Positions 1-64,000 of a stretch of 64,000 nt of DNA are shown in pieces. The notes below the pieces were generated by a model, which saw nothing but the letters and a program-made list of their open reading frames with translations, was not told the origin of the DNA and did no database searches. How positions within the stretch are numbered: position 1 is the first letter of the stretch; each line of letters starts with the position of its first letter. Source of the stretch: Nitrosococcus halophilus Nc 4 (GTDB taxonomy: Bacteria; Pseudomonadota; Gammaproteobacteria; Nitrosococcales; Nitrosococcaceae). The stretch lies in contig NC_013960.1 in the NCBI RefSeq assembly GCF_000024725.1, positions 1,200,261 through 1,264,260 on the forward strand, given 5' to 3'. Position numbers and translations under genes: made by a program.

Positions 1-2
1 TC

Positions 3-323
3 TATGTGTTTCCTGCAACTCCCAGTGAGATCATGGGGATGTCCCAACTGTCCCGGGAAGATATCGATCACACTAAGAAAGAATCCGCCCGCAAGGCTTT
101 CGATAAGGCCCACCAAGCCATTGGCGATCAGCAACGGGAAGTGGAAGAGCAGATCCTCTTTGGCGATCCCGCCGAGGAAATTATCCGCTACGTGGGTGAA
201 CAGACTGAACCTTTGGTCGTCATGGGGCGACGTGGCCTTTCCCGGATCGAGTCGCTGTTGCTCGGCAGCGTGAGCGGAAAGGTTATTCACTATGCTAACG
301 CGACGGTTACCATCGTTAACTGA
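3..323 (+). CDS. Universal stress protein (UspA family), 5' end outside window
   Basis: The frame is open from the left edge of the window, so the gene starts upstream and only about the C-terminal 106 residues are seen. They include the UspA nucleotide-binding signature near the C-terminus (V-V-M-G-R-R-G-L-S-R, then L-L-L-G-S-V-S-G-K-V), matching the family pattern Gly-x2-Gly-x9-Gly-Ser, and end in the usual beta strand A-T-V-T-I-V. Family members are small cytoplasmic ATP-binding proteins linked to stress survival. The methionine- and glutamate-rich helix before the signature is normal for the family. The next gene, prpB, starts 137 bp downstream after a REP-like element, so the two are probably not co-transcribed. 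The family assignment is firm; the specific role is unknown. Confidence 0.85.
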   Translation, partial: YVFPATPSEIMGMSQLSREDIDHTKKESARKAFDKAHQAIGDQQREVEEQILFGDPAEEIIRYVGEQTEPLVVMGRRGLSRIESLLLGSVSGKVIHYANATVTIVN

Positions 324-406
324 TTTCTGTGGGCAATAGACACCTTGCTGGAAACGGCTTAGGGCGCCCTTCCGGGCCTGCCCAGGGGGGTGCTGATAAA
401 CGGCGT

Positions 407-438
407 GTAGGTCGGATTAAGCATGGCGTATCCGGCAA
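407..438. repeat. REP-like palindromic repeat, copy 1
   Basis: This intergenic inverted repeat reads GTAGGTCGGATTAAGC and then GCGTATCCGGCAA. Its reverse complement matches copies at 4996-5028 and 30990-31022, which read TTGCCGGATACG, a short centre, then CTTAATCCGGCCTACG. It resembles enterobacterial REP elements in size and layout. It lies between the usp gene and prpB. Confidence 0.65.
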
Positions 439-460
439 AACCTAGACATCGAGAAAGCTT

Positions 461-1351
461 GTGACTGAAAACAACAGCCCTGGCGTCCGTTTACGGGCTG
501 CCGTCAATGCGGAACGGCCTTTGCAAGTGGTGGGGGTCATCAATGCCTATGGGGCGCTGCTTGCCGAGCGGGCTGATTTCCGGGCCCTTTATCTTTCCGG
601 AGCCGGGGTGGCCAATGCATCCTTTGGCCTGCCGGATCTCGGTCTGACAACCCTCACTGAGGTGGTAGAAGAGGTTCGCCGTATCGTGGCGGTGACCGAT
701 TTACCCCTGTTGGTGGATGCCGATACCGGTTGGGGAGATGACCTTATGATTGCCCATACCGTGGAGACCTTGAGTCGGGCTGGAGCTGCAGGACTGCATC
801 TAGAAGATCAAGAACAGGGTAAACGCTGCGGCCATCGGCCAGGTAAGACCTTGGTGAGTATTGAGGAGATGAGGGCCCGGGTGGCGGCGGCGGTTAGGGG
901 GCGCAGAGATGAACAGTTTGTGATTATGGCTCGCACCGATGCCTATAGCCTAGAGGGATTGGAGGCAGCGGTGGCGCGAGCACAGGGCTATGTGGAGGCC
1001 GGGGCGGATATGATTTTTGCCGAAGCCTTAAGCTCCTTGGAGGAGTATCGACATTTTACCCAAGCGGTGAAAGTTCCGGTGCTGGCCAATATGACCGAGT
1101 TTGGACGTACCCCTTTATTGACCGTCCAGGAACTGGGGGAAGCGGGAGTCCGGTTGGTGTTGTATCCCCTAAGCGCTTTCCGGGCTATGAGCGCGGCGGC
1201 CTTGCAAGTCTACCAGACCCTGCGCCGGGAGGGGACCCAGCAAAGTTTAATTGAGCAGATGCAAACCCGGGAAGAGCTTTATGAAATATTAGGGTACTAT
1301 GATTATGAACGCCAACGGGATGCACGTCCGTCAAAGGAGAAAAAATCATGA
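461..1351 (+). CDS. prpB: 2-methylisocitrate lyase
   Basis: The enzyme cleaves 2-methylisocitrate to pyruvate and succinate, the last step of the 2-methylcitrate cycle of propionyl-CoA breakdown. The 296-residue protein has the ICL/PEP mutase fold signatures: L-L-V-D-A-D-T-G-W-G for Mg2+ binding near residues 84-93 and the active-site loop G-K-R-C-G-H with catalytic Cys near residue 122. The length equals that of typical PrpB. The start is GTG at 461. The gene overlaps prpC by 4 nt (ATGA), so the two are translationally coupled, and prpD follows. Isocitrate lyase is unlikely because true AceA proteins are longer and carry K-K-C-G-H. Confidence 0.93.
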   Translation: MTENNSPGVRLRAAVNAERPLQVVGVINAYGALLAERADFRALYLSGAGVANASFGLPDLGLTTLTEVVEEVRRIVAVTDLPLLVDADTGWGDDLMIAHTVETLSRAGAAGLHLEDQEQGKRCGHRPGKTLVSIEEMRARVAAAVRGRRDEQFVIMARTDAYSLEGLEAAVARAQGYVEAGADMIFAEALSSLEEYRHFTQAVKVPVLANMTEFGRTPLLTVQELGEAGVRLVLYPLSAFRAMSAAALQVYQTLRREGTQQSLIEQMQTREELYEILGYYDYERQRDARPSKEKKS

Positions 1352-2472
1352 GTCCAGAAACGGTCAGTAGCGGTCTAGCTGGCGTCACCGCCGGCCGGAC
1401 AGCCATTAGCACGGTAGGGAAAGAAGCCAAGGGGTTGACCTATCGGGGGTATTCCATTGAGGTGCTGGCTGAGCAGGCCAGTTTTGAGGAAGTTGCTTAT
1501 TTGCTGATTTACGGCCAGCTTCCCAGCAGTGCCCAGCTTAGAGAATACCGGGAGCAACTGCAATCCCTGCGCCGCCTCCCCGAGGAACTTAAACCGGTGT
1601 TAGAGGCCCTGCCGGGCAATAGTCACCCCATGGATGTGATGCGCACCGGGTGTTCGGCCCTGGGTTGCCTCGAGCCGGAAATCGATCTGGAGCAGCAACG
1701 GGATATGGCTAATCGCTTGTTAGCCCTGTTTCCTTCCCTGCTGCTGTATTGGTACCACTTTCATCGTCAGGGTACCCGTATCGATACCCACACGGAAGAG
1801 GAGTCTTTGGCGGGACATTTTTTGAAACTGCTGCACGGAGAACCCCCAGAGGCAATTCCCCGGCGGGTGTTGGATGTCTCTTTGATTCTTTACGCCGAGC
1901 ATGAGTTTGCGGCTTCCACTTTTGCCGCCCGGGTGACGGCCTCCACTCTTTCTGACTTTTATTCTGCTGTCACCGCGGCGATTGGCACCCTGCGGGGGTC
2001 TTTACACGGAGGGGCCAATGAGGCGGCGATGGCACTCATCGATCGTTTCCAAAGACCGGATGAAGTGGAGCAAGAGATCCTGACGGCGCTCGTCAGGAAA
2101 GAAAAAATCATGGGTTTTGGTCATCGGGTATACAAAGAAGCCGACCCGAGGAATGCCATTATCAAGGATTGGTGCCGGCAACTGGCGGAACGGGCAGGGG
2201 ACGATCGTTTGTTTCCTATTTCCGAGCAGATTGAAGCGGTCATGAAGCGGGAAAAGGGATTGTTTCCCAACCTGGACTTTTATGTCGCGCCGGCTTACCG
2301 CTTTTTGGGGATTCCCATTCACCTTTATACGCCCCTCTTTGTGTGCGCCCGAGTTTCCGGTTGGGCCGCCCATATTATGGAGCAGCGGGCCGACAATAGG
2401 CTGATCCGCCCCACGGCCGAGTATATCGGTCCCGAGCCCCGGGACTTTGTGCCTATTGATCAGCGCGGTTAG
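1348..2472 (+). CDS. prpC: 2-methylcitrate synthase (citrate synthase family)
   Basis: The enzyme condenses propionyl-CoA with oxaloacetate to give 2-methylcitrate. The 374-residue protein is the short citrate synthase type, with the conserved G-L-T-Y-R-G-Y near the N-terminus, catalytic His in S-L-H-G-G-A-N-E-A, and the G-F-G-H-R-V-Y-K signature followed by D-P-R. Downstream come N-L-D-F-Y catalytic Asp and the C-terminal R-P-x-A-x-Y-x-G-P motif. A ribosome binding site (AAAGGAG) lies inside the end of prpB, and the start codon overlaps its stop. Position between prpB and prpD supports PrpC over an ordinary type II citrate synthase, although such enzymes can act on acetyl-CoA too. Confidence 0.93.
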   Translation: MSPETVSSGLAGVTAGRTAISTVGKEAKGLTYRGYSIEVLAEQASFEEVAYLLIYGQLPSSAQLREYREQLQSLRRLPEELKPVLEALPGNSHPMDVMRTGCSALGCLEPEIDLEQQRDMANRLLALFPSLLLYWYHFHRQGTRIDTHTEEESLAGHFLKLLHGEPPEAIPRRVLDVSLILYAEHEFAASTFAARVTASTLSDFYSAVTAAIGTLRGSLHGGANEAAMALIDRFQRPDEVEQEILTALVRKEKIMGFGHRVYKEADPRNAIIKDWCRQLAERAGDDRLFPISEQIEAVMKREKGLFPNLDFYVAPAYRFLGIPIHLYTPLFVCARVSGWAAHIMEQRADNRLIRPTAEYIGPEPRDFVPIDQRG

Positions 2473-2484
2473 AGAGCTCTTTCC

Positions 2485-3936
2485 ATGATCAATGACAGAC
2501 GTTCAGCCCAGCGGCCGCCACCGGATAAGGTGTTGACGACCCTTGCGGATTACGTGATCCAGGGGGAAATCACCTCTCCTGAGGCCTTTGAGACCGCCCA
2601 TTATTGCTTAATGGACAGCCTAGGGTGTGCTTTGCTTGCGCTTGATAATCCTGCCTGTACCCGGCTGCTGGGTCCTATTGTCCCCGGCGCCGTTTTTCCC
2701 GAAGGCGCCCGGGTGCCGGGAACGGTGCATGCCCTCGATCCGGTGCAGGCCGCTTTCAATATCGGTTGCATGATCCGCTGGCTGGATTTCAATGACACTT
2801 GGCTGGCCGCTGAATGGGGCCATCCCTCCGACAATTTGGGCGCCATTCTGGCCAGTGCCGATTATCTCAGTCGGCGGCGGCAGAAAGAGGGAGGGCCGCC
2901 GCTGTTGATGAGCCAGGTATTAACCGCTTTGATTAAGGCCTATGAAATCCAGGGTGTCCTGGCTTTGGAAAATGCCTTTAATCGGGTGGGACTGGATCAT
3001 GTGGTGCTGGTGCGGGTCGCTAGCGCCGCGGTGGCGACTGCTTTGCTAGGGGGAACCCGAGAGCAAGTCATCAATGCCCTCTCCAATGCTTGGTTGGATG
3101 GGGGGCCCTTGCGAACCTATCGCCATGCCCCCAATACCGGCTCCCGCAAGAGCTGGGCCGCCGGCGATGCCACCAGTCGGGGGGTGCGCCTAGCCCTTAT
3201 GGCCTTGCAGGGAGAAATGGGCTACCCGTCAGCCTTGACGGCCCCCGGCTGGGGGTTTTACCAGGTGCTCTTCAAGGGAAGGCCCTTTGTCTTATCCCGG
3301 GCTTTGAATAGCTATGTGGTTGAGAATATCCTGTTCAAGGTGGCCTATCCGGCGGAGTTCCATGCCCAGACCGCCATCGAGGCAGCCATTGCACTACATC
3401 CCCAGGTGATGCCCCGGTGGCAGGACATTGAGCGGATTGTGATTGAAACCCAGGAGCCGGCTGTGCGAATCATCGATAAGACCGGTCCTCTCCACAATCC
3501 TGCAGACCGGGATCATTGCCTGCAATACATGGTGGCGGTGGCTTTGCTGGACGGCCGGATCACCATGAATGATTACGAAGATGAGCGGGCCCGTGATCCC
3601 TGGATTGACGCCTTGCGGGAGAAGATGGAAGTTGCCGAGAAGAAGGAATTTACCCAGGATTATTTAGAGCCTGAGAAACGGGCCATTGCCAATGCGGTCC
3701 AAGTCTTTTTTAGGGATGGCAGTGCTACTTCCCGGGTGGAGGTGGAATATCCTTTAGGGCACCGGCGGCGGCGTACCGAAGCCTTGCCCTTGCTGCTGGA
3801 TAAATTTCAGAACAGTCTGCGCGGCCGTTTTCCTTCAGAACGCTGTCAGATGATTTTGGATCTTTTTGCCGATCAAGAGCGTCTGGCGGCCATGCCCGTG
3901 GATGAGTTTATGGATTTGTTGATTAGCTCTAGGTAG
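2485..3936 (+). CDS. prpD: 2-methylcitrate dehydratase (MmgE/PrpD family)
   Basis: This 483-residue protein belongs to the iron-sulfur-independent MmgE/PrpD family, which dehydrates 2-methylcitrate to 2-methyl-cis-aconitate. Visible family features are the N-terminal helical segment with D-S-L-G-C-A, the R-W-L-D-F-N-D-T-W motif near residue 100, G-H-P-S-D-N-L just after it, and the central [11 protein letters not shown] segment. The length agrees with PrpD (about 480). It begins 12 bp after prpC and completes a prpBCD unit. No acnD/prpF pair is present here, so hydration to 2-methylisocitrate would rely on PrpD itself or on aconitase elsewhere. Confidence 0.92.
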
Positions 3937-3942
3937 GCCGAA

Positions 3943-4079
3943 CCGATTCGCCGGGAGCGAATCGGGACCTCCGCAGGAGGCCCGAAGGGGGCGCGCCAGG
4001 GAAGGCGCGCATCAATAAGGCCTTAGGGTCGCTTCCAGCAGGGTAACTGCCAGAAACGCTACGCTTATTCTGGCCTACA
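3943..4079. repeat. Hairpin cluster with a REP-like unit after prpD
   Basis: Three short palindromes follow prpD in quick succession: CCGATTCG/CGAATCGG (3943-3965), CCTCC/GGAGG (3968-3980) and GCGCGCC/GGCGCGC (3991-4010). A fourth unit at 4049-4079, with GCCAGAA and TTCTGGC arms and a GCCTACAG tail, is a diverged relative of the REP-like repeat at 4996. They could end prpBCD transcription, but no U-tract follows any of them. Confidence 0.5.
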
Positions 4080-4140
4080 GGGTATCGTTTTGCTGTCGGC
4101 TGCTGTTTAATTTTCCGCTTGACGAAATTGACCCTCGACC

Positions 4141-4178
4141 ATAGAGTAAAGCGTAAATACATTTACGCTTTACTCTAT
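4141..4178. promoter_or_regulatory. Perfect 38-bp palindrome, probable VapB operator
   Basis: An exact 18-bp inverted repeat (ATAGAGTAAAGCGTAAAT and its complement) flanks a central AC dinucleotide and stops 4 bp before the antitoxin start codon. Antitoxins of AbrB fold bind palindromes over their own promoters, so this is most likely the autoregulatory operator. It leaves almost no leader, and the ribosome binding site would have to sit inside the palindrome. Confidence 0.75.
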
Positions 4179-4182
4179 AGCC

Positions 4183-4425
4183 ATGACGAATTGCATCGTA
4201 ACTTTGAGTTCAAAAAATCAGGTGGTCATTCCCCGCACCGCTAGGGAGGCGCTGAAACTCAAACCGGGGCAACAACTGCTGGTTCTGGCCCGGGGAGATC
4301 ATCTGGTCATGGTGCCGCGTCCGGAGGATTTCGTCGCTAAACTGCGTGGTCTGCATCGAGAGGTATGGCCCCAGGAGAACGGTAAGGAGTACCTGGAAAA
4401 GGAACGGGATGCCTGGGACGATTGA
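4183..4425 (+). CDS. vapB: AbrB/MazE-type antitoxin of a VapBC pair
   Basis: The 80-residue protein has the N-terminal SpoVT/AbrB swapped-hairpin DNA-binding domain, with the hallmark run S-S-K-N-Q-V-V-I-P-R and then L-K-L-K-P-G-Q-Q-L. The C-terminal 30 residues are acidic and rich in Trp and Glu, as expected for the toxin-neutralising tail. It lies directly behind a perfect palindrome and overlaps the PIN-domain gene by 17 nt, the usual antitoxin-first arrangement. It should bind and neutralise the PIN toxin and repress the operon. Confidence 0.88.
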   Translation: MTNCIVTLSSKNQVVIPRTAREALKLKPGQQLLVLARGDHLVMVPRPEDFVAKLRGLHREVWPQENGKEYLEKERDAWDD

Positions 4426-4861
4426 GTCAGCTTTGCAGGAACATTCATGCTTGCTTCTCGACAGCTGTGTTTGGATCTATCATATCGAAGATCATCCGAT
4501 ATTCGCCCCGTTAACGACAAAGGTTTTGGAACAAGTGGCTTCCGGCCGCAGTCGAGCCGTCTCTTCCGAACTCTCTCTGTTGGAAATCAAAATCCAACCT
4601 CTACGCCAAGGGCGGGAGGATATCGCCGATGAATACGAACTCCTGCTGGAGGCATTCCCGAACCTCACGCTCTGTCCCATAATCCGCCCTATCCTACATG
4701 CGGTGGGCCTGCTCCGCGCGCGTCTCGGATTGAAAACGCCTGACGCCATCATTTTGGCAACCGGCCTTGAGCATGGTGCCACCTGCGCGGTAACCAATGA
4801 TCATCGTTGGCGGCGATTCGAAGGAATGGAGGTGGTTTGTCTGAATGATTACGCTGCCTGA
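4409..4861 (+). CDS. vapC: PIN-domain RNase toxin of a VapBC pair
   Basis: PIN-domain toxins are Mg2+-dependent ribonucleases that cut tRNA, rRNA or mRNA. With the start at ATG 4409 the protein has 150 residues and shows the acidic tetrad expected of the family: Asp in L-L-L-D-S-C-V-W near residue 18, Glu in L-S-L-L-E-I-K, Asp in K-T-P-D-A-I-I-L-A-T, and Asp/Asn in V-T-N-D-H-R-W. A longer upstream start at 4346 would run through the antitoxin gene and is unlikely. The gene overlaps the antitoxin by 17 nt. All the motif residues are intact, unlike most toxins at the other end of this window. Confidence 0.88.
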   Translation: MPGTIESALQEHSCLLLDSCVWIYHIEDHPIFAPLTTKVLEQVASGRSRAVSSELSLLEIKIQPLRQGREDIADEYELLLEAFPNLTLCPIIRPILHAVGLLRARLGLKTPDAIILATGLEHGATCAVTNDHRWRRFEGMEVVCLNDYAA

Positions 4862-4995
4862 TTTGACCCTGTGCGCTGTCGGCCCTCATCCTGGTGCAGG
4901 CTTTTCAACACATCGTCACACAGGCAGTAGAACGCTGGGATTTGACCGTCCGCGAAAAGCCTCCCTTGCCCAATGATTGCCAAGGTATTTTGTTG

Positions 4996-5028
4996 TTGCC
5001 GGATACGCTGCGCTTAATCCGGCCTACG
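4996..5028. repeat. REP-like palindromic repeat, copy 2
   Basis: The repeat reads TTGCCGGATACGCTGCG and then CTTAATCCGGCCTACG. The arms CCGGAT and ATCCGG pair around the centre. It sits between vapC and the convergent E2 gene and matches copies at 407-438 (inverted) and 30990-31022. Confidence 0.7.
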
Positions 5029-5051
5029 TGGTGTTTATTGGGCACTATGCT

Positions 5052-6176
5052 TTACTCGGCCTTTTCCAGGTCCTGAATGGCCACCATCAGAAAGCGGGTG
5101 GCTTCACCGCCGGTGACCGAGCGGTGATCGAAGGTTAATGACAAAGGAAGAATGCGGTGTATTTCCGGTTTGCCGTTGACGGGGACCACCGCCTCATGGA
5201 GACGGCCCGCGCCTAGGATGGCGACGGTAGGCGGTATTACCACGGGATCGGCGTAGCGTCCGCCAAAGGTGCCGAAATTGGAGAGGGTAAAGGTATAGCC
5301 CCGTAATTCTTCGGGTGGGAGTTTACGCTCCCGCACCGCCTGCTTGATGGCATCGAGTCCTTGGCGAAGATTGGCCGGCTCACGGTTACCCACATCCCGC
5401 AGGACCGGTACAAAAAGCCCATCGGGGGTATCGACGGCAATGCCGAGATCAATTTTCTTGAGTATCCGCCGCCCGATGGCATGACTGTCATACCAGGCAT
5501 TAAGGGCGGGTTCCGCTTGGCAGGCAGTGACAATGGCGCGGATAAGGCGCAGGGTGATGTCTTCCTCCGGGCTCCAGGCCTGGATATCCGCATCATCATT
5601 GACGGTGACCGGGACCACTTCCGCATGGGCGGTGGCCATGGCTCGAGCCATGGTTCGGCGGACTCCCCGCAAGGGTTCCAGGGGACCCACCTCAGCCAGT
5701 ATCTTTGCTACCCGCTGGACGTCTGTGGCGGTGACCATGCCATCAGCACCCGTGGGGGTGACAATGGAGAGATCCACGTCCAGGCGGTGGGCGAGGGCAC
5801 GCACGGCAGGAGTGGCCTTAATGCCTGAAGGAACCTGCCCTACTCGGGTGGCGGTTTCTTGGACCACCTCCTTGCCTGTTTCCACCTTGCCCACGACCGT
5901 GCCCGTATCCTCCCGCTTTTCCGGTTGGGGTTGGGCCCCTTCGGTTTCGAATTCCACCAGGGGATCATCCACGTGGATGATATCCCCGGATTCTCCATAT
6001 AGCTTGTCGATGCGGCCCTGGTAAGGGCTCGGAATGTCCACGATGGCCTTGGCCGTTTCCACCGCCACTAAGGGTTGGTCCATTTTGACCTCATCGCCGA
6101 CTTTAACGTGCCATTCGACGATTTCAGCGTCGGTCAACCCTTCCCCCAAATCAGGAAGCTTAAAGATACGGTTCAT
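5052..6176 (-). CDS. 2-oxoacid dehydrogenase E2 (dihydrolipoamide acyltransferase)
   Basis: The E2 core passes the acyl group from the lipoyl arm to CoA. The 374 residues contain an N-terminal lipoyl domain (1-80) with the lipoylated Lys in V-E-T-A-K-A-I-V-D, an Ala/Pro/Glu-rich linker, a peripheral subunit-binding domain (about 120-158, A-T-P-A-V-R-A-L-A), and the catalytic domain (165-374). The catalytic motif near the C-terminus is F-D-H-R-S-V-T-G-G-E: His is present, but Asp of the classical H-R-x-x-D-G is replaced by Thr. The gene is the last of an E1alpha-E1beta-E2 operon. Substrate could be branched-chain 2-oxoacids (suggested by the neighbouring leucine dehydrogenase) or pyruvate. No E3 gene is adjacent. 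Confidence 0.85.
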   Translation of the reverse strand: MNRIFKLPDLGEGLTDAEIVEWHVKVGDEVKMDQPLVAVETAKAIVDIPSPYQGRIDKLYGESGDIIHVDDPLVEFETEGAQPQPEKREDTGTVVGKVETGKEVVQETATRVGQVPSGIKATPAVRALAHRLDVDLSIVTPTGADGMVTATDVQRVAKILAEVGPLEPLRGVRRTMARAMATAHAEVVPVTVNDDADIQAWSPEEDITLRLIRAIVTACQAEPALNAWYDSHAIGRRILKKIDLGIAVDTPDGLFVPVLRDVGNREPANLRQGLDAIKQAVRERKLPPEELRGYTFTLSNFGTFGGRYADPVVIPPTVAILGAGRLHEAVVPVNGKPEIHRILPLSLTFDHRSVTGGEATRFLMVAIQDLEKAE

Positions 6177-7153
6177 GCGAACTCCAATGTTTTCTTTGCT
6201 GCGGCCACGATAGAGTCGGTATCGGGTAGATACTGTTTTTCCAGACGAAATAGGGGCATGATGGTGTCATAGCCGGTGACCCTTTGGACGGGCGCCAGCA
6301 GATTCAACAGCCCCTGTTCGGCCAACTGGGCAGCAATTTCGGCACCGACCCCACAGGTGCGCGCCGCTTCATGGACGATCACGCAGCGCCCGGTTTTGGT
6401 GACCGATTCCAAAATCGTTTCCATGTCGAGGGGTTTCAACGTGGCCACATCAATCACTTCGGCGCTGATCCCCTCCTGGGCTAGCTTCTCGGCAGCAGCA
6501 AGGGTTTCGTGGATCATGGCGCCCCAGGCCACGAGCGTGACATCGGTGCCATCTCGCAGCACAAAACACACATCCAGGGGTAGGGCCTCGCCATCGTCGG
6601 CAACGTCCTGTTTGACTAGCCGGTAAATCCGTTTGGGCTCCAGGAAAATCACCGGATCGGGATCCCGGATAGCGGCCAGGAGCAAGCCGTAGGCGCGGGT
6701 TGGCGAGGAGGGGATGACAACCCGCAGTCCCGGAATATGGGCAAATAGGGCCTCGGTGCTCTCGGAATGGTGCTCTGGGGCATGGATACCTCCGCCATAG
6801 GGGGCCCGGAGGACCATCGGACAGGTCAGCCGCCCGCGGGTGCGATTGCGGAGCCGGGAGGCATGGTTGATGATTTGGTCGATGATCGGATAAATAAACC
6901 CCATAAATTGGATTTCGGCGATGGGCTTTAGTCCCTCTGCCGCCAGGCCAATGGACATTCCCGCAATGAGTCCTTCGGCTAGGGGGGTGTCAAACACCCG
7001 CTCCTTGCCAAAACGGGCTTGAAGGCCGACCGTAGCGCGGAATACGCCGCCATTGACCCCCACATCCTCTCCCAGGACCACCACGTTGTCATCGACCCCC
7101 ATTTCATGGGCCATTGCCAGGTTGACCGCCTCTACTAAAGTAATTTCAGGCAT
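6173..7153 (-). CDS. 2-oxoacid dehydrogenase E1 component, beta subunit
   Basis: With E1alpha this subunit decarboxylates the 2-oxoacid using thiamine diphosphate and loads the E2 lipoyl arm. It is a transketolase-like pyrimidine-binding domain (residues 1-180, with V-L-G-E-D-V-G and P-L-A-E-G-L-I-A-G) followed by the C-terminal transketolase domain (195-320). The P-Y-G-G-G-I-H-A-P-E-H-H-S-E loop is typical of the family. The start at 7153 (MPEITLVEAV) is preferred over one six codons upstream because homologues begin there. It overlaps the end of E1alpha by 8 nt and the E2 start by 4 nt, so the three are coupled. Confidence 0.88.
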   Translation of the reverse strand: MPEITLVEAVNLAMAHEMGVDDNVVVLGEDVGVNGGVFRATVGLQARFGKERVFDTPLAEGLIAGMSIGLAAEGLKPIAEIQFMGFIYPIIDQIINHASRLRNRTRGRLTCPMVLRAPYGGGIHAPEHHSESTEALFAHIPGLRVVIPSSPTRAYGLLLAAIRDPDPVIFLEPKRIYRLVKQDVADDGEALPLDVCFVLRDGTDVTLVAWGAMIHETLAAAEKLAQEGISAEVIDVATLKPLDMETILESVTKTGRCVIVHEAARTCGVGAEIAAQLAEQGLLNLLAPVQRVTGYDTIMPLFRLEKQYLPDTDSIVAAAKKTLEFA

Positions 7154-8255
7154 GGGTTTTCCCCCTGGCAATGGCTGCCTGGCGCTGTCCGCTCAGGGCG
7201 GTGGGCAAGGTCTCATAAAGATAATCAAACATGCTTTCCGGTGCTTGGGGAAGAGTACCCAAGTATTTTTGGACGGCTTCTTCAACTTGTTGGGTAAGTT
7301 CCGTTTGGAGGGCCTGTTCCTGTGTTTCGTCCCAGGCGCCGACTTGGGTGAGATGGGTCCGCAGCCGTTGGAGGGGATCGAAGCCCCAACGGGCTTCCAC
7401 CTCTGCTTGTTCTCGGTAGCGACTGGCATCATCAGCGGTGGTGTGATCGCAGAGCCGATAAGTGAGGGCTTCAATCAGGCACGGTCCTTCGCCGCGACGG
7501 GCTTTTTCCACCCCATTGTGGATGCGGTCTTGGAGGGCAATCACATCATTGCCATCGACTTGCTCGCCGGGGATGCCGGCGGCAATGGCTTTTTGGGCTA
7601 AGGTCTGGGCATGGGTCTGACCTTCCAGGGGGACCGAGATGGCCCAGCAGTTGTTGTTAATGACAAATACTACCGGTAAATTCCATACCCCAGCCGCATT
7701 AATGGCTTCGTAGAAATCCCCTTTAGAGGTGGCCCCATCCCCCAGTACGCACACTGCCACCCGGGGTTCACGCCGCAGTTTTATGGCATAGCCTACCCCC
7801 ACCGCATGGGGGATTTGGCTGGCAACGGGAACAGAAATAGGAAAGTCTTGGCGGGACCCCTGATAGGCCATGCCGCGCTCATCGCCCCCCCAATAAAGGA
7901 GCAGCTCGGTCATGGTGACGCCTCGCTGCAATTGGGCCCCATATTCCCGGTAACTGGTCAGGAGAGTATCTTCGGGAACCATGACATGGCCGATGGCCAC
8001 GGAAATGGCCTCCTGTCCCAGGGAAGAAGCATAGGTTCCTAATTGTCCCGTGCGTTGTAATGATACCGCCTTCTTGTCAAAGAGGCGGGTCAGGGCCATG
8101 GCCCGGTAGAGGGGAAGCAGATTTTTAGAGTCTTGGGCAAAGGGAGGCAGGGAGTCGAGAATTTCGGCTTTTTCGTTGAGGTACTGGGTGTAGTGGACTT
8201 CGAAATGGGCGACAGTAGCCAAGGCACTCTCCTTTTTTTTGGGTTCGACGTGCAA
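7146..8255 (-). CDS. 2-oxoacid dehydrogenase E1 component, alpha subunit
   Basis: This is the first gene of the E1-E2 operon. The 369-residue protein has the thiamine diphosphate motif G-D-G-A-T-S-K-G-D-F with the closing V-I-N-N-N near residues 170-200, and the S-Y-R-E-Y and G-S-R-Q-D-F-P elements of PdhA/BkdA proteins. The phosphorylation-loop region H-T-T-A-D-D-A-S-R-Y lies near residue 270. The sequence looks close to bacterial PdhA of the heterotetrameric type, the class to which branched-chain E1 also belongs, so the name pdhA or bkdA cannot be settled from the sequence alone. The leucine dehydrogenase gene just upstream on the same strand favours branched-chain 2-oxoacids. Confidence 0.87.
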   Translation of the reverse strand: MHVEPKKKESALATVAHFEVHYTQYLNEKAEILDSLPPFAQDSKNLLPLYRAMALTRLFDKKAVSLQRTGQLGTYASSLGQEAISVAIGHVMVPEDTLLTSYREYGAQLQRGVTMTELLLYWGGDERGMAYQGSRQDFPISVPVASQIPHAVGVGYAIKLRREPRVAVCVLGDGATSKGDFYEAINAAGVWNLPVVFVINNNCWAISVPLEGQTHAQTLAQKAIAAGIPGEQVDGNDVIALQDRIHNGVEKARRGEGPCLIEALTYRLCDHTTADDASRYREQAEVEARWGFDPLQRLRTHLTQVGAWDETQEQALQTELTQQVEEAVQKYLGTLPQAPESMFDYLYETLPTALSGQRQAAIARGKTHA

Positions 8256-8336
8256 GACGACTCATCGGTTTTCGTTGTCCGTTCCCTGGAGCGAAAAGGC
8301 AATGGGCACTTTGAACAAATCCGGTATTTTTAAGTT

Positions 8337-9452
8337 TTATTCAATAAGTATAGTGGGTTCTCCTGGGGGTCCATAGAGGATTTCTTCCGCCATGTGATCG
8401 GCAATCTCATTGGTGGCTTGGTGGCTATCGCCCGCCCGTTGGAAGATCTCCATGAGGGTGGGGTAAATATTTTCTATCTTGGCTTTGAGTTCCGTTTCTT
8501 CTTCTATCACAGCACGGATGGCGCCGCCGGCATTAATCACATAGTCTGGAGCGTAAAGAATTCCTTGTTCCTGGAGGATTTTCCCATGTCGGGATTGAAG
8601 CAATTGATTATTGGCTGCACCGGCAATGATGGAGGCTTGCAGCCGTGGCAGGGTGTGATCATTGATCACCCCTCCTAAAGCGCAAGGGGCGAATACTTGG
8701 CAAGGTAAATCATAAATCGCTTCCGGGGGCACTATCCGGGCATTAAATTCATCCCCACAGCGCTGAACCGTTTTTTCATTGATATCGCACACACTCAGGC
8801 GTGCGCCTAGCGCATGGAGTTCCTTAGCTAAATAATAGCCCACGTGGCCGGCGCCTTGGATGGCCACTTGGAGACCTTCCAAATCAGAACGCTTGAGTTT
8901 ATGGGTCACCGCGGCTTGAATGCCGAGGCGAACGCCGAGTGCCGTATGGGGCGAGGGATCACCGCTGCCTCCCCGGTGCCTTGAAGTACACAGGACATGG
9001 AGGGTACGCCGGGCCGCATAATCCATATCCGCTACTGCCGTGCCGCTGTCGACGGCGGTGATGTAACGTCCCCCTAGGTTTTCCACGAATTGGCCAAAGG
9101 CTTCGAAGTAGGCCTCCCGGTCCTGGATTTCCGGTGGCCGGATAAGTACCGCTTTCCCTCCTCCATAGGGCAGACGCGCCAGGGCATTTTTGTAGCTCAT
9201 TCCTTGGGCGAGCCGCATGGCATCTTGAATAGCGTCGTGGGTGGAGGCATAGGGAACACAGCGGCAGCCGCCAAATGCCGGTCCCAAGCGGGTATTGTGA
9301 ATGGCGACTATTGCTTGGAGTTGCGTAGCCGGGTCGAGGTGGAAATGGACATCACCAAACCTGAGCATTTGCGCATATTGAAAAAGATCGAATTTATCCT
9401 CAGGAATTGGATGAGCGGAGGGAGAAGTTTGTAAAACGTGGGGTGTGGCCAT
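8337..9452 (-). CDS. Leucine/valine-type amino acid dehydrogenase
   Basis: The enzyme oxidatively deaminates a branched-chain amino acid to the 2-oxoacid with NAD+. The 371-residue protein has the Glu/Leu/Phe/Val dehydrogenase fold: the substrate lysine in L-P-Y-G-G-G-K-A-V near residue 98, catalytic Lys in M-S-Y-K-N-A, an S-G-T-A-V-A-D-M-D segment, and the NAD-binding motif Q-G-A-G-H-V-G near residue 200. The short length (leucine dehydrogenases are about 365) and N-A-G-G-A-I near residue 330 separate it from glutamate dehydrogenase. It lies 81 bp upstream of E1alpha on the same strand, suggesting a single branched-chain catabolic unit. Confidence 0.85.
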   Translation of the reverse strand: MATPHVLQTSPSAHPIPEDKFDLFQYAQMLRFGDVHFHLDPATQLQAIVAIHNTRLGPAFGGCRCVPYASTHDAIQDAMRLAQGMSYKNALARLPYGGGKAVLIRPPEIQDREAYFEAFGQFVENLGGRYITAVDSGTAVADMDYAARRTLHVLCTSRHRGGSGDPSPHTALGVRLGIQAAVTHKLKRSDLEGLQVAIQGAGHVGYYLAKELHALGARLSVCDINEKTVQRCGDEFNARIVPPEAIYDLPCQVFAPCALGGVINDHTLPRLQASIIAGAANNQLLQSRHGKILQEQGILYAPDYVINAGGAIRAVIEEETELKAKIENIYPTLMEIFQRAGDSHQATNEIADHMAEEILYGPPGEPTILIE

Positions 9453-9637
9453 AGGGAAATACTATTGCTTGCCTGCTTTGTCTTTACAGCGTGACAAATT
9501 GAACATTTGCTAGTCTAAAAATAAAAGTTGCACAGTCTTCATCTGTCAATTTGGGGAATCCTTACCCATGTGGACATCCTGAGTAATTGAAAGTTTCTCC
9601 ACTAAATTTATGTTCTTTATTAATTAAAGTGATCGTC
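9453..9637. promoter_or_regulatory. Divergent promoter region between leucine dehydrogenase and kynA
   Basis: This 185-bp A/T-rich stretch separates two divergent catabolic operons. A weak sigma70-like candidate for kynA is TTGAAC (9499-9504), 17 nt, TAAAAG (9522-9527), each box matching 4 of 6 consensus bases. No operator palindrome could be assigned. The shared position makes it the natural place for common control of branched-chain and aromatic catabolism. Confidence 0.3.
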
Positions 9638-10501
9638 ATGTCAAACCAGAGACCAGAGACTAGCTTTGAAGGGGAAATCCAAACGGATTTCCAAGACAAA
9701 ATGACCTATGGAGATTATCTCTGTCTAGATCAGGTACTGAGTGCTCAAAATCCTCGCAGCGATCCCCCTCACCACGATGAGTTGTTATTTATTATTCAGC
9801 ACCAAACCACAGAACTGTGGATGAAGTTAATTTTGCATGAATTGCAGGCGGCCATTGCCTATATGAAAGCGGATACCTTGGAGCCTTGTTTTAAAATTTT
9901 TGCCCGTATCAAATTAATTCAGGTTCAGTTGTTTTCCCAGTGGGGGGTATTGGCCACCTTGACCCCTAGTGAATATGCCCAATTCCGCCATGTGTTGGGG
10001 CAGGCTTCGGGAATCCAGTCCATGCAATATCGGGCCATTGAATTTACGCTAGGGAATAAACGGCGAGCGATGCTGGAAATTTTTAAGGATGATCCTGAAA
10101 GTTATGCCAAATTGCAGGCGATTCTGGAACGGCCCAGCATTTATGATGAATTTCTGCGCCACTTGTATCGGCAAGGTTATGCCGTGCCCCAGGAATCCAT
10201 AAGGCGGGACTGGTCTTTGCCCTACCAACGTAATCCTAAACTCATCCCCGTGTTCAAGGCGATTTATGAGAACCCCCGGCAGCATTGGGACCCCTATGCC
10301 ATGTGTGAGAAATTCGTGGATATGGAAGAGCAGTTCCAACTGTGGCGTTTCCGTCATATGAAAACGGTGGAACGGATCATCGGCTATAAAGTAGGGACGG
10401 GGGGATCAGCAGGCGTGGCCTATCTCAAAAAGGCCCTGGATTTTACTTTTTTCCCGGAATTGTTGGATGTGCGCACGGAGATTGGTAGTGTCGGAGATTG
10501 A
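9638..10501 (+). CDS. kynA: Tryptophan 2,3-dioxygenase
   Basis: This haem enzyme opens the indole ring of tryptophan to give N-formylkynurenine, the first step of the kynurenine route. The 287-residue protein has the substrate/haem pocket motif [11 protein letters not shown] near residue 45, the M-Q-Y-R-A-I-E-F segment, and the C-terminal [11 protein letters not shown]. The haem-ligating His is expected in W-R-F-R-H-M. ATG 9638 is chosen over an upstream in-frame start because homologues begin shortly before the Y-G-D-Y-L motif. kynU follows with a 14-nt overlap. A kynurenine formamidase gene (kynB) is not in the window. Confidence 0.95.
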
Positions 10502-11696
10502 ACAGGCGGTCCGGGCCTTGGGGGTGGGACCACTGACTGAGGCGGGGTTAATTTCCCACATTCATCCACTTTTTTCCCGGGTTCTGCGCCATTCAGCAGG
10601 TGAAATTTATCTTGCCAATCACTCTTTAGGCCGGCCCTTGGACCGCACTGCCCAAGATGTGGCCACCGGCCTGGATTGTTGGTATCAGCGCATGGATGAG
10701 GCCTGGGAAGACTGGCAAGGAGCGATCCACGGCTTTCGGGAGCAAATGGCCCAGTTACTCCAGGCTCCCCGTGCAGACTGTGTCGTGCCTAAAGCCAGTG
10801 CCGGTCAGGCGCTACGGGCGGTACTCAATTGCTATGACCAAAAAATCCAGGTGGTCACCACGCGAGGCGAGTTCAATTCTATTGATTTTATTTTGAAGGT
10901 TTATGCCCAGCGGGATCGAATTGCCTTGACCTTTGTGGAGCCCGATCAGGAGGGGCATTACCATCTGGAGGATGTTCTGACGGCCATGGGGGAGCATACC
11001 GATCTGGTGGTGATCTCCATGGTCATGTTTGTCACCGGCCAGAGACTGGCTGATTTAAAGCAGTTCACGAGGGCTGCTCAGGATCGGGGTGCTCGCGTAT
11101 TGGTTGACCTCTACCATGCTGTCGGGGTGTTCCCGGTAGAGGTGGAAGCACTGGGAGCTGATTTTGTCATCGGGGGTTGCTACAAATACTTACGCGGCGG
11201 TCCAGGCGCATGTTGGCTGTATTTACATCCCCGCCACTTAGACGGTTCCCTGGTTTCTTTGGATACGGGTTGGTTTGCCCAGGAGGCCCCCTTTGCCTTC
11301 CAGCGACCCTCACCTCCCCGCTTTGCTCGGGGGGGAGATGCTTTTCTTGAATCCACGACTGCCATATTGCCCTTTTACCAGGCCAGAGCTGGACTGGATT
11401 TGACCTTAGCCCTCGGCGTGGAGCGGCTGCGGACTTATTCTTTAGGACAATTATCTCGCTTAAGGGAAAGATTAGCCGGCCGCGCTATCAAAGTCTTTGG
11501 CTCCCTTACAGACTGTGGCGCCTTTGTGGCGATTCCCCATCCCGAGGCGGCGAAGCTGTCCCAAAGGTTGGCGGCCCAGGGTGTTCGGACCGATGCCCGG
11601 GAGGGCTATTTGCGCTTAGGGCCGGATATTCTCAATACCGAGGAAGAAATCGATACTGCCGTGGACCGATTAGTCACGGTGTGGGAGGGATGCTGA
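10488..11696 (+). CDS. kynU: Kynureninase (PLP class V aminotransferase fold)
   Basis: Kynureninase hydrolyses kynurenine to anthranilate and alanine. The 402-residue protein has the PLP-binding lysine in [12 protein letters not shown], the D-L-Y-H-A-V-G cofactor Asp segment, and the S-x-S/T phosphate-binding region (K-A-S-A-G-Q-A-L). The conserved A-N-H-S-L-G-R-P near the N-terminus is a kynureninase signature. GTG 10488 is chosen as start because GGAG lies 7 nt before it; the gene then overlaps kynA by 14 nt. Position directly behind kynA removes most doubt about function. The anthranilate produced has no degradation genes nearby, so its fate, possibly tryptophan synthesis, is open. Confidence 0.9.
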
Positions 11697-11828
11697 GTTT
11701 TTGATTTTAGGCAATCTCTTTTCTCTCTTGCCATCTGTTTCCTTGCTTTTGGAACTCTTTCCTAGCTCCCCATGGTCTATAAAAAATAGAAGTCTTTAAG
11801 CCTATTCACTGAATTATAGGTAATTGCC

Positions 11829-12884
11829 ATGCTTACATTACCTGAGAATCCCATGGGTACCGATGGCTTTGAATTTATTGAATTCACCGCCCCGGATACC
11901 GGTGTTTTGGCCCGCTTGTTTGAGCGGATGGGTTTTGTGGCGGTGGCCAGACATCGTCACAAAGACGTGACTGTCTACCGGCAGGGCGACATCAATTTTA
12001 TCATCAACCATGAGCCCCACAGTTTTGCCCAGGCGTTTGCCCGGGTCCATGGGCCATCGGTTTGCGCCTTTGCCATCCGGGTTCGGGATGCTGCCGCTGC
12101 TTTTGAACGGGCGGTGAAGCTAGGGGCTGAGCCGTTTCATGTTCCGGTTGGGCCCATGGAGCTGAATATCCCGGCGATTTTGGGAATCGGACGGAGTTTG
12201 ATTTATTTCGTTGATCGCTACGGTGAACAATCCATTTATGACGTGGATTTTATGCCTATTCCCGGCGTGTCCAGGAATCCCCAGGGGGTAGGATTAACCC
12301 ACATCGATCATTTGACTCATAACGTTCCTGAAGGCCGGATGGATCACTGGGCTCACTTTTATGAGCGTTTATTCAACTTTCAAGAAATTCGCTATTTTGA
12401 TATCCATGGCAAGGCCACGGGGCTCAAGTCCCGGGCCATGACCAGCCCCTGCGGTAAGATTCGTATTCCCATCAATGAGCCTTCAGATAAAAAATCCCAG
12501 ATTCAAGAGTACCTAGAAGCCTATCATGGAGAGGGAATCCAGCATATTGCCTTGGCCACCGAGGATATTTACCAGACGGTAGAGACTCTCCATCACCAGG
12601 GAGTTGAGTTTATGGGGGTGCCGGATACTTATTATGATGCTGTAGAAGCGCGAATACCTCAGCATGGTGAAGATCTGGCCCGCTTGCACCAGGATCGGAT
12701 TTTGATTGACGGGGCGCCGCAGCAAGGGCAGGGCTTATTGCTGCAACTGTTTACCCAAACCATGATTGGCCCCATCTTTTTCGAGATCATTCAGCGTAAG
12801 GGTAATCAGGGCTTTGGGGAAGGCAATTTTCAAGCCTTGTTTGAGGCGATTGAGCAGGATCAAATAAAGCGGGGGGCGATTTGA
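11829..12884 (+). CDS. hppD: 4-hydroxyphenylpyruvate dioxygenase
   Basis: This non-haem Fe(II) enzyme converts 4-hydroxyphenylpyruvate to homogentisate in tyrosine breakdown. The 351-residue protein has two vicinal-oxygen-chelate domains (about 12-135 and 155-310). The three iron ligands are visible: His in L-T-H-I-D-H-L, His in G-I-Q-H-I-A-L-A-T, and Glu in G-P-I-F-F-E-I-I-Q-R. The length matches bacterial HPPD (about 350). It begins 132 bp after kynU and is followed 2 bp later by hmgA. No aromatic aminotransferase or phenylalanine hydroxylase gene accompanies it. Confidence 0.95.
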   Translation: MLTLPENPMGTDGFEFIEFTAPDTGVLARLFERMGFVAVARHRHKDVTVYRQGDINFIINHEPHSFAQAFARVHGPSVCAFAIRVRDAAAAFERAVKLGAEPFHVPVGPMELNIPAILGIGRSLIYFVDRYGEQSIYDVDFMPIPGVSRNPQGVGLTHIDHLTHNVPEGRMDHWAHFYERLFNFQEIRYFDIHGKATGLKSRAMTSPCGKIRIPINEPSDKKSQIQEYLEAYHGEGIQHIALATEDIYQTVETLHHQGVEFMGVPDTYYDAVEARIPQHGEDLARLHQDRILIDGAPQQGQGLLLQLFTQTMIGPIFFEIIQRKGNQGFGEGNFQALFEAIEQDQIKRGAI

Positions 12885-12885
12885 A

Positions 12886-14004
12886 ATGAGTCACTGGATT
12901 ACATTACCGAAAATAGAAGGGGTCGCCTCAAAGCAGGCCCATGCGGATCTTCCGCCTGAAAGCTACGAGCGGGAGCTGGGTAAGGAAGGGTTTTATGGCC
13001 CTTCCACCCAAATGTATCATCGTCATCCGCCAACGGGTTGGAGCGATGTGCAGGGTCCCTTGCGGCCACGAGCCTTTGATACCACCCGGCTTGAAGCCAA
13101 TCAAACTTCCCCCTGGAATGCTTTCCGACTACTCAGTAACCCCCACTTACAGTTTCGCCTCTGGAAGACGGATAGCTCTATGGACCATTTGGTGCGCAAT
13201 GCTGATGGTGACGAATTGTTATTTATCCACCAGGGGGGCGGGGATTTATATTGCGACTATGGCCATTTAGCGTTTCGTGAAGGGGATTATATCCTCTTAC
13301 CCCGGGGAACCCTTTGGCGGGTAGAAACCGAGAACCCTCTTTGTCTGCTGTTGCTGGAGGCTACCGCAGACAGCTATCAGCTCCCGGACAAAGGGATTGT
13401 GGGTAGCCATGCCGTTTTTGATCCCGCAGTGTTGGATACCCCGGAGATTGATGAGAGCTTTTTGGCCCAACAGACTGAAAGTGAATGGCGGGTCGTGGTC
13501 AAGCGCCGGGGCGCTTTGAGCACCATTATTTATCCATTCAATCCTCTGGATGCGGTGGGCTGGCATGGGACCTTGCTCCCGGTGCGCCTCAATTGGCGGG
13601 ACATCCGGCCTGTTATGAGCCATCGCTATCATATCCCGCCCTCAGCCCATACGACTTTTGCCGCCAGTCGGTTTGTGGTCTGTACTTTTTGTCCTCGTCC
13701 TATCGAAAGTGATCCCGGGGCCTTAAAGGTTCCTTTTTTCCATAATAACGACGACTATGATGAGGTCCTTTTCTATCACCAGGGGGAGTTTTTCTCCCGG
13801 GACAATATTCACCCCGGCATGATGACCTTACACCCTAGCGGCATTACCCACGGACCTCACCCCAAGGCTTTTGAAGCAGGAAAGAAGGCCCTCCGTAAAG
13901 AAACCAATGAAGTGGCGGTAATGGTCGATGCCCGGGATGCCTTAGAAGTGGCGGAATTTCCTCCTGGGGTGGAGTGGACCGGTTATGTGGATTCTTGGAA
14001 GTAA
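12886..14004 (+). CDS. hmgA: Homogentisate 1,2-dioxygenase, short form
   Basis: The enzyme opens the homogentisate ring to maleylacetoacetate. The 372-residue protein is a cupin-fold protein of the short HgmA-like group; classical enzymes run to about 430-440 residues. The C-terminal half carries the metal-site region with H-N-N-D-D-Y-D-E-V near residue 287, and G-I-T-H-G-P-H-P near residue 320, where Fe ligands (His, Glu, His) are expected. An N-terminal cupin segment shows D-E-L-L-F-I-H-Q-G-G-G. Position between hppD and the fumarylacetoacetase gene supports the call. Only 2 bp separate it from hppD. Confidence 0.87.
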   Translation: MSHWITLPKIEGVASKQAHADLPPESYERELGKEGFYGPSTQMYHRHPPTGWSDVQGPLRPRAFDTTRLEANQTSPWNAFRLLSNPHLQFRLWKTDSSMDHLVRNADGDELLFIHQGGGDLYCDYGHLAFREGDYILLPRGTLWRVETENPLCLLLLEATADSYQLPDKGIVGSHAVFDPAVLDTPEIDESFLAQQTESEWRVVVKRRGALSTIIYPFNPLDAVGWHGTLLPVRLNWRDIRPVMSHRYHIPPSAHTTFAASRFVVCTFCPRPIESDPGALKVPFFHNNDDYDEVLFYHQGEFFSRDNIHPGMMTLHPSGITHGPHPKAFEAGKKALRKETNEVAVMVDARDALEVAEFPPGVEWTGYVDSWK

Positions 14005-14057
14005 ACAGACCCTAGTTTAAGTTGGAAGCTTTAGGGTATCGATAAACGGAGATTTTT

Positions 14058-15035
14058 ATGAAACTCGCCACTTTGGATAGTGGGAGCCGGGATGGGACCT
14101 TGATGGTGGTGGACCGGGATCTTCAATGGGCGGTACCGGTACCCCAGATTGCCAACACCCTCCAAGAGGCCCTGGATGAATGGGCAAGCATGGCTCCCAA
14201 GCTTGAGAACATTTATCAGTCTCTCAACGGAGGCGAAATAGAGGGCGTTGCCCTGGAAGTGGAACAATTGGCTGCCCCTTTACGCCGGGCCTACCAATGG
14301 TTGGATGGGAGCGCCTATTTAAGCCATGTGGAGCGGGTGCGCAAGGCCCGGGGGGCGGAGATGCCGCCTAGCCTCTGGACCGATCCCCTCATGTATCAGG
14401 GCGGGTCGGACCACTTTCTGGGGCCCCAGGAGCCGATTTGCGTGGCCGACGACGCTTTTGGGGTGGATTTTGAAGCCGAAGTGGTGGTGATTACGGACGA
14501 TGTGCCTTTGGGGGTCACGCCTGCCCAAGCCCGGTCTCATATCAAGTTACTCACGCTGGTCAACGATATCTCCTTGCGCAATTTAATACCCTCGGAGCTG
14601 GCCAAAGGTTTTGGTTTTGTTCAGGGCAAGCCTGCCAGCGCCTTGGCCCCGGTGGTGGTGACCCCGGATGAGCTGGGACCCGCCTGGGATGGGGCTAAGG
14701 TCCATCTTCCCTTGCGGACTTATTGGAATGGGAAGCTGTTCGGGGAACCGGATGCGGGCGAGGATATGCAATTTGATTTTCCTCAACTCATCAGCCATGG
14801 GGCCAAAACCCGCTCCTTGATTGCAGGGACTCTCATCGGTTCGGGGACGGTGTCCAATGTTGACTGGCACCGGGGCTATTCCTGCATTGTGGAGCGCCGG
14901 GTAATGGAAATCATCGAGGAAGGAGCGGCGGTGACCCCCTTCATGAGCTATGGGGATCGGGTGCGTATCGAGATGCAGGACAGCCAAGGACGATCTATTT
15001 TTGGGGCGATTGAACAGGAAATGCGCCGGTGTTGA
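14058..15035 (+). CDS. Fumarylacetoacetate hydrolase family protein
   Basis: The enzyme probably hydrolyses fumarylacetoacetate to fumarate and acetoacetate, the last step of tyrosine breakdown. The 325-residue single-domain FAH protein has the metal-binding F-E-A-E-V-V-V-I-T-D-D-V segment near residues 138-150, N-D-I-S-L-R-N near 175, K-P-A-S-A-L-A-P-V near 197, and the S-G-T-V-S-N glycine-rich loop near 275. It is shorter than mammalian FAH (about 420), as in many proteobacterial homogentisate clusters. The maiA gene overlaps its end by 7 nt. Other FAH-family members act on related acyl pyruvates, but the context favours fumarylacetoacetate. Confidence 0.87.
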   Translation: MKLATLDSGSRDGTLMVVDRDLQWAVPVPQIANTLQEALDEWASMAPKLENIYQSLNGGEIEGVALEVEQLAAPLRRAYQWLDGSAYLSHVERVRKARGAEMPPSLWTDPLMYQGGSDHFLGPQEPICVADDAFGVDFEAEVVVITDDVPLGVTPAQARSHIKLLTLVNDISLRNLIPSELAKGFGFVQGKPASALAPVVVTPDELGPAWDGAKVHLPLRTYWNGKLFGEPDAGEDMQFDFPQLISHGAKTRSLIAGTLIGSGTVSNVDWHRGYSCIVERRVMEIIEEGAAVTPFMSYGDRVRIEMQDSQGRSIFGAIEQEMRRC

Positions 15036-15661
15036 CCCTCTATACTTATTTTCGTAGCTCGGCAGCCTATCGGGTACGCATTGCCCTTAATCTCAAGGGG
15101 ATTGAATACCATTCCCAGTTCGTCCATCTTCTCCGCCATGGAGGAGAACAACGACAGCCCGCTTATCTGAAGCTTAACCCTCAAGGATTAGTGCCCGCCT
15201 TGGTGGAGGGGGAGACGGTGATGACCCAGTCCCTGGCTATCATCGAGTACTTAGATGAGCTTTACCCCCACCCCCCTGTGTTGCCGGCTGATCTTAAAGG
15301 GCGGGCTTATGTCCGTTCTCTTGCCCAGTTGGTCGCTTGTGACATTCATCCCCTCAATAACCTGCGGGTGCGGCAATATCTCATTGATCAGTGGGGGCAT
15401 AGTGAGGCGCAGTGGCAGGAGTGGTACCAGCAATGGATCCAAGAGGGATTTAGCGCCTTGGAGACCCATTTGGCGACCCATCCGGCCACGGGCCTGTGCT
15501 GCTATGGCCATAGTCCGACGATGGCGGATATTTGCCTTGTCCCCCAGGTTTATAACGCCCGCCGTTTTGATTGCGATCTCAGTCCCTATCCCCGTCTCAA
15601 TGACATTTATCGACACTGTACCGCCCTTGAGCATTTCCGGCAGGCATCACCGGAGTATTAA
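15029..15661 (+). CDS. maiA: Maleylacetoacetate isomerase (zeta-class GST)
   Basis: The enzyme uses glutathione to isomerise maleylacetoacetate to fumarylacetoacetate. The 210-residue protein has an N-terminal thioredoxin-like domain (1-82) with Y-F-R-S-S-A-A-Y-R-V-R-I-A-L, the zeta-class version of the S-S-C/A-x-x-R-V-R-I-A-L signature, and Q-S-L-A-I-I-E-Y-L for glutathione binding. The C-terminal helical domain keeps D-I-H-P-L-N-N-L-R, also typical of the class. The start is GTG 15029, overlapping the FAH gene. It is the last gene of the tyrosine block, ahead of a MITE-like element. Confidence 0.93.
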   Translation: MLTLYTYFRSSAAYRVRIALNLKGIEYHSQFVHLLRHGGEQRQPAYLKLNPQGLVPALVEGETVMTQSLAIIEYLDELYPHPPVLPADLKGRAYVRSLAQLVACDIHPLNNLRVRQYLIDQWGHSEAQWQEWYQQWIQEGFSALETHLATHPATGLCCYGHSPTMADICLVPQVYNARRFDCDLSPYPRLNDIYRHCTALEHFRQASPEY

Positions 15662-15683
15662 TGGGACGCTACCTAAGTATAGT

Positions 15684-15935
15684 GGTTCCCATTTAGATGG
15701 AACTTCATTGGGCTTGGGGTTAGCGTGACCAGACCGTCGGCGGCAGGGGTGAGCCGGGACCGTGGGTCCGGTGGACCCACGCAGACCGGTGAACGCCCGT
15801 CCCAGGAAGGGGCGGGCTGGACTTGCCCGCCAGGGCAGGAAAGCCTGGCGTGGTAAGCCGACGTCGAGCTTCCAGGGACGGGTTTACAGTGTGTCTGGTC
15901 ACGCCTGCCCCAAGCGCCTTAGGTCTCATTTAAAC
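15684..15935. mobile_element. MITE-like palindromic element, long copy
   Basis: This 250-bp non-coding element has imperfect terminal inverted repeats of about 44 bp. The left end runs from CCCATTTAGATGGAAC to GCGTGACCAGAC (15688-15733) and the right end from GTCTGGTCACGC to CTCATTTAAAC (15892-15935). Internal hairpins include GTGGGTCC-GGT-GGACCCAC (15762-15780) and CGCCAGG/CCTGGCG. A shorter copy lies inverted at 46735-46867, directly after metE, and lacks the 52 bp at 15736-15787. No transposase is encoded. Both copies sit just behind a stop codon. Confidence 0.7.
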
Positions 15936-16107
15936 AAGAAATGCTATATTTTAAATTTCGGTGGAATTTTGCTGGGGTGGTCAGGTCTAATAATTTTAAG
16001 GATAGTTTGTTGGGCACAGAGTTTAATCCTGTATTGGTAAAGGTCCCCAAGAGAGGATGGCTGTGCTTTGCCTCCGCCGGCTAGGCAATTTTTAGGAGGT
16101 GAAATGT

Positions 16108-17043
16108 ATGAATACATCTGCACATCAATTGCATGATTTCGCTGCAAAACACCATCTCATTGGGTTGACAGCGCCTTCCCTACAGGCCCTGATGGAAGGA
16201 AAATCGGGTTATTCTACTTCCAAGGCGAGACGGTTTTTGTCTTTTCAAGACCGGATCAACAAAGAGCTGTTGAGCCATCGGATTATTCTCCACAACCGCT
16301 ATACGGAATGGTTCAAGCAGGGCGAGCAGAATCTGGAACAGGTGAAAGCCTTCATTGTGCAATTCTCCGTATTTTCAAACCGATTTTTAATCGCCCAATT
16401 GCTGAAAACCATCAATGCCGATTCCTTGGAGAGTATGCGGGCATCGAAAGAAATTCTTGCCAATGAGATTGGCGTAGTGTTCAATCCTGGTAAACGGAAG
16501 ACCCAAAAAACTTTAGACCCTGGGCGTGAAACAGACCCTAACCTGGTTTCTACCGAAGGGAGTGTGGAAGGAGGCATTTTCCGGTTTCAGGCGGCTCATT
16601 TTGAGTGGTTATTACGGATTGCCTACAAGCTAGGGTTAGGTTTTAATGATGTGGGTAAGCGAAGCCATGGTACGCAAGCCACCTTATTTTTCTGCGATGA
16701 ACTGAACCGCCTCTATGGCAGCGAAGACTATAAGGTATCCCAGGCGGCCAGTTATGCCGTGGAGAATTGGGCGGCAGCAGGGTTTTGGGAAGAGCTTATC
16801 GAAGGGTTTTCTAAGTTTAATGAGCGTACTGGAATGGCCTTGCCATTGGCCTTTTTTACCTGGCATAGCCGGCTTGAGGCCCAGCATGCCCGCCATACTC
16901 AGGAAGAATTGGAAGAGATCTACTTTACCCAGGGCATCAAAGAAGATGAATTCATCCATTATGGCAATGAAATGCTAGAAGGAGTGGCGGCATTTTGGGA
17001 GGGTCTGGAGGAGCAGCGCAAGGAGCTAGCAGCCATCCATTGA
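16108..17043 (+). CDS. Putative haem-oxygenase-fold (TenA/PqqC-like) metalloenzyme
   Basis: The 311-residue, mostly helical protein has no specific name I can support. Its C-terminal 170 residues look like the haem-oxygenase-like fold shared by TenA, PqqC and the iron-containing redox enzymes. Candidate metal ligands are Glu in V-E-N-W-A-A-A-G-F-W, the H-S-R-L-E-A-Q-H-A-R-H cluster, and Asp/Glu and His in E-D-E-F-I-H-Y-G-N-E-M. The N-terminal 120 residues are a separate helical segment. ATG 16108 is preferred over the in-frame GTG at 16099 because AGGAGGT lies at the ideal distance. It is separated from maiA by the MITE-like element and followed 65 bp later by a thioesterase gene. Members of this fold do amine cleavage, desaturation or pABA formation, so the substrate is open. 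Confidence 0.5.
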   Translation: MNTSAHQLHDFAAKHHLIGLTAPSLQALMEGKSGYSTSKARRFLSFQDRINKELLSHRIILHNRYTEWFKQGEQNLEQVKAFIVQFSVFSNRFLIAQLLKTINADSLESMRASKEILANEIGVVFNPGKRKTQKTLDPGRETDPNLVSTEGSVEGGIFRFQAAHFEWLLRIAYKLGLGFNDVGKRSHGTQATLFFCDELNRLYGSEDYKVSQAASYAVENWAAAGFWEELIEGFSKFNERTGMALPLAFFTWHSRLEAQHARHTQEELEEIYFTQGIKEDEFIHYGNEMLEGVAAFWEGLEEQRKELAAIH

Positions 17044-17108
17044 AGTAAGCGCACTGGAATGGGTGATCATCACTTGTTGGCAAAGCCGATGGATTTTTAC
17101 ATTTTGGC

Positions 17109-17618
17109 ATGACACAGCAACAATATTTTCAAGATTATATGCCTGACAAAGTTTGCTTTGGATGTGGCACCGAAAATCCCGACGGGTTGCATATCCGAAG
17201 CTTTTGGCAAGGGGATGAAGCGGTCTGTTTTTGGCAACCCCAAGCCGCCTATCAGGGGTGGCCGGGTATTACCTGTGGCGGTATCATTGCCACCCTTATT
17301 GACTGTCATTGCATGGCGACCGCTATGGCGACCGCCGTTCGCAATGAGCATCGTCCTTTAGGCTCAGCGCCCCATTATCGCTTTGCCACCGGCAGCCTTT
17401 ATATCCGTTACCTTCAGCCTACGCCCATGGACAGTCCTCTGGAGTTGCGGGCTCGGGTTACGGATATTAAAAATGAACGCAAATATCTCTTAACCTGCGA
17501 ACTCTTTGGAGGGGGAGAAAAAACTGCTGAGGCTGAAGTGGTTGCCTTTTTAGTCTACCGCAGTGATCGTCCAGAGTTATCACCCCTGAGTTTTCAGAGA
17601 GAAAACAATCGGTTCTGA
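17109..17618 (+). CDS. Hotdog-fold thioesterase family protein
   Basis: The 169-residue protein resembles the PaaI/4HBT acyl-CoA thioesterase superfamily. It starts with a C-F-G-C-G-x-x-N-P-x-G-L-H motif, which is common in this branch of the family, and has the helix-capping segment G-I-T-C-G-G-I-I-A-T-L-I-D-C-H near residue 57 where active-site Asp/Glu is expected. The substrate cannot be deduced. It lies 65 bp behind the haem-oxygenase-fold gene on the same strand and may be its operon partner. Confidence 0.75.
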   Translation: MTQQQYFQDYMPDKVCFGCGTENPDGLHIRSFWQGDEAVCFWQPQAAYQGWPGITCGGIIATLIDCHCMATAMATAVRNEHRPLGSAPHYRFATGSLYIRYLQPTPMDSPLELRARVTDIKNERKYLLTCELFGGGEKTAEAEVVAFLVYRSDRPELSPLSFQRENNRF

Positions 17619-17635
17619 ATTAACTCTTAAGAGAT

Positions 17636-19336
17636 TTATTTAGCCCGGAAAGAGCAGACTAAACACATATCATCGCTTTGTGTTTGTTGACCCATAAACT
17701 GTTTTACAGCCTCGATGAGTTCAGTGCCTATGGTGGCAGCATTTGAGGCGTGAGCTTGTAATTGAGTACGGATTCGCGTCAGACCAAATAATTCATCTTC
17801 CTCATTCATTGCTTCGTTGAAACCATCGGTAAATATCGTCAAGCTGTCCTGAGGAGCAAGGGTTATCTGGAGTGCTTCATAATGATAGTCTGGAAGGACG
17901 CCTAAAGGAGGACCGGCTGTTTTTGCGCAAATGGCTTCAACTTGTCCATCAGCATGGCGCAGAAAAGGAGGAAGATGCCCGGCATTCACCACGGTAGCGG
18001 TATGTTGAAGAGGGTCGAGGATAACCATCACTAGGGTGACAAAACGATCTTCCCAGCCCCGTTGTATAAATTTTTTATTAAGCCTAGAAAGCGCTTTCGC
18101 GGGTGATGATTCGGCTTCCAGGCAGCACCGAGTCTCCGCCGAGAGTTTAGCCATGACTAAAGCTGCAGAGATCCCTTTACCGGAAACATCGGCTAAAAGA
18201 ATAGCTAATTTTGATTCCGGGAGGTGAATATAATCAAAATAGTCTCCGCCCACTTGATGGGCAGATTGATAAAAATGAAAAAAATCGTAGCCTTCAACGG
18301 AGGGAGACGAACTGGGGAGGAGATCATGTTGGACTTTGTCGGCCAACTCCAACTCCCGCTCTAACTCATGTTTCTTTAAAGCCTCTTCATGTAATTGAGC
18401 ATGCTCTATGGCAAAGGCTGCTTGGCAGGCAACAGTAGCCAACACATTTAAATCATCTTGCCGAAAATGTTCTTTAGGATTGGCAGTATCAAGCTGAATG
18501 GCCCCGAAGGATTTTCCAGAACTCCCAATCAGTGGGGCGCACATGACGGATCGAATCTGCAAATCTAGAATGCTTTCGCTGGTGTCGAAACGAGAGTCGC
18601 TAGCAGCATCGGCTGAGAGGATCGCTGTTTTATCTCTTATCACTTGCTCGATAATGGTGTGACTAATACGAATTTTGTCTCTATCAGGCATGCGCCGGTA
18701 TTTAATTACCTGGGGTTTAAAGGTTTGGTTTTTTTCATCTCGCAATATGAGAAAACCCCGATCGGCCTGAATAAAAATGTTGAATAAACTTTCAAGCACC
18801 TTATTAAAGACCTGATCCATTTCTAGGGTTGAGCTGAGATCTTTAGTGATTTGTAACAGCGCGGCTAACTTAGCTTCAGTGTTGATGGTAAACTGTGTTT
18901 TTGAACGGGTGTCTCCTGCGTCTATCATTGAAATGATCTGTGACTTATAGGATCCTGACAGTTCGGTGATTACCCGTGACCTGCTTGGCGTATTCGCCTT
19001 TGCCGATAAAATTTCTGTTTTTGGGGCTATGGTCGTCTCTTGAGGCCCCTCCATATGGAACACCACCGAGATATCTCCCATCGTGACCTGGTCGTTCTCT
19101 TGCAAGCGATGGCGACCTTGAATCTGCTGACCATTTACATAAGTGCCATTACTGCTGTTAAGATCTTCAAGATAGTATTTTTGGTCAATCTGGAGAATTT
19201 GGGCGTGGTGGCGACTCACCGTTTTGTCGTCGAACACGATGCTGCAATCAGAATGTCGCCCTAAAACTGTCCGCTCGCCGGAAATAGGGTATGATTTGTG
19301 GAATTTGAAACCGCAAAGGGTTTGAAGACATGCCAT
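17636..19336 (-). CDS. FHA-GAF-PP2C (SpoIIE/RsbU-type) signalling phosphatase
   Basis: The 566 residues hold three domains. An FHA domain (about 5-95) reads G-R-H-S-D-C-S-I-V-F and S-R-H-H-A with S-S-N-G-T-Y-V-N-G, and would bind phosphothreonine. A GAF sensor domain covers 155-310, followed by a short coiled linker. The C-terminal PP2C/SpoIIE domain (335-566) has L-A-D-V-S-G-K-G, G-H-L-P-P and F-T-D-G-F-N-E-A, with the metal-binding Asp residues intact. It probably dephosphorylates a serine on an anti-sigma-antagonist type protein, though none is encoded nearby. The Ser/Thr kinase at 48.6 kb could supply the phosphothreonine recognised by FHA, but this link is inference. Confidence 0.9.
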   Translation of the reverse strand: MACLQTLCGFKFHKSYPISGERTVLGRHSDCSIVFDDKTVSRHHAQILQIDQKYYLEDLNSSNGTYVNGQQIQGRHRLQENDQVTMGDISVVFHMEGPQETTIAPKTEILSAKANTPSRSRVITELSGSYKSQIISMIDAGDTRSKTQFTINTEAKLAALLQITKDLSSTLEMDQVFNKVLESLFNIFIQADRGFLILRDEKNQTFKPQVIKYRRMPDRDKIRISHTIIEQVIRDKTAILSADAASDSRFDTSESILDLQIRSVMCAPLIGSSGKSFGAIQLDTANPKEHFRQDDLNVLATVACQAAFAIEHAQLHEEALKKHELERELELADKVQHDLLPSSSPSVEGYDFFHFYQSAHQVGGDYFDYIHLPESKLAILLADVSGKGISAALVMAKLSAETRCCLEAESSPAKALSRLNKKFIQRGWEDRFVTLVMVILDPLQHTATVVNAGHLPPFLRHADGQVEAICAKTAGPPLGVLPDYHYEALQITLAPQDSLTIFTDGFNEAMNEEDELFGLTRIRTQLQAHASNAATIGTELIEAVKQFMGQQTQSDDMCLVCSFRAK

Positions 19337-19497
19337 GGCAGACGGCCTCCGTAGCGGTATTCTTGGTCTTCTATGCCCAAAGAAGCGCTATCGAGAATTA
19401 GCGGAAGGATGGTAATCTTTGGCTTCCATAGGATAGACTCTAGCGTTCTCTCATCCAGGAAGCATATAATATTATACTCGGATGTAAAGCGTTTCTT

Positions 19498-20256
19498 ATG
19501 TTACTTCATCACCGAATTCAGGGGAATGGCCTCCCCCTTATTATTTTGCATGGTTTATTCGGCTCCATGGATAATTGGCGGAGTTTGGCATCTCAGTTTG
19601 CCCGCCAGTTCCAAGTCATTACCGTCGATCTGCCCAACCATGGCCGTTCGCCCCATAAGAAAGTCTTTAATTATCCCTCTTTAGCCAGAGACTTAGCCAG
19701 CTTTATGGATCAGCTGGGAATGGGCGCGGCCACTTTGCTAGGCCACTCTCTGGGAGGTAAGATTGCGATGCAGTATGCCTTGGATTTTCCAGAACGGGTC
19801 ACCCAATTGGTGGTTGTGGATATTGCGCCTCGTGCTTATCCTCCAGAGCACCGTTTCATTTTCGAAGCTTTAGGGGATTTAAATCCATCCGCTTATGACA
19901 GCCGCAGGGAAATCGATAAGGCGCTATCCAATGCACTGCCCGATCACCGCATAAGGCAATTTTTGTTAACAAACCTGGATAAAGGTAAAAATGGTTATCG
20001 TTGGCGTATAAACTTGGATGATCTACATCGTAATTATCGATCGATTTGCGCCGCGATAGAAGGGGGAGGTACGTATCGAGGTCCTACCTTATTTGTTAAA
20101 GGCGAACGTTCTGATTACATCCAAAAGGGTGAAGAGATAGAGATTAGAAAAAAGTTTCCTAAAGCGAACATTATGGCTATCCCCCGTGCTGGGCACTGGG
20201 TGCATGCAGATACACCCGAAGTGTTTGTGAATGCGGTCTTAGAATTTCTCAGCTAG
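19498..20256 (+). CDS. Alpha/beta-hydrolase, esterase YbfF-like
   Basis: The 252-residue protein is an alpha/beta hydrolase with nucleophile Ser in G-H-S-L-G-G-K (near residue 83), the oxyanion segment H-G-L-F-G-S-M-D-N-W near residue 20, and catalytic His in A-G-H-W-V-H-A-D near residue 237. The H-G-L-F-G-S-x-x-N-W motif and the size match YbfF-type acyl-CoA esterases. It is transcribed divergently from the FHA phosphatase and converges on the GGDEF-EAL gene with 4 bp between stops. Confidence 0.82.
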   Translation: MLLHHRIQGNGLPLIILHGLFGSMDNWRSLASQFARQFQVITVDLPNHGRSPHKKVFNYPSLARDLASFMDQLGMGAATLLGHSLGGKIAMQYALDFPERVTQLVVVDIAPRAYPPEHRFIFEALGDLNPSAYDSRREIDKALSNALPDHRIRQFLLTNLDKGKNGYRWRINLDDLHRNYRSICAAIEGGGTYRGPTLFVKGERSDYIQKGEEIEIRKKFPKANIMAIPRAGHWVHADTPEVFVNAVLEFLS

Positions 20257-20260
20257 GACA

Positions 20261-22345
20261 TTAGTTCTCTATCCTGCATTTAATGTTGCGTGCTTCAATC
20301 AAAGGAAAAAGATTTTCTGCCGGCATCGGTCGTCCTACCCAATAACCTTGAATGCGGTGACATTGGCGATTTTGGAAGAATTGGGCTTGGGCCTCTGACT
20401 CTACTCCCTCTGCAATTACTTCTAGATCTAGACTATGGCCCAGTAGCACAATCGCCTCAGCAATAGCAGCATCCTCCGAATCATCAGAGAGTTCATGGAC
20501 AAAAGAATGATCAATCTTCAAGCTATGGATGGGAAAGCGTTTAAGATAAGCCAGTGATGAGTAACCAGTGCCGAAATCATCAATTGCTAACGTCACCCCC
20601 ATTACTTTTAAATGCTGCAATATATGGGTCGCATACTGAACATCTTGCATGACCACGCTTTCGGTGACTTCAAGCTCTAGACAGGCAGGGTTTAAGGAGT
20701 ATTTTTGTAGAAGTTGGCGTACGGTATCCAATAAATGTTGTTGAAATTGGCGGGCGGAACAGTTCACCGCGATGCGAAGAGGATAACCCCATGCCCACCA
20801 GGCTTGGGCTTGTTTGCAGGCCGTCTCTAGTATCCAGTTGCCCACTTCTACGATGAGGCCAGTTTGTTCCAGTAGCGGAATAAAGTCTCCGGGTGACACC
20901 AGTCCCCGCTGGGCATGTTGCCAGCGCACAAGTGCTTCCACGGCAGTAATCTGGTTAGTGCTGAGATCGAGCTGAGGTTGATAGTGAAGGATAAATTCTT
21001 CCCGCTCTAGAGCACGACGGAGGTCGGTTTCTAGTGCTAACAATTCTCGCCCTCGATCCTTCATTTTGGGGGCATAAAACCGAAATTGATCCCGGCCCGT
21101 ATGCTTAGCGGTGTACATGGCCGTGTCTGAAGACTTCAGCAGGTTCTCCTCATCGCCACCGTCCTGGGGATAAAGAGAGGCTCCTATGCTGAGCGTAATA
21201 AAGACATCATGATTATTGATTCTGAAGGGCTGACTAAGGGCGGCACGAATTTTTTTTATGATGATTTCTACATCTGCGGGGGCGTGTAAGTTACCCAGAA
21301 TAATGAGGAATTCATCACCTCCGTAGCGTCCTACCGTATCGTTGGTGCGAATACATTGCGCTAACCGTTGACCAACCATGCGGAGGCAATTATCACCCGC
21401 AAGATGCCCTAGAGCATCATTGATTTGTTTGAAATTGTCAATATCCAAAAATAAAACAGCAATTAGGTGCTGGTTCCGTTCTGCGTTGATGAGAGCCCGA
21501 GACAGCCGATCCCGGAGCAGGATTCGGTTAGGGAGATGGGTCAAGGCGTCATGGGTGACTCGATGTTGCAATGCTTGTTCGTAGTGTTTACGTTCTCTGA
21601 TATCCCGGGCAATGGTGGAGAGAAATTCGACTTGATTCTGTTGATTCCGGTGAGAAAGGATAACCTGGGATACGGGAATTTCCGAGCCGTTAGAATCCAA
21701 GATTACCATTTCTCCCTCCCAGACTCCTTCGGCTAGAGCGGAAGGTAGGGCGTTATTTTCCATTAAAGCCGCTGTCCAAAAAGGTTGATAATCGGTCAAG
21801 AGGGTCATGGGGCATCGATTTTTTTCGTCAAGGCCGAGCCATCGACGACCTGCCCGATTGATGTAGTGGATGCGGCCTTTTAAGTCGGTGATGGCGACAA
21901 GGTCTGGTGTTGCCTCCAGGATAGAGCTGAGACGAATGCGCTCATTGTCTGCCGCTTGTCGTTGCCGCCGGCTTTCGGCTTCTCGTAATTCCCGCTCCAC
22001 TGCCGGAATCAAGCGACTTAGACTGTCCTTCATGATATAGTCATGAGCACCTGCCTTCATGACTTCGACGGCCCGATCCTCGCCCACAGTGCCAGAGACC
22101 ATGATAAAGGGGATATCTAGGTGGTGTTCATGCAGGAGAGCAAGGGCTTCCAGGGTGTTGAAGCAGGGCATCGTATAATCTGAGAATACGATGTCCCAGT
22201 GTTGCATTTGAAGTGCTTCGAGCATCGCTTCTCGGGTTTCAATCCGTTTTGCGAATAGTCGGTAACCATTTCGTTGTAGTTGGTGTATAAGCAGGGTGGC
22301 ATCATCTTCGGAATCTTCTATGATTAGCGCTCGCAATTTACGCAT
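20261..22345 (-). CDS. Response regulator with PAS, GGDEF and EAL domains
   Basis: The 694 residues read REC (1-125; phospho-acceptor Asp in D-I-V-F-S-D-Y-T-M-P), PAS (about 138-260), GGDEF (265-430) and EAL (440-690). The diguanylate cyclase signature G-R-Y-G-G-D-E-F is intact. The EAL domain keeps E-A-L-V-R-W, the D-D-F-G-T-G-Y-S-S-L loop and A-E-G-V-E-S, so it should be able to degrade c-di-GMP. Both activities look possible from sequence; which dominates cannot be said. No histidine kinase gene is adjacent, so its activator is unknown. The start is ATG 22345. Confidence 0.92.
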   Translation of the reverse strand: MRKLRALIIEDSEDDATLLIHQLQRNGYRLFAKRIETREAMLEALQMQHWDIVFSDYTMPCFNTLEALALLHEHHLDIPFIMVSGTVGEDRAVEVMKAGAHDYIMKDSLSRLIPAVERELREAESRRQRQAADNERIRLSSILEATPDLVAITDLKGRIHYINRAGRRWLGLDEKNRCPMTLLTDYQPFWTAALMENNALPSALAEGVWEGEMVILDSNGSEIPVSQVILSHRNQQNQVEFLSTIARDIRERKHYEQALQHRVTHDALTHLPNRILLRDRLSRALINAERNQHLIAVLFLDIDNFKQINDALGHLAGDNCLRMVGQRLAQCIRTNDTVGRYGGDEFLIILGNLHAPADVEIIIKKIRAALSQPFRINNHDVFITLSIGASLYPQDGGDEENLLKSSDTAMYTAKHTGRDQFRFYAPKMKDRGRELLALETDLRRALEREEFILHYQPQLDLSTNQITAVEALVRWQHAQRGLVSPGDFIPLLEQTGLIVEVGNWILETACKQAQAWWAWGYPLRIAVNCSARQFQQHLLDTVRQLLQKYSLNPACLELEVTESVVMQDVQYATHILQHLKVMGVTLAIDDFGTGYSSLAYLKRFPIHSLKIDHSFVHELSDDSEDAAIAEAIVLLGHSLDLEVIAEGVESEAQAQFFQNRQCHRIQGYWVGRPMPAENLFPLIEARNIKCRIEN

Positions 22346-23020
22346 CTTGTTGGTCCCGTACCTTTAGCAGCGCTTTATCCAAGATTGAAAAATACAGCCC
22401 TCGTTGGAGGGCGGGTTCCAGGATTTTGTCAAATTTTACCGGCTCTTTCATGAATTTTATTTTTCAAAGCGTAAAATAGGAGTTTGTTCCCTGATTGATC
22501 TGCCCCCTCCACTTGTCCCCTGCGGTGGATAAGGTGCTCTATAGTGGCTACCTTTATCCCGGTTTTAGGATACTCCTGGGTTCATGCCACTGCTGGAAAG
22601 GGGTGAAAGGTGTGTACAACCTCCGCTTTTTTCTATTATTCTTGTTCGCCACCCAGAAGTGGGTGAAAGTGATTTAGAGGCATTTAAATGATAATTTTTT
22701 TATAAAAAGTTTATATATTTTTTTTATAGTTTTGATGAAATGCCTCGTAATTTAAATAAGCTGCAAAAAAAAATTTTTAAATAAGTATTTCTACTTACTT
22801 ACTACTCAAGAGCTGTTAAAATATCATCCAATTTTGGGCCCCATCGCGGAGCTAGCCTAAGATAATAGGGCGGCTTGGGGCGGCTTAGGGGGCCTCCAAT
22901 TTTAGCTCCTGAAGGGTGAACTTACCTAATAAAGGTCTGTTGCAATGCAGTAGAGCTTTATTGTTGCTCCACGGCCTGAATTTTACTGGTCTTCAATGAC
23001 AGCCATAGGTGATAGGTTAA
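22346..23020. other. 675-bp gene-free region with AT-rich stem-forming segment
   Basis: No convincing gene was found. A 9-bp inverted repeat GAGGCATTT/AAATGCCTC (22677-22685 and 22738-22746) encloses a very A/T-rich stretch of about 50 bp. A small hairpin CACCC/GGGTG lies just before it (22650-22665), and a G-rich tandem GGGCGGCTTG/GGGCGGCTTA occurs near 22870. It probably carries the gnnA promoter and may encode a small RNA, which cannot be shown from sequence alone. Confidence 0.4.
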
Positions 23021-23971
23021 GTGACATTTGATAGGGAGCATAAGATTAGAACCGCGGTGATTGGCGTTGGATATTTAGGGCGTTTTCATGCCCAAAAATA
23101 TGCCTCATTGCCTGGCTCCGAGTTAGTGGCTGTGGTGGATCTCGATCCAGCGGTCGCCCATCAGAGTGCTGGAGAATATGGAACGCTTGCGCTGACCGAT
23201 TACCGTGATTTATTCGGTAAAGTCGATGCCGTCAGTATTGTGGTTCCTACCCAACTTCACTATGAAGTAGCCAAGGAGTGCTTGAGTCAGGGTATCCACG
23301 TGCTGTTAGAAAAGCCCATGACGGCTACCCTTGCCGAGGCCGATGAATTAATCGCGCTTGCTAAGCGTTATAATCTAGTGCTTCAAGTTGGCCATCTAGA
23401 GCGATTTAATTCCGCTACACTAGCTCTACAAAAATTTCTCTCCATGCCGCGCTTTATCGAGTCACATCGTCTGGCACCTTTTTCTCCCCGAGGTACCGAT
23501 GTGAGTGTCATGTTGGATCTCATGATCCATGATATTGATATTATATTGAGTATTGTAAATTCCTCGGTAAAGGAGATCCATGCCAATGGGGCATCAGTGC
23601 TTACCGACGATATTGATATTGCTAACGCCCGTATCCAATTCGCTAATGATTGTGTCGCGAATGTGACGGCTAGCCGGGTCAGCATGAAAGCACAACGTAA
23701 AATGCGAATATTCCAGCAGGATGCATATATCTCTATTGACTTTCAGGATAAAATACTAAGTATTTATCGCAAGGGGACAAAGGAAATGTTTCCTAGCATT
23801 CCCGAAATTACCCATGAAGAGAGCCGCTTTGGTCAAAGTGATGCCATCAAAGCGGAAATTGAAGCTTTCCTAAAAGCGGTGAGAGAAGGGACTCCGCCTC
23901 CTGTTAGTGGCGAGGAAGGGCGTCGAGCTTTGGCCATTGCCCTCCAAATCAGTGGCATGCTTAGTGGATAG
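23021..23971 (+). CDS. gnnA: UDP-GlcNAc 3-dehydrogenase (Gfo/Idh/MocA family)
   Basis: GnnA-type enzymes oxidise the 3-OH of UDP-GlcNAc with NAD+ to the 3-keto sugar used for diamino lipid A. The 316-residue protein has an N-terminal Rossmann fold with V-I-G-V-G-Y-L-G-R-F-H, the E-K-P-M-T segment that carries the active-site Lys, and a C-terminal substrate domain with M-L-D-L-M-I-H-D-I-D. The specific assignment rests on context: an aminotransferase gene and lpxB follow immediately, and lpxA lies next, as in the gnnA-gnnB arrangement known from Acidithiobacillus ferrooxidans. Start is GTG 23021. A general sugar dehydrogenase is the alternative. Confidence 0.78.
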   Translation: MTFDREHKIRTAVIGVGYLGRFHAQKYASLPGSELVAVVDLDPAVAHQSAGEYGTLALTDYRDLFGKVDAVSIVVPTQLHYEVAKECLSQGIHVLLEKPMTATLAEADELIALAKRYNLVLQVGHLERFNSATLALQKFLSMPRFIESHRLAPFSPRGTDVSVMLDLMIHDIDIILSIVNSSVKEIHANGASVLTDDIDIANARIQFANDCVANVTASRVSMKAQRKMRIFQQDAYISIDFQDKILSIYRKGTKEMFPSIPEITHEESRFGQSDAIKAEIEAFLKAVREGTPPPVSGEEGRRALAIALQISGMLSG

Positions 23972-23992
23972 TTTAAAATTAGCTCGACGGGA

Positions 23993-25105
23993 ATGAGTAT
24001 TATGACTCCAATGGTGGATCTCAAGGCGCAGTATCAAACTCTCAAGGCGGAAATAGAGGAGGGTCTAGCACAAGCGCTCACCAGCAGCCAGTTTATTCTG
24101 GGACCTAATGTTAAAGCATTCGAAGAGGAAGCAGCGGCCTATCTGGGGGTAACCCATGGTGTCGGTGTGGCTTCCGGGACTGATGCGCTCCATCTCGCTT
24201 TAGTTGCTGCCGGGATTGGTGAAGGAGATGAAGTGATTACCACTCCCTTTACTTTCATTGCAACGGCTGAGGCGATTTGTTATGTAGGAGCTCGCCCCGT
24301 ATTCGTCGATATCGATGAAAAAACATTTAACATCGATGTAGAGCAGGTGGAGGCGGCAATTACACCGGCAACTCGGGCTGTTCTTCCTGTCCACCTATTT
24401 GGGCAGGCGGCTGATATGGCGGCTTTAGAGGGGATTGCCGCGAAGCATGGCTTGCTGATTATAGAGGACTGCGCCCAGTCTTTTGGGGCGGAAATTGCAG
24501 GCCGTAAGACTGGAAGCTTGGGTTTTGCCGGCTGTTTTAGTTTTTTTCCCAGCAAAAATCTAGGAGGTTATGGCGATGGAGGGCTGATTACCATCTCTTC
24601 TGATCCGGTCGCCAGGCACCTCCGAGGATTGCGTGATCATGGTAGCTGGCAGCGTTATCATCATTCGGAATTAGGTTTTAATAGCCGCTTGGATGAACTG
24701 CAAGCGGTTATCTTGAGGATAAAACTCAAATATATTGATCAATACAATGCTGAGCGGCGGCGCATTGCCCAACGTTACAGCACGGCCCTGGCGGAACTGC
24801 CGGATTGTATTCCGCCTTATGAGGATAGGGGCAGGACCCATGTTTATCACCAATATACGTTGTTGTCCCCCCAGCGAGACAAAATTCAGGCAGCTCTAGC
24901 CGCTAAGGAAATTGCATCGGCGATTTATTACCCGATTCCCCTCCATCGACAAGCAGTCTTTCAGAAGGCATATGGGGACATCACGCTTCCAGTCAGCGAG
25001 CGGGTCGCCAACCAGTGCCTTTCATTGCCAGTCTTTCCTGAGTTGAGTGATCTCCAGGTGGATCGGATTATTGAAGTTATCCGGAGTATCTTGCTTGGAA
25101 AATAA
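23993..25105 (+). CDS. gnnB: UDP-3-keto-GlcNAc aminotransferase (DegT/DnrJ/EryC1 family)
   Basis: The PLP enzyme is predicted to transaminate the 3-keto product of GnnA to UDP-GlcNAc3N. The 370-residue protein shows the family layout: G-T-D-A-L-H-L-A-L near residue 63, E-D-C-A-Q-S-F-G-A near 160, PLP lysine in F-F-P-S-K-N-L-G-G-Y-G-D near 186, and G-F-N-S-R-L-D-E near 225. It lies 21 bp behind gnnA and overlaps lpxB by 11 nt. A second start three codons downstream (24002) is possible. Related aminotransferases make other amino sugars, so context carries much of the specific call. Confidence 0.78.
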   Translation: MSIMTPMVDLKAQYQTLKAEIEEGLAQALTSSQFILGPNVKAFEEEAAAYLGVTHGVGVASGTDALHLALVAAGIGEGDEVITTPFTFIATAEAICYVGARPVFVDIDEKTFNIDVEQVEAAITPATRAVLPVHLFGQAADMAALEGIAAKHGLLIIEDCAQSFGAEIAGRKTGSLGFAGCFSFFPSKNLGGYGDGGLITISSDPVARHLRGLRDHGSWQRYHHSELGFNSRLDELQAVILRIKLKYIDQYNAERRRIAQRYSTALAELPDCIPPYEDRGRTHVYHQYTLLSPQRDKIQAALAAKEIASAIYYPIPLHRQAVFQKAYGDITLPVSERVANQCLSLPVFPELSDLQVDRIIEVIRSILLGK

Positions 25106-26273
25106 TACCCCTTTAGTTGCCATTGTGGCCGGTGAGGCCTCAGGAGATCAGCATGGGGCTTATCTGATCCGTGAGGTAAAGAAAATGTTCCCCCAGGTTC
25201 GCTTCTGTGGTATTGCGGGACCCCGAATGCGGGCGGTGGGTGCAGAGGCGCTGTTTGATTCCTCCCAACTGGCCGTGGTGGGGCTGGTGGAAGTGTTATC
25301 CCACTTTAAAGAGATTTATAGAGCGCTCCAAAAGATGCGCCGTTTCCTTGAGGAAAAGCGCCCGGATCTTTTGATCCTAGTTGATTATCCAGAATTTAAT
25401 CTCCGCTTAGCCAAGACGGCCAAGGCGCTGGGTATTAAAGTGCTTTATTACATTAGTCCTCAAATATGGGCTTGGCGACAACATCGAGTCCATCGGATTC
25501 GCCGCTTAGTGGACATGATGGCAGTAGTGCTGCCCTTTGAGGTGCCCTTTTATGAGCAGGCAGGAGTTCCGGTTTGTTTTGTTGGGCATCCATTGCGGGA
25601 TGAGGTGAAAAGCCCATTCAGTCGTGATGAGGCGGTGACTGAATTTGGTTTCGATCCCCACCGTAAAACTTTGGGTTTACTGCCTGGGAGCCGTCGTAGC
25701 GAAATTAAACGGCTGTTGCCCATACTATTAGATGCCGCGGAGCAAATTTATTTGCAGGAACCTGACATTCAATATTTATTGCCCCTGGCCATGACCCTAG
25801 AAGAAGCTGATTTAGCCCCCTATTTAAAGGGACGCAGGCTTCCCCTGAAAATTATCCCTAATCGCTCCTATGATGTCATGGCAGCTTGTGATGCCATGGT
25901 TGTTGCTTCCGGCACAGTGACCTTGGAAGCAGCTTTGATGGGTGTGCCATTGGTGGTCATTTATAAGATGAAACCTTTGAGCTATTGGATTGGGCGCCTC
26001 CTCATCAGGGTTAACCATATTGCGCTTTGCAACATTATTGCCGGTGAAGGTATAGCCCCGGAATTGATCCAACAGGAAGCTTCGCCGGAGCAGATTGCTA
26101 GAGAGGCGCTGAGCCTCTTAGAGGACCAAGATCGAGTTAGGGCAATGCAGCAAAAGTTTCGCACGATTAAAGACAAGTTGGGGGCGGGCGCCCAGCAGAC
26201 CATTGCCGAACTCACGGTGGCGATGCTGAGGGGCGAAGAATTGAATCAACAGCCAAATATGTTGAGAAACTAG
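25095..26273 (+). CDS. lpxB: Lipid A disaccharide synthase
   Basis: LpxB joins UDP-2,3-diacylglucosamine and lipid X into the lipid A disaccharide at the inner membrane. The protein (392 residues from TTG 25095) starts with V-A-G-E-A-S-G-D-x-H-G, a signature of the family, and contains Y-Y-I-S-P-Q-I-W-A-W-R and L-L-P-G-S-R-x-x-E-I. TTG 25095 has GGAG 8 nt upstream and puts the protein start just before the conserved segment; an ATG at 25047 would add 16 residues without homology and overlap gnnB by 59 nt. The overlap with gnnB suggests coupling. Confidence 0.94.
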   Translation: MENNTPLVAIVAGEASGDQHGAYLIREVKKMFPQVRFCGIAGPRMRAVGAEALFDSSQLAVVGLVEVLSHFKEIYRALQKMRRFLEEKRPDLLILVDYPEFNLRLAKTAKALGIKVLYYISPQIWAWRQHRVHRIRRLVDMMAVVLPFEVPFYEQAGVPVCFVGHPLRDEVKSPFSRDEAVTEFGFDPHRKTLGLLPGSRRSEIKRLLPILLDAAEQIYLQEPDIQYLLPLAMTLEEADLAPYLKGRRLPLKIIPNRSYDVMAACDAMVVASGTVTLEAALMGVPLVVIYKMKPLSYWIGRLLIRVNHIALCNIIAGEGIAPELIQQEASPEQIAREALSLLEDQDRVRAMQQKFRTIKDKLGAGAQQTIAELTVAMLRGEELNQQPNMLRN

Positions 26274-26292
26274 TCTTACGGGATGAGCGGCG

Positions 26293-27075
26293 TTATTCAG
26301 TGGAGTTTTTGGCGGCAAAACGGTGAAGACCACGCTTTGATTTTGTGGCGAGCCAGGCTCTGAGGTAGGTTATCTCGGGGGTTTCGGGCAAATCGCTTAA
26401 GTCTGCGCCATTACGAAGTTGCCAAAAGGCTTGCTCTAAGATCCGGTAACGTTCTCCTTTGATGCCTGCCCGGCGCAGTCCAACGGTATTGAGGCGATAG
26501 TGGCGGACAGGATGCCCCCCCACAATGCTGTAGGGTAAGACATCTTGGCCTACGGAACCATTGCCCTGAACCATGGCATAAGCGCCGACTCGGCAATATT
26601 GATGTACCACGGCGGATCCTCCCAAGACGGCTTTATCCCCTATCTCCACATGTCCTCCGAGCAGAACGTTATTAGTGAGAATGACGCTCTGGCCGATAGT
26701 GCAATCATGGGCCACATGAGAGTAAGCCATAAGGTAACAGTTGTTTCCTATGTGGGTAGGCGCATTGGGATCCGTTGAACGGTGGATGGTCACCCCCTCA
26801 CGCAAGATATTATCATCACCAATGGAGACCCAAGTCTCCAGGTTACTGAAAGAAAGATCTTGGGGAGTGTCGCCAATAACCGCATGGGCATGAATTTGAT
26901 TGCGGCGTCCTATCCGTACAAAGGAGTGGATAACGGTATGGGGCCCAATGACGCTTCCCTCGCCAATGTTTACCGGGGAGTTGATAACCGCATAAGGCCC
27001 AATAATAACGTCTTTGCCTAACTCTGCCTCGGGGGCAACCACCGCAGTGGGGTGTATTTTCATCTCAGTCTTCAT
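26293..27075 (-). CDS. lpxA: UDP-sugar O/N-acyltransferase LpxA
   Basis: LpxA transfers a 3-hydroxyacyl chain from acyl carrier protein to position 3 of the UDP-sugar, the first step of lipid A synthesis. The 260-residue protein is a left-handed beta helix with hexapeptide repeats (residues 5-190: I-H-P-T-A-V-V, I-G-P-Y-A-V-I and others), the catalytic His in Y-S-H-V-A-H-D-C near residue 118, and the C-terminal helical domain. It converges on lpxB with 19 bp between stops. With gnnA/gnnB at hand its acceptor is probably UDP-GlcNAc3N, giving an amide link. An alternative start lies four codons in (27063). Confidence 0.93.
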   Translation of the reverse strand: MKTEMKIHPTAVVAPEAELGKDVIIGPYAVINSPVNIGEGSVIGPHTVIHSFVRIGRRNQIHAHAVIGDTPQDLSFSNLETWVSIGDDNILREGVTIHRSTDPNAPTHIGNNCYLMAYSHVAHDCTIGQSVILTNNVLLGGHVEIGDKAVLGGSAVVHQYCRVGAYAMVQGNGSVGQDVLPYSIVGGHPVRHYRLNTVGLRRAGIKGERYRILEQAFWQLRNGADLSDLPETPEITYLRAWLATKSKRGLHRFAAKNSTE

Positions 27076-27079
27076 AAAG

Positions 27080-27115
27080 AAACCGGGCCAGGAAGCTTAT
27101 TCCCTGGCCCGGTTT
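27080..27115 (-). terminator. Intrinsic terminator after smbP
   Basis: A perfect 13-bp G/C-rich stem, AAACCGGGCCAGG paired with CCTGGCCCGGTTT, encloses a 10-nt loop. On the minus strand it is followed by TTTCTTTA, so it should end transcription from smbP just before lpxA. lpxA then needs a promoter inside or after this stretch, or read-through. Confidence 0.8.
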
Positions 27116-27156
27116 GCTGCTGTCAATCGATACTATGAATGTATGCTTTTACAGCT

Positions 27157-27516
27157 TTAGTCCATTCCATGTTCTGCTTTTTGGGCAGCTTCCATGTGTT
27201 TTATGGCTTCGTTAATATGTTTGGTGGCCTCCTCAGCATGTCCCATGTCGCCGTGTTTAATTCCTTCTTTCAGATGCTTAACACCTGCGCTCATGTGCTC
27301 ATGGGCTGAGGCGTGTTGCTTTTCTGCTTTTTCCGCATGCTTCAAGGCTTCTTTGGCATGCTTTGAGAGGACTGATGCATGTCCATCTTCACCATGGGCG
27401 GCGGCCATACCCGCATGCTCTAGGGCTTTAGCACCATGATCGCTGGCATAAGCAATGCTGCTTCCGGCAAAGATCAAGGCGCCCGTGATTAATGCAATAG
27501 CTAGTTTATCTTTCAT
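27157..27516 (-). CDS. smbP: Small His-rich periplasmic metal-binding protein, SmbP-like
   Basis: SmbP was described from Nitrosomonas europaea as a small periplasmic copper-binding protein. This 119-residue protein has a Sec signal peptide (residues 1-24, cleaving after S-I-A-Y-A) and a mature part made of about seven-residue repeats rich in His, Ala, Lys and Glu, such as A-L-K-H-A-E-K and A-I-K-H-M-E-A. Fifteen or more His residues are evenly spaced along the helices, as in SmbP. The gene is flanked by its own terminator and lies between lpxA and gloB. Copper storage or buffering is the likely role, relevant to an organism rich in copper enzymes. Confidence 0.85.
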   Translation of the reverse strand: MKDKLAIALITGALIFAGSSIAYASDHGAKALEHAGMAAAHGEDGHASVLSKHAKEALKHAEKAEKQHASAHEHMSAGVKHLKEGIKHGDMGHAEEATKHINEAIKHMEAAQKAEHGMD

Positions 27517-27742
27517 TCCTTTTTACTCCTACTTTATTGTTTGGGTTGAGTCGGTTGATTCTATTTTTGTTTTTTTGCCCCTCGTATTCTCTGTTTTCTT
27601 TTATAACTCTCTGACTAGAGAAGAAAACGAAAGACACTCTAAGATGTAGCACGGGGGGGGTAACCTGTCAAGGAAAGGCGCTTTCTGGAACTTTTTTCTA
27701 GAAAATTTTTTCTCCGAAAAGAATTTAAAAGATAGGAGTTCG

Positions 27743-28534
27743 TTACCATTTGTTTCTAAGTTCCCGCAATTTGAGAAATACTTTTTGGGGATCTAGATCC
27801 TTTGGTAAGTCGGGAAAAGCCTCACGGAGTTTCCTAATTAAAGTGGGACTGTCGAGTCGGAAAAAGGTATTGATTTCTTTTTCTAGAGCGAGGGTTGAAA
27901 CAAAGGCCTGGTTGGGATCTTGAAGCTTGACTTTTGAGAGCAGCGCTATTGCCTGGGCGTTATCCGGTTCCCGGTCCAAGGTAAAGCGCAGATTATTGAT
28001 AATATACTCATGTCCCGGGTAGATCCGGGTGGTATCGGGAAGTTTGGTAAGTTGCTGGATAAAAGTATGGTAGAGCGCAATGGGATCACCCCCATGGTAG
28101 CAGTTGCCTGCGCCGGCGTTGAATAAAGTATCGCCGCAAAAAAGTGCCGGGAGATCGGTATGGGCGAATAAGCACACATGACTTAGGGTATGGCCAGGGG
28201 TATCGAGGACTTCCAACTCCACAGTCTTTCCCACCTTAACCACATCTCCCGCCCCTAGGCCTTGATCGAGACCCCTTATTTTGTCTTTGGCATTTTTGTG
28301 GGCGAGCAACTTGGCCCCCGTTTGGGCAACCATGGCTCGATTGCCCCCCGTATGGTCGCCATGTTCGTGGGTATTGAGTATCTGCGTAATTTGCCAGCCG
28401 TTACGTTTGGCCGTGGCGAGGCATTGGCGATGGTCAAGAGGGTCGATGGCGAGGGCTTCGCCAGTCTCTGGGCAGGCGATCAGGTAATTAAAATTACGGT
28501 AAGCATTGGCAGTCCAAATTTGCTCGACGAGCAT
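27743..28534 (-). CDS. gloB: Hydroxyacylglutathione hydrolase (glyoxalase II)
   Basis: The enzyme hydrolyses S-D-lactoylglutathione to D-lactate and glutathione, the second step of methylglyoxal removal. The 263-residue metallo-beta-lactamase fold protein has the binuclear metal motif T-H-E-H-G-D-H near residue 57, further ligands in G-H-T-L-S-H, C-G-D-T-L-F and Y-P-G-H-E-Y, and a C-terminal helical glutathione-binding domain. It starts 3 bp after ispG on the same strand, so the two are probably co-transcribed. Confidence 0.92.
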   Translation of the reverse strand: MLVEQIWTANAYRNFNYLIACPETGEALAIDPLDHRQCLATAKRNGWQITQILNTHEHGDHTGGNRAMVAQTGAKLLAHKNAKDKIRGLDQGLGAGDVVKVGKTVELEVLDTPGHTLSHVCLFAHTDLPALFCGDTLFNAGAGNCYHGGDPIALYHTFIQQLTKLPDTTRIYPGHEYIINNLRFTLDREPDNAQAIALLSKVKLQDPNQAFVSTLALEKEINTFFRLDSPTLIRKLREAFPDLPKDLDPQKVFLKLRELRNKW

Positions 28535-28537
28535 TAT

Positions 28538-29683
28538 TTAGGTGGTCTCCATTCGCTCTGCGATAATGACATCAAGCTCCTCTTTCAGGCGGGGTAAGAT
28601 TTCATTGTAGCCATAGCTCCCCAGAGTTTCACTACCCCGTTTGAGGTTAACCGCCTTAGGTCCACACCAAAGACCCAGATCCGCATCATCGGTTTCACCA
28701 GGCCCATTGACGCGACAGCCCATGACTGCAATGGTGACAGCATGATCAGCGGCATATTCCGTCATGGCTTTCACTTGTTGTGCTAACTCGATAAACGCCT
28801 CATTTTCTACCCGCGAACAACTCGGGCAACTAATGATGTTGAGGGTTTTGAGACCGTAGTCCACCACACTGCGTACCCGCCCTGCGGCAATATCAGCGAG
28901 AATTTGGCGGCCTGCTTCGATCTCATCTCCCTTACGGTCAAAGGGCAAGGTGAGGGAAACCCGGATAGTATCTCCAATCCCACGGCTAATAAGTTGCTCA
29001 AAAGCAATTCGAGTTTTGATGATCCCCTCCGGCGGCATACCGGCTTCGGTCACGCCTAGATGAAGGGGGATATCGGGGCGCTCGGCAGCGAAACGTTGGT
29101 TCAGTTCGGTGACCTTCCTGGGGTCTGAATCTTTGAGGGAAACACAATAGCGGGTGAAATCAAGGGCATCCAGCAGCTCACAGTGCTCCAAGGCGCTCGC
29201 CAACATCGGCGAGATGGAGTCGCCCTCAGGGAATTGGGAAGCCTTGGCCGGGTCAACCGAACCCCCATTGACTCCAATTCGTAGGGCACAATCATTTTCA
29301 CCCGCCACATCTAGCAGAAATTTCACCTTATCTTGCCAGGGCTTTTGCCGTTCATGATGGTATAAATGTCCTGGATTATAGCGGACCTTATCCACATAGG
29401 GAGCGACCAGCTTGGCAAGCCGATAATTCTCCTGCAGGTCCACGGACAAGTTTGCCTGGGTTTGCTGCCGGATCTCTATGAGCGCTTCCACATCCCGTTT
29501 GGTGTCTACCGCAATGCGTATCACGTCAGCGCCAGCCTTTACCAAGTCGTTGACCTGCTTTACGGTCGCTTCGACGTCCCGAGTGTGGGTAGCACACATG
29601 CTCTGTACCGCTATCGGGTTGCCATCACCAATAGTGATATTGCCGATGCGGACGGGGCGAGTCGGGTTACGTGGAAGATTCAA
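28538..29683 (-). CDS. ispG: 4-hydroxy-3-methylbut-2-enyl diphosphate synthase
   Basis: IspG converts methylerythritol cyclodiphosphate to HMBPP, the sixth enzymatic step of the MEP isoprenoid pathway, using a [4Fe-4S] cluster. The 381-residue protein has an N-terminal TIM barrel (R-Y-N-P-G-H, I-G-V-N-G-G-S) and the cluster ligands in I-S-C-P-S-C-S-R and G-C-R-V-N-G-P-G-E. Length is close to the E. coli enzyme (372). It stands at the head of a minus-strand block with the hopanoid genes upstream and gloB downstream. Confidence 0.96.
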
Positions 29684-29788
29684 TGGTCACTCTCCTTTAA
29701 ACTAAACAGATGACTTGTTAGTAAAGCCCTAAATCCTAGCTGTTTCGAGGCAATGAGACAAGCAATTAGGGAGGAAGAAAGGCAGCGA

Positions 29789-30805
29789 TTAATTACTTAG
29801 GGAAGTATCAATGGAAAGTCGCTCCTGTGCGGATTTGGTCTGCCGCCAGAGGCGTTTTCCCTCCATGAATTGCCACACTAAAAGCCCTGGAACGCCCAGG
29901 CACAGCTCTCGTACCCGCCGGGTTAGCGCTAAGGCTAAACTGGCACTATAAGGAAGACCAATGAGGCTGCCCAGTAGGATATACCCGCCCTCTAGGACCC
30001 CTAGGGCCCCAGGAACCAGAAAGGCCGCGCCTTTGACCGCTTGGGCCAGACTTTCAATCATAAGGGCCTCGATCCAGCCGACGGGATGATCAAGAAAATA
30101 AAGTGCCAGCCAGACTTCACCAGCTCCTAGGAGCCAACCGAGGAGCATCCAGGAAGCGCTTCGCAGTACTTGGCGGCGTTGATGATAAAGCTGGACTACC
30201 GCGGTATCCAGGGCATCGGCGCCGCCGACCAAAGCAAGCCAATTGCGGCCACCAGCGAGGTTTTCGAACCGTCGCGCCAGCCAGCCAAATAGGCCACGCT
30301 GTTGGAACCAATAAAAACCAATGATAGATAAGGCACTTAAAGCGGTTACTGCCAGTACCCCTTGGGCCAGTTTACCTTCACCTAGCAACAGGGTCAGGAG
30401 TACTAGCCCCACTAGGGTAAAAATGACCTGGGTGAAGACGGCAAGGGTAAGATTGACTACGACACTGGCTCCTGCCTGGCTGCCAGGCACCTGATGGTGA
30501 GTGAGCAGGCGGGTCTTGACCAATTCACCTCCTATTTGCGCAACCGGCAGGAGGGTATCCACTGACTCGCCTATCCAACGGGCCCACAGGATAGTGCGAA
30601 ACGGTGGCCGAGAAGTGCGGTCGAGCAATACATACCAGCTGAGCCCATCGGCGGTCATGGGGACCAAGTGAAACAGAACTACTACCAACAGCCCCCAGCC
30701 TGCCATGGCTAGGGCAGAGGCCACTTGAGTCACCCCTTGATAGGCCACTAAAGCTGTAAACAGCGCCAGTCCGGCAAGAAAAGCGATATAAACGACCCGT
30801 TTCAC
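29789..30805 (-). CDS. hpnL: Hopanoid-associated membrane protein HpnL
   Basis: The 338-residue protein is a multi-pass membrane protein of the lysylphosphatidylglycerol synthase transmembrane family, with about eight hydrophobic segments, the first at residues 5-27. G-G-E-L-V-K-T near residue 88 and P-G-A-L-G-V-L-E-G near residue 262 are conserved family motifs. General members of the family exist outside hopanoid clusters, so the HpnL name rests on its position next to hpnN, hpnM, hpnB and hpnH. Its biochemical role in hopanoid metabolism is not established. Confidence 0.75.
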   Translation of the reverse strand: MKRVVYIAFLAGLALFTALVAYQGVTQVASALAMAGWGLLVVVLFHLVPMTADGLSWYVLLDRTSRPPFRTILWARWIGESVDTLLPVAQIGGELVKTRLLTHHQVPGSQAGASVVVNLTLAVFTQVIFTLVGLVLLTLLLGEGKLAQGVLAVTALSALSIIGFYWFQQRGLFGWLARRFENLAGGRNWLALVGGADALDTAVVQLYHQRRQVLRSASWMLLGWLLGAGEVWLALYFLDHPVGWIEALMIESLAQAVKGAAFLVPGALGVLEGGYILLGSLIGLPYSASLALALTRRVRELCLGVPGLLVWQFMEGKRLWRQTKSAQERLSIDTSLSN

Positions 30806-30989
30806 CTAGATGAACCTTATTGTATTGTTTATTTTATGGAACTGCAGCCGCATAAGAAAGCGGGTATCATCCCTGGCTGCTGCTAGAGACGATAATATAC
30901 CATGTAACATCCAGGTAAACTTATGCTCCTTTGACGGTGACAAGGGAGCAGTTGATAGTCTTCCAGATCTGGAGATTCCAAGTATTGTT

Positions 30990-31022
30990 TTGCCGGATAC
31001 GCGACACTTAATCCGGCCTACG
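30990..31022. repeat. REP-like palindromic repeat, copy 3
   Basis: The repeat reads TTGCCGGATACGCGACA and then CTTAATCCGGCCTACG, differing from copy 2 by only a few bases in the centre. It lies in the 251-bp gap between hpnL and hpnN, which otherwise shows nothing recognisable. Confidence 0.7.
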
Positions 31023-31056
31023 GGCGGTTTATGAGCGCCTCCTCGTAGCAAAGTCA

Positions 31057-33765
31057 TTACCCGCAACGGATAGGCTTAGCCTCCCCTTCATTTGCTAAAT
31101 TCTCCCCATTTAAAACACGATCGGAGCGACTTTGGGTTGCCATCAGTAGTGCGGGCAGCAGCAGTAGGGTGCATAGCAAAGTCAGGGCGACGCCGACGGT
31201 GAGCAAAAGTCCCATACTGGCCATCCCTGGATGGGGGGTAACCAATAAATTGCCGAAGCTGCAAGCGCTCACTAAGGCACTGAATACGACCCCCCGGGCG
31301 GTACTGGTTTGCAGGGGATTGCCTGTTTTTGGGGGCGCTTGGCGCATCCGCCGAACCATATGAATGCCGTTGTCAACGCCGATGCCGAGCAAGAGGGGGA
31401 GGGCAATGATGTTGGCAAAGTTGAAGGGGGTGTTCAATATCACCATCGCTGCGCCAAGCAAAATCCCCGCTAAGAGCAGGGGGATCAAGACTAATATCGC
31501 ATCCCGGAGGTTACGTAGCAGAAAGAGCAATATTGCGGTGATTGCTAGGAGGGCATAGGTAAAAGCCTGCTGAAATGCTGCTACGACCGCTTCCCCTGAC
31601 TTGAGGGTAAGCACTAAGGATCCGGTGGCATCAGGTGCAACACTATGGATTTCTTGGACAAAATGACGTAGGTCTTCAGTCTTGTCGATATCGATGTTTT
31701 CCTGGGGAAAAATCTCAATTCGTTGGATGCCGGTGGGGGTCGTCCAACGTTGCTGGAGGTCGGTTGGCAACGTATTCAAGGTAATGGAGCTGGCCTCCAG
31801 CGAGTGCCTTAGCCGTGCCAGGTTATCCGGCAAAGTGGCCAGCAGGCTGCGCTGGAGAGTGAGTAGCCACTGCCGTTGGGTGGCATAATCGCTTTGCTTA
31901 AGACGATTCAGCAGTTGTTGGAATTGCTCTGCCAGTTCATAGGCCGCCGGCGAAGGGGAGGCTGCAGGATCGGCAAGATAGGACTCTAGGGTTCCCATAA
32001 ACTGTCGGAGGGTAACCCCATGCTGTTGTGGTTCCAATTCCGCTGGCCCTAATAGGGGCCCTAGCAGGAACGCTAACTCATCAATCAGCGCCAGCTTTTC
32101 TTCTTGCCGTTCCGGAATGAAATCCTGGACCGTGACGACGGTCCCCACGGTATCCAATTGCTGTAGCTGATGGGCTAGTTGTTGTGCTTGGCTGATATTT
32201 GGGGTTAATACGACTGCGCTCCAGGGCGGAGTAGTTTCAGTTTCAATAAGGTCACGCAAAGTCGATACCGACTCAGAACTAGGGTCCCGGAGATTGAGGG
32301 GGTTGTAGTCAAAGCGCATTTGGGGGAGTAGCACCAGCGCCCCCAGCCCTAAGACTAGGCTACTCCAGAGGATGCTGCGTTTATAATGTAAAGGCAATTG
32401 GAAGAGAAAACCGAAGATCCCTCCTGATGCTCTCTGGGGGCCGGCGGGGGGTACTGGTAGCAGGCGTAGGAGAGCAGGGAGGAATCCCAGGTTGAGCCCT
32501 AGGCTGATAAACATCCCGGTACCAGCGATGAGTCCCAGCTCAGAGACCCCGGAGAAGTCGGTAGGAATAAAGGCATAAAAACCAATGGTCGTGGTGACGG
32601 CGCATAGCACCAGCGAAGTTCCCACTTCAGCGGCTGCCGCGGACAGGGCCTCTCGCTGATTCAATTCAGTATGGACAAGCCGCTGATAACGCAAACAAAA
32701 ATGAATGGCATAGTCGGCGCCTAGACCAATATAGAGTACGGCGAAGGCCGTCGAAATCAGGTTAAGATAGCCTATGGCAACGGTTGCGAATCCAGCGGTG
32801 AGAATGAGTCCGCTGATCAAGGTCAGCAAGGTCGCCAATAGGAGAGTAATCGAGCGCAACCCGATAAGGAGCAGGATGCCGGTCATGGCGATGGCCAGGA
32901 CCCCCGCAATTTTTCCTCCTTCGATGGCGCTTTCTAATTCTTCATGGGAGAGGGCCGCATCCCCGGTGATTCGCACCTGGATGCCAGGGGGAAGTTCCTG
33001 GGCGAATGCACGAATGGCTTCGATGGCGGGCTCTGCTGGCAGGAGCCGGCTGAAATCCATGCGGGGCTGAACAATGATGAACTGGCGCCGCTCTTCTGGG
33101 GCGGTCTGATCCGCGCTCATCAGCTTTTGCCAGGACAGAGTGTAAGGCTGTCCTGAAAGGGTCGCTCCTATGGCCCGACTAATAGGATCGAGGATAGGCT
33201 GCAACTCAAGGGTGGTGTCCCCTTCATGCTTTGCTTTGATAAGCTCGTTGAGCATCTCAAGCAGGCCGCCCAAGGAGGGGTCTTGGGTCAACCGGCCGAG
33301 AAAGGGTTGTGCTTGAGCCAGATTATCCGCCATCTCTTCGAGCTCTGGTAAATCCAGATACATTAAGCCGTAGCGCTCGAAGAAATCGTTGGCTTGGGGA
33401 AGGTAAACGCGCTTAAATAACGCCTCGTTTTGTTCTAGCTTAGCGGCAAGACGCTGGGTTCCCTCCCACGCCTGTTCGGGAATATCCCCATCGATAACCA
33501 GGATGAGGTTGTCTTCGTAATAGGGAAATAGCTGAGAATAGCGCTTGTCGCTTTGCCGAAAAGGAAGATCCGGGGAAAGGATATCCTCGGTATCGGTATT
33601 GACACCGAGATTTTCCGTCACATAGTAAAACACCCCCCCTGTGATCACTAGGGTGACAATAACCACCCAGGGGGCTAACCGGTAAACCCAATCCACACAG
33701 CGGGCCAAAAAGTTGCCCACTCCATTGATATGGCGTGGAGTGTCAGAAGAGGCGGAACGGAGCAT
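31057..33765 (-). CDS. hpnN: Hopanoid RND-type transporter HpnN
   Basis: HpnN-type MMPL/RND proteins move hopanoids from the inner to the outer membrane. The 902-residue protein has the expected duplicated RND layout: one N-terminal membrane segment (about 28-50), a large periplasmic loop (50-270), five to six membrane helices (275-440 with G-L-G-A-D-Y-A-I-H-F), a second membrane helix near 465 and periplasmic loop, and a second helix bundle (735-885 with G-I-G-V-D-N-G-I-H). The G-x-G-x-D-x-x-I-H motif in both halves is a hallmark of the MMPL family. The gene is followed by hpnL and preceded 26 bp upstream by hpnM. Confidence 0.92.
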   Translation of the reverse strand: MLRSASSDTPRHINGVGNFLARCVDWVYRLAPWVVIVTLVITGGVFYYVTENLGVNTDTEDILSPDLPFRQSDKRYSQLFPYYEDNLILVIDGDIPEQAWEGTQRLAAKLEQNEALFKRVYLPQANDFFERYGLMYLDLPELEEMADNLAQAQPFLGRLTQDPSLGGLLEMLNELIKAKHEGDTTLELQPILDPISRAIGATLSGQPYTLSWQKLMSADQTAPEERRQFIIVQPRMDFSRLLPAEPAIEAIRAFAQELPPGIQVRITGDAALSHEELESAIEGGKIAGVLAIAMTGILLLIGLRSITLLLATLLTLISGLILTAGFATVAIGYLNLISTAFAVLYIGLGADYAIHFCLRYQRLVHTELNQREALSAAAAEVGTSLVLCAVTTTIGFYAFIPTDFSGVSELGLIAGTGMFISLGLNLGFLPALLRLLPVPPAGPQRASGGIFGFLFQLPLHYKRSILWSSLVLGLGALVLLPQMRFDYNPLNLRDPSSESVSTLRDLIETETTPPWSAVVLTPNISQAQQLAHQLQQLDTVGTVVTVQDFIPERQEEKLALIDELAFLLGPLLGPAELEPQQHGVTLRQFMGTLESYLADPAASPSPAAYELAEQFQQLLNRLKQSDYATQRQWLLTLQRSLLATLPDNLARLRHSLEASSITLNTLPTDLQQRWTTPTGIQRIEIFPQENIDIDKTEDLRHFVQEIHSVAPDATGSLVLTLKSGEAVVAAFQQAFTYALLAITAILLFLLRNLRDAILVLIPLLLAGILLGAAMVILNTPFNFANIIALPLLLGIGVDNGIHMVRRMRQAPPKTGNPLQTSTARGVVFSALVSACSFGNLLVTPHPGMASMGLLLTVGVALTLLCTLLLLPALLMATQSRSDRVLNGENLANEGEAKPIRCG

Positions 33766-33791
33766 GGCGCGCTAGCTGAGTAACATTAGGA

Positions 33792-34406
33792 TCACGCATC
33801 TGCCGGGCCTCGGTAGAGTGCGATTTTTTGTTTAAGTTTATTGAGCAGGCTACTAAAGCCTTCTGTTTTCATAATGTGGCGATATTCAGCGCGTTTGACG
33901 GCCAGATCGCTCACCCCGTCAGCTATGACATTGACGATCCGCCATTGGCTGTCAGTCTGGTGGAGGAGATAATCGAAAACGACGCTCGAGCCGTCGGGAT
34001 CGATGAGTTTGCTCCGGACTCTCATGCCGCTGCGGGGAAGAGGGGATTGCCCTTCAATGGTGAAATGCTCGCCGCCATAACCGTCAAAATGGCGAGCATA
34101 ATCGACCACAGAAAGTTCCCGGAAAGTCTCTATGAACTGATGGTGTTGCTCGTCGCTAAGTTCATCCCAGGAAGAACCAAGGGTGTAACGGGCAATAAAA
34201 GGTAAGTCAAATTCTTGGGTAATCACGGGCAACAGTCGTTGATAGCGACCCTCAAAGCCAAGTTCCTCGGCTTTTTTCATCACCGACAAAAGGGTATTAT
34301 TCAAACGCTCCACTGCCGAAGAGGGCTGCTCTGCCAAGGCAGGCGGTATGACCAGGGTGATACCCACGAGAATCATCACTATGGCCCCAATTAATACTCG
34401 TTTCAT
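33792..34406 (-). CDS. hpnM: HpnM, MlaC-like periplasmic lipid carrier
   Basis: The 204-residue protein belongs to the Ttg2D/MlaC family of periplasmic lipid-binding proteins. A Sec signal peptide covers residues 1-25 (cleavage after P-P-A-L-A). The body keeps the family segment with Y-T-L-G-x-x-W near residue 75 and the central beta sheet (residues 110-165). In hopanoid clusters this protein is named HpnM and probably shuttles a lipid between HpnN and the outer membrane. It lies 26 bp upstream of hpnN on the same strand. Confidence 0.87.
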   Translation of the reverse strand: MKRVLIGAIVMILVGITLVIPPALAEQPSSAVERLNNTLLSVMKKAEELGFEGRYQRLLPVITQEFDLPFIARYTLGSSWDELSDEQHHQFIETFRELSVVDYARHFDGYGGEHFTIEGQSPLPRSGMRVRSKLIDPDGSSVVFDYLLHQTDSQWRIVNVIADGVSDLAVKRAEYRHIMKTEGFSSLLNKLKQKIALYRGPADA

Positions 34407-34518
34407 GGATCCTTAATTTCCTAGTTCTGATGGGTTGCCTCTCTGGGGGTATGCACCATAGCATAGCTCCAGTGACAGACAAACTGCCCTGCCCGTCCAA
34501 AAGGCTGGACATCTTCTT

Positions 34519-35637
34519 CTAGGCCCTATAGAGGCGGGCTTTCCAGCGGGAACGTTCGCCCCGCCAATAACGCACCGCCGAACTCCAAGTCATGGCTAAA
34601 TATAGAGCCGCGGTAAGTGGCAGGGTCAAACTCCAAGCGGTTGATAAACCGTAATAGCGCAAAATAGGGAGATAGCTGAGGATCATCCCCATAAGGGCCA
34701 GCAGCGCAGTCCACCGCACTCCTGGATCCGTTGCCCCTAGGCCGATGAGTGGCAGCCAAAAGGCAGCAATGAAAATTGCTGAGCAGAGGAGCAATAACCC
34801 ATTGGAGTAGCCAAGCTGGGTAAAGGCTGTGCGAGCGATCATCTCCCATATGCTGGTCAGGTTGGGGTAGGGGCGGAGGCTGTGGACGCCATGGCTCAGC
34901 CCAATCCAAGTCCGATAGCCAAGGCTCTTAACTTGCCGTGCCAGAGCGCAGTCATCGATCAATGCGCCTCGTAATACCCCAAAGCCTCCCATTTTCGCGA
35001 GCACTTGGGTTTTGATTAAAATACAGCCGCCGGCGGCTGCGGCTATCCAGCAAGGACCCTTATTGGAAAGGTGAAAAGGATAGAGTAGCTTAAAAAAGTA
35101 AACAAAAGCGGGCATCAGCAGTTTTTCCCAGAAAGTCTCCATGCGCAGCCAAGCCATCAAGGAGACGAGGTGCTGTCCTTCTGCTTCCATTTTGTTCCTA
35201 ATCGCTTCGATCATGCCGGGTTGTAGCCTAATATCCCCGTCGAGGAGTAAGGTGAGGGGGGTCTTGATATGGTGCCGGCCCTGCTCAAGGGCCCATAGTT
35301 TGCCACTCCAACCGGGAGGCAAGGGTTTGCCGGCAATGATCTGGAGTTGTTCGCTAGGCATGGCCGCCTGGGCAATCTTAGCGGTGCCATCATTGGATTG
35401 GTCATCGACCAGGATCACCTGGAGTCCCTTGCCTTGGTTTTGCAGGGCGCGCAGGGTCTTGCCAATGACAGGGGCTTCGTTGCGGGCAGGAATAAGCACC
35501 GTGATCTGGCTCAGATCACAGTCTGGCGAAGGGGCTTGGGCTGCAAGGTTTTCTCGACTACTCCAAGGACGCCAAGGTAACAGCAAGATTCCCCACCATA
35601 GGAAAAGACCTGGCAGGGCGACCCACTGGATACTCAT
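34519..35637 (-). CDS. hpnB: Hopene-associated glycosyltransferase HpnB
   Basis: The 372-residue protein is a family 2 glycosyltransferase with a membrane segment at the N-terminus (about 5-22) and three to four at the C-terminus (about 285-355). The GT-A domain has V-L-I-P-A-R-N-E-A near residue 48, V-D-D-Q-S-N-D-G-T, the metal-binding L-D-G-D-I near residue 135, and D-D-C-A-L-A-R near residue 228. It matches the hopene-associated HpnB type in length and context; its product is not firmly known in the literature I can recall. It lies 87 bp downstream of hpnH. Confidence 0.85.
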   Translation of the reverse strand: MSIQWVALPGLFLWWGILLLPWRPWSSRENLAAQAPSPDCDLSQITVLIPARNEAPVIGKTLRALQNQGKGLQVILVDDQSNDGTAKIAQAAMPSEQLQIIAGKPLPPGWSGKLWALEQGRHHIKTPLTLLLDGDIRLQPGMIEAIRNKMEAEGQHLVSLMAWLRMETFWEKLLMPAFVYFFKLLYPFHLSNKGPCWIAAAAGGCILIKTQVLAKMGGFGVLRGALIDDCALARQVKSLGYRTWIGLSHGVHSLRPYPNLTSIWEMIARTAFTQLGYSNGLLLLCSAIFIAAFWLPLIGLGATDPGVRWTALLALMGMILSYLPILRYYGLSTAWSLTLPLTAALYLAMTWSSAVRYWRGERSRWKARLYRA

Positions 35638-35723
35638 AACCTCTAAAAATAGTTTTTATAATTTTTGTTTGTTTGGCTAAGAAACCGTTGAGCACGGCTT
35701 CTTAGCTCCCAAGCCTGGTGTCG

Positions 35724-36839
35724 TTAGGAGGTTCCCCGACTTTTACGGCGCAGGCTATCAACGGGTATGGATACGGTATCTGGCTTTTCTGAATAGTTAA
35801 TGGGCAACTCGGGGGCCAAGGGGCCTTCAAGGCGCGGTCCCTGGAGGAAAACCTTGAAAGCCTTCAGAGGATGATCCAGGGTATCGTTGACGGCCGTGGC
35901 TTCATAGCCGCAATGAGCCATGCAATTAGCGCATTTGGGGTGATTTCCGGTACCGTATTTGCTCCAGTCGGTTTCTTCCATGAGGGATTTGAAGGTGGGA
36001 GCGTAACCTTCTTCCGAAAACAAATAGCAAGGTCGTTGCCAGCCAAAAATGTTGCGGGTAGGGTTACCCCAGGGGGTGCACTGGTAAGTTTGATTCCCGG
36101 CCAGAAAATCTAGAAAGAGGCTGGATTGGTTAAATTGCCATTTACGTCCCTTATCCAGGCGGAAGATATCTCGAAATAGGCGTTTACTGGCGGCTCGCTG
36201 GAGGAAAATGTCCTGGCGTGGGGCGCGTTCATAGCTATAGCCTGGGGAGATGGTGATGCCTTCTATACCCATTTCCATGCAGTAGTCGAAAAAGTCAGCG
36301 ACTTCTGCCGGCTTGACGCCCTGGAATAGGGTGCAGTTTACCGTGACCCGGAAGCCCCGCTCGCGGCATAGTTTGATGGCGGCTACCGCCCGATCAAACA
36401 CGCCTTCTTGGCAAACGGAGGCATCATGGTGTTCCCGGTTGCCGTCCAAATGGACGGAAAAAGTAAGGTAAGGGGACGGTGTATAGTCTTTGAGACGCTT
36501 GGCAAGCAGTAGGGCGTTGGTGCAAAGATACACAAATTTTTTGCGTTGGATAATGCCTTCGACGATCTCTGGCATTTCCTTGTGGAGCAGGGGCTCTCCG
36601 CCGGGAATGGAAACAATCGGCGCGCCGCACTCATCAACCGCATCGAGGCATTCCTGGACACTCAAGCGCTTATTGAGGATCTCCTCCGGGTGATCAATCT
36701 TGCCACAGCCGGCACAGGCCAAATTACAACGGAAAAGGGGTTCAAGCATGAGCACCAGGGGATAGCGTTTTTCACCGCGAAACTTTTTGCCCAAAACATA
36801 GCGGCCAACACGATATTGCTGGATTAAAGGTATACCCAT
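35724..36839 (-). CDS. hpnH: Adenosylhopane synthase HpnH (radical SAM)
   Basis: HpnH couples the 5'-deoxyadenosyl group to diploptene to start bacteriohopanepolyol side-chain formation. The 371-residue radical SAM protein carries the cluster motif C-N-L-A-C-A-G-C-G-K near residue 38 (C-x3-C-x2-C), and S-I-P-G-G-E-P-L-L for SAM binding near residue 76. A C-terminal Cys group (C-A-N-C-M-A-H-C-G) near residue 308 may hold a second cluster or metal. It begins 31 bp after the end of ispH on the same strand. Confidence 0.93.
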   Translation of the reverse strand: MGIPLIQQYRVGRYVLGKKFRGEKRYPLVLMLEPLFRCNLACAGCGKIDHPEEILNKRLSVQECLDAVDECGAPIVSIPGGEPLLHKEMPEIVEGIIQRKKFVYLCTNALLLAKRLKDYTPSPYLTFSVHLDGNREHHDASVCQEGVFDRAVAAIKLCRERGFRVTVNCTLFQGVKPAEVADFFDYCMEMGIEGITISPGYSYERAPRQDIFLQRAASKRLFRDIFRLDKGRKWQFNQSSLFLDFLAGNQTYQCTPWGNPTRNIFGWQRPCYLFSEEGYAPTFKSLMEETDWSKYGTGNHPKCANCMAHCGYEATAVNDTLDHPLKAFKVFLQGPRLEGPLAPELPINYSEKPDTVSIPVDSLRRKSRGTS

Positions 36840-36869
36840 GCTTTTCCCCCTTGGAACTTTGAAATAACT

Positions 36870-37832
36870 CTAGTTTTTCGAATGTGCTGCTTGTTTTTGT
36901 TGCAACTCAGCGCGCAGTAGCACTGCGGGTAGGCGAAAACTGACGGATTCTTGAACCCCGTCTAAATCCTGGACTTCTTCTACACCATAGTCACGCAACT
37001 TGTTTAATACCCCTTGCACAAGCACCTCCGGTGTGGAGGCACCGGCAGTAACTCCCACTCGCGACTGGGGGGTAAACCAACTTGAATCGAGATCTTTCGT
37101 ATCCTGGATAAGATGGGCAATAACGCCGTTTTGTTCGCCAACCTCCCGCAAGCGGTTAGAATTTGAACTATTACGCGCACCCACGACCAGTAAGATGTCG
37201 ATTTCTTTACTCATCTCACGGACCGCGTTTTGGCGATTTTGGGTAGCGTAGCAGATGTCATCGAGTTCTGGGCCATGGATTTTGGGAAAGCGCTTCTTAA
37301 GCGCGTCGACGACATCGCGAGTATCATCGATACTGAGGGTGGTTTGGGTCACATAAGCCACATGTTCCGGGTCTTTGATCTCCAATTTTTCTGCTTCTTC
37401 CACCGAGTCCAGGACATATACGGGCCCCTCCACTCGCCCGCGGGTCCCTTCTACTTCCGGGTGGCCCGAATGGCCAATGATGATCAATTCATTCCCGTGG
37501 CGGTGGTATTTCTGTGCCTGGAGGTGAACCTTGGTAACCAGGGGACAGGTGGCGTCAATGACCTGTAAATTATTTTCCTTGGCTGCTTCCACAACGGCAG
37601 TAGCGACTCCGTGGGCGCTGAAAATGGTCACAGAGCCAGGAGGTATGGAGACTAAATCTTCGGTAAAGATGACCCCTCGTTGCTGTAAGTCTTCGACAAC
37701 GTGTTGATTGTGAACGATCTCGTGTAGGACATAAATCGGAGCGCCGTAAATTTCTAGCGCGCGCTCGACTATATCGATAGCACGGACTACCCCGGCACAA
37801 AAACCGCGGGGTTGAGCGAGGGTAACTTTCAT
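36870..37832 (-). CDS. ispH: 4-hydroxy-3-methylbut-2-enyl diphosphate reductase
   Basis: IspH makes IPP and DMAPP from HMBPP, the final MEP step. The 320-residue protein has the three cluster cysteines in G-F-C-A-G-V, A-T-C-P-L-V and C-Y-A-T-Q-N-R, plus the catalytic E-V-E-G-T segment near residue 126. The length agrees with E. coli IspH (316). It is the first gene of the minus-strand hopanoid block and is divergent from dxs, so two MEP genes share one intergenic region. Confidence 0.96.
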   Translation of the reverse strand: MKVTLAQPRGFCAGVVRAIDIVERALEIYGAPIYVLHEIVHNQHVVEDLQQRGVIFTEDLVSIPPGSVTIFSAHGVATAVVEAAKENNLQVIDATCPLVTKVHLQAQKYHRHGNELIIIGHSGHPEVEGTRGRVEGPVYVLDSVEEAEKLEIKDPEHVAYVTQTTLSIDDTRDVVDALKKRFPKIHGPELDDICYATQNRQNAVREMSKEIDILLVVGARNSSNSNRLREVGEQNGVIAHLIQDTKDLDSSWFTPQSRVGVTAGASTPEVLVQGVLNKLRDYGVEEVQDLDGVQESVSFRLPAVLLRAELQQKQAAHSKN

Positions 37833-38138
37833 CGGTTTAATCCTGTTGCTCTCTTAATGTGCAAAAATTTAAGTGTTGTCAGAATGTATTTAATCAGGAA
37901 AAAATACAGGCCGCTAGCGCCCTTTGCAAGTACAATCAAGAGAAACCTTATACTTAGAAAGTATTTCTAGGTTTGCCCTCAGCTTATTTAGGGCTTACCT
38001 TATTAGGAGAGGAGCGTATTTGAGGATTCACTGTTTTGGGTTCCACCCAGCCATCTCTGGTTCCGACGACAAAATCCTTGCGCCTCCGTACGGTGCTCTA
38101 CATAATTAAGAGTCTTAACGCCTTATCATGGATAGACC
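37833..38138. promoter_or_regulatory. Divergent ispH/dxs control region
   Basis: This 306-bp stretch has no convincing gene. It must hold the promoters for ispH (minus) and dxs (plus). I see no clear operator or riboswitch; a partly palindromic run TACTTAGAAAGTA lies near 37952. Confidence 0.45.
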
Positions 38139-40061
38139 ATGACTTCTGCAACTAGCTACCCTTTATTAGAACGGATTGATTCCCCAGAATGCCTGCGCCG
38201 TTTGCCTGAGTCCGAGTTGGAGCCGATGGCTGAGGAATTGCGCGATTTCCTTCTCCATTCCGTCGCTCGCAGTGGAGGACACTTAGCCGCTGGCTTGGGG
38301 ACCATAGAACTGACAATCGCGCTGCACTATGTTTTCAATACCCCCGAGGATCGTCTGGTCTGGGATGTGGGGCACCAGGCCTATCCCCATAAAGTGCTCA
38401 CGGGACGACGGGAGCAGTTGGGAACTATCCGTCAAGCAGGTGGCTTGGCGCCTTTCCCCGCCCGTCATGAAAGTCCTTACGACATTTTCGGCGTGGGCCA
38501 TTCTAGTACTTCAATCAGCGCTGCCCTCGGTATGGCCATCGCCGCTAAGCAAAGAGGTGAGAATCGCAAGAGCATCGCGATTATTGGGGATGGCGGGATG
38601 ACAGCGGGAATGGCCTATGAGGCTTTGGACCATGCCGGCGCCTTGGATGCCGATTTGCTCGTGATCCTGAATGACAACGAGATGTCTATCTCCCCTAATG
38701 TGGGGGCGATCTCCAGCTATTTAACCCGGTTGTTGAGCGGCCGGGTTTATTCCACCGTGCGGGAAGGCAGCAAAAAAGTGCTCGAGCATATGCCGCCTCC
38801 CATGTGGGAATTAGCGCGCCGCACGGAAGAACATGTCAAAGGGATGGTGGCGCCGGGGACCTTATTTGAGGAGATGGGATTTAATTACTTCGGCCCTATG
38901 GATGGGCACGACCTCGCCTCCCTGGTCCGCACCCTACGGAATTTACATAAGTTGAGCGGGCCTCGATTGCTGCACATCGTCACCCGCAAAGGCAAGGGTT
39001 ATACGCTGGCTGAGGAAAACCCGGTGACCTACCATGGGGTGACTCCCTTTGATCCCAAGGTCGGGCTTCAGCATGCGCCAAAGAAACCCTCGCCCGCGGT
39101 GAGTTACACCCAAGTCTTCAGCCAGTGGCTATGTGATATGGCTGCCCAGGATGCCCACTTGGTGGGGATTACGCCTGCCATGCGAGAGGGTTCGGGTCTG
39201 GTGAAATTTTCCGAATGTTTTCCAGAACGCTACTTTGATGTAGGTATCGCTGAGCAGCACAGCGTCACTTTGGCTGCCGGGATGGCCTGTGATGGGCTCA
39301 AACCGGTGGTGGCGATTTATTCCACTTTTCTGCAGCGGGCCTACGACCAACTGATCCATGATGTTGCCTTGCAAAACCTGCCGGTACTCTTTGCAATAGA
39401 CCGGGCGGGGGTGGTGGGACCAGACGGGCCGACCCACGCGGGCAGTTTTGACCTGAGCTATCTTCGCTGTGTTCCCAACATGGTTGTCATGGCTCCGGCT
39501 GATGAAAACGAATGCCGGCAGATGCTCTATACCGGGTTCCTGTTGGAGCAGCCTGCAGCCGTCCGCTATCCTCGTGGGAAAGGTCCTGGGGTGGCGGTCG
39601 AAGCAAAAATGACAGCACTCCCGGTGGGTAAGGCGGAGCTAAAGCGGGAAGGCCAAGGTATTGCCATCCTGGCTTTTGGTGCCATGGTGGCACCCGCCCT
39701 GGAGGCGGCGGAAAAGCTCGATGCCAGCGTGGTGAATATGCGCTTTGTTAAGCCCCTGGATGAAAACATGATTCTGGAAATGGCCATGAGCCATGAATTG
39801 CTGGTGACGGTGGAAGATAACGCTATTGCCGGCGGTGCCGGTAGTGCCGTAAACGAGTGTCTCGCGAACCACGGGATTCCGGTGCCTGTGCTTTTGCATG
39901 GCTTGCCCGATTGTTACTTGGAACATGGCTCCCGAGAAGAACTACTGGCCCACTGCCACTTGGATGGGCCGGGAATTCTCCGGAGCATAGAAACTTACCG
40001 GGCTCAATTGCCTAAATCCAAGGCCGCTATGGCACCTTCCGTAATAGGCGTCCATGGCTAG
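38139..40061 (+). CDS. dxs: 1-deoxy-D-xylulose-5-phosphate synthase
   Basis: The thiamine diphosphate enzyme condenses pyruvate and glyceraldehyde-3-phosphate, the entry step of the MEP pathway. The 640-residue protein has the transketolase-type N-terminal domain with G-H-Q-A-Y-P-H-K, the cofactor motif [10 protein letters not shown] and N-D-N-E-M-S-I-S, a pyrimidine domain with G-I-A-E-Q-H-S and [12 protein letters not shown], and [15 protein letters not shown]. The C-terminal domain carries [12 protein letters not shown]. It is a full-length copy, divergent from ispH and close to the hopanoid genes that use its products. Confidence 0.96.
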
Positions 40062-40109
40062 CCGGGGAAATGGGCACTTAGGATTGTCTTACTTGCGCTG
40101 GCAAAGAGC

Positions 40110-40538
40110 TTGTCCCACTTTGTGGAGCTAAGGAAACGGGGAAGATTGCCCCCATTGACCTGGGGGCTTGCCTTTAAGTTCTGGGTTTTATGGGTCCTGG
40201 GGGCAGTGATGACCCTGGCTTGGGGACACGCGGTGATTGTGAAATCCTCGCCTGCAGATCAAGAGGTCCTAGCCCGAGCTCCCGAGGCCATTATGCTTCG
40301 CTTTAACGTTAAGATAGAAAAGGCTTTCGCCCAGGCTAGCCTATGGGGGGCCAAGGATCGTCCGAGACGGCTGTCCATTCCTGAGAGCAATTTTGCCCCA
40401 GAGGCCGATCCAGCCCGCCTCTATATTCCACTGCCCTCCCTAGCGCCGGGCCCCTATCAAGTGCGCTATAAGATCCTAGCCACTGACGGGCATACCACGG
40501 AAGGAGTTATTCGTTTCGTTATCAGCGAGCCCCAGTAA
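40110..40538 (+). CDS. copC: CopC-type periplasmic copper-binding protein
   Basis: CopC proteins bind Cu(II) in the periplasm. The 142-residue precursor has an N-terminal signal segment ending in L-A-W-G, after which the mature chain starts H-A-V-I-V-K-S-S-P-A-D, where the N-terminal His is the first Cu ligand. A second candidate ligand His lies in T-D-G-H-T-T-E-G near residue 127, followed by V-I-R-F-V-I. The start codon is uncertain: TTG 40110 is used here, but an internal start nearer the signal peptide is possible. copD follows 13 bp later, giving the common CopC-CopD pair. Confidence 0.87.
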   Translation: MSHFVELRKRGRLPPLTWGLAFKFWVLWVLGAVMTLAWGHAVIVKSSPADQEVLARAPEAIMLRFNVKIEKAFAQASLWGAKDRPRRLSIPESNFAPEADPARLYIPLPSLAPGPYQVRYKILATDGHTTEGVIRFVISEPQ

Positions 40539-40551
40539 GTAGCAGGCAACA

Positions 40552-42195
40552 ATGACCCTGTTAATCGAGTTTTTTGACGTTTTACTGCATGGTCTTGACC
40601 TCATCGCCTTAGGATTGGCTGTGGGAGGGGGGGTGGTGGCTCTTGCCGTGTTACGGCCTTGGCAGCCTCTCACCATTATGGGCCGAATAGCGCTGCAGCG
40701 AAGTGCTCATTTGATCACAGTGGGAGGCGGGGTATTGGCCGCCACTCAGCTCCTCCGGCTTGCGTTTCAGTTTTGGACTTTGGCCGACGACTTCAGGGAG
40801 TGGCCGCTAGCGCAGTTTTTAGCAACCGATTTTGCTCAAGCGGGGATAGTCCGGATCATTGTGGTTTTAGGGCTTACCGCAGTGTCCTGGTTGTGGCTCT
40901 CGCGGCGGCCTACTTCTCTAGCCGGTTGGATAGGGTTGGCGCTTTTGGGTGGGGGAGTGATGATCGCGGGAGCTTGGCTGGTCCATGGGGCAAGCCGGGT
41001 TGATAACCGGGTGCCCCTGATGACTATTACCGTGGTGCACCAGTGGGCTGCTGTCGTCTGGGTGGGGGGAATCTTGCATCTATTAGCCCTATGGCGGCTG
41101 CTATGGGGAAATCTAGAGGCTTCCTATCTTTGGCCCCGCTGGATGGCCCGTTTCTCGCCTGTGGCGTTGGGCGCGGTGGTTCTCCTGGCCGCTGCCGGTG
41201 TCTACCTGGCAATCAACTATGTGGGGAGCTGGCAAGGCCTGATAGGCACCGGCTATGGGACCATGGTGCTCACTAAAGGGGTGCTGCTGCTTTTGGCGCT
41301 GGGCTTAGCCGCGAGGAATTTTTCCCAAGTTAGGCGTTGGCAAAAGCAGCGCCAAGCGACGGGGGTACTGGAAAAATTACCGCCTTTCCTGGGTGCGGAG
41401 GCCTGGGTATTGAGCATCATCCTGCTCTCGGCGGCGGCCCTGGCTTCATTGCCACCGGCGGTGGATACCCCTGACCAACAGGCCAGTTTTACCGAAGTCG
41501 CGGATCGTTTTATGCCCAGGATGCCCCGCTTAGTGCCTCCATCGCGGGAAGAATATTCGGCGGCTGCCAGCTCTGTCTTTGACATTTATTCTTTGCCCGT
41601 GGCCGTGGAAAGGGCTCAGAGTGAGTTTAATCACAATTTCTCTGGTGCAGTAGTCTTGCTTATGGCGTTGTTAGCGCTTGTGGATCGCAGTAAGTTTTTT
41701 ACCTGGGCCCCTCATTGGCCCCTGCTGTTTTTAGGGCTGGCTGTTTTCCTGTTCCTATTTGCCGCTTCTACCGTTTGGCCCCTGGGAGCGGAAAGTTTTT
41801 GGCAGACCTTACAAGTGCCGGTGGTACTGCAACATCGCCTGTTGACGGTGCTGGTCATTGCCTTGGGTTTATTTGAATGGCGGGTGCGGACGGGAAAGCT
41901 AACCCATCCCCGTGCCGTTTTGGTTTTTCCCCTGCTCTGTATGGTGGGCGGTGGTTTATTATTGACCCATTCCCATACGGTGTTTGCCCTGAAATCCGAA
42001 TTTCTCATTGAAGTCAATCATGCCGCTCTCGGTATCCTGGCGGTCGTCATGGGCGTGGGGCGCTGGTTGGAGCTTCGCCTGGAGTCTGCTGAGGGTTACT
42101 GGGCCGGTTGGGTTTGGCGAGTATCATTTGTTCTGGTTGGACTGCTGCTATTATTTTATTCTGAAGCTCCAGTAACTGATGGAGAGAAACATTGA
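40552..42195 (+). CDS. copD: CopD-type copper transport membrane protein
   Basis: The 547-residue protein is an integral membrane protein with about twelve hydrophobic helices. The central CopD domain (about 155-300) has V-H-Q-W-A-A-V-V-W-V-G-G-I near residue 162 and a helix with A-L-G-L-A-A-R-N near 245. A second bundle (380-545) contains further His, such as H-R-L-L-T, T-H-S-H-T-V and N-H-A-A-L-G, which could bind copper. CopD is thought to import copper given by CopC. For an ammonia oxidiser this could feed copper oxygenases, which is inference. Confidence 0.85.
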   Translation: MTLLIEFFDVLLHGLDLIALGLAVGGGVVALAVLRPWQPLTIMGRIALQRSAHLITVGGGVLAATQLLRLAFQFWTLADDFREWPLAQFLATDFAQAGIVRIIVVLGLTAVSWLWLSRRPTSLAGWIGLALLGGGVMIAGAWLVHGASRVDNRVPLMTITVVHQWAAVVWVGGILHLLALWRLLWGNLEASYLWPRWMARFSPVALGAVVLLAAAGVYLAINYVGSWQGLIGTGYGTMVLTKGVLLLLALGLAARNFSQVRRWQKQRQATGVLEKLPPFLGAEAWVLSIILLSAAALASLPPAVDTPDQQASFTEVADRFMPRMPRLVPPSREEYSAAASSVFDIYSLPVAVERAQSEFNHNFSGAVVLLMALLALVDRSKFFTWAPHWPLLFLGLAVFLFLFAASTVWPLGAESFWQTLQVPVVLQHRLLTVLVIALGLFEWRVRTGKLTHPRAVLVFPLLCMVGGGLLLTHSHTVFALKSEFLIEVNHAALGILAVVMGVGRWLELRLESAEGYWAGWVWRVSFVLVGLLLLFYSEAPVTDGEKH

Positions 42196-42207
42196 AGCGA
42201 TAAGCCG

Positions 42208-44316
42208 ATGAAGGTATGGCCGGGAGAACCCTATCCTTTGGGTGCAACGTGGGACGGAGCGGGGACTAATTTTGCCCTTTTTTCAGAGCATGCGACGGCA
42301 GTCGAGCTTTGCCTATTCAATGGCTCAGATGAGACTCGGATCGAGCTTCCGGAAGTGACTGACTTTTCCTGGCATGGTTACTTGCCAGGGGTAGGGCCAG
42401 GGCAGTGCTATGGTTTCCGCGTCCATGGCCCCTATGAACCCCGTGCCGGCCATCGTTTTAATCCGGCTAAACTTTTGCTTGATCCCTATGCCAAGGCCAT
42501 CGCAGGATCGGTGCAGTGGACTGATGCCCTCTATGGTTATCAAATCGGGCATCCCGATGCCGATCTCAGCAAAGACGAGCGGGACAGTGCTTCGATTCTA
42601 CCCAAATGTGTGGTTATCGATCCCAGTTTTGATTGGGAAGGAGATCGCCAACTTTGGACCCCCTGGGACGACACAATAATCTATGAGGTCCATATTAAGG
42701 GCTTTACTGCTCGCCATCCAGAAATTCCGGAGCATCTGCGGGGAACTTATAGCGGCTTGGCCTGCCCGGCGGTGATTGACTACCTTCACTCCCTGGGAGT
42801 GACCGCAGTTGAACTGATGCCCGTTCACCAGAGCGTTTCCGAACGCCCTTTGGTTGAACGGGGATTGAGCAATTATTGGGGCTACAATTCTATCGGCTAT
42901 TTCGCGCCGGATGCCCGCTATGCTGCTAACTCTGAACTAGGCCAGCACGTCACCGAGTTTAAGGCCATGGTCAAGGCATTACATCAGGCGGGGATTGAGG
43001 TGATCCTAGATGTGGTTTATAACCACACAGCCGAGGGGAACCAATTGGGACCTAGCCTTTGTTTTCGAGGGATTGATAATGCCAGCTATTATCGCTTAAA
43101 GCCCGACAACCCCCGTTACTATATGGACTACACGGGCTGCGGTAATACCCTCAACATGATGCATCCCCGCACCCTTCAGCTGATTATGGATAGCCTCCGT
43201 TATTGGGTTCTGGAGATGCATGTGGATGGGTTCCGATTCGACTTGGCGGCGGCCCTCGCCCGGGAGCTCCATGAGGTGGATCGTCTCGGTGCTTTCTTCG
43301 ATATTATTCATCAAGATCCGGTGATTTCCCAGGTCAAGTTGATTGCCGAGCCCTGGGATCTCGGCGAGGGGGGCTATCAGGTCGGTAATTTCCCGCCGGG
43401 CTGGGCCGAGTGGAATGGGAAATATCGGGATTCTGTGCGGGACTATTGGCGCGGGGTGGATCAAACTTTAGGGGAGTTTGCCTACCGCTTTACGGGAAGT
43501 TCCGATCTTTACGAAGCTAGCGGCCGCCGGCCCCATGCCAGCATCAACTTCATCACCGCCCATGATGGTTTTACCCTCCACGATTTGGTTTCTTATAACG
43601 AAAAGCATAATGAGGCCAACGGGGAAGATAACCGGGACGGTGAGAGTCATAACCGCTCCTGGAATTGCGGCGTCGAGGGGCCTACCCATGACCCTAAAAT
43701 CAATAACCTCCGGGCTCGCCAGAAACGTAATTTCCTTGCGACCCTATTTCTATCCCAGGGGGTCCCCATGTTGCTGGGGGGGGATGAGCTAGGCCGGACC
43801 CAAGGGGGGAATAACAATGGTTATTGCCAGGATAATGAGATCTCCTGGTTTGATTGGGACCATAAAGATAATACTTTGCTGGAATTCACCCAACGCCTGA
43901 TTCATTTCCGAAAAGAACATCCTATTTTTCGCCGTCGGCACTGGTTTCAGGGCCGTCCCATTCACGGTGGCGATATCTTTGATATTAAGTGGTTCACTCC
44001 GGAAGGGCAGGAGATGTCCGAAGAAGATTGGAATGTGGGTTATGCCAAATCACTGGGGGTGTTTTTAAATGGGGCAGCGATTGCGAGTACCGATCGTCGT
44101 GGTGAGCCGCTGGTTGATGATAGCTTCTATCTATTATTTAACGCCCATCACAAGCCACTGACTTTTACGCTTCCGGATGAAAAGTGGGGACAACGCTGGG
44201 TAAAAACCCTGGCCACGGATGAGCCACTCCCTGAGGAAGATTCAGACTTTTACCCGGCAGGCAGCGAAATAGGCGTTAAAGGCCGAGCGTTGCTGTTATT
44301 ACGCCAGGTCAGTTGA
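42208..44316 (+). CDS. glgX: Glycogen debranching enzyme GlgX
   Basis: The enzyme cleaves alpha-1,6 branch points of glycogen limit dextrins. The 702-residue protein has an N-terminal CBM48 domain (about 8-100), a GH13 catalytic domain (140-560) and a C-terminal beta domain. GH13 regions are visible as [17 protein letters not shown] (nucleophile Asp), A-E-P-W-D (acid Glu), and [11 protein letters not shown]. Length fits GlgX/isoamylase-type enzymes. It begins 13 bp after copD but has no functional link to it, and no glycogen synthase or phosphorylase genes lie here. Confidence 0.92.
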
Positions 44317-44327
44317 ATCTATCTTTA

Positions 44328-44340
44328 TGAATGTTTTTCA
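44328..44340. promoter_or_regulatory. Perfect MetR box upstream of metE
   Basis: The sequence TGAATGTTTTTCA fits the known MetR consensus TGAA-N5-TTCA exactly. It ends 96 bp before the metE start. A metR gene lies on the opposite strand at 53141-54091. MetR with homocysteine would be expected to activate metE through this site. No B12 or SAM riboswitch fold was recognised in the 120-bp leader. Confidence 0.7.
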
Positions 44341-44436
44341 TGAAAATATAAAAATAATTAAATTGTATTAATAAAGTGCCTGCGCCACACTATCTCTTGT
44401 TTTTACACACAAGAAATAAATAGGGAGGTATTCCTC

Positions 44437-46734
44437 GTGATCTTGGCGCACAATTTGGGATTCCCACGGATAGGCAGCCACCGGGAGTTGAAGTGGGCAT
44501 TGGAGTCCTATTGGAAAGGACGTTGGAACCAGGAAAAGCTCACTCAGACGGCGAAGGAGTTACGCGCACTCCACTGGCAACGGCAGCATGAGGCCGGCCT
44601 GGATTTAATCCCGGTAGGTGATTTTTCTTGGTATGACCATGTTCTCGATATGTCTACCCTGCTGGGGGTGGTGCCGCCGCGATTTGGTGAACCCCAAGAT
44701 GAAGTCGATGTGGATACTTATTTCGCCATGGCCCGAGGGCAGGGGTCGGGCGGTGAGGGGGGCGCGGCCTGTGAAATGACCAAATGGTTTAATACCAATT
44801 ACCATTACATTGTCCCTGAGTTTCAACCGCAGCAGGATTTTCGTCTTGCCAGCAACGCCCTATTTAACCAAGTCGCGGAGGCCCAAGCGCTGGGTTTTTC
44901 CGTTAAACCGGTATTACTTGGGCCCTTAAGCTTTTTATGGTTGGGCAAGGTTAAGGGCGAGGCCTTTGATAAGCTTTCTTTGTTAGAGTCGCTGCTTCCC
45001 GTTTACGGCCAGTTGTTGCACCGCCTTCAAACCCAAGGAGTCGAATGGGTTCAGATCGACGAGCCCATTCTGGTTTTGGATTTGCCCGCGGATTGGAAGG
45101 CGGCTTTTGAAAAGGCCTACTCTGGCCTGGCGAATAGGGGTCTAAAATGCCTTCTGACCACTTACTTTGGCGCGCTTGGGGATAATACTCACCTTGCTTG
45201 CCACTTGCCTGTAGAGGGGTTGCATATCGATCTGGCGAGCGGTCCCGAGCAACTGACCAAAGTTTTGGATGAGCTTCCTCCCTATAAAGTACTCTCAGCG
45301 GGCGTGGTTGATGGGCGCAATATTTGGCGTAATGATCTGGAGGCCAGTCTCGGACTGCTGGAACCGCTGCGGGAACGCCTTGGGGAGCGGCTTTGGGTGG
45401 CCCCTTCCTGCTCCTTGCTCCATAGTCCCATGGATTTGGCTCTGGAGCCAGCACTGGATGAAGAATTGAAGTCATGGTTGGCTTTTGCGGTGCAAAAAAT
45501 CGAAGAGGTGGTAACCCTCAAACAGGCGTTAGTTGAAGGGCGGAATTCGGTGGCCGGGGCCTTGGAAGTTTCGGCGGCAGCCCAATCTGGCCGCCGCCAG
45601 TCAGATCGGATTTATCGGCCGGAAGTCAGGTCCCGCATGGCCAAGGTGAATCCGGAGATGGCCCGGCGCCGTCACGACTATTCCATTCGTGCCCAAGTCC
45701 AGCGAGAACAGTTAAAACTGCCCCCTTATCCGACCACCACAATTGGCTCTTTTCCCCAGACTTCGAGCATCCGTAAGATACGACGGGATTTTAAGGCGGG
45801 CCGGATTTCTGAGCAGGAATACCGGCTGCAGATGGAAGCGGAGATCGCCAGGGCCATCGAGGCTCAGGAAAACTATGGGTTAGATGTGCTCGTCCATGGG
45901 GAAGCTGAGCGCAATGACATGGTGGAGTACTTTGGCGAGCAGCTAGAGGGCTTTGCCTTTACCCACAATGGCTGGGTCCAAAGCTATGGTTCCCGTTGCG
46001 TTAAGCCACCGATCATCTATGGGGATGTGACTCGCCGGCAGCCCATGACGGTAGCGTGGATACGCTATGCCCAATCACTGACTTCTAGGCGGGTAAAGGG
46101 GATGTTGACAGGGCCGGTCACTTTGTTGCAATGGTCCTTCGTGCGCGATGATCAGCCCTATTCGGATACCTGCCTCCAACTGGCCCTGGCTCTCCGCGAT
46201 GAAGTTCAGGATTTGGAACAGGCGGGTATCAAAATTATCCAGGTGGACGAGCCGGCTTTTCGGGAAGGGTTGCCATTGCGGCGAACGGAATGGGAGCACT
46301 ATTTGGATTGGGCGGTGCGTTGTTTCCGAGTGGCTTCTACGGGAGTGGGGGACGGAACTCAGATTCACACCCACATGTGTTACTCGGAGTTTAACGATAT
46401 CATTCATGCTATCGCTGCCTTGGATGCGGATGTCATTACCATTGAAACTTCCCGCTCCGGTGGGGAACTGTTAGAGGCTTTTGCTGCCTTCGAATATCCT
46501 AATGAAGTGGGGCCTGGGGTCTATGACATTCATTCTCCAGCACTACCCAATGTCAACCAAATCGTGGGCTTGATTAAAAAGGCGGCTGAATATGTTCCCG
46601 CTGAGCGGCTTTGGATCAATCCCGATTGTGGTCTCAAAACCCGCGATTGGCCAGAGGTGGAAGCGGCGCTTTGCACCCTGGTGGCGGCAGCACAAGAATT
46701 ACGGACTGATGAAGTGGGCCTTGCTAGGCGGTAA
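44437..46734 (+). CDS. metE: Cobalamin-independent methionine synthase
   Basis: MetE transfers a methyl group from 5-methyltetrahydropteroyltriglutamate to homocysteine. The 765-residue protein has the two-barrel layout: N-terminal domain with F-P-R-I-G-x-x-R-E-L-K near residue 9, and the C-terminal catalytic barrel with [10 protein letters not shown] near residue 430. Zinc ligands are visible in H-T-H-M-C-Y-S-E-F and at the C-terminus in N-P-D-C-G-L-K-T-R, with a Glu in I-E-T-S-R-S. Start is GTG 44437 with GGGAGG upstream. A MITE-like copy begins directly after the stop. Confidence 0.96.
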
Positions 46735-46867
46735 AGACATCGGCTTGCCACGCCAGGCTTTCCTGCCTGGCGGCCAAGTCCCGCCCGCCCCTTCCTGGGA
46801 CGGGCATTCACCGGTCTGGTCACGTCAGCCCCAAGACCAATGGGGTTTCCTCTAAATGGGAACCGCC
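46735..46867. mobile_element. MITE-like palindromic element, short inverted copy
   Basis: This 133-bp copy starts directly after the metE stop and is inverted relative to the element at 15684-15935. It shares the CCATTTAGA end, the GTGACCAGACC segment, the CCCGTCCCAGGAAGGGGCGG stem and the CGCCAGG/CCTGGCG hairpin. It lacks the 52 bp present in the long copy and also the second terminal repeat. Confidence 0.7.
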
Positions 46868-46951
46868 CTAGCTCACGATTACCTGGAATTAGCTAAGCGT
46901 TTCTACTAGATTTTTTGTTATCGCTTGCGACGTGAGCAAAAAGGTGGTGCC

Positions 46952-48481
46952 ATGCGTTTTCTCGCTGTCCATCCAGGCCCCCTCATGTACACCGAGGTTT
47001 TTTTACGGCTGGAGCCTTTGGGGCTTGAGTTGGTTGCCGAGGCGGTTCGGCGTGGGGGGCATGAGGTCCGAATCATTGATTTGCAAGTAGAAAGCCACGC
47101 TGCCTATTTTAAGCTCATTGAACATTGGCGCCCCCATGTCATTGCCTTCTCATGCAATTTTCTAGCGAATGTTCCCGAAATTGTTGATCTGGCAAAAGAG
47201 ACCAAAGGATGCTTGCCCCAATGTTTTATTTTTGTGGGGGGGCACAGTGCTTCTTTTACTGTCCGGGAACTTCTGGAGCACGGGGAAGGGAGTATCGACT
47301 GTATTCTTCGTGGGGAAGGGGAAGCTTCTGCGGCACAGCTTATGGATGTGGTCGAACAGGACAGGGAGGCCATCACCGAAGTGCCTGGGGCTGTGACTCT
47401 GGAGGGGGAAGGTCCCGCCCCTGTCATGGTGCCCAGTCTTGATGAGGTGCGCCCCGCCCGAGATTTGGTACGGCACCGCCGTAAATACTTTATTGGCCAG
47501 CTTGATCCTTGTGCTTCCATTGAATTTTCACGGGGGTGTCCTTGGGATTGCAATTTTTGCAGCGCCTGGACCTTTTATGGCAGAAGCTATCGCACTCTCA
47601 GCCCGGAGGTGGCTGTCGAAGAACTGGAACGGATAAAGGAGCCGGGTATTTTCATCGTTGATGATGTGGCCTTTATCCAATCAAAGCATGGGCTAGAGAT
47701 CGGTGAGGCAATCGCCCGTAAAGGCATCAAGAAAAAATTCTATCTTGAAACCCGGGGTGATGTGCTCTTGCGCAACAAGGATGTTTTTAAGTTTTGGCGG
47801 GACTTGGGGGTGGAATATATGTTTCTGGGCCTTGAGGCTATCGATGAAGAGGGATTGCGTAAATTTCGCAAGCGGGTCCCTTTTGACAAAAATATGGAAG
47901 CCCTCGAATGCGCCCGTTCCTTAGGAATCACCGTGGCCATTAATATTATCGCGGATCCGGATTGGGACCGGGAGCGATTTGAAGTCGTTCGTCAGTGGTG
48001 TCTTGAGGTCCCGGAGGTGGTGAACATCAGTATCAATACGCCTTACCCGGGTACGGAAATCTGGCACACCGAATCCCACCGCCTAACGACTCGGGATTAC
48101 CGTCTCTTTGATATTCAACACGCGGTACTTCCAACCCGGCTTCCCTTGGAGGAATTTTATGCGGAGCTTCTTAAAACCCAACAGGTCATGAATATGAAGC
48201 ATGTCTCCTGGCGGACGGCGAGGCACTTAACCGCATTAGTCGCCCAGCGCCTGTTTAGGGGCCAATTCAATTTCTTAAAGATGCTTTGGCGCTTCAATAA
48301 GGTCTACAATTTAGAGCGCTTACTTGCCGATCATGGACGGCCACCCAAGTATGAACTGGCTTTGCCCTCTGCTCCGGGAACGGCGGTTGATCCGAAAACG
48401 CTCTACGTTCATAGAGTGCAAGGGCGACGGAAACCGGTGCTTGATAGGGCCACTGCACAATTTGTTGAAGAAACTCGATAA
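46952..48481 (+). CDS. hpnR: Hopanoid C-3 methylase-like B12-binding radical SAM protein
   Basis: The 509-residue protein has an N-terminal cobalamin-binding domain (about 1-140) and a radical SAM domain with C-P-W-D-C-N-F-C near residue 200. The opening A-V-H-P-G-P-L-M-Y-T-x-x-F-L-R-L-E-P and the length match HpnR, which methylates the A ring of hopanoids at C-3. ATG 46952 is chosen because AAGGTGG lies before it; the upstream in-frame codons lack homology. It is 8-18 kb away from the rest of the hopanoid genes and directly follows metE, which supplies the methionine for SAM. HpnJ- and HpnP-type radical SAM proteins are the alternatives. Confidence 0.8.
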   Translation: MRFLAVHPGPLMYTEVFLRLEPLGLELVAEAVRRGGHEVRIIDLQVESHAAYFKLIEHWRPHVIAFSCNFLANVPEIVDLAKETKGCLPQCFIFVGGHSASFTVRELLEHGEGSIDCILRGEGEASAAQLMDVVEQDREAITEVPGAVTLEGEGPAPVMVPSLDEVRPARDLVRHRRKYFIGQLDPCASIEFSRGCPWDCNFCSAWTFYGRSYRTLSPEVAVEELERIKEPGIFIVDDVAFIQSKHGLEIGEAIARKGIKKKFYLETRGDVLLRNKDVFKFWRDLGVEYMFLGLEAIDEEGLRKFRKRVPFDKNMEALECARSLGITVAINIIADPDWDRERFEVVRQWCLEVPEVVNISINTPYPGTEIWHTESHRLTTRDYRLFDIQHAVLPTRLPLEEFYAELLKTQQVMNMKHVSWRTARHLTALVAQRLFRGQFNFLKMLWRFNKVYNLERLLADHGRPPKYELALPSAPGTAVDPKTLYVHRVQGRRKPVLDRATAQFVEETR

Positions 48482-48522
48482 GCATCCAGAATTCAGGCTA
48501 TTAGGCGGCCTTTCATCCCCCC

Positions 48523-48573
48523 AGATAGATGAAAATCCACTGTGCCGTGCTTTACGGGCACAACTATCTATCT
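48523..48573 (+). terminator. Possible terminator after hpnR
   Basis: A nested stem has outer arms AGATAGAT/ATCTATCT and inner arms GTGCCGT/ACGGGCAC with one bulged G. It is followed by TCTCTTG rather than a clean T-run, so termination is only plausible. It sits between hpnR and the kinase gene. Confidence 0.4.
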
Positions 48574-48624
48574 TCTCTTGAGTCTATACCCTAAAATGTA
48601 TAAGGTTTTCAGATAGGCTCTCAA

Positions 48625-50874
48625 ATGGATTCTTCTATCACGGCGTCCCGCAGTCAGTCGCTTAGCCCGTCACTATCTGGCAGCCAGTCGTTCCTCCTGC
48701 GCAGGCGACTTTGGTTATGGCCCATTATTGCCGGCATCGTACTGGGCGTAATCGGCTGGTTTATGCATAGCTATGTCGAGGGGGCGCTGAAAAAGTCAAT
48801 GGCAGCCAATCTCAAGACGATTCTTGACGCCGACGTTGCCGCCCTAAAGATTTGGCTGGAGGACGAGGAAATGTATGCCGGAACCGTTGCAGTGGCTCCA
48901 CAAGTTCGCGCTCATGTGGAGGAACTGTTGGAACTGGCTAAAAAACCCAAGAGCCCTGAGACGATGCTCCTGAGGGCAAGATCCTTGCGCGAGCTTCGCA
49001 AGGAGATGCAGCCTTGGTTGGTGGCTAGGCACTACAATGGCTTCGTCGTGATTGATCCTGGGGGACAGGTCATCGCCGCTCAGCGGGATATCCTCATTGG
49101 TAGATCCAATCTCCCGCTTCCGGAAGAAGCTTTAGAGAAGCTTTTTCCAAAGAATGGCAGTGAGCTCAAGCCTTTGATCATACTCCCTTTTCGCAGTGTG
49201 GCTTTGTTGGAGGACAAGGATCAGATCCTGCGAGCAGGGTTACCCACTATGTTCGTGGCTGCACCGATTTTGAAAGACGGGAGCCCCGTCGCCGCGATTG
49301 GGCTGCGTATTCGACCTGAAATGGTTTTTACCCGAATTCTTTCTGTGGCCCGGGCTGGTGAAAGTGGTGAAACCTACGCCTTTGATAAAAACGGTTTATT
49401 GATTTCCCAAAGCCGCTTTGAGGATGAATTAAAATCTATCGGCTTGTTGTCTGATCGGGAAGGGGAACAGTCGATTCTAAATATCGAAATTCGCGATCCT
49501 CAGGTCAACATGGTTGCAGGAAAACGCCCCCCCCTGAAGCGTTCAGAGCGGGAGTTAACCCGTATGGCGGCGGATGCCACCCAGGGTAATAGCGGTGTTG
49601 ATGTAGAAGGCTATCGGGATTATCGAGGCGTGCCCGTCATTGGTGCTTGGAACTGGTTGCCGGAGTACGGTTTCGGGGTCACCACTGAGGTGGACATGGA
49701 GGAGGCGTTTTATCCGCTGTATATCCTCCGTTATACCTTCTGGGGATTATTTGCATTGCTGAGTGCCAGTGCCGTGGTTATCTTTATCTTTACGGTGATT
49801 GTCGCTCGGTTGGAGCGGCAGGCTCGGCAGGCCGCTTTACAGGCAAAACGACTGGGCCAATATACCCTAGAAGAGAAGGTGGGCACGGGAGGGATAGGCG
49901 TGGTTTATCGTGGACATCACAGTATGCTCCGTCGCCCTACCGCTATCAAACTGCTGGATATTGAGAGAACCACCAATGAAACGATCGCACGTTTTGAACG
50001 TGAGGTCCAGCTCACCAGCCGGCTTAATCATCCCAATACGGTTGCCGTCTATGATTATGGTCGTACCCCCGAAGGGGTCTTTTATTATGCGATGGAATTT
50101 CTCGAAGGGATTAACTTAGATACGCTGGTGAAACGTTATGGGCCACAACCTGAAGGTCGTGCCATTAAGATTCTCGAGCAAATCTGCGGATCGCTGATTG
50201 AGGCCCACGGTATTGGCTTGATCCATCGTGATATCAAACCGGCGAATATTATCCTGAGCCAGCGCGGTGGGATGTCCGATGTGGTCAAGTTGCTCGACTT
50301 TGGTCTCGTTAAAGCCCTTGATGCAGGTAAACAATCAGCCTTGACCGCCGCTGATACATTGACGGGAACGCCTTTGTATGTTTCACCGGAAGGTATTGCC
50401 CATCCCGAACGGGTTGATGTTCGCAGCGATCTCTATGCGGTGGGGGCTGTGGGCTATTATTTGCTGACCGGAAAACCCGTTTTTGATGGTAAGAGCGTGG
50501 TGGAAATCTGTATGCATCAGGTTCACACACCGCCAGTTTCACTTTCCGAACGGTTGGGAAAACCGGTTTCCGAGGACTTGGAAAGGGTGATCATGAAGTG
50601 TTTGAAAAAGGACCCTGAGCAGCGCCCCCAAAACGCAAAGGAGCTGTTGCTTGCACTGCGACAGTGTAAGGCTGCTGGAAGTTGGAGTGATGAGGATGCT
50701 GCCCAGTGGTGGAAAGAACATCAGTCCGAGATAGACCCAATGACCTCCCCTGATGCAACCGCTGATTCCCAGGGTACTCATGCCCGCGAGACCACCTTGA
50801 TAGTCTCCAAACCCGTGGGAGAGCAGTGGCCACCTGAAAATGCCCACAGGTTACAGGAGAAAAAAAGTGGCTAG
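48625..50874 (+). CDS. Membrane serine/threonine kinase with Cache-type sensor
   Basis: The 749-residue protein reads: cytoplasmic N-terminus, membrane helix (about 30-50), an extracytoplasmic sensor of the dCache/PDC type (about 52-370), a second membrane helix (about 370-395), and a Hanks-type kinase domain (about 410-690). The kinase is complete: V-G-T-G-G-I-G-V-V-Y, A-I-K-L-L, I-H-R-D-I-K-P-A-N, D-F-G-L-V and S-P-E-G-I in place of A-P-E. The sensor would bind a small ligand such as an amino acid or organic acid. The last 60 residues are polar and probably flexible. Its 3' end overlaps convergent mgtE by 24 nt. Confidence 0.9.
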   Translation: MDSSITASRSQSLSPSLSGSQSFLLRRRLWLWPIIAGIVLGVIGWFMHSYVEGALKKSMAANLKTILDADVAALKIWLEDEEMYAGTVAVAPQVRAHVEELLELAKKPKSPETMLLRARSLRELRKEMQPWLVARHYNGFVVIDPGGQVIAAQRDILIGRSNLPLPEEALEKLFPKNGSELKPLIILPFRSVALLEDKDQILRAGLPTMFVAAPILKDGSPVAAIGLRIRPEMVFTRILSVARAGESGETYAFDKNGLLISQSRFEDELKSIGLLSDREGEQSILNIEIRDPQVNMVAGKRPPLKRSERELTRMAADATQGNSGVDVEGYRDYRGVPVIGAWNWLPEYGFGVTTEVDMEEAFYPLYILRYTFWGLFALLSASAVVIFIFTVIVARLERQARQAALQAKRLGQYTLEEKVGTGGIGVVYRGHHSMLRRPTAIKLLDIERTTNETIARFEREVQLTSRLNHPNTVAVYDYGRTPEGVFYYAMEFLEGINLDTLVKRYGPQPEGRAIKILEQICGSLIEAHGIGLIHRDIKPANIILSQRGGMSDVVKLLDFGLVKALDAGKQSALTAADTLTGTPLYVSPEGIAHPERVDVRSDLYAVGAVGYYLLTGKPVFDGKSVVEICMHQVHTPPVSLSERLGKPVSEDLERVIMKCLKKDPEQRPQNAKELLLALRQCKAAGSWSDEDAAQWWKEHQSEIDPMTSPDATADSQGTHARETTLIVSKPVGEQWPPENAHRLQEKKSG

Positions 50875-52218
50875 ACCAAGAAAAGTGAAAAACCCAAGCA
50901 CATCAGTGGTAGCCATGAGCACTACCCCACCCGCCAATGCGGGATCAATCCCTAATTTGTGTAGAGCAAAGGGGATGATGGTTCCAGCCATGGCCCCATT
51001 GAGTAGATTAATGGTCAGAGCGGAGGCAAACACTAGGCCAAGGTTAATGTTCTGATACCAAATTATACCCATAGCGGCTACCGTTAGGGCGAACAATAAG
51101 GCATTGACCGAAATCACGCCCAATTCCTTTCTCAGTACCCTTCCTATGTTACTCGGTCCCACTTGATCCAAGGCAATACCTCGAGTGACCAAGGTCAATG
51201 TTTGGGTGCCGGCAATACCGCCCATGCTGGCCACGATAGGCATGAGTACCGCCAGCGCCACCAGTTGCTCGATGGAATTTTCAAACTGTCCGATGACCCA
51301 GGCGGCGATAAAAGCATTGACCAAATTGACGCCAAGCCAGATGGCTCGCCGTTTGGCGCTGGGTATGATGGGGGCGAACATATCGCTTTCTTCTTCCAGC
51401 CCCGCTGTGCTCATGAGCGTATGGTCGGCTTCTTCGCGGATCACATCGACCACATCATCCACGGTAATTCGGCCGATCAATTTGCCATCTTCATCCACCA
51501 CGGGGGCGGAGAGAAGATCATAGTCTTCGAATAACCGCGCCACTTTTTTGGCGGACGTCATGGCGGGAATAGGCTTAATCTCGGTGTTCATGACTTCGGA
51601 GACGATACGGTTTTCTGCCAGAGAGACCAGATCGCTAAGGGAAAGGATGCCCATGTATTGGGAGGCCCGGTCAACCACGATCACCGCATCCATATGCTCG
51701 GGAAGTTCTCCCTGCTGGCGGCGGGTCCTGCGCAAATAACGCAGCACCGCGTCCAGAGTGGCGTCGCCCCGGACGGCTATCGCATCCACATCCATCAGAC
51801 CGCCGGCCGTATTATTGGGATAGCGGCTCACGGCCTCAAAGCGTTGCCGCCGCTGCTCATCCATGGTTTGCAGAACAGCCGTGCGGACTTCTTTTGGTAG
51901 ACGCTTATAGAGGTCGGCCAAATCGTCTATATCAAGTCCAGAGACTGCTTTAACTAGATCGTCAGGAACCGATTCCGCAATGAGGCCATCCTGGACTTCT
52001 TCATATAATTCGATCAGTACTGCCCCCTTGGTTTGGGGAGCCAGCAGTTGCCAAATTTGGAGACGCCTTTCCCAAGGAAAGGCTTCCAGGGTATTGGCGA
52101 TAGCGGGAGGATGACTGGCCTGTAGTTGTGCCGCTGCGCGGTTTAAATCTTCAACATTGAGGGCCTCTTCCAGTTCAGCGAAGAGTTGGCTGTCGTTCTC
52201 GTTATTTTGATCTGCCAC
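50851..52218 (-). CDS. mgtE: Magnesium transporter MgtE
   Basis: MgtE is a dimeric Mg2+ channel of the inner membrane gated by its cytoplasmic part. The 455 residues show the N-terminal superhelical domain (about 15-130), tandem CBS domains (about 135-260; G-I-L-S-L-S-D-L-V and G-R-I-T-V-D-D-V-V-D), the plug helix with E-E-E-S-D-M-F-A, and five membrane helices (about 290-455). The pore signature P-I-V-A-S-M-G-G-I-A-G-T-Q is intact. It overlaps the convergent kinase gene at the 3' end. Confidence 0.94.
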   Translation of the reverse strand: MADQNNENDSQLFAELEEALNVEDLNRAAAQLQASHPPAIANTLEAFPWERRLQIWQLLAPQTKGAVLIELYEEVQDGLIAESVPDDLVKAVSGLDIDDLADLYKRLPKEVRTAVLQTMDEQRRQRFEAVSRYPNNTAGGLMDVDAIAVRGDATLDAVLRYLRRTRRQQGELPEHMDAVIVVDRASQYMGILSLSDLVSLAENRIVSEVMNTEIKPIPAMTSAKKVARLFEDYDLLSAPVVDEDGKLIGRITVDDVVDVIREEADHTLMSTAGLEEESDMFAPIIPSAKRRAIWLGVNLVNAFIAAWVIGQFENSIEQLVALAVLMPIVASMGGIAGTQTLTLVTRGIALDQVGPSNIGRVLRKELGVISVNALLFALTVAAMGIIWYQNINLGLVFASALTINLLNGAMAGTIIPFALHKLGIDPALAGGVVLMATTDVLGFFTFLGLATFFLL

Positions 52219-52312
52219 GGTGATACCTCATCTAGGGCAAAAATGCCGATTTCCCAGGAGCCTTCAGGAGTATCCTCGCTTGATGCTATTTTCCATCGGG
52301 AGGAAGTGGGCG

Positions 52313-53125
52313 TTATTGGGTTCCCCTTGCTTGACGAACAATTCCTAACCAAGTAATCCATTCATTAAATAGGCTTTCTTCTAAGGCGGCAGCCACCGAA
52401 CGTGGTTCCAGTGTGGCCCGGAAGACAGGTTCCCCGGCTAAACTCAAGGCATGGCCGCCCGCTTCGCTGAGTATCAAGCTGCCGGCGGCATAATCCCAGA
52501 GTTTTTGTCTCCCATGGAGGTAGACGTGACCACGACCAGCAGCAATCCAGCACCAGTCAAGGGCCACTGAACCCAAGCTTCGTTGGGAACTATAGGGAGG
52601 TTCTGTGGCTAAACGGGTTGCCAACTCAGGGGGGAGGCGCTTGAAATCAACCAGCCCGATTCCTCCTCCCAAGGGAGCGCTAGGGTAACGCTCTCCCACA
52701 GGGTTGCCATTAAGCCATGCCCCTTGACCTTTTTGGGCGCTGAAACACTCATCACGGAGGGGATCATAGACCAGACCTAATACCACTTCCTGTTTTAAGA
52801 TCAGCGCAAGGGAGACGCTGAAACAAGGGATACCGGCGGCAAAATTGCGGGTGCCATCGAGGGGGTCGAGGCACCACAAGCCCTGATCCGTGTTTGCCAA
52901 CAAACGGTTTTGTTCTTTCTCCTCCATTTCCTCGCTGAGAAATTCAAACTTTGGCCAGCGTGCGGTTAGGGCGCGACCTATTTGATTTTGCATGGCTAAA
53001 TCGGCTTCGGTGAGTAGACTCCCGTCTGCTTTCCTTTGACTGCCAATGGCAGCAAACCGGGGCAGCAACTGTTCCCGGGCCGTGTTTATGATAATTTCAC
53101 TGAGTGGTTCCAGATCAGGGGTCAT
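52313..53125 (-). CDS. Inositol monophosphatase-family phosphatase
   Basis: The 270-residue protein is a Li+-sensitive, Mg2+-dependent phosphatase of the IMPase/CysQ superfamily. The metal-binding signatures are E-E-M-E near residue 65, L-D-P-L-D-G-T-R-N-F near residue 86, and W-D-Y-A-A-G-S-L near residue 212. It could act on inositol phosphates, fructose-1,6-bisphosphate or 3'-phosphoadenosine phosphates; the sequence alone does not decide. It lies 15 bp downstream of metR on the same strand, so a sulfur role (PAP removal) is attractive but unproven. Confidence 0.82.
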   Translation of the reverse strand: MTPDLEPLSEIIINTAREQLLPRFAAIGSQRKADGSLLTEADLAMQNQIGRALTARWPKFEFLSEEMEEKEQNRLLANTDQGLWCLDPLDGTRNFAAGIPCFSVSLALILKQEVVLGLVYDPLRDECFSAQKGQGAWLNGNPVGERYPSAPLGGGIGLVDFKRLPPELATRLATEPPYSSQRSLGSVALDWCWIAAGRGHVYLHGRQKLWDYAAGSLILSEAGGHALSLAGEPVFRATLEPRSVAAALEESLFNEWITWLGIVRQARGTQ

Positions 53126-53140
53126 AGCTCCCGTCCATTA

Positions 53141-54091
53141 TTAGAATATTGCATGATTAGAAGGCTGGTCCGCTGAGGCGGGCAAGATTCCAGACAAGTT
53201 CTGGAAGCAGGTCTCCCGCGCCAATTTGATAAAATCTTGCATGAAAAACCGATCTTTTTCTTCCGCTCGCACGGCAGCAAACAGGGTCGCCCACAATCCT
53301 GCTTGGCCGAGGGGGAGGGCCTTGACGTATCCTTGCTTGACTTCCTCCACTATGGCCCAGTTGGGAAGGGCCGCCACCCCTCGATTGCTGGCCACCAACT
53401 GCAGGATCATGAGGGTCAACTCTGCGGTCCGTTGGCCTGCCGGCTCAACGCCTGACGGGTCTAGAAAATCGGTATAAAGGCTCAGCCGGTTCCGCTCTAC
53501 CGGGTAGGTAATCAGGATTTCCCCCCTAAGATCAGCCGGCTCCACCCAAGCTTTATTGGCCAGGCGGTGGTGAGGAGCAATAACGAGCATGCTTTGGAAC
53601 CGGAACAGGGGATCATAACTAATATCGGGCAGATGAAGGGGATCGGAGGTGACGACCAGGTCAATATCGCCCCGCTGCAGGGCGGGCAGTGGCTCAAAAT
53701 TAAAGCCCAGAGAGAGATCCATTTCTACCTCCGGCCAACGATTGCGAAAGGCATCCATGGAGGGCAGCAGCCACTGGAAGCAGCTATGGCATTCCACGGC
53801 AATGTGCAGCCGTCCCGCGCGCCCCTCCGCCATGCAGGCTAGATCTCTCTCTGCCGCCTCCACCTGAGGTAGGATTACCGCCGCCAACTCTAGCAGGCGT
53901 TGACCGGCGGAGGTCAGTCGCAGCGGATGGCTTTTTCTGATGAACAACGGGCACTCAAAATACGCTTCCAGGGCCTTCAGTTGATGAGAGACCGCTGATT
54001 GGGTTAAATGCAAGCGCTCGGCAGCTTGGCTGACGCTACCGGTCTCTTGCAGGCTGAGTAGGGTTCGGAGATGGCGAAGCTCAATAAACAT
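53141..54091 (-). CDS. metR: LysR-type regulator MetR
   Basis: MetR activates metE and other methionine genes with homocysteine as cofactor. The 316-residue protein has the N-terminal winged helix (residues 1-60: L-R-T-L-L-S-L-Q-E-T-G-S-V-S-Q-A-A), with L-T-Q-S-A-V-S-H-Q in the recognition helix. The effector domain follows E. coli MetR closely in segments such as I-A-V-E-C-H-S-C-F-Q-W-L and P-V-E-R-N-R-L. Its probable target site lies upstream of metE at 44328-44340. The gene is 15 bp upstream of the IMPase-family gene on the same strand. Confidence 0.9.
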   Translation of the reverse strand: MFIELRHLRTLLSLQETGSVSQAAERLHLTQSAVSHQLKALEAYFECPLFIRKSHPLRLTSAGQRLLELAAVILPQVEAAERDLACMAEGRAGRLHIAVECHSCFQWLLPSMDAFRNRWPEVEMDLSLGFNFEPLPALQRGDIDLVVTSDPLHLPDISYDPLFRFQSMLVIAPHHRLANKAWVEPADLRGEILITYPVERNRLSLYTDFLDPSGVEPAGQRTAELTLMILQLVASNRGVAALPNWAIVEEVKQGYVKALPLGQAGLWATLFAAVRAEEKDRFFMQDFIKLARETCFQNLSGILPASADQPSNHAIF

Positions 54092-54257
54092 AACCTGAAG
54101 TATGAACCACTTTATTCTGGCAGGAAACTGTCTTGGGTTCAGGGTGGTCTAAAGTTTTTTCGCAATTTTTCTGTGATAAGTCCCCCGAGTAGGCTAGGTT
54201 GGACCCTATTTAGGGGATATTGGGGAAAATGAGTTGGAGAATTTTTTAGAGGACAAC

Positions 54258-55199
54258 ATGGAAAGGGAAATACGGCTTCCTAACTATTCGCCGGAGAGAC
54301 TCCAAGCGATGAGCAACCAAGAGCTATTGGGTCTTTTGACGGCTCTGGAGGACCGGGTTCCGCGAGAAGTGGTTGATGAGAATGTGGCCCGTGGTGAAGC
54401 GATGCTACCGCTGTTGGAAAACTACCTTGCCGATGAAGCCAATTGGTCTAATACGGCCAGTAGCGGTCAATGGTGGGGCTTACTCCATTGTGTGTTTATT
54501 CTCGGGGCGATGGAGACTCCTAGAGCAGCAAAACCCTTGCTAGAAGCTTTGTCGCGGATGGGCGAGAATGAAAATGATCCCGCCTGGGAATGGTTTAGCG
54601 GCTACTGGCCGGCTCTATTCCGTGGCAAGTTCGCTGCGGTTTTGCCTGAATTAGAACACCTGATGCAAGACCGAACTAAAACCTGGTTTACCCGTATCCA
54701 TGCCCTGTATTGTATTACTGCTGCAGCTCAGGAACAGGGCACGAAAGCTTTAGAACAAAACCTTGACAGGGTCGCGGCCCTCGCCGCCGATCGGAGTGAT
54801 GACAATATTTTCCGTGCCAGCGCAGCTAGCTTATTGTTGAGTTTTCCCCGCGCCCGACACCAGGATTTGCTGGAGGAATTGATCCGTACCCAAGTGGTAG
54901 ATCCAGATTTCCCAGAATTTAATTTAAATGACATTAAAGAGGCATTGGCTGAAGGGGATCAACCTGAATGGGAACAATTTAACAATCCTTTATCCTTCTA
55001 TGATGCCGAAGAGATTCGCAAGCGACAGGAGCGCTGGGAAGAGGAAGCACTGGAAGAAAATGAGGATTGGAATGTGCCCCTATCAGAATCCCGTACCTCT
55101 TCTACGATTTACATGCGCACTACCCCCAAGGTTGGCCGTAATGATCCTTGTCCCTGTGGCAGCGGTAAAAAATATAAAAAATGCTGCTTGGGAAAATAG
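54258..55199 (+). CDS. SEC-C zinc-motif protein with helical repeats
   Basis: The 313-residue protein ends in a SEC-C motif, [16 protein letters not shown], the zinc-binding tail first known from SecA. The preceding 250 residues are helical and look like a HEAT-like repeat domain (blocks beginning near [17 protein letters not shown] and V-L-P-E-L-E-H-L). ATG 54258 with GAGGAC upstream is preferred over TTG 54234. The function is unknown; a role in protein interaction is likely for such proteins. Confidence 0.75.
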
Positions 55200-55219
55200 G
55201 AGCGGTAGTCACACCCTGC

Positions 55220-55684
55220 TCAGAGAGGTTTGACGACCATCAGATAAAACACGATGACCATGGCAATGAAAGCAGGGATACCCAGGCCGAGCCAGATGCG
55301 CCCATAACGCCAGTACAAGGGGGGCAGCGTCTGACCGTGGCGGTGGGCAGCCTCAGCCATGTCCCGCATACGAAGCTGGAGCCAAACGACAGGGAGCCAG
55401 CAGGCGCCGGCGAGGAAATAGAGAGCGAAACTCCAGATAATCCAGCCTGAAAGTAGAGGAAAACCCGCCAGATAGGCCAGATAAAGGCCTGAGAGGGGTT
55501 GAAAAATGACGGTGGGCGTAGTGAACAACCAGTCCGCCCAAACCACATGCCGGGTGACCACGGCAATTACCCGCGGGTCTCCACAACGATTGGCGAAATA
55601 CATGTAGTAAGCGCTTCCCAAGCCGGTTCCAAAGAGCAGGGTAGAGGATAGGATATGCAGCCACTTGACAATCAAGTATTCCAT
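55220..55684 (-). CDS. DUF2269-type integral membrane protein
   Basis: The 154-residue protein has four predicted membrane helices (about residues 3-25, 45-68, 75-98 and 130-150) and conserved K-W-L-H-I-L-S-S and a G-S-A-Y-Y-M-Y segment, as in the DUF2269 family. Starts at ATG 55684 one base after the stop of the SDR-DoxX gene, so translation is coupled. A longer reading frame upstream would overlap the neighbour and is not supported. Function unknown; partners of this kind often occur with DoxX-like proteins. Confidence 0.72.
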   Translation of the reverse strand: MEYLIVKWLHILSSTLLFGTGLGSAYYMYFANRCGDPRVIAVVTRHVVWADWLFTTPTVIFQPLSGLYLAYLAGFPLLSGWIIWSFALYFLAGACWLPVVWLQLRMRDMAEAAHRHGQTLPPLYWRYGRIWLGLGIPAFIAMVIVFYLMVVKPL

Positions 55685-55685
55685 C

Positions 55686-63130: not shown

Positions 63131-63181
63131 CAAGACTTGACCCCTCTGTTTGACCTTGTGCGTATGTGACCCCTTTATGGG
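63131..63181 (+). repeat. Two dispersed motifs, CAAGACTTGACCCCT and GTATGTGACCCC
   Basis: CAAGACTTGACCCCT (63131-63145) is followed 16 bp later by GTATGTGACCCCTTTATG (63162-63179), the near twin of 57801-57818. Both stand in the 273-bp gap between the higB remnant and brnA, which shows no gene. Confidence 0.6.
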
Positions 63182-63229
63182 TGGCGTGAGGAGGGCGGGC
63201 TAAATACTCGCCCTTACCCGATTGGACGC

Positions 63230-63481
63230 TTAGTCTGCATGGTGCAGCTCTTGCCGGAGAATCTCCCGAAGCTTACCAGCGGTTAACGGGACATTCTCAT
63301 CGTTAAGAGTTGCTCGCAAAGCCTCATTAATTGCGGTTTGATACCCGATGCCTCTTGCTTCGGCACGCTCCCGAAATGCCTCGATTATGTCGTTATCCAA
63401 CATGATGGTGATACGGGTTTTGCCGGGGGATTCGATGGCTGGGCCTCGCTTGCCCTTGCTGAAATCGTACTCTTTATGCAT
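63230..63481 (-). CDS. brnA: BrnA-type ribbon-helix-helix antitoxin
   Basis: The 83-residue protein has a basic N-terminus (D-F-S-K-G-K-R-G-P) and a ribbon-helix-helix domain with T-R-I-T-I-M-L-D-N-D-I-I-E-A-F-R and G-Y-Q-T-A-I-N-E-A-L-R. The start at 63481 has AGGAACT upstream and overlaps the toxin end by 8 nt; an upstream in-frame start at 63499 would add six residues. BrnA binds BrnT and represses the operon, probably at the palindrome 63745-63771. Confidence 0.87.
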   Translation of the reverse strand: MHKEYDFSKGKRGPAIESPGKTRITIMLDNDIIEAFRERAEARGIGYQTAINEALRATLNDENVPLTAGKLREILRQELHHAD

Positions 63482-63740
63482 GGTAGTTCCTTGCCTCATT
63501 TCGGCTGGCCTTACGTGCGGAGATGATGCGGACTCGATCTCCTCGCGGTGTGTGGACTACGACCAGAATTCGACCCAGGGAATCGGTGCCAAGAGTGACG
63601 AAGCGGGGCTCGTTCTCCGAGTCAGGATCCTCGATGGTGATGCCAAGGGGATCTCGGAGCGCCTGCTCGGCATGAGCAAAGCTGACGCGGTGTTTGCGTA
63701 GGTTCGATGCCGCCTTCTCTGGATCGAATTCGATCTCCAT
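63474..63740 (-). CDS. brnT: BrnT-type RNase toxin
   Basis: The 88-residue protein has the family's N-terminal I-E-F-D-P-E-K-A-A-S-N-L-R-K-H-R-V-S-F, D-P-L-G-I-T-I near residue 33 and the C-terminal R-V-R-I-I-S-A-R-K-A-S-R-N-E hallmark. It is complete, in contrast to the other toxin genes near it. ATG 63740 is preferred, as the five residues before it (from 63755) would overlap the operator palindrome. It precedes brnA, the usual toxin-first order. Confidence 0.88.
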   Translation of the reverse strand: MEIEFDPEKAASNLRKHRVSFAHAEQALRDPLGITIEDPDSENEPRFVTLGTDSLGRILVVVHTPRGDRVRIISARKASRNEARNYHA

Positions 63741-63744
63741 GCGG

Positions 63745-63771
63745 TTAGTATGCATAATATATGTATACTAA
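63745..63771. promoter_or_regulatory. Imperfect palindrome, probable BrnA operator
   Basis: TTAGTATGCATA and TATGTATACTAA pair at 11 of 12 positions around three bases. The palindrome ends 5 bp before the brnT start, as expected for an autorepressed toxin-antitoxin promoter. Its A/T richness fits a promoter. Confidence 0.65.
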
Positions 63772-63868
63772 TCAACACCGCCCAACGAGGTTGTAGAAAA
63801 ACCCGGTTTTCTGAACTTTCCATCCCGCTCAATGTATTCTACATTGAACTATGGGCTGATGGAGTTAA

Positions 63869-64000
63869 ATTTCACGATTCCTACGCTTTTTGAATGATCG
63901 GATCGCGAAGCTGGACGACCCACACAGTATCGGCGATCCCCTCAAGGTCTCGAAGCTGGACGAGTTCTGGAAATATCGTGCCGGTGATTATCGTATTATC
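63869..64000 (+). pseudogene. RelE/ParE-type toxin, 5' part missing, continues past window
   Basis: The plus-strand frame from 63869 reads I-S-R-F-L-R-F-L-N-D-R-I-A-K-L-D-D-P-H-S and then F-W-K-Y-R-A-G-D-Y-R-I-I to the window edge, the central part of a RelE-family toxin. A TAA at 63866-63868 precedes it and no N-terminal 20-25 residues were found upstream in any frame, so the 5' end is probably lost. The last 40 bases equal 62126-62165. The C-terminus is outside the window, so its integrity cannot be judged. Confidence 0.7.

Follow-up and report, generated by a model that had tools for sequence, protein, structure and literature searches.

An HpnR-type hopanoid C-3 methylase is very probably encoded in a marine ammonia oxidizer, Nitrosococcus halophilus, where the methionine synthase gene metE is an incidental neighbor of hpnR. 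The analyzed window is a stretch of 64,000 nucleotides (C2:1200261-1264260) from a genome of 4,145,260 bases (G000), the larger contig of which has 4,079,427 bases. The gene itself is an ordinary hpnR; its host is what makes it useful, and the genomic context earlier ascribed to it is corrected here. The gene is located as follows:

46952..48481, + strand: hpnR, hopanoid C-3 methylase, 509 aa (evidence: TIGR04367, PF02310, PF04055, alignment, tree, sequence)

The reading frame is uninterrupted from the ATG to position 48481, and the open frame reaches further 5' to a TTG at 46925. The ATG at 46952 is favored as the start because AAAGGTGG is found immediately before it. The 509-aa product matches the NCBIfam equivalog TIGR04367 (HpnR) with 922.9 bits over model positions 1-489 of 490, the curated cut-off for this model being 650 bits. 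Proteins of the HpnR family bind cobalamin, and a B12-binding domain was found at the N-terminus (PF02310, 74.1 bits; cut-off 32.1), together with a Radical_SAM domain (PF04055, 79.6 bits; cut-off 29.5). The cysteines C196, C200, and C203 of the cluster-binding motif CxxxCxxC are invariant in 15 of the 15 aligned HpnR rows. Full-length alignment to 11 rows from outside Nitrosococcus, including methanotrophs, Paludisphaera, and Kozakia, yields 62-72% identity. The Nitrosococcus protein shares the full-length match and domain set of HpnR proteins known under TIGR04367. The original prediction of an HpnR-like C-3 hopanoid methylase is supported by the TIGR04367 score and by the tree described below, and there is very little doubt that the predicted product of this ORF is a true HpnR.

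Host and distribution of hpnR

The genome containing the window encodes AmoA (NF041557, 396 bits; cut-off for bacterial AmoA 290), in support of the ammonia-oxidizing host that had been suggested for HpnR. This host is almost certainly an ammonia oxidizer. The squalene-hopene cyclase Shc was found in the host genome (843.6 bits) and in all four Nitrosococcus genomes. HpnH is also present in the host (about 561.5-561.8 bits; TIGR03470 cut-off 225.05), and the gene for HpnG adjoins shc. Judging by these genes, the host would make hopanoids.

Among 369 sampled genomes of the class, 5 have HpnR and 7 have a member of the ammonia/methane monooxygenase A family above the cut-off; at E 1e-40, the latter number rises to 11. 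The two draws of 369 genomes, one for HpnR and one for monooxygenase A, were taken as the same sample since their handles agree. Both proteins occur together in three sampled genomes: N. halophilus, Methylotuvimicrobium (G252), and G139. The remaining four of the 7 monooxygenase A genomes have no HpnR, one example being G326 with three copies at 470 bits, and two of the 5 HpnR genomes (G014 and G167) have no monooxygenase match. Genomes with an ammonia/methane monooxygenase of this family therefore do not generally encode HpnR.

Within the genus, HpnR was found above the cut-off and free of internal stops in all four genomes; the copies from the other three genomes are 87-95% identical to that of the window, with the catalytic motif invariant. 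Such an intact and conserved gene argues for selection keeping hpnR. For this reason, it seems unlikely that hpnR is an intact but mostly silent relict, ancestral or acquired, with only a minor contribution to the lipids, a reading that draws on the apparent inability of Nitrosococcus to make the cobalamin cofactor (see below) and on culture data for Alphaproteobacteria, where 4 of the 12 hpnR-bearing species made no 3-methylhopanoids, as given in a section of PMC12583986.

Gene neighborhood of hpnR and the position of metE

The preferred reading, with hpnR as a true methylase gene and metE as an incidental neighbor, was examined against the surrounding genes. The features of this part of the window are the following:

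28538..29683, - strand: ispG (TIGR00612 276.4 bits, slightly below the cut-off of 280.25; NF001540 304.9 bits, cut-off 345)
29789..30805, - strand: hpnL, putative membrane protein (TIGR03476 398.6 bits, cut-off 195.65)
31057..33765, - strand: hpnN, hopanoid RND transporter (TIGR03480 1084.9 bits, cut-off 751.85; NF052374 692.9 bits, under its cut-off of 1100)
33792..34406, - strand: hpnM (TIGR03481 257.6 bits, cut-off 160.1)
34519..35637, - strand: hpnB-like glycosyltransferase (TIGR03469 378.6 bits, just below the cut-off of 379.25)
35724..36839, - strand: hpnH, adenosyl-hopene transferase (TIGR03470 561.5 bits, cut-off 225.05)
36870..37832, - strand: ispH (TIGR00216 328.3 bits, cut-off 187.85)
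38139..40061, + strand: dxs, 1-deoxy-D-xylulose-5-phosphate synthase (TIGR00204 892.1 bits)
40110..40538, + strand: copC-like periplasmic protein (NF033814 65.5 bits, under the cut-off of 95)
40552..42195, + strand: copD-like membrane protein (PF05425 65 bits; NF033808 under its cut-off)
42208..44316, + strand: glgX, glycogen debranching protein (TIGR02100 1068.7 bits)
44437..46734, + strand: metE, cobalamin-independent methionine synthase (TIGR01371 1099.8 bits, cut-off 929.95; NF003556 1177.5 bits)
46735..46951, + strand: metE-hpnR gap of 217 bp, with a hairpin sequence at 46751-46772

The genes ispG-hpnL-hpnN-hpnM-hpnB-hpnH-ispH (28538-37832, - strand) are divergent from dxs-copC-copD-glgX-metE-hpnR on the + strand. 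Between dxs and the start of hpnR lie 6.9 kb, ispH and hpnH are at a distance of 9-10 kb from this start, and the divergent layout is kept in all four Nitrosococcus genomes. Given this gene order, hpnR stands at the outer edge of a conserved hopanoid/isoprenoid neighborhood. The earlier description of hpnR as lying behind metE rather than in the hpn cluster is therefore only half correct: the hpn cluster, together with ispG, ispH, and dxs, occupies 28538-40061 of the same window. Even a real separation would be ordinary, since the hpnP and hpnR genes of Alphaproteobacteria are usually not co-localized with other hopanoid genes, as stated in a section of PMC12583986. In Methylotuvimicrobium buryatense (G252, locus L006), the group hpnN-copC-like-copD-dxs is shared with the window, and about 6.3 kb separate hpnR from dxs; unlike in the window, the two genes are convergent, and metE was not found next to hpnR.

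The place of metE immediately before hpnR was confirmed by TIGR01371 and by the Pfam domains Meth_synt_1 and Meth_synt_2 in MetE, and the two genes are adjacent and on the same strand in all four Nitrosococcus genomes. The intergenic gap measures 217 bp in the window and 571, 392, and 408 bp in G002, G003, and G001, respectively; except for the ribosome-binding end, these gaps align poorly between two species pairs. The hairpin just after metE (46751-46772) has its exact core in G002 as well and was not found at the G001 and G003 loci. It is strong, has no T run, and gave no hit in the terminator scan. A simple scan for promoters and terminators around metE-hpnR gave nothing beyond the level of shuffled sequence. 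An Rfam scan of 37500-55000 revealed no RNA regulator or riboswitch over metE or hpnR; the lone match in this range, to an sRNA family with E 0.81, is under the gathering score, and the presence of any Rfam element, riboswitches included, over these genes was accordingly rejected. The pairing of metE with hpnR was also rejected outside Nitrosococcus. It was found at 0 of 19 HpnR loci (17 loci plus those of G139 and G014), where between 1 base and about 19 kb of upstream DNA was available, with at least 3 kb at 13 loci.

A MetR-like LysR regulator is encoded 4.7 kb downstream of hpnR (53141-54091, - strand; 290 bits, cut-off 382), next to a cysQ/inositol-phosphatase-like gene. The metR-like gene was found in two of the four genomes, those of the window and G002, about 9 kb downstream of hpnR having been examined in the other two. 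Directly 3' of hpnR lies a gene for a Ser/Thr protein kinase (48625-50874, + strand) with a weak Cache match under the Pfam cut-off. This gene is kept in G002, and different genes occupy its place in G001 and G003.

The adjacency of metE and hpnR throughout the genus and the MetR-like regulator of the window would fit one functional unit, co-transcribed and co-regulated, in which MetE supplies methionine and hence SAM for HpnR. Such a unit is quite improbable in view of the variable and poorly conserved gaps of 217-571 bp, the strong hairpin (without a T run) after metE in two of the four genomes, the absence of an RNA regulator in 37500-55000, metE not being found at any of the 19 HpnR loci outside the genus (13 with at least 3 kb upstream), and the metR-like gene being found in two of the four genomes within the stretches examined; moreover, SAM feeds many enzymes. 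The suggestion that the gene order ties methyl supply to hopanoid methylation thus finds no backing, and, from the gaps, the absent Rfam regulator, and the missing pairing elsewhere, metE is read as a neighbor without a shown functional tie, although the two genes may be co-transcribed.

Some further hopanoid genes show differences or additions within the genus. The hpnB gene is full-length in the window; in the other three Nitrosococcus genomes, only fragments with 33-76 aligned residues are found between hpnH and hpnM. A group of genes for squalene synthase, Shc, and HpnG is located outside the window, about 54 kb downstream. Downstream of hpnG on the same strand, genes for an NTP-transferase, PEP mutase, phosphonopyruvate decarboxylase, and 2-AEP aminotransferase were found in all four Nitrosococcus genomes (L028:7355-15937, - strand; also L061, L062, and L063 with L051-L053). 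In N. halophilus, the PEP mutase of this operon has a second NTP-transferase domain, and several operon genes overlap. The presence of a 2-aminoethylphosphonate pathway within the Nitrosococcus hopanoid operon suggests phosphonate-bearing hopanoids or phosphonolipids.

Phylogeny and related radical SAM families

The maximum-likelihood tree was built from 21 HpnR and 2 BchE rows, with HpnJ and HpnP not among the rows. Partial or broken HpnR rows (L014, L016, and L017) and duplicate copies of loci (L037-L040) were omitted. The 21 HpnR rows, including the gene of the window, are parted from the two BchE rows by a branch with 100/100 support, the branches to BchE being very long. The four Nitrosococcus proteins form a single clade (100/100). 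This clade joins three sequences from alphaproteobacterial MAGs (97/95) and not those of Methylococcaceae, with 6 of the 20 inner branches of the tree open. Compared with known HpnR proteins, that of Nitrosococcus differs both in this branching and in its host, a gammaproteobacterial ammonia oxidizer. The phylogenetic check called for by the original prediction was thus run against HpnR and BchE and groups the gene with HpnR; HpnJ is excluded by score alone.

The runner-up family for the product is BchE with 177.4 bits (cut-off 481.35), and the HpnJ model yields 70.8 bits (cut-off 577.6). Identity as BchE or HpnJ was rejected by these scores below the cut-offs and, for BchE, by its separate place in the tree. 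Among proteins of known structure, four sequences match HpnR weakly: the best is 9ccb, a radical SAM core protein (E 6e-11), followed by AprD4, OxsB, and TokK. It is hardly conceivable that the ORF belongs to another B12-binding radical SAM family (BchE, HpnJ, or HpnP-like) with no C-3 methylation: BchE, HpnJ, and others do score above noise, as expected inside one superfamily, but all 16 other families among the listed matches fall under their own cut-offs while HpnR lies far above its cut-off, the full-length identity extends to HpnR proteins of methanotrophs and of the acetic acid bacterium Kozakia, and the tree puts the gene among the HpnR rows.

Cobalamin supply and 3-methylhopanoids

The chemistry of HpnR considered here is general knowledge of the enzyme class. 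In the proposed pathway, squalene would be cyclized by Shc, and the extended side chain would be made by HpnH and HpnG. HpnR would then pass a methyl group from SAM, via bound methylcobalamin, to C-3 of hopanoid ring A, and a second SAM would be cleaved at its [4Fe-4S] cluster during this transfer. In Nitrosococcus, HpnR would be active only when the cell imports B12, and MetE would keep the production of methionine and SAM independent of B12. The catalysis, the product, and the B12 dependence of HpnR in vivo are what we infer for this protein. In Methylococcus capsulatus, HpnR is required for C-3 methylation (Welander and Summons, 2012, as cited in a passage of PMC5462960).

No match for CobQ was found in the four Nitrosococcus genomes; in control searches of 14 known genomes, CobQ gave a signal in 13 and exceeded the cut-off in 7. 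CobT had no match in the one Nitrosococcus genome searched, with a control signal in 8 of 14 known genomes, 5 of them over the cut-off. From CobQ in four genomes and CobT in one, Nitrosococcus seems unable to make B12. Each of the four genomes yielded at least one cobalamin riboswitch, 145 of the 175-253 first-look candidates having been scored per genome. In all four, the ORF that begins next to this riboswitch reads as one for a TonB-dependent receptor. In N. halophilus, the riboswitch lies about 160 kb before the window, and the receptor, the only one scanned, has the B12 receptor as its best family, with 236 bits on a cut 502-aa slice (cut-off 600). Control of metE or hpnR by a cobalamin riboswitch was rejected, as the riboswitch found among the scored candidates of each genome precedes the TonB receptor. 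MetH was found above the cut-off in the host genome.

The missing CobQ and CobT matches and the riboswitch before the TonB receptor imply that 3-methylation should depend on imported B12. In the resulting picture, the cell would import B12, which could serve both MetH and HpnR, and would be able to make methionine B12-free via MetE. A similar combination was described for marine nitrite-oxidizing Nitrospira, in which HpnR is present and B12 synthesis is lacking, a situation called peculiar in a section of PMC10579370; like Nitrosococcus, Nitrospira is a nitrifier, but it oxidizes nitrite and belongs to a different phylum. Whether B12 obtained from other organisms gates the output of 3-methylhopanoids in marine gammaproteobacterial ammonia oxidizers, with MetE permitting B12-free growth, appears evenly balanced on these genomic data. 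Such gating would extend to 3-methylhopanoids the link of B12 and nitrifiers told for 2-methylhopanoids in Nitrobacter in a section of PMC12583986.

3-Methylhopanes have long been taken as traces of aerobic methanotrophs, as summarized in a section of PMC12583986, and passages of PMC12583986 and PMC5462960 already place hpnR beyond methanotrophs. The proposal that a producer among ammonia oxidizers would matter for the interpretation of these molecules is sound as to significance and is not new in kind, given hpnR beyond methanotrophs and in Nitrospira. HpnR in all four Nitrosococcus genomes adds marine ammonia oxidizers as possible producers of 3-methylhopanoids; since producers beyond methanotrophs are already established, this is an addition and not an upset. 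In the excerpted text of a review (PMC5516240), the lipids of Nitrosomonas are undiagnostic and the single use of "3-methyl" concerns nitrite-reducing methanotrophy. A genome comparison of N. oceani (PMC7285500) contains the terms hopan, squalene, cobalamin, and B12 nowhere in its text, according to a word count. No report joining Nitrosococcus with methylhopanoids or hpnR was found in the open-licence literature. Elling et al. are said to have surveyed the hopanoid genes of cultivated nitrifiers in 2022, and the Nitrosococcus HpnR may be in print there; a 2020 work of Elling et al. reportedly concerns B12 and 2-methylhopanoids.

If B12 gating holds, 3-methylhopanes in sediments would partly record nitrification and B12 supply, and not only aerobic methanotrophy. 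The picture of B12 import predicts that vitamin-free cultures lack 3-methylhopanoids and that these lipids are formed once B12 is supplied. For the enrichment of N. wardiae, a mineral medium was used that includes no vitamin in the recipe printed in PMC4830845, and the pure culture was grown in a buffered form of this medium (same source). Under B12 gating, standard vitamin-free cultures of this kind would miss 3-methylhopanoids.
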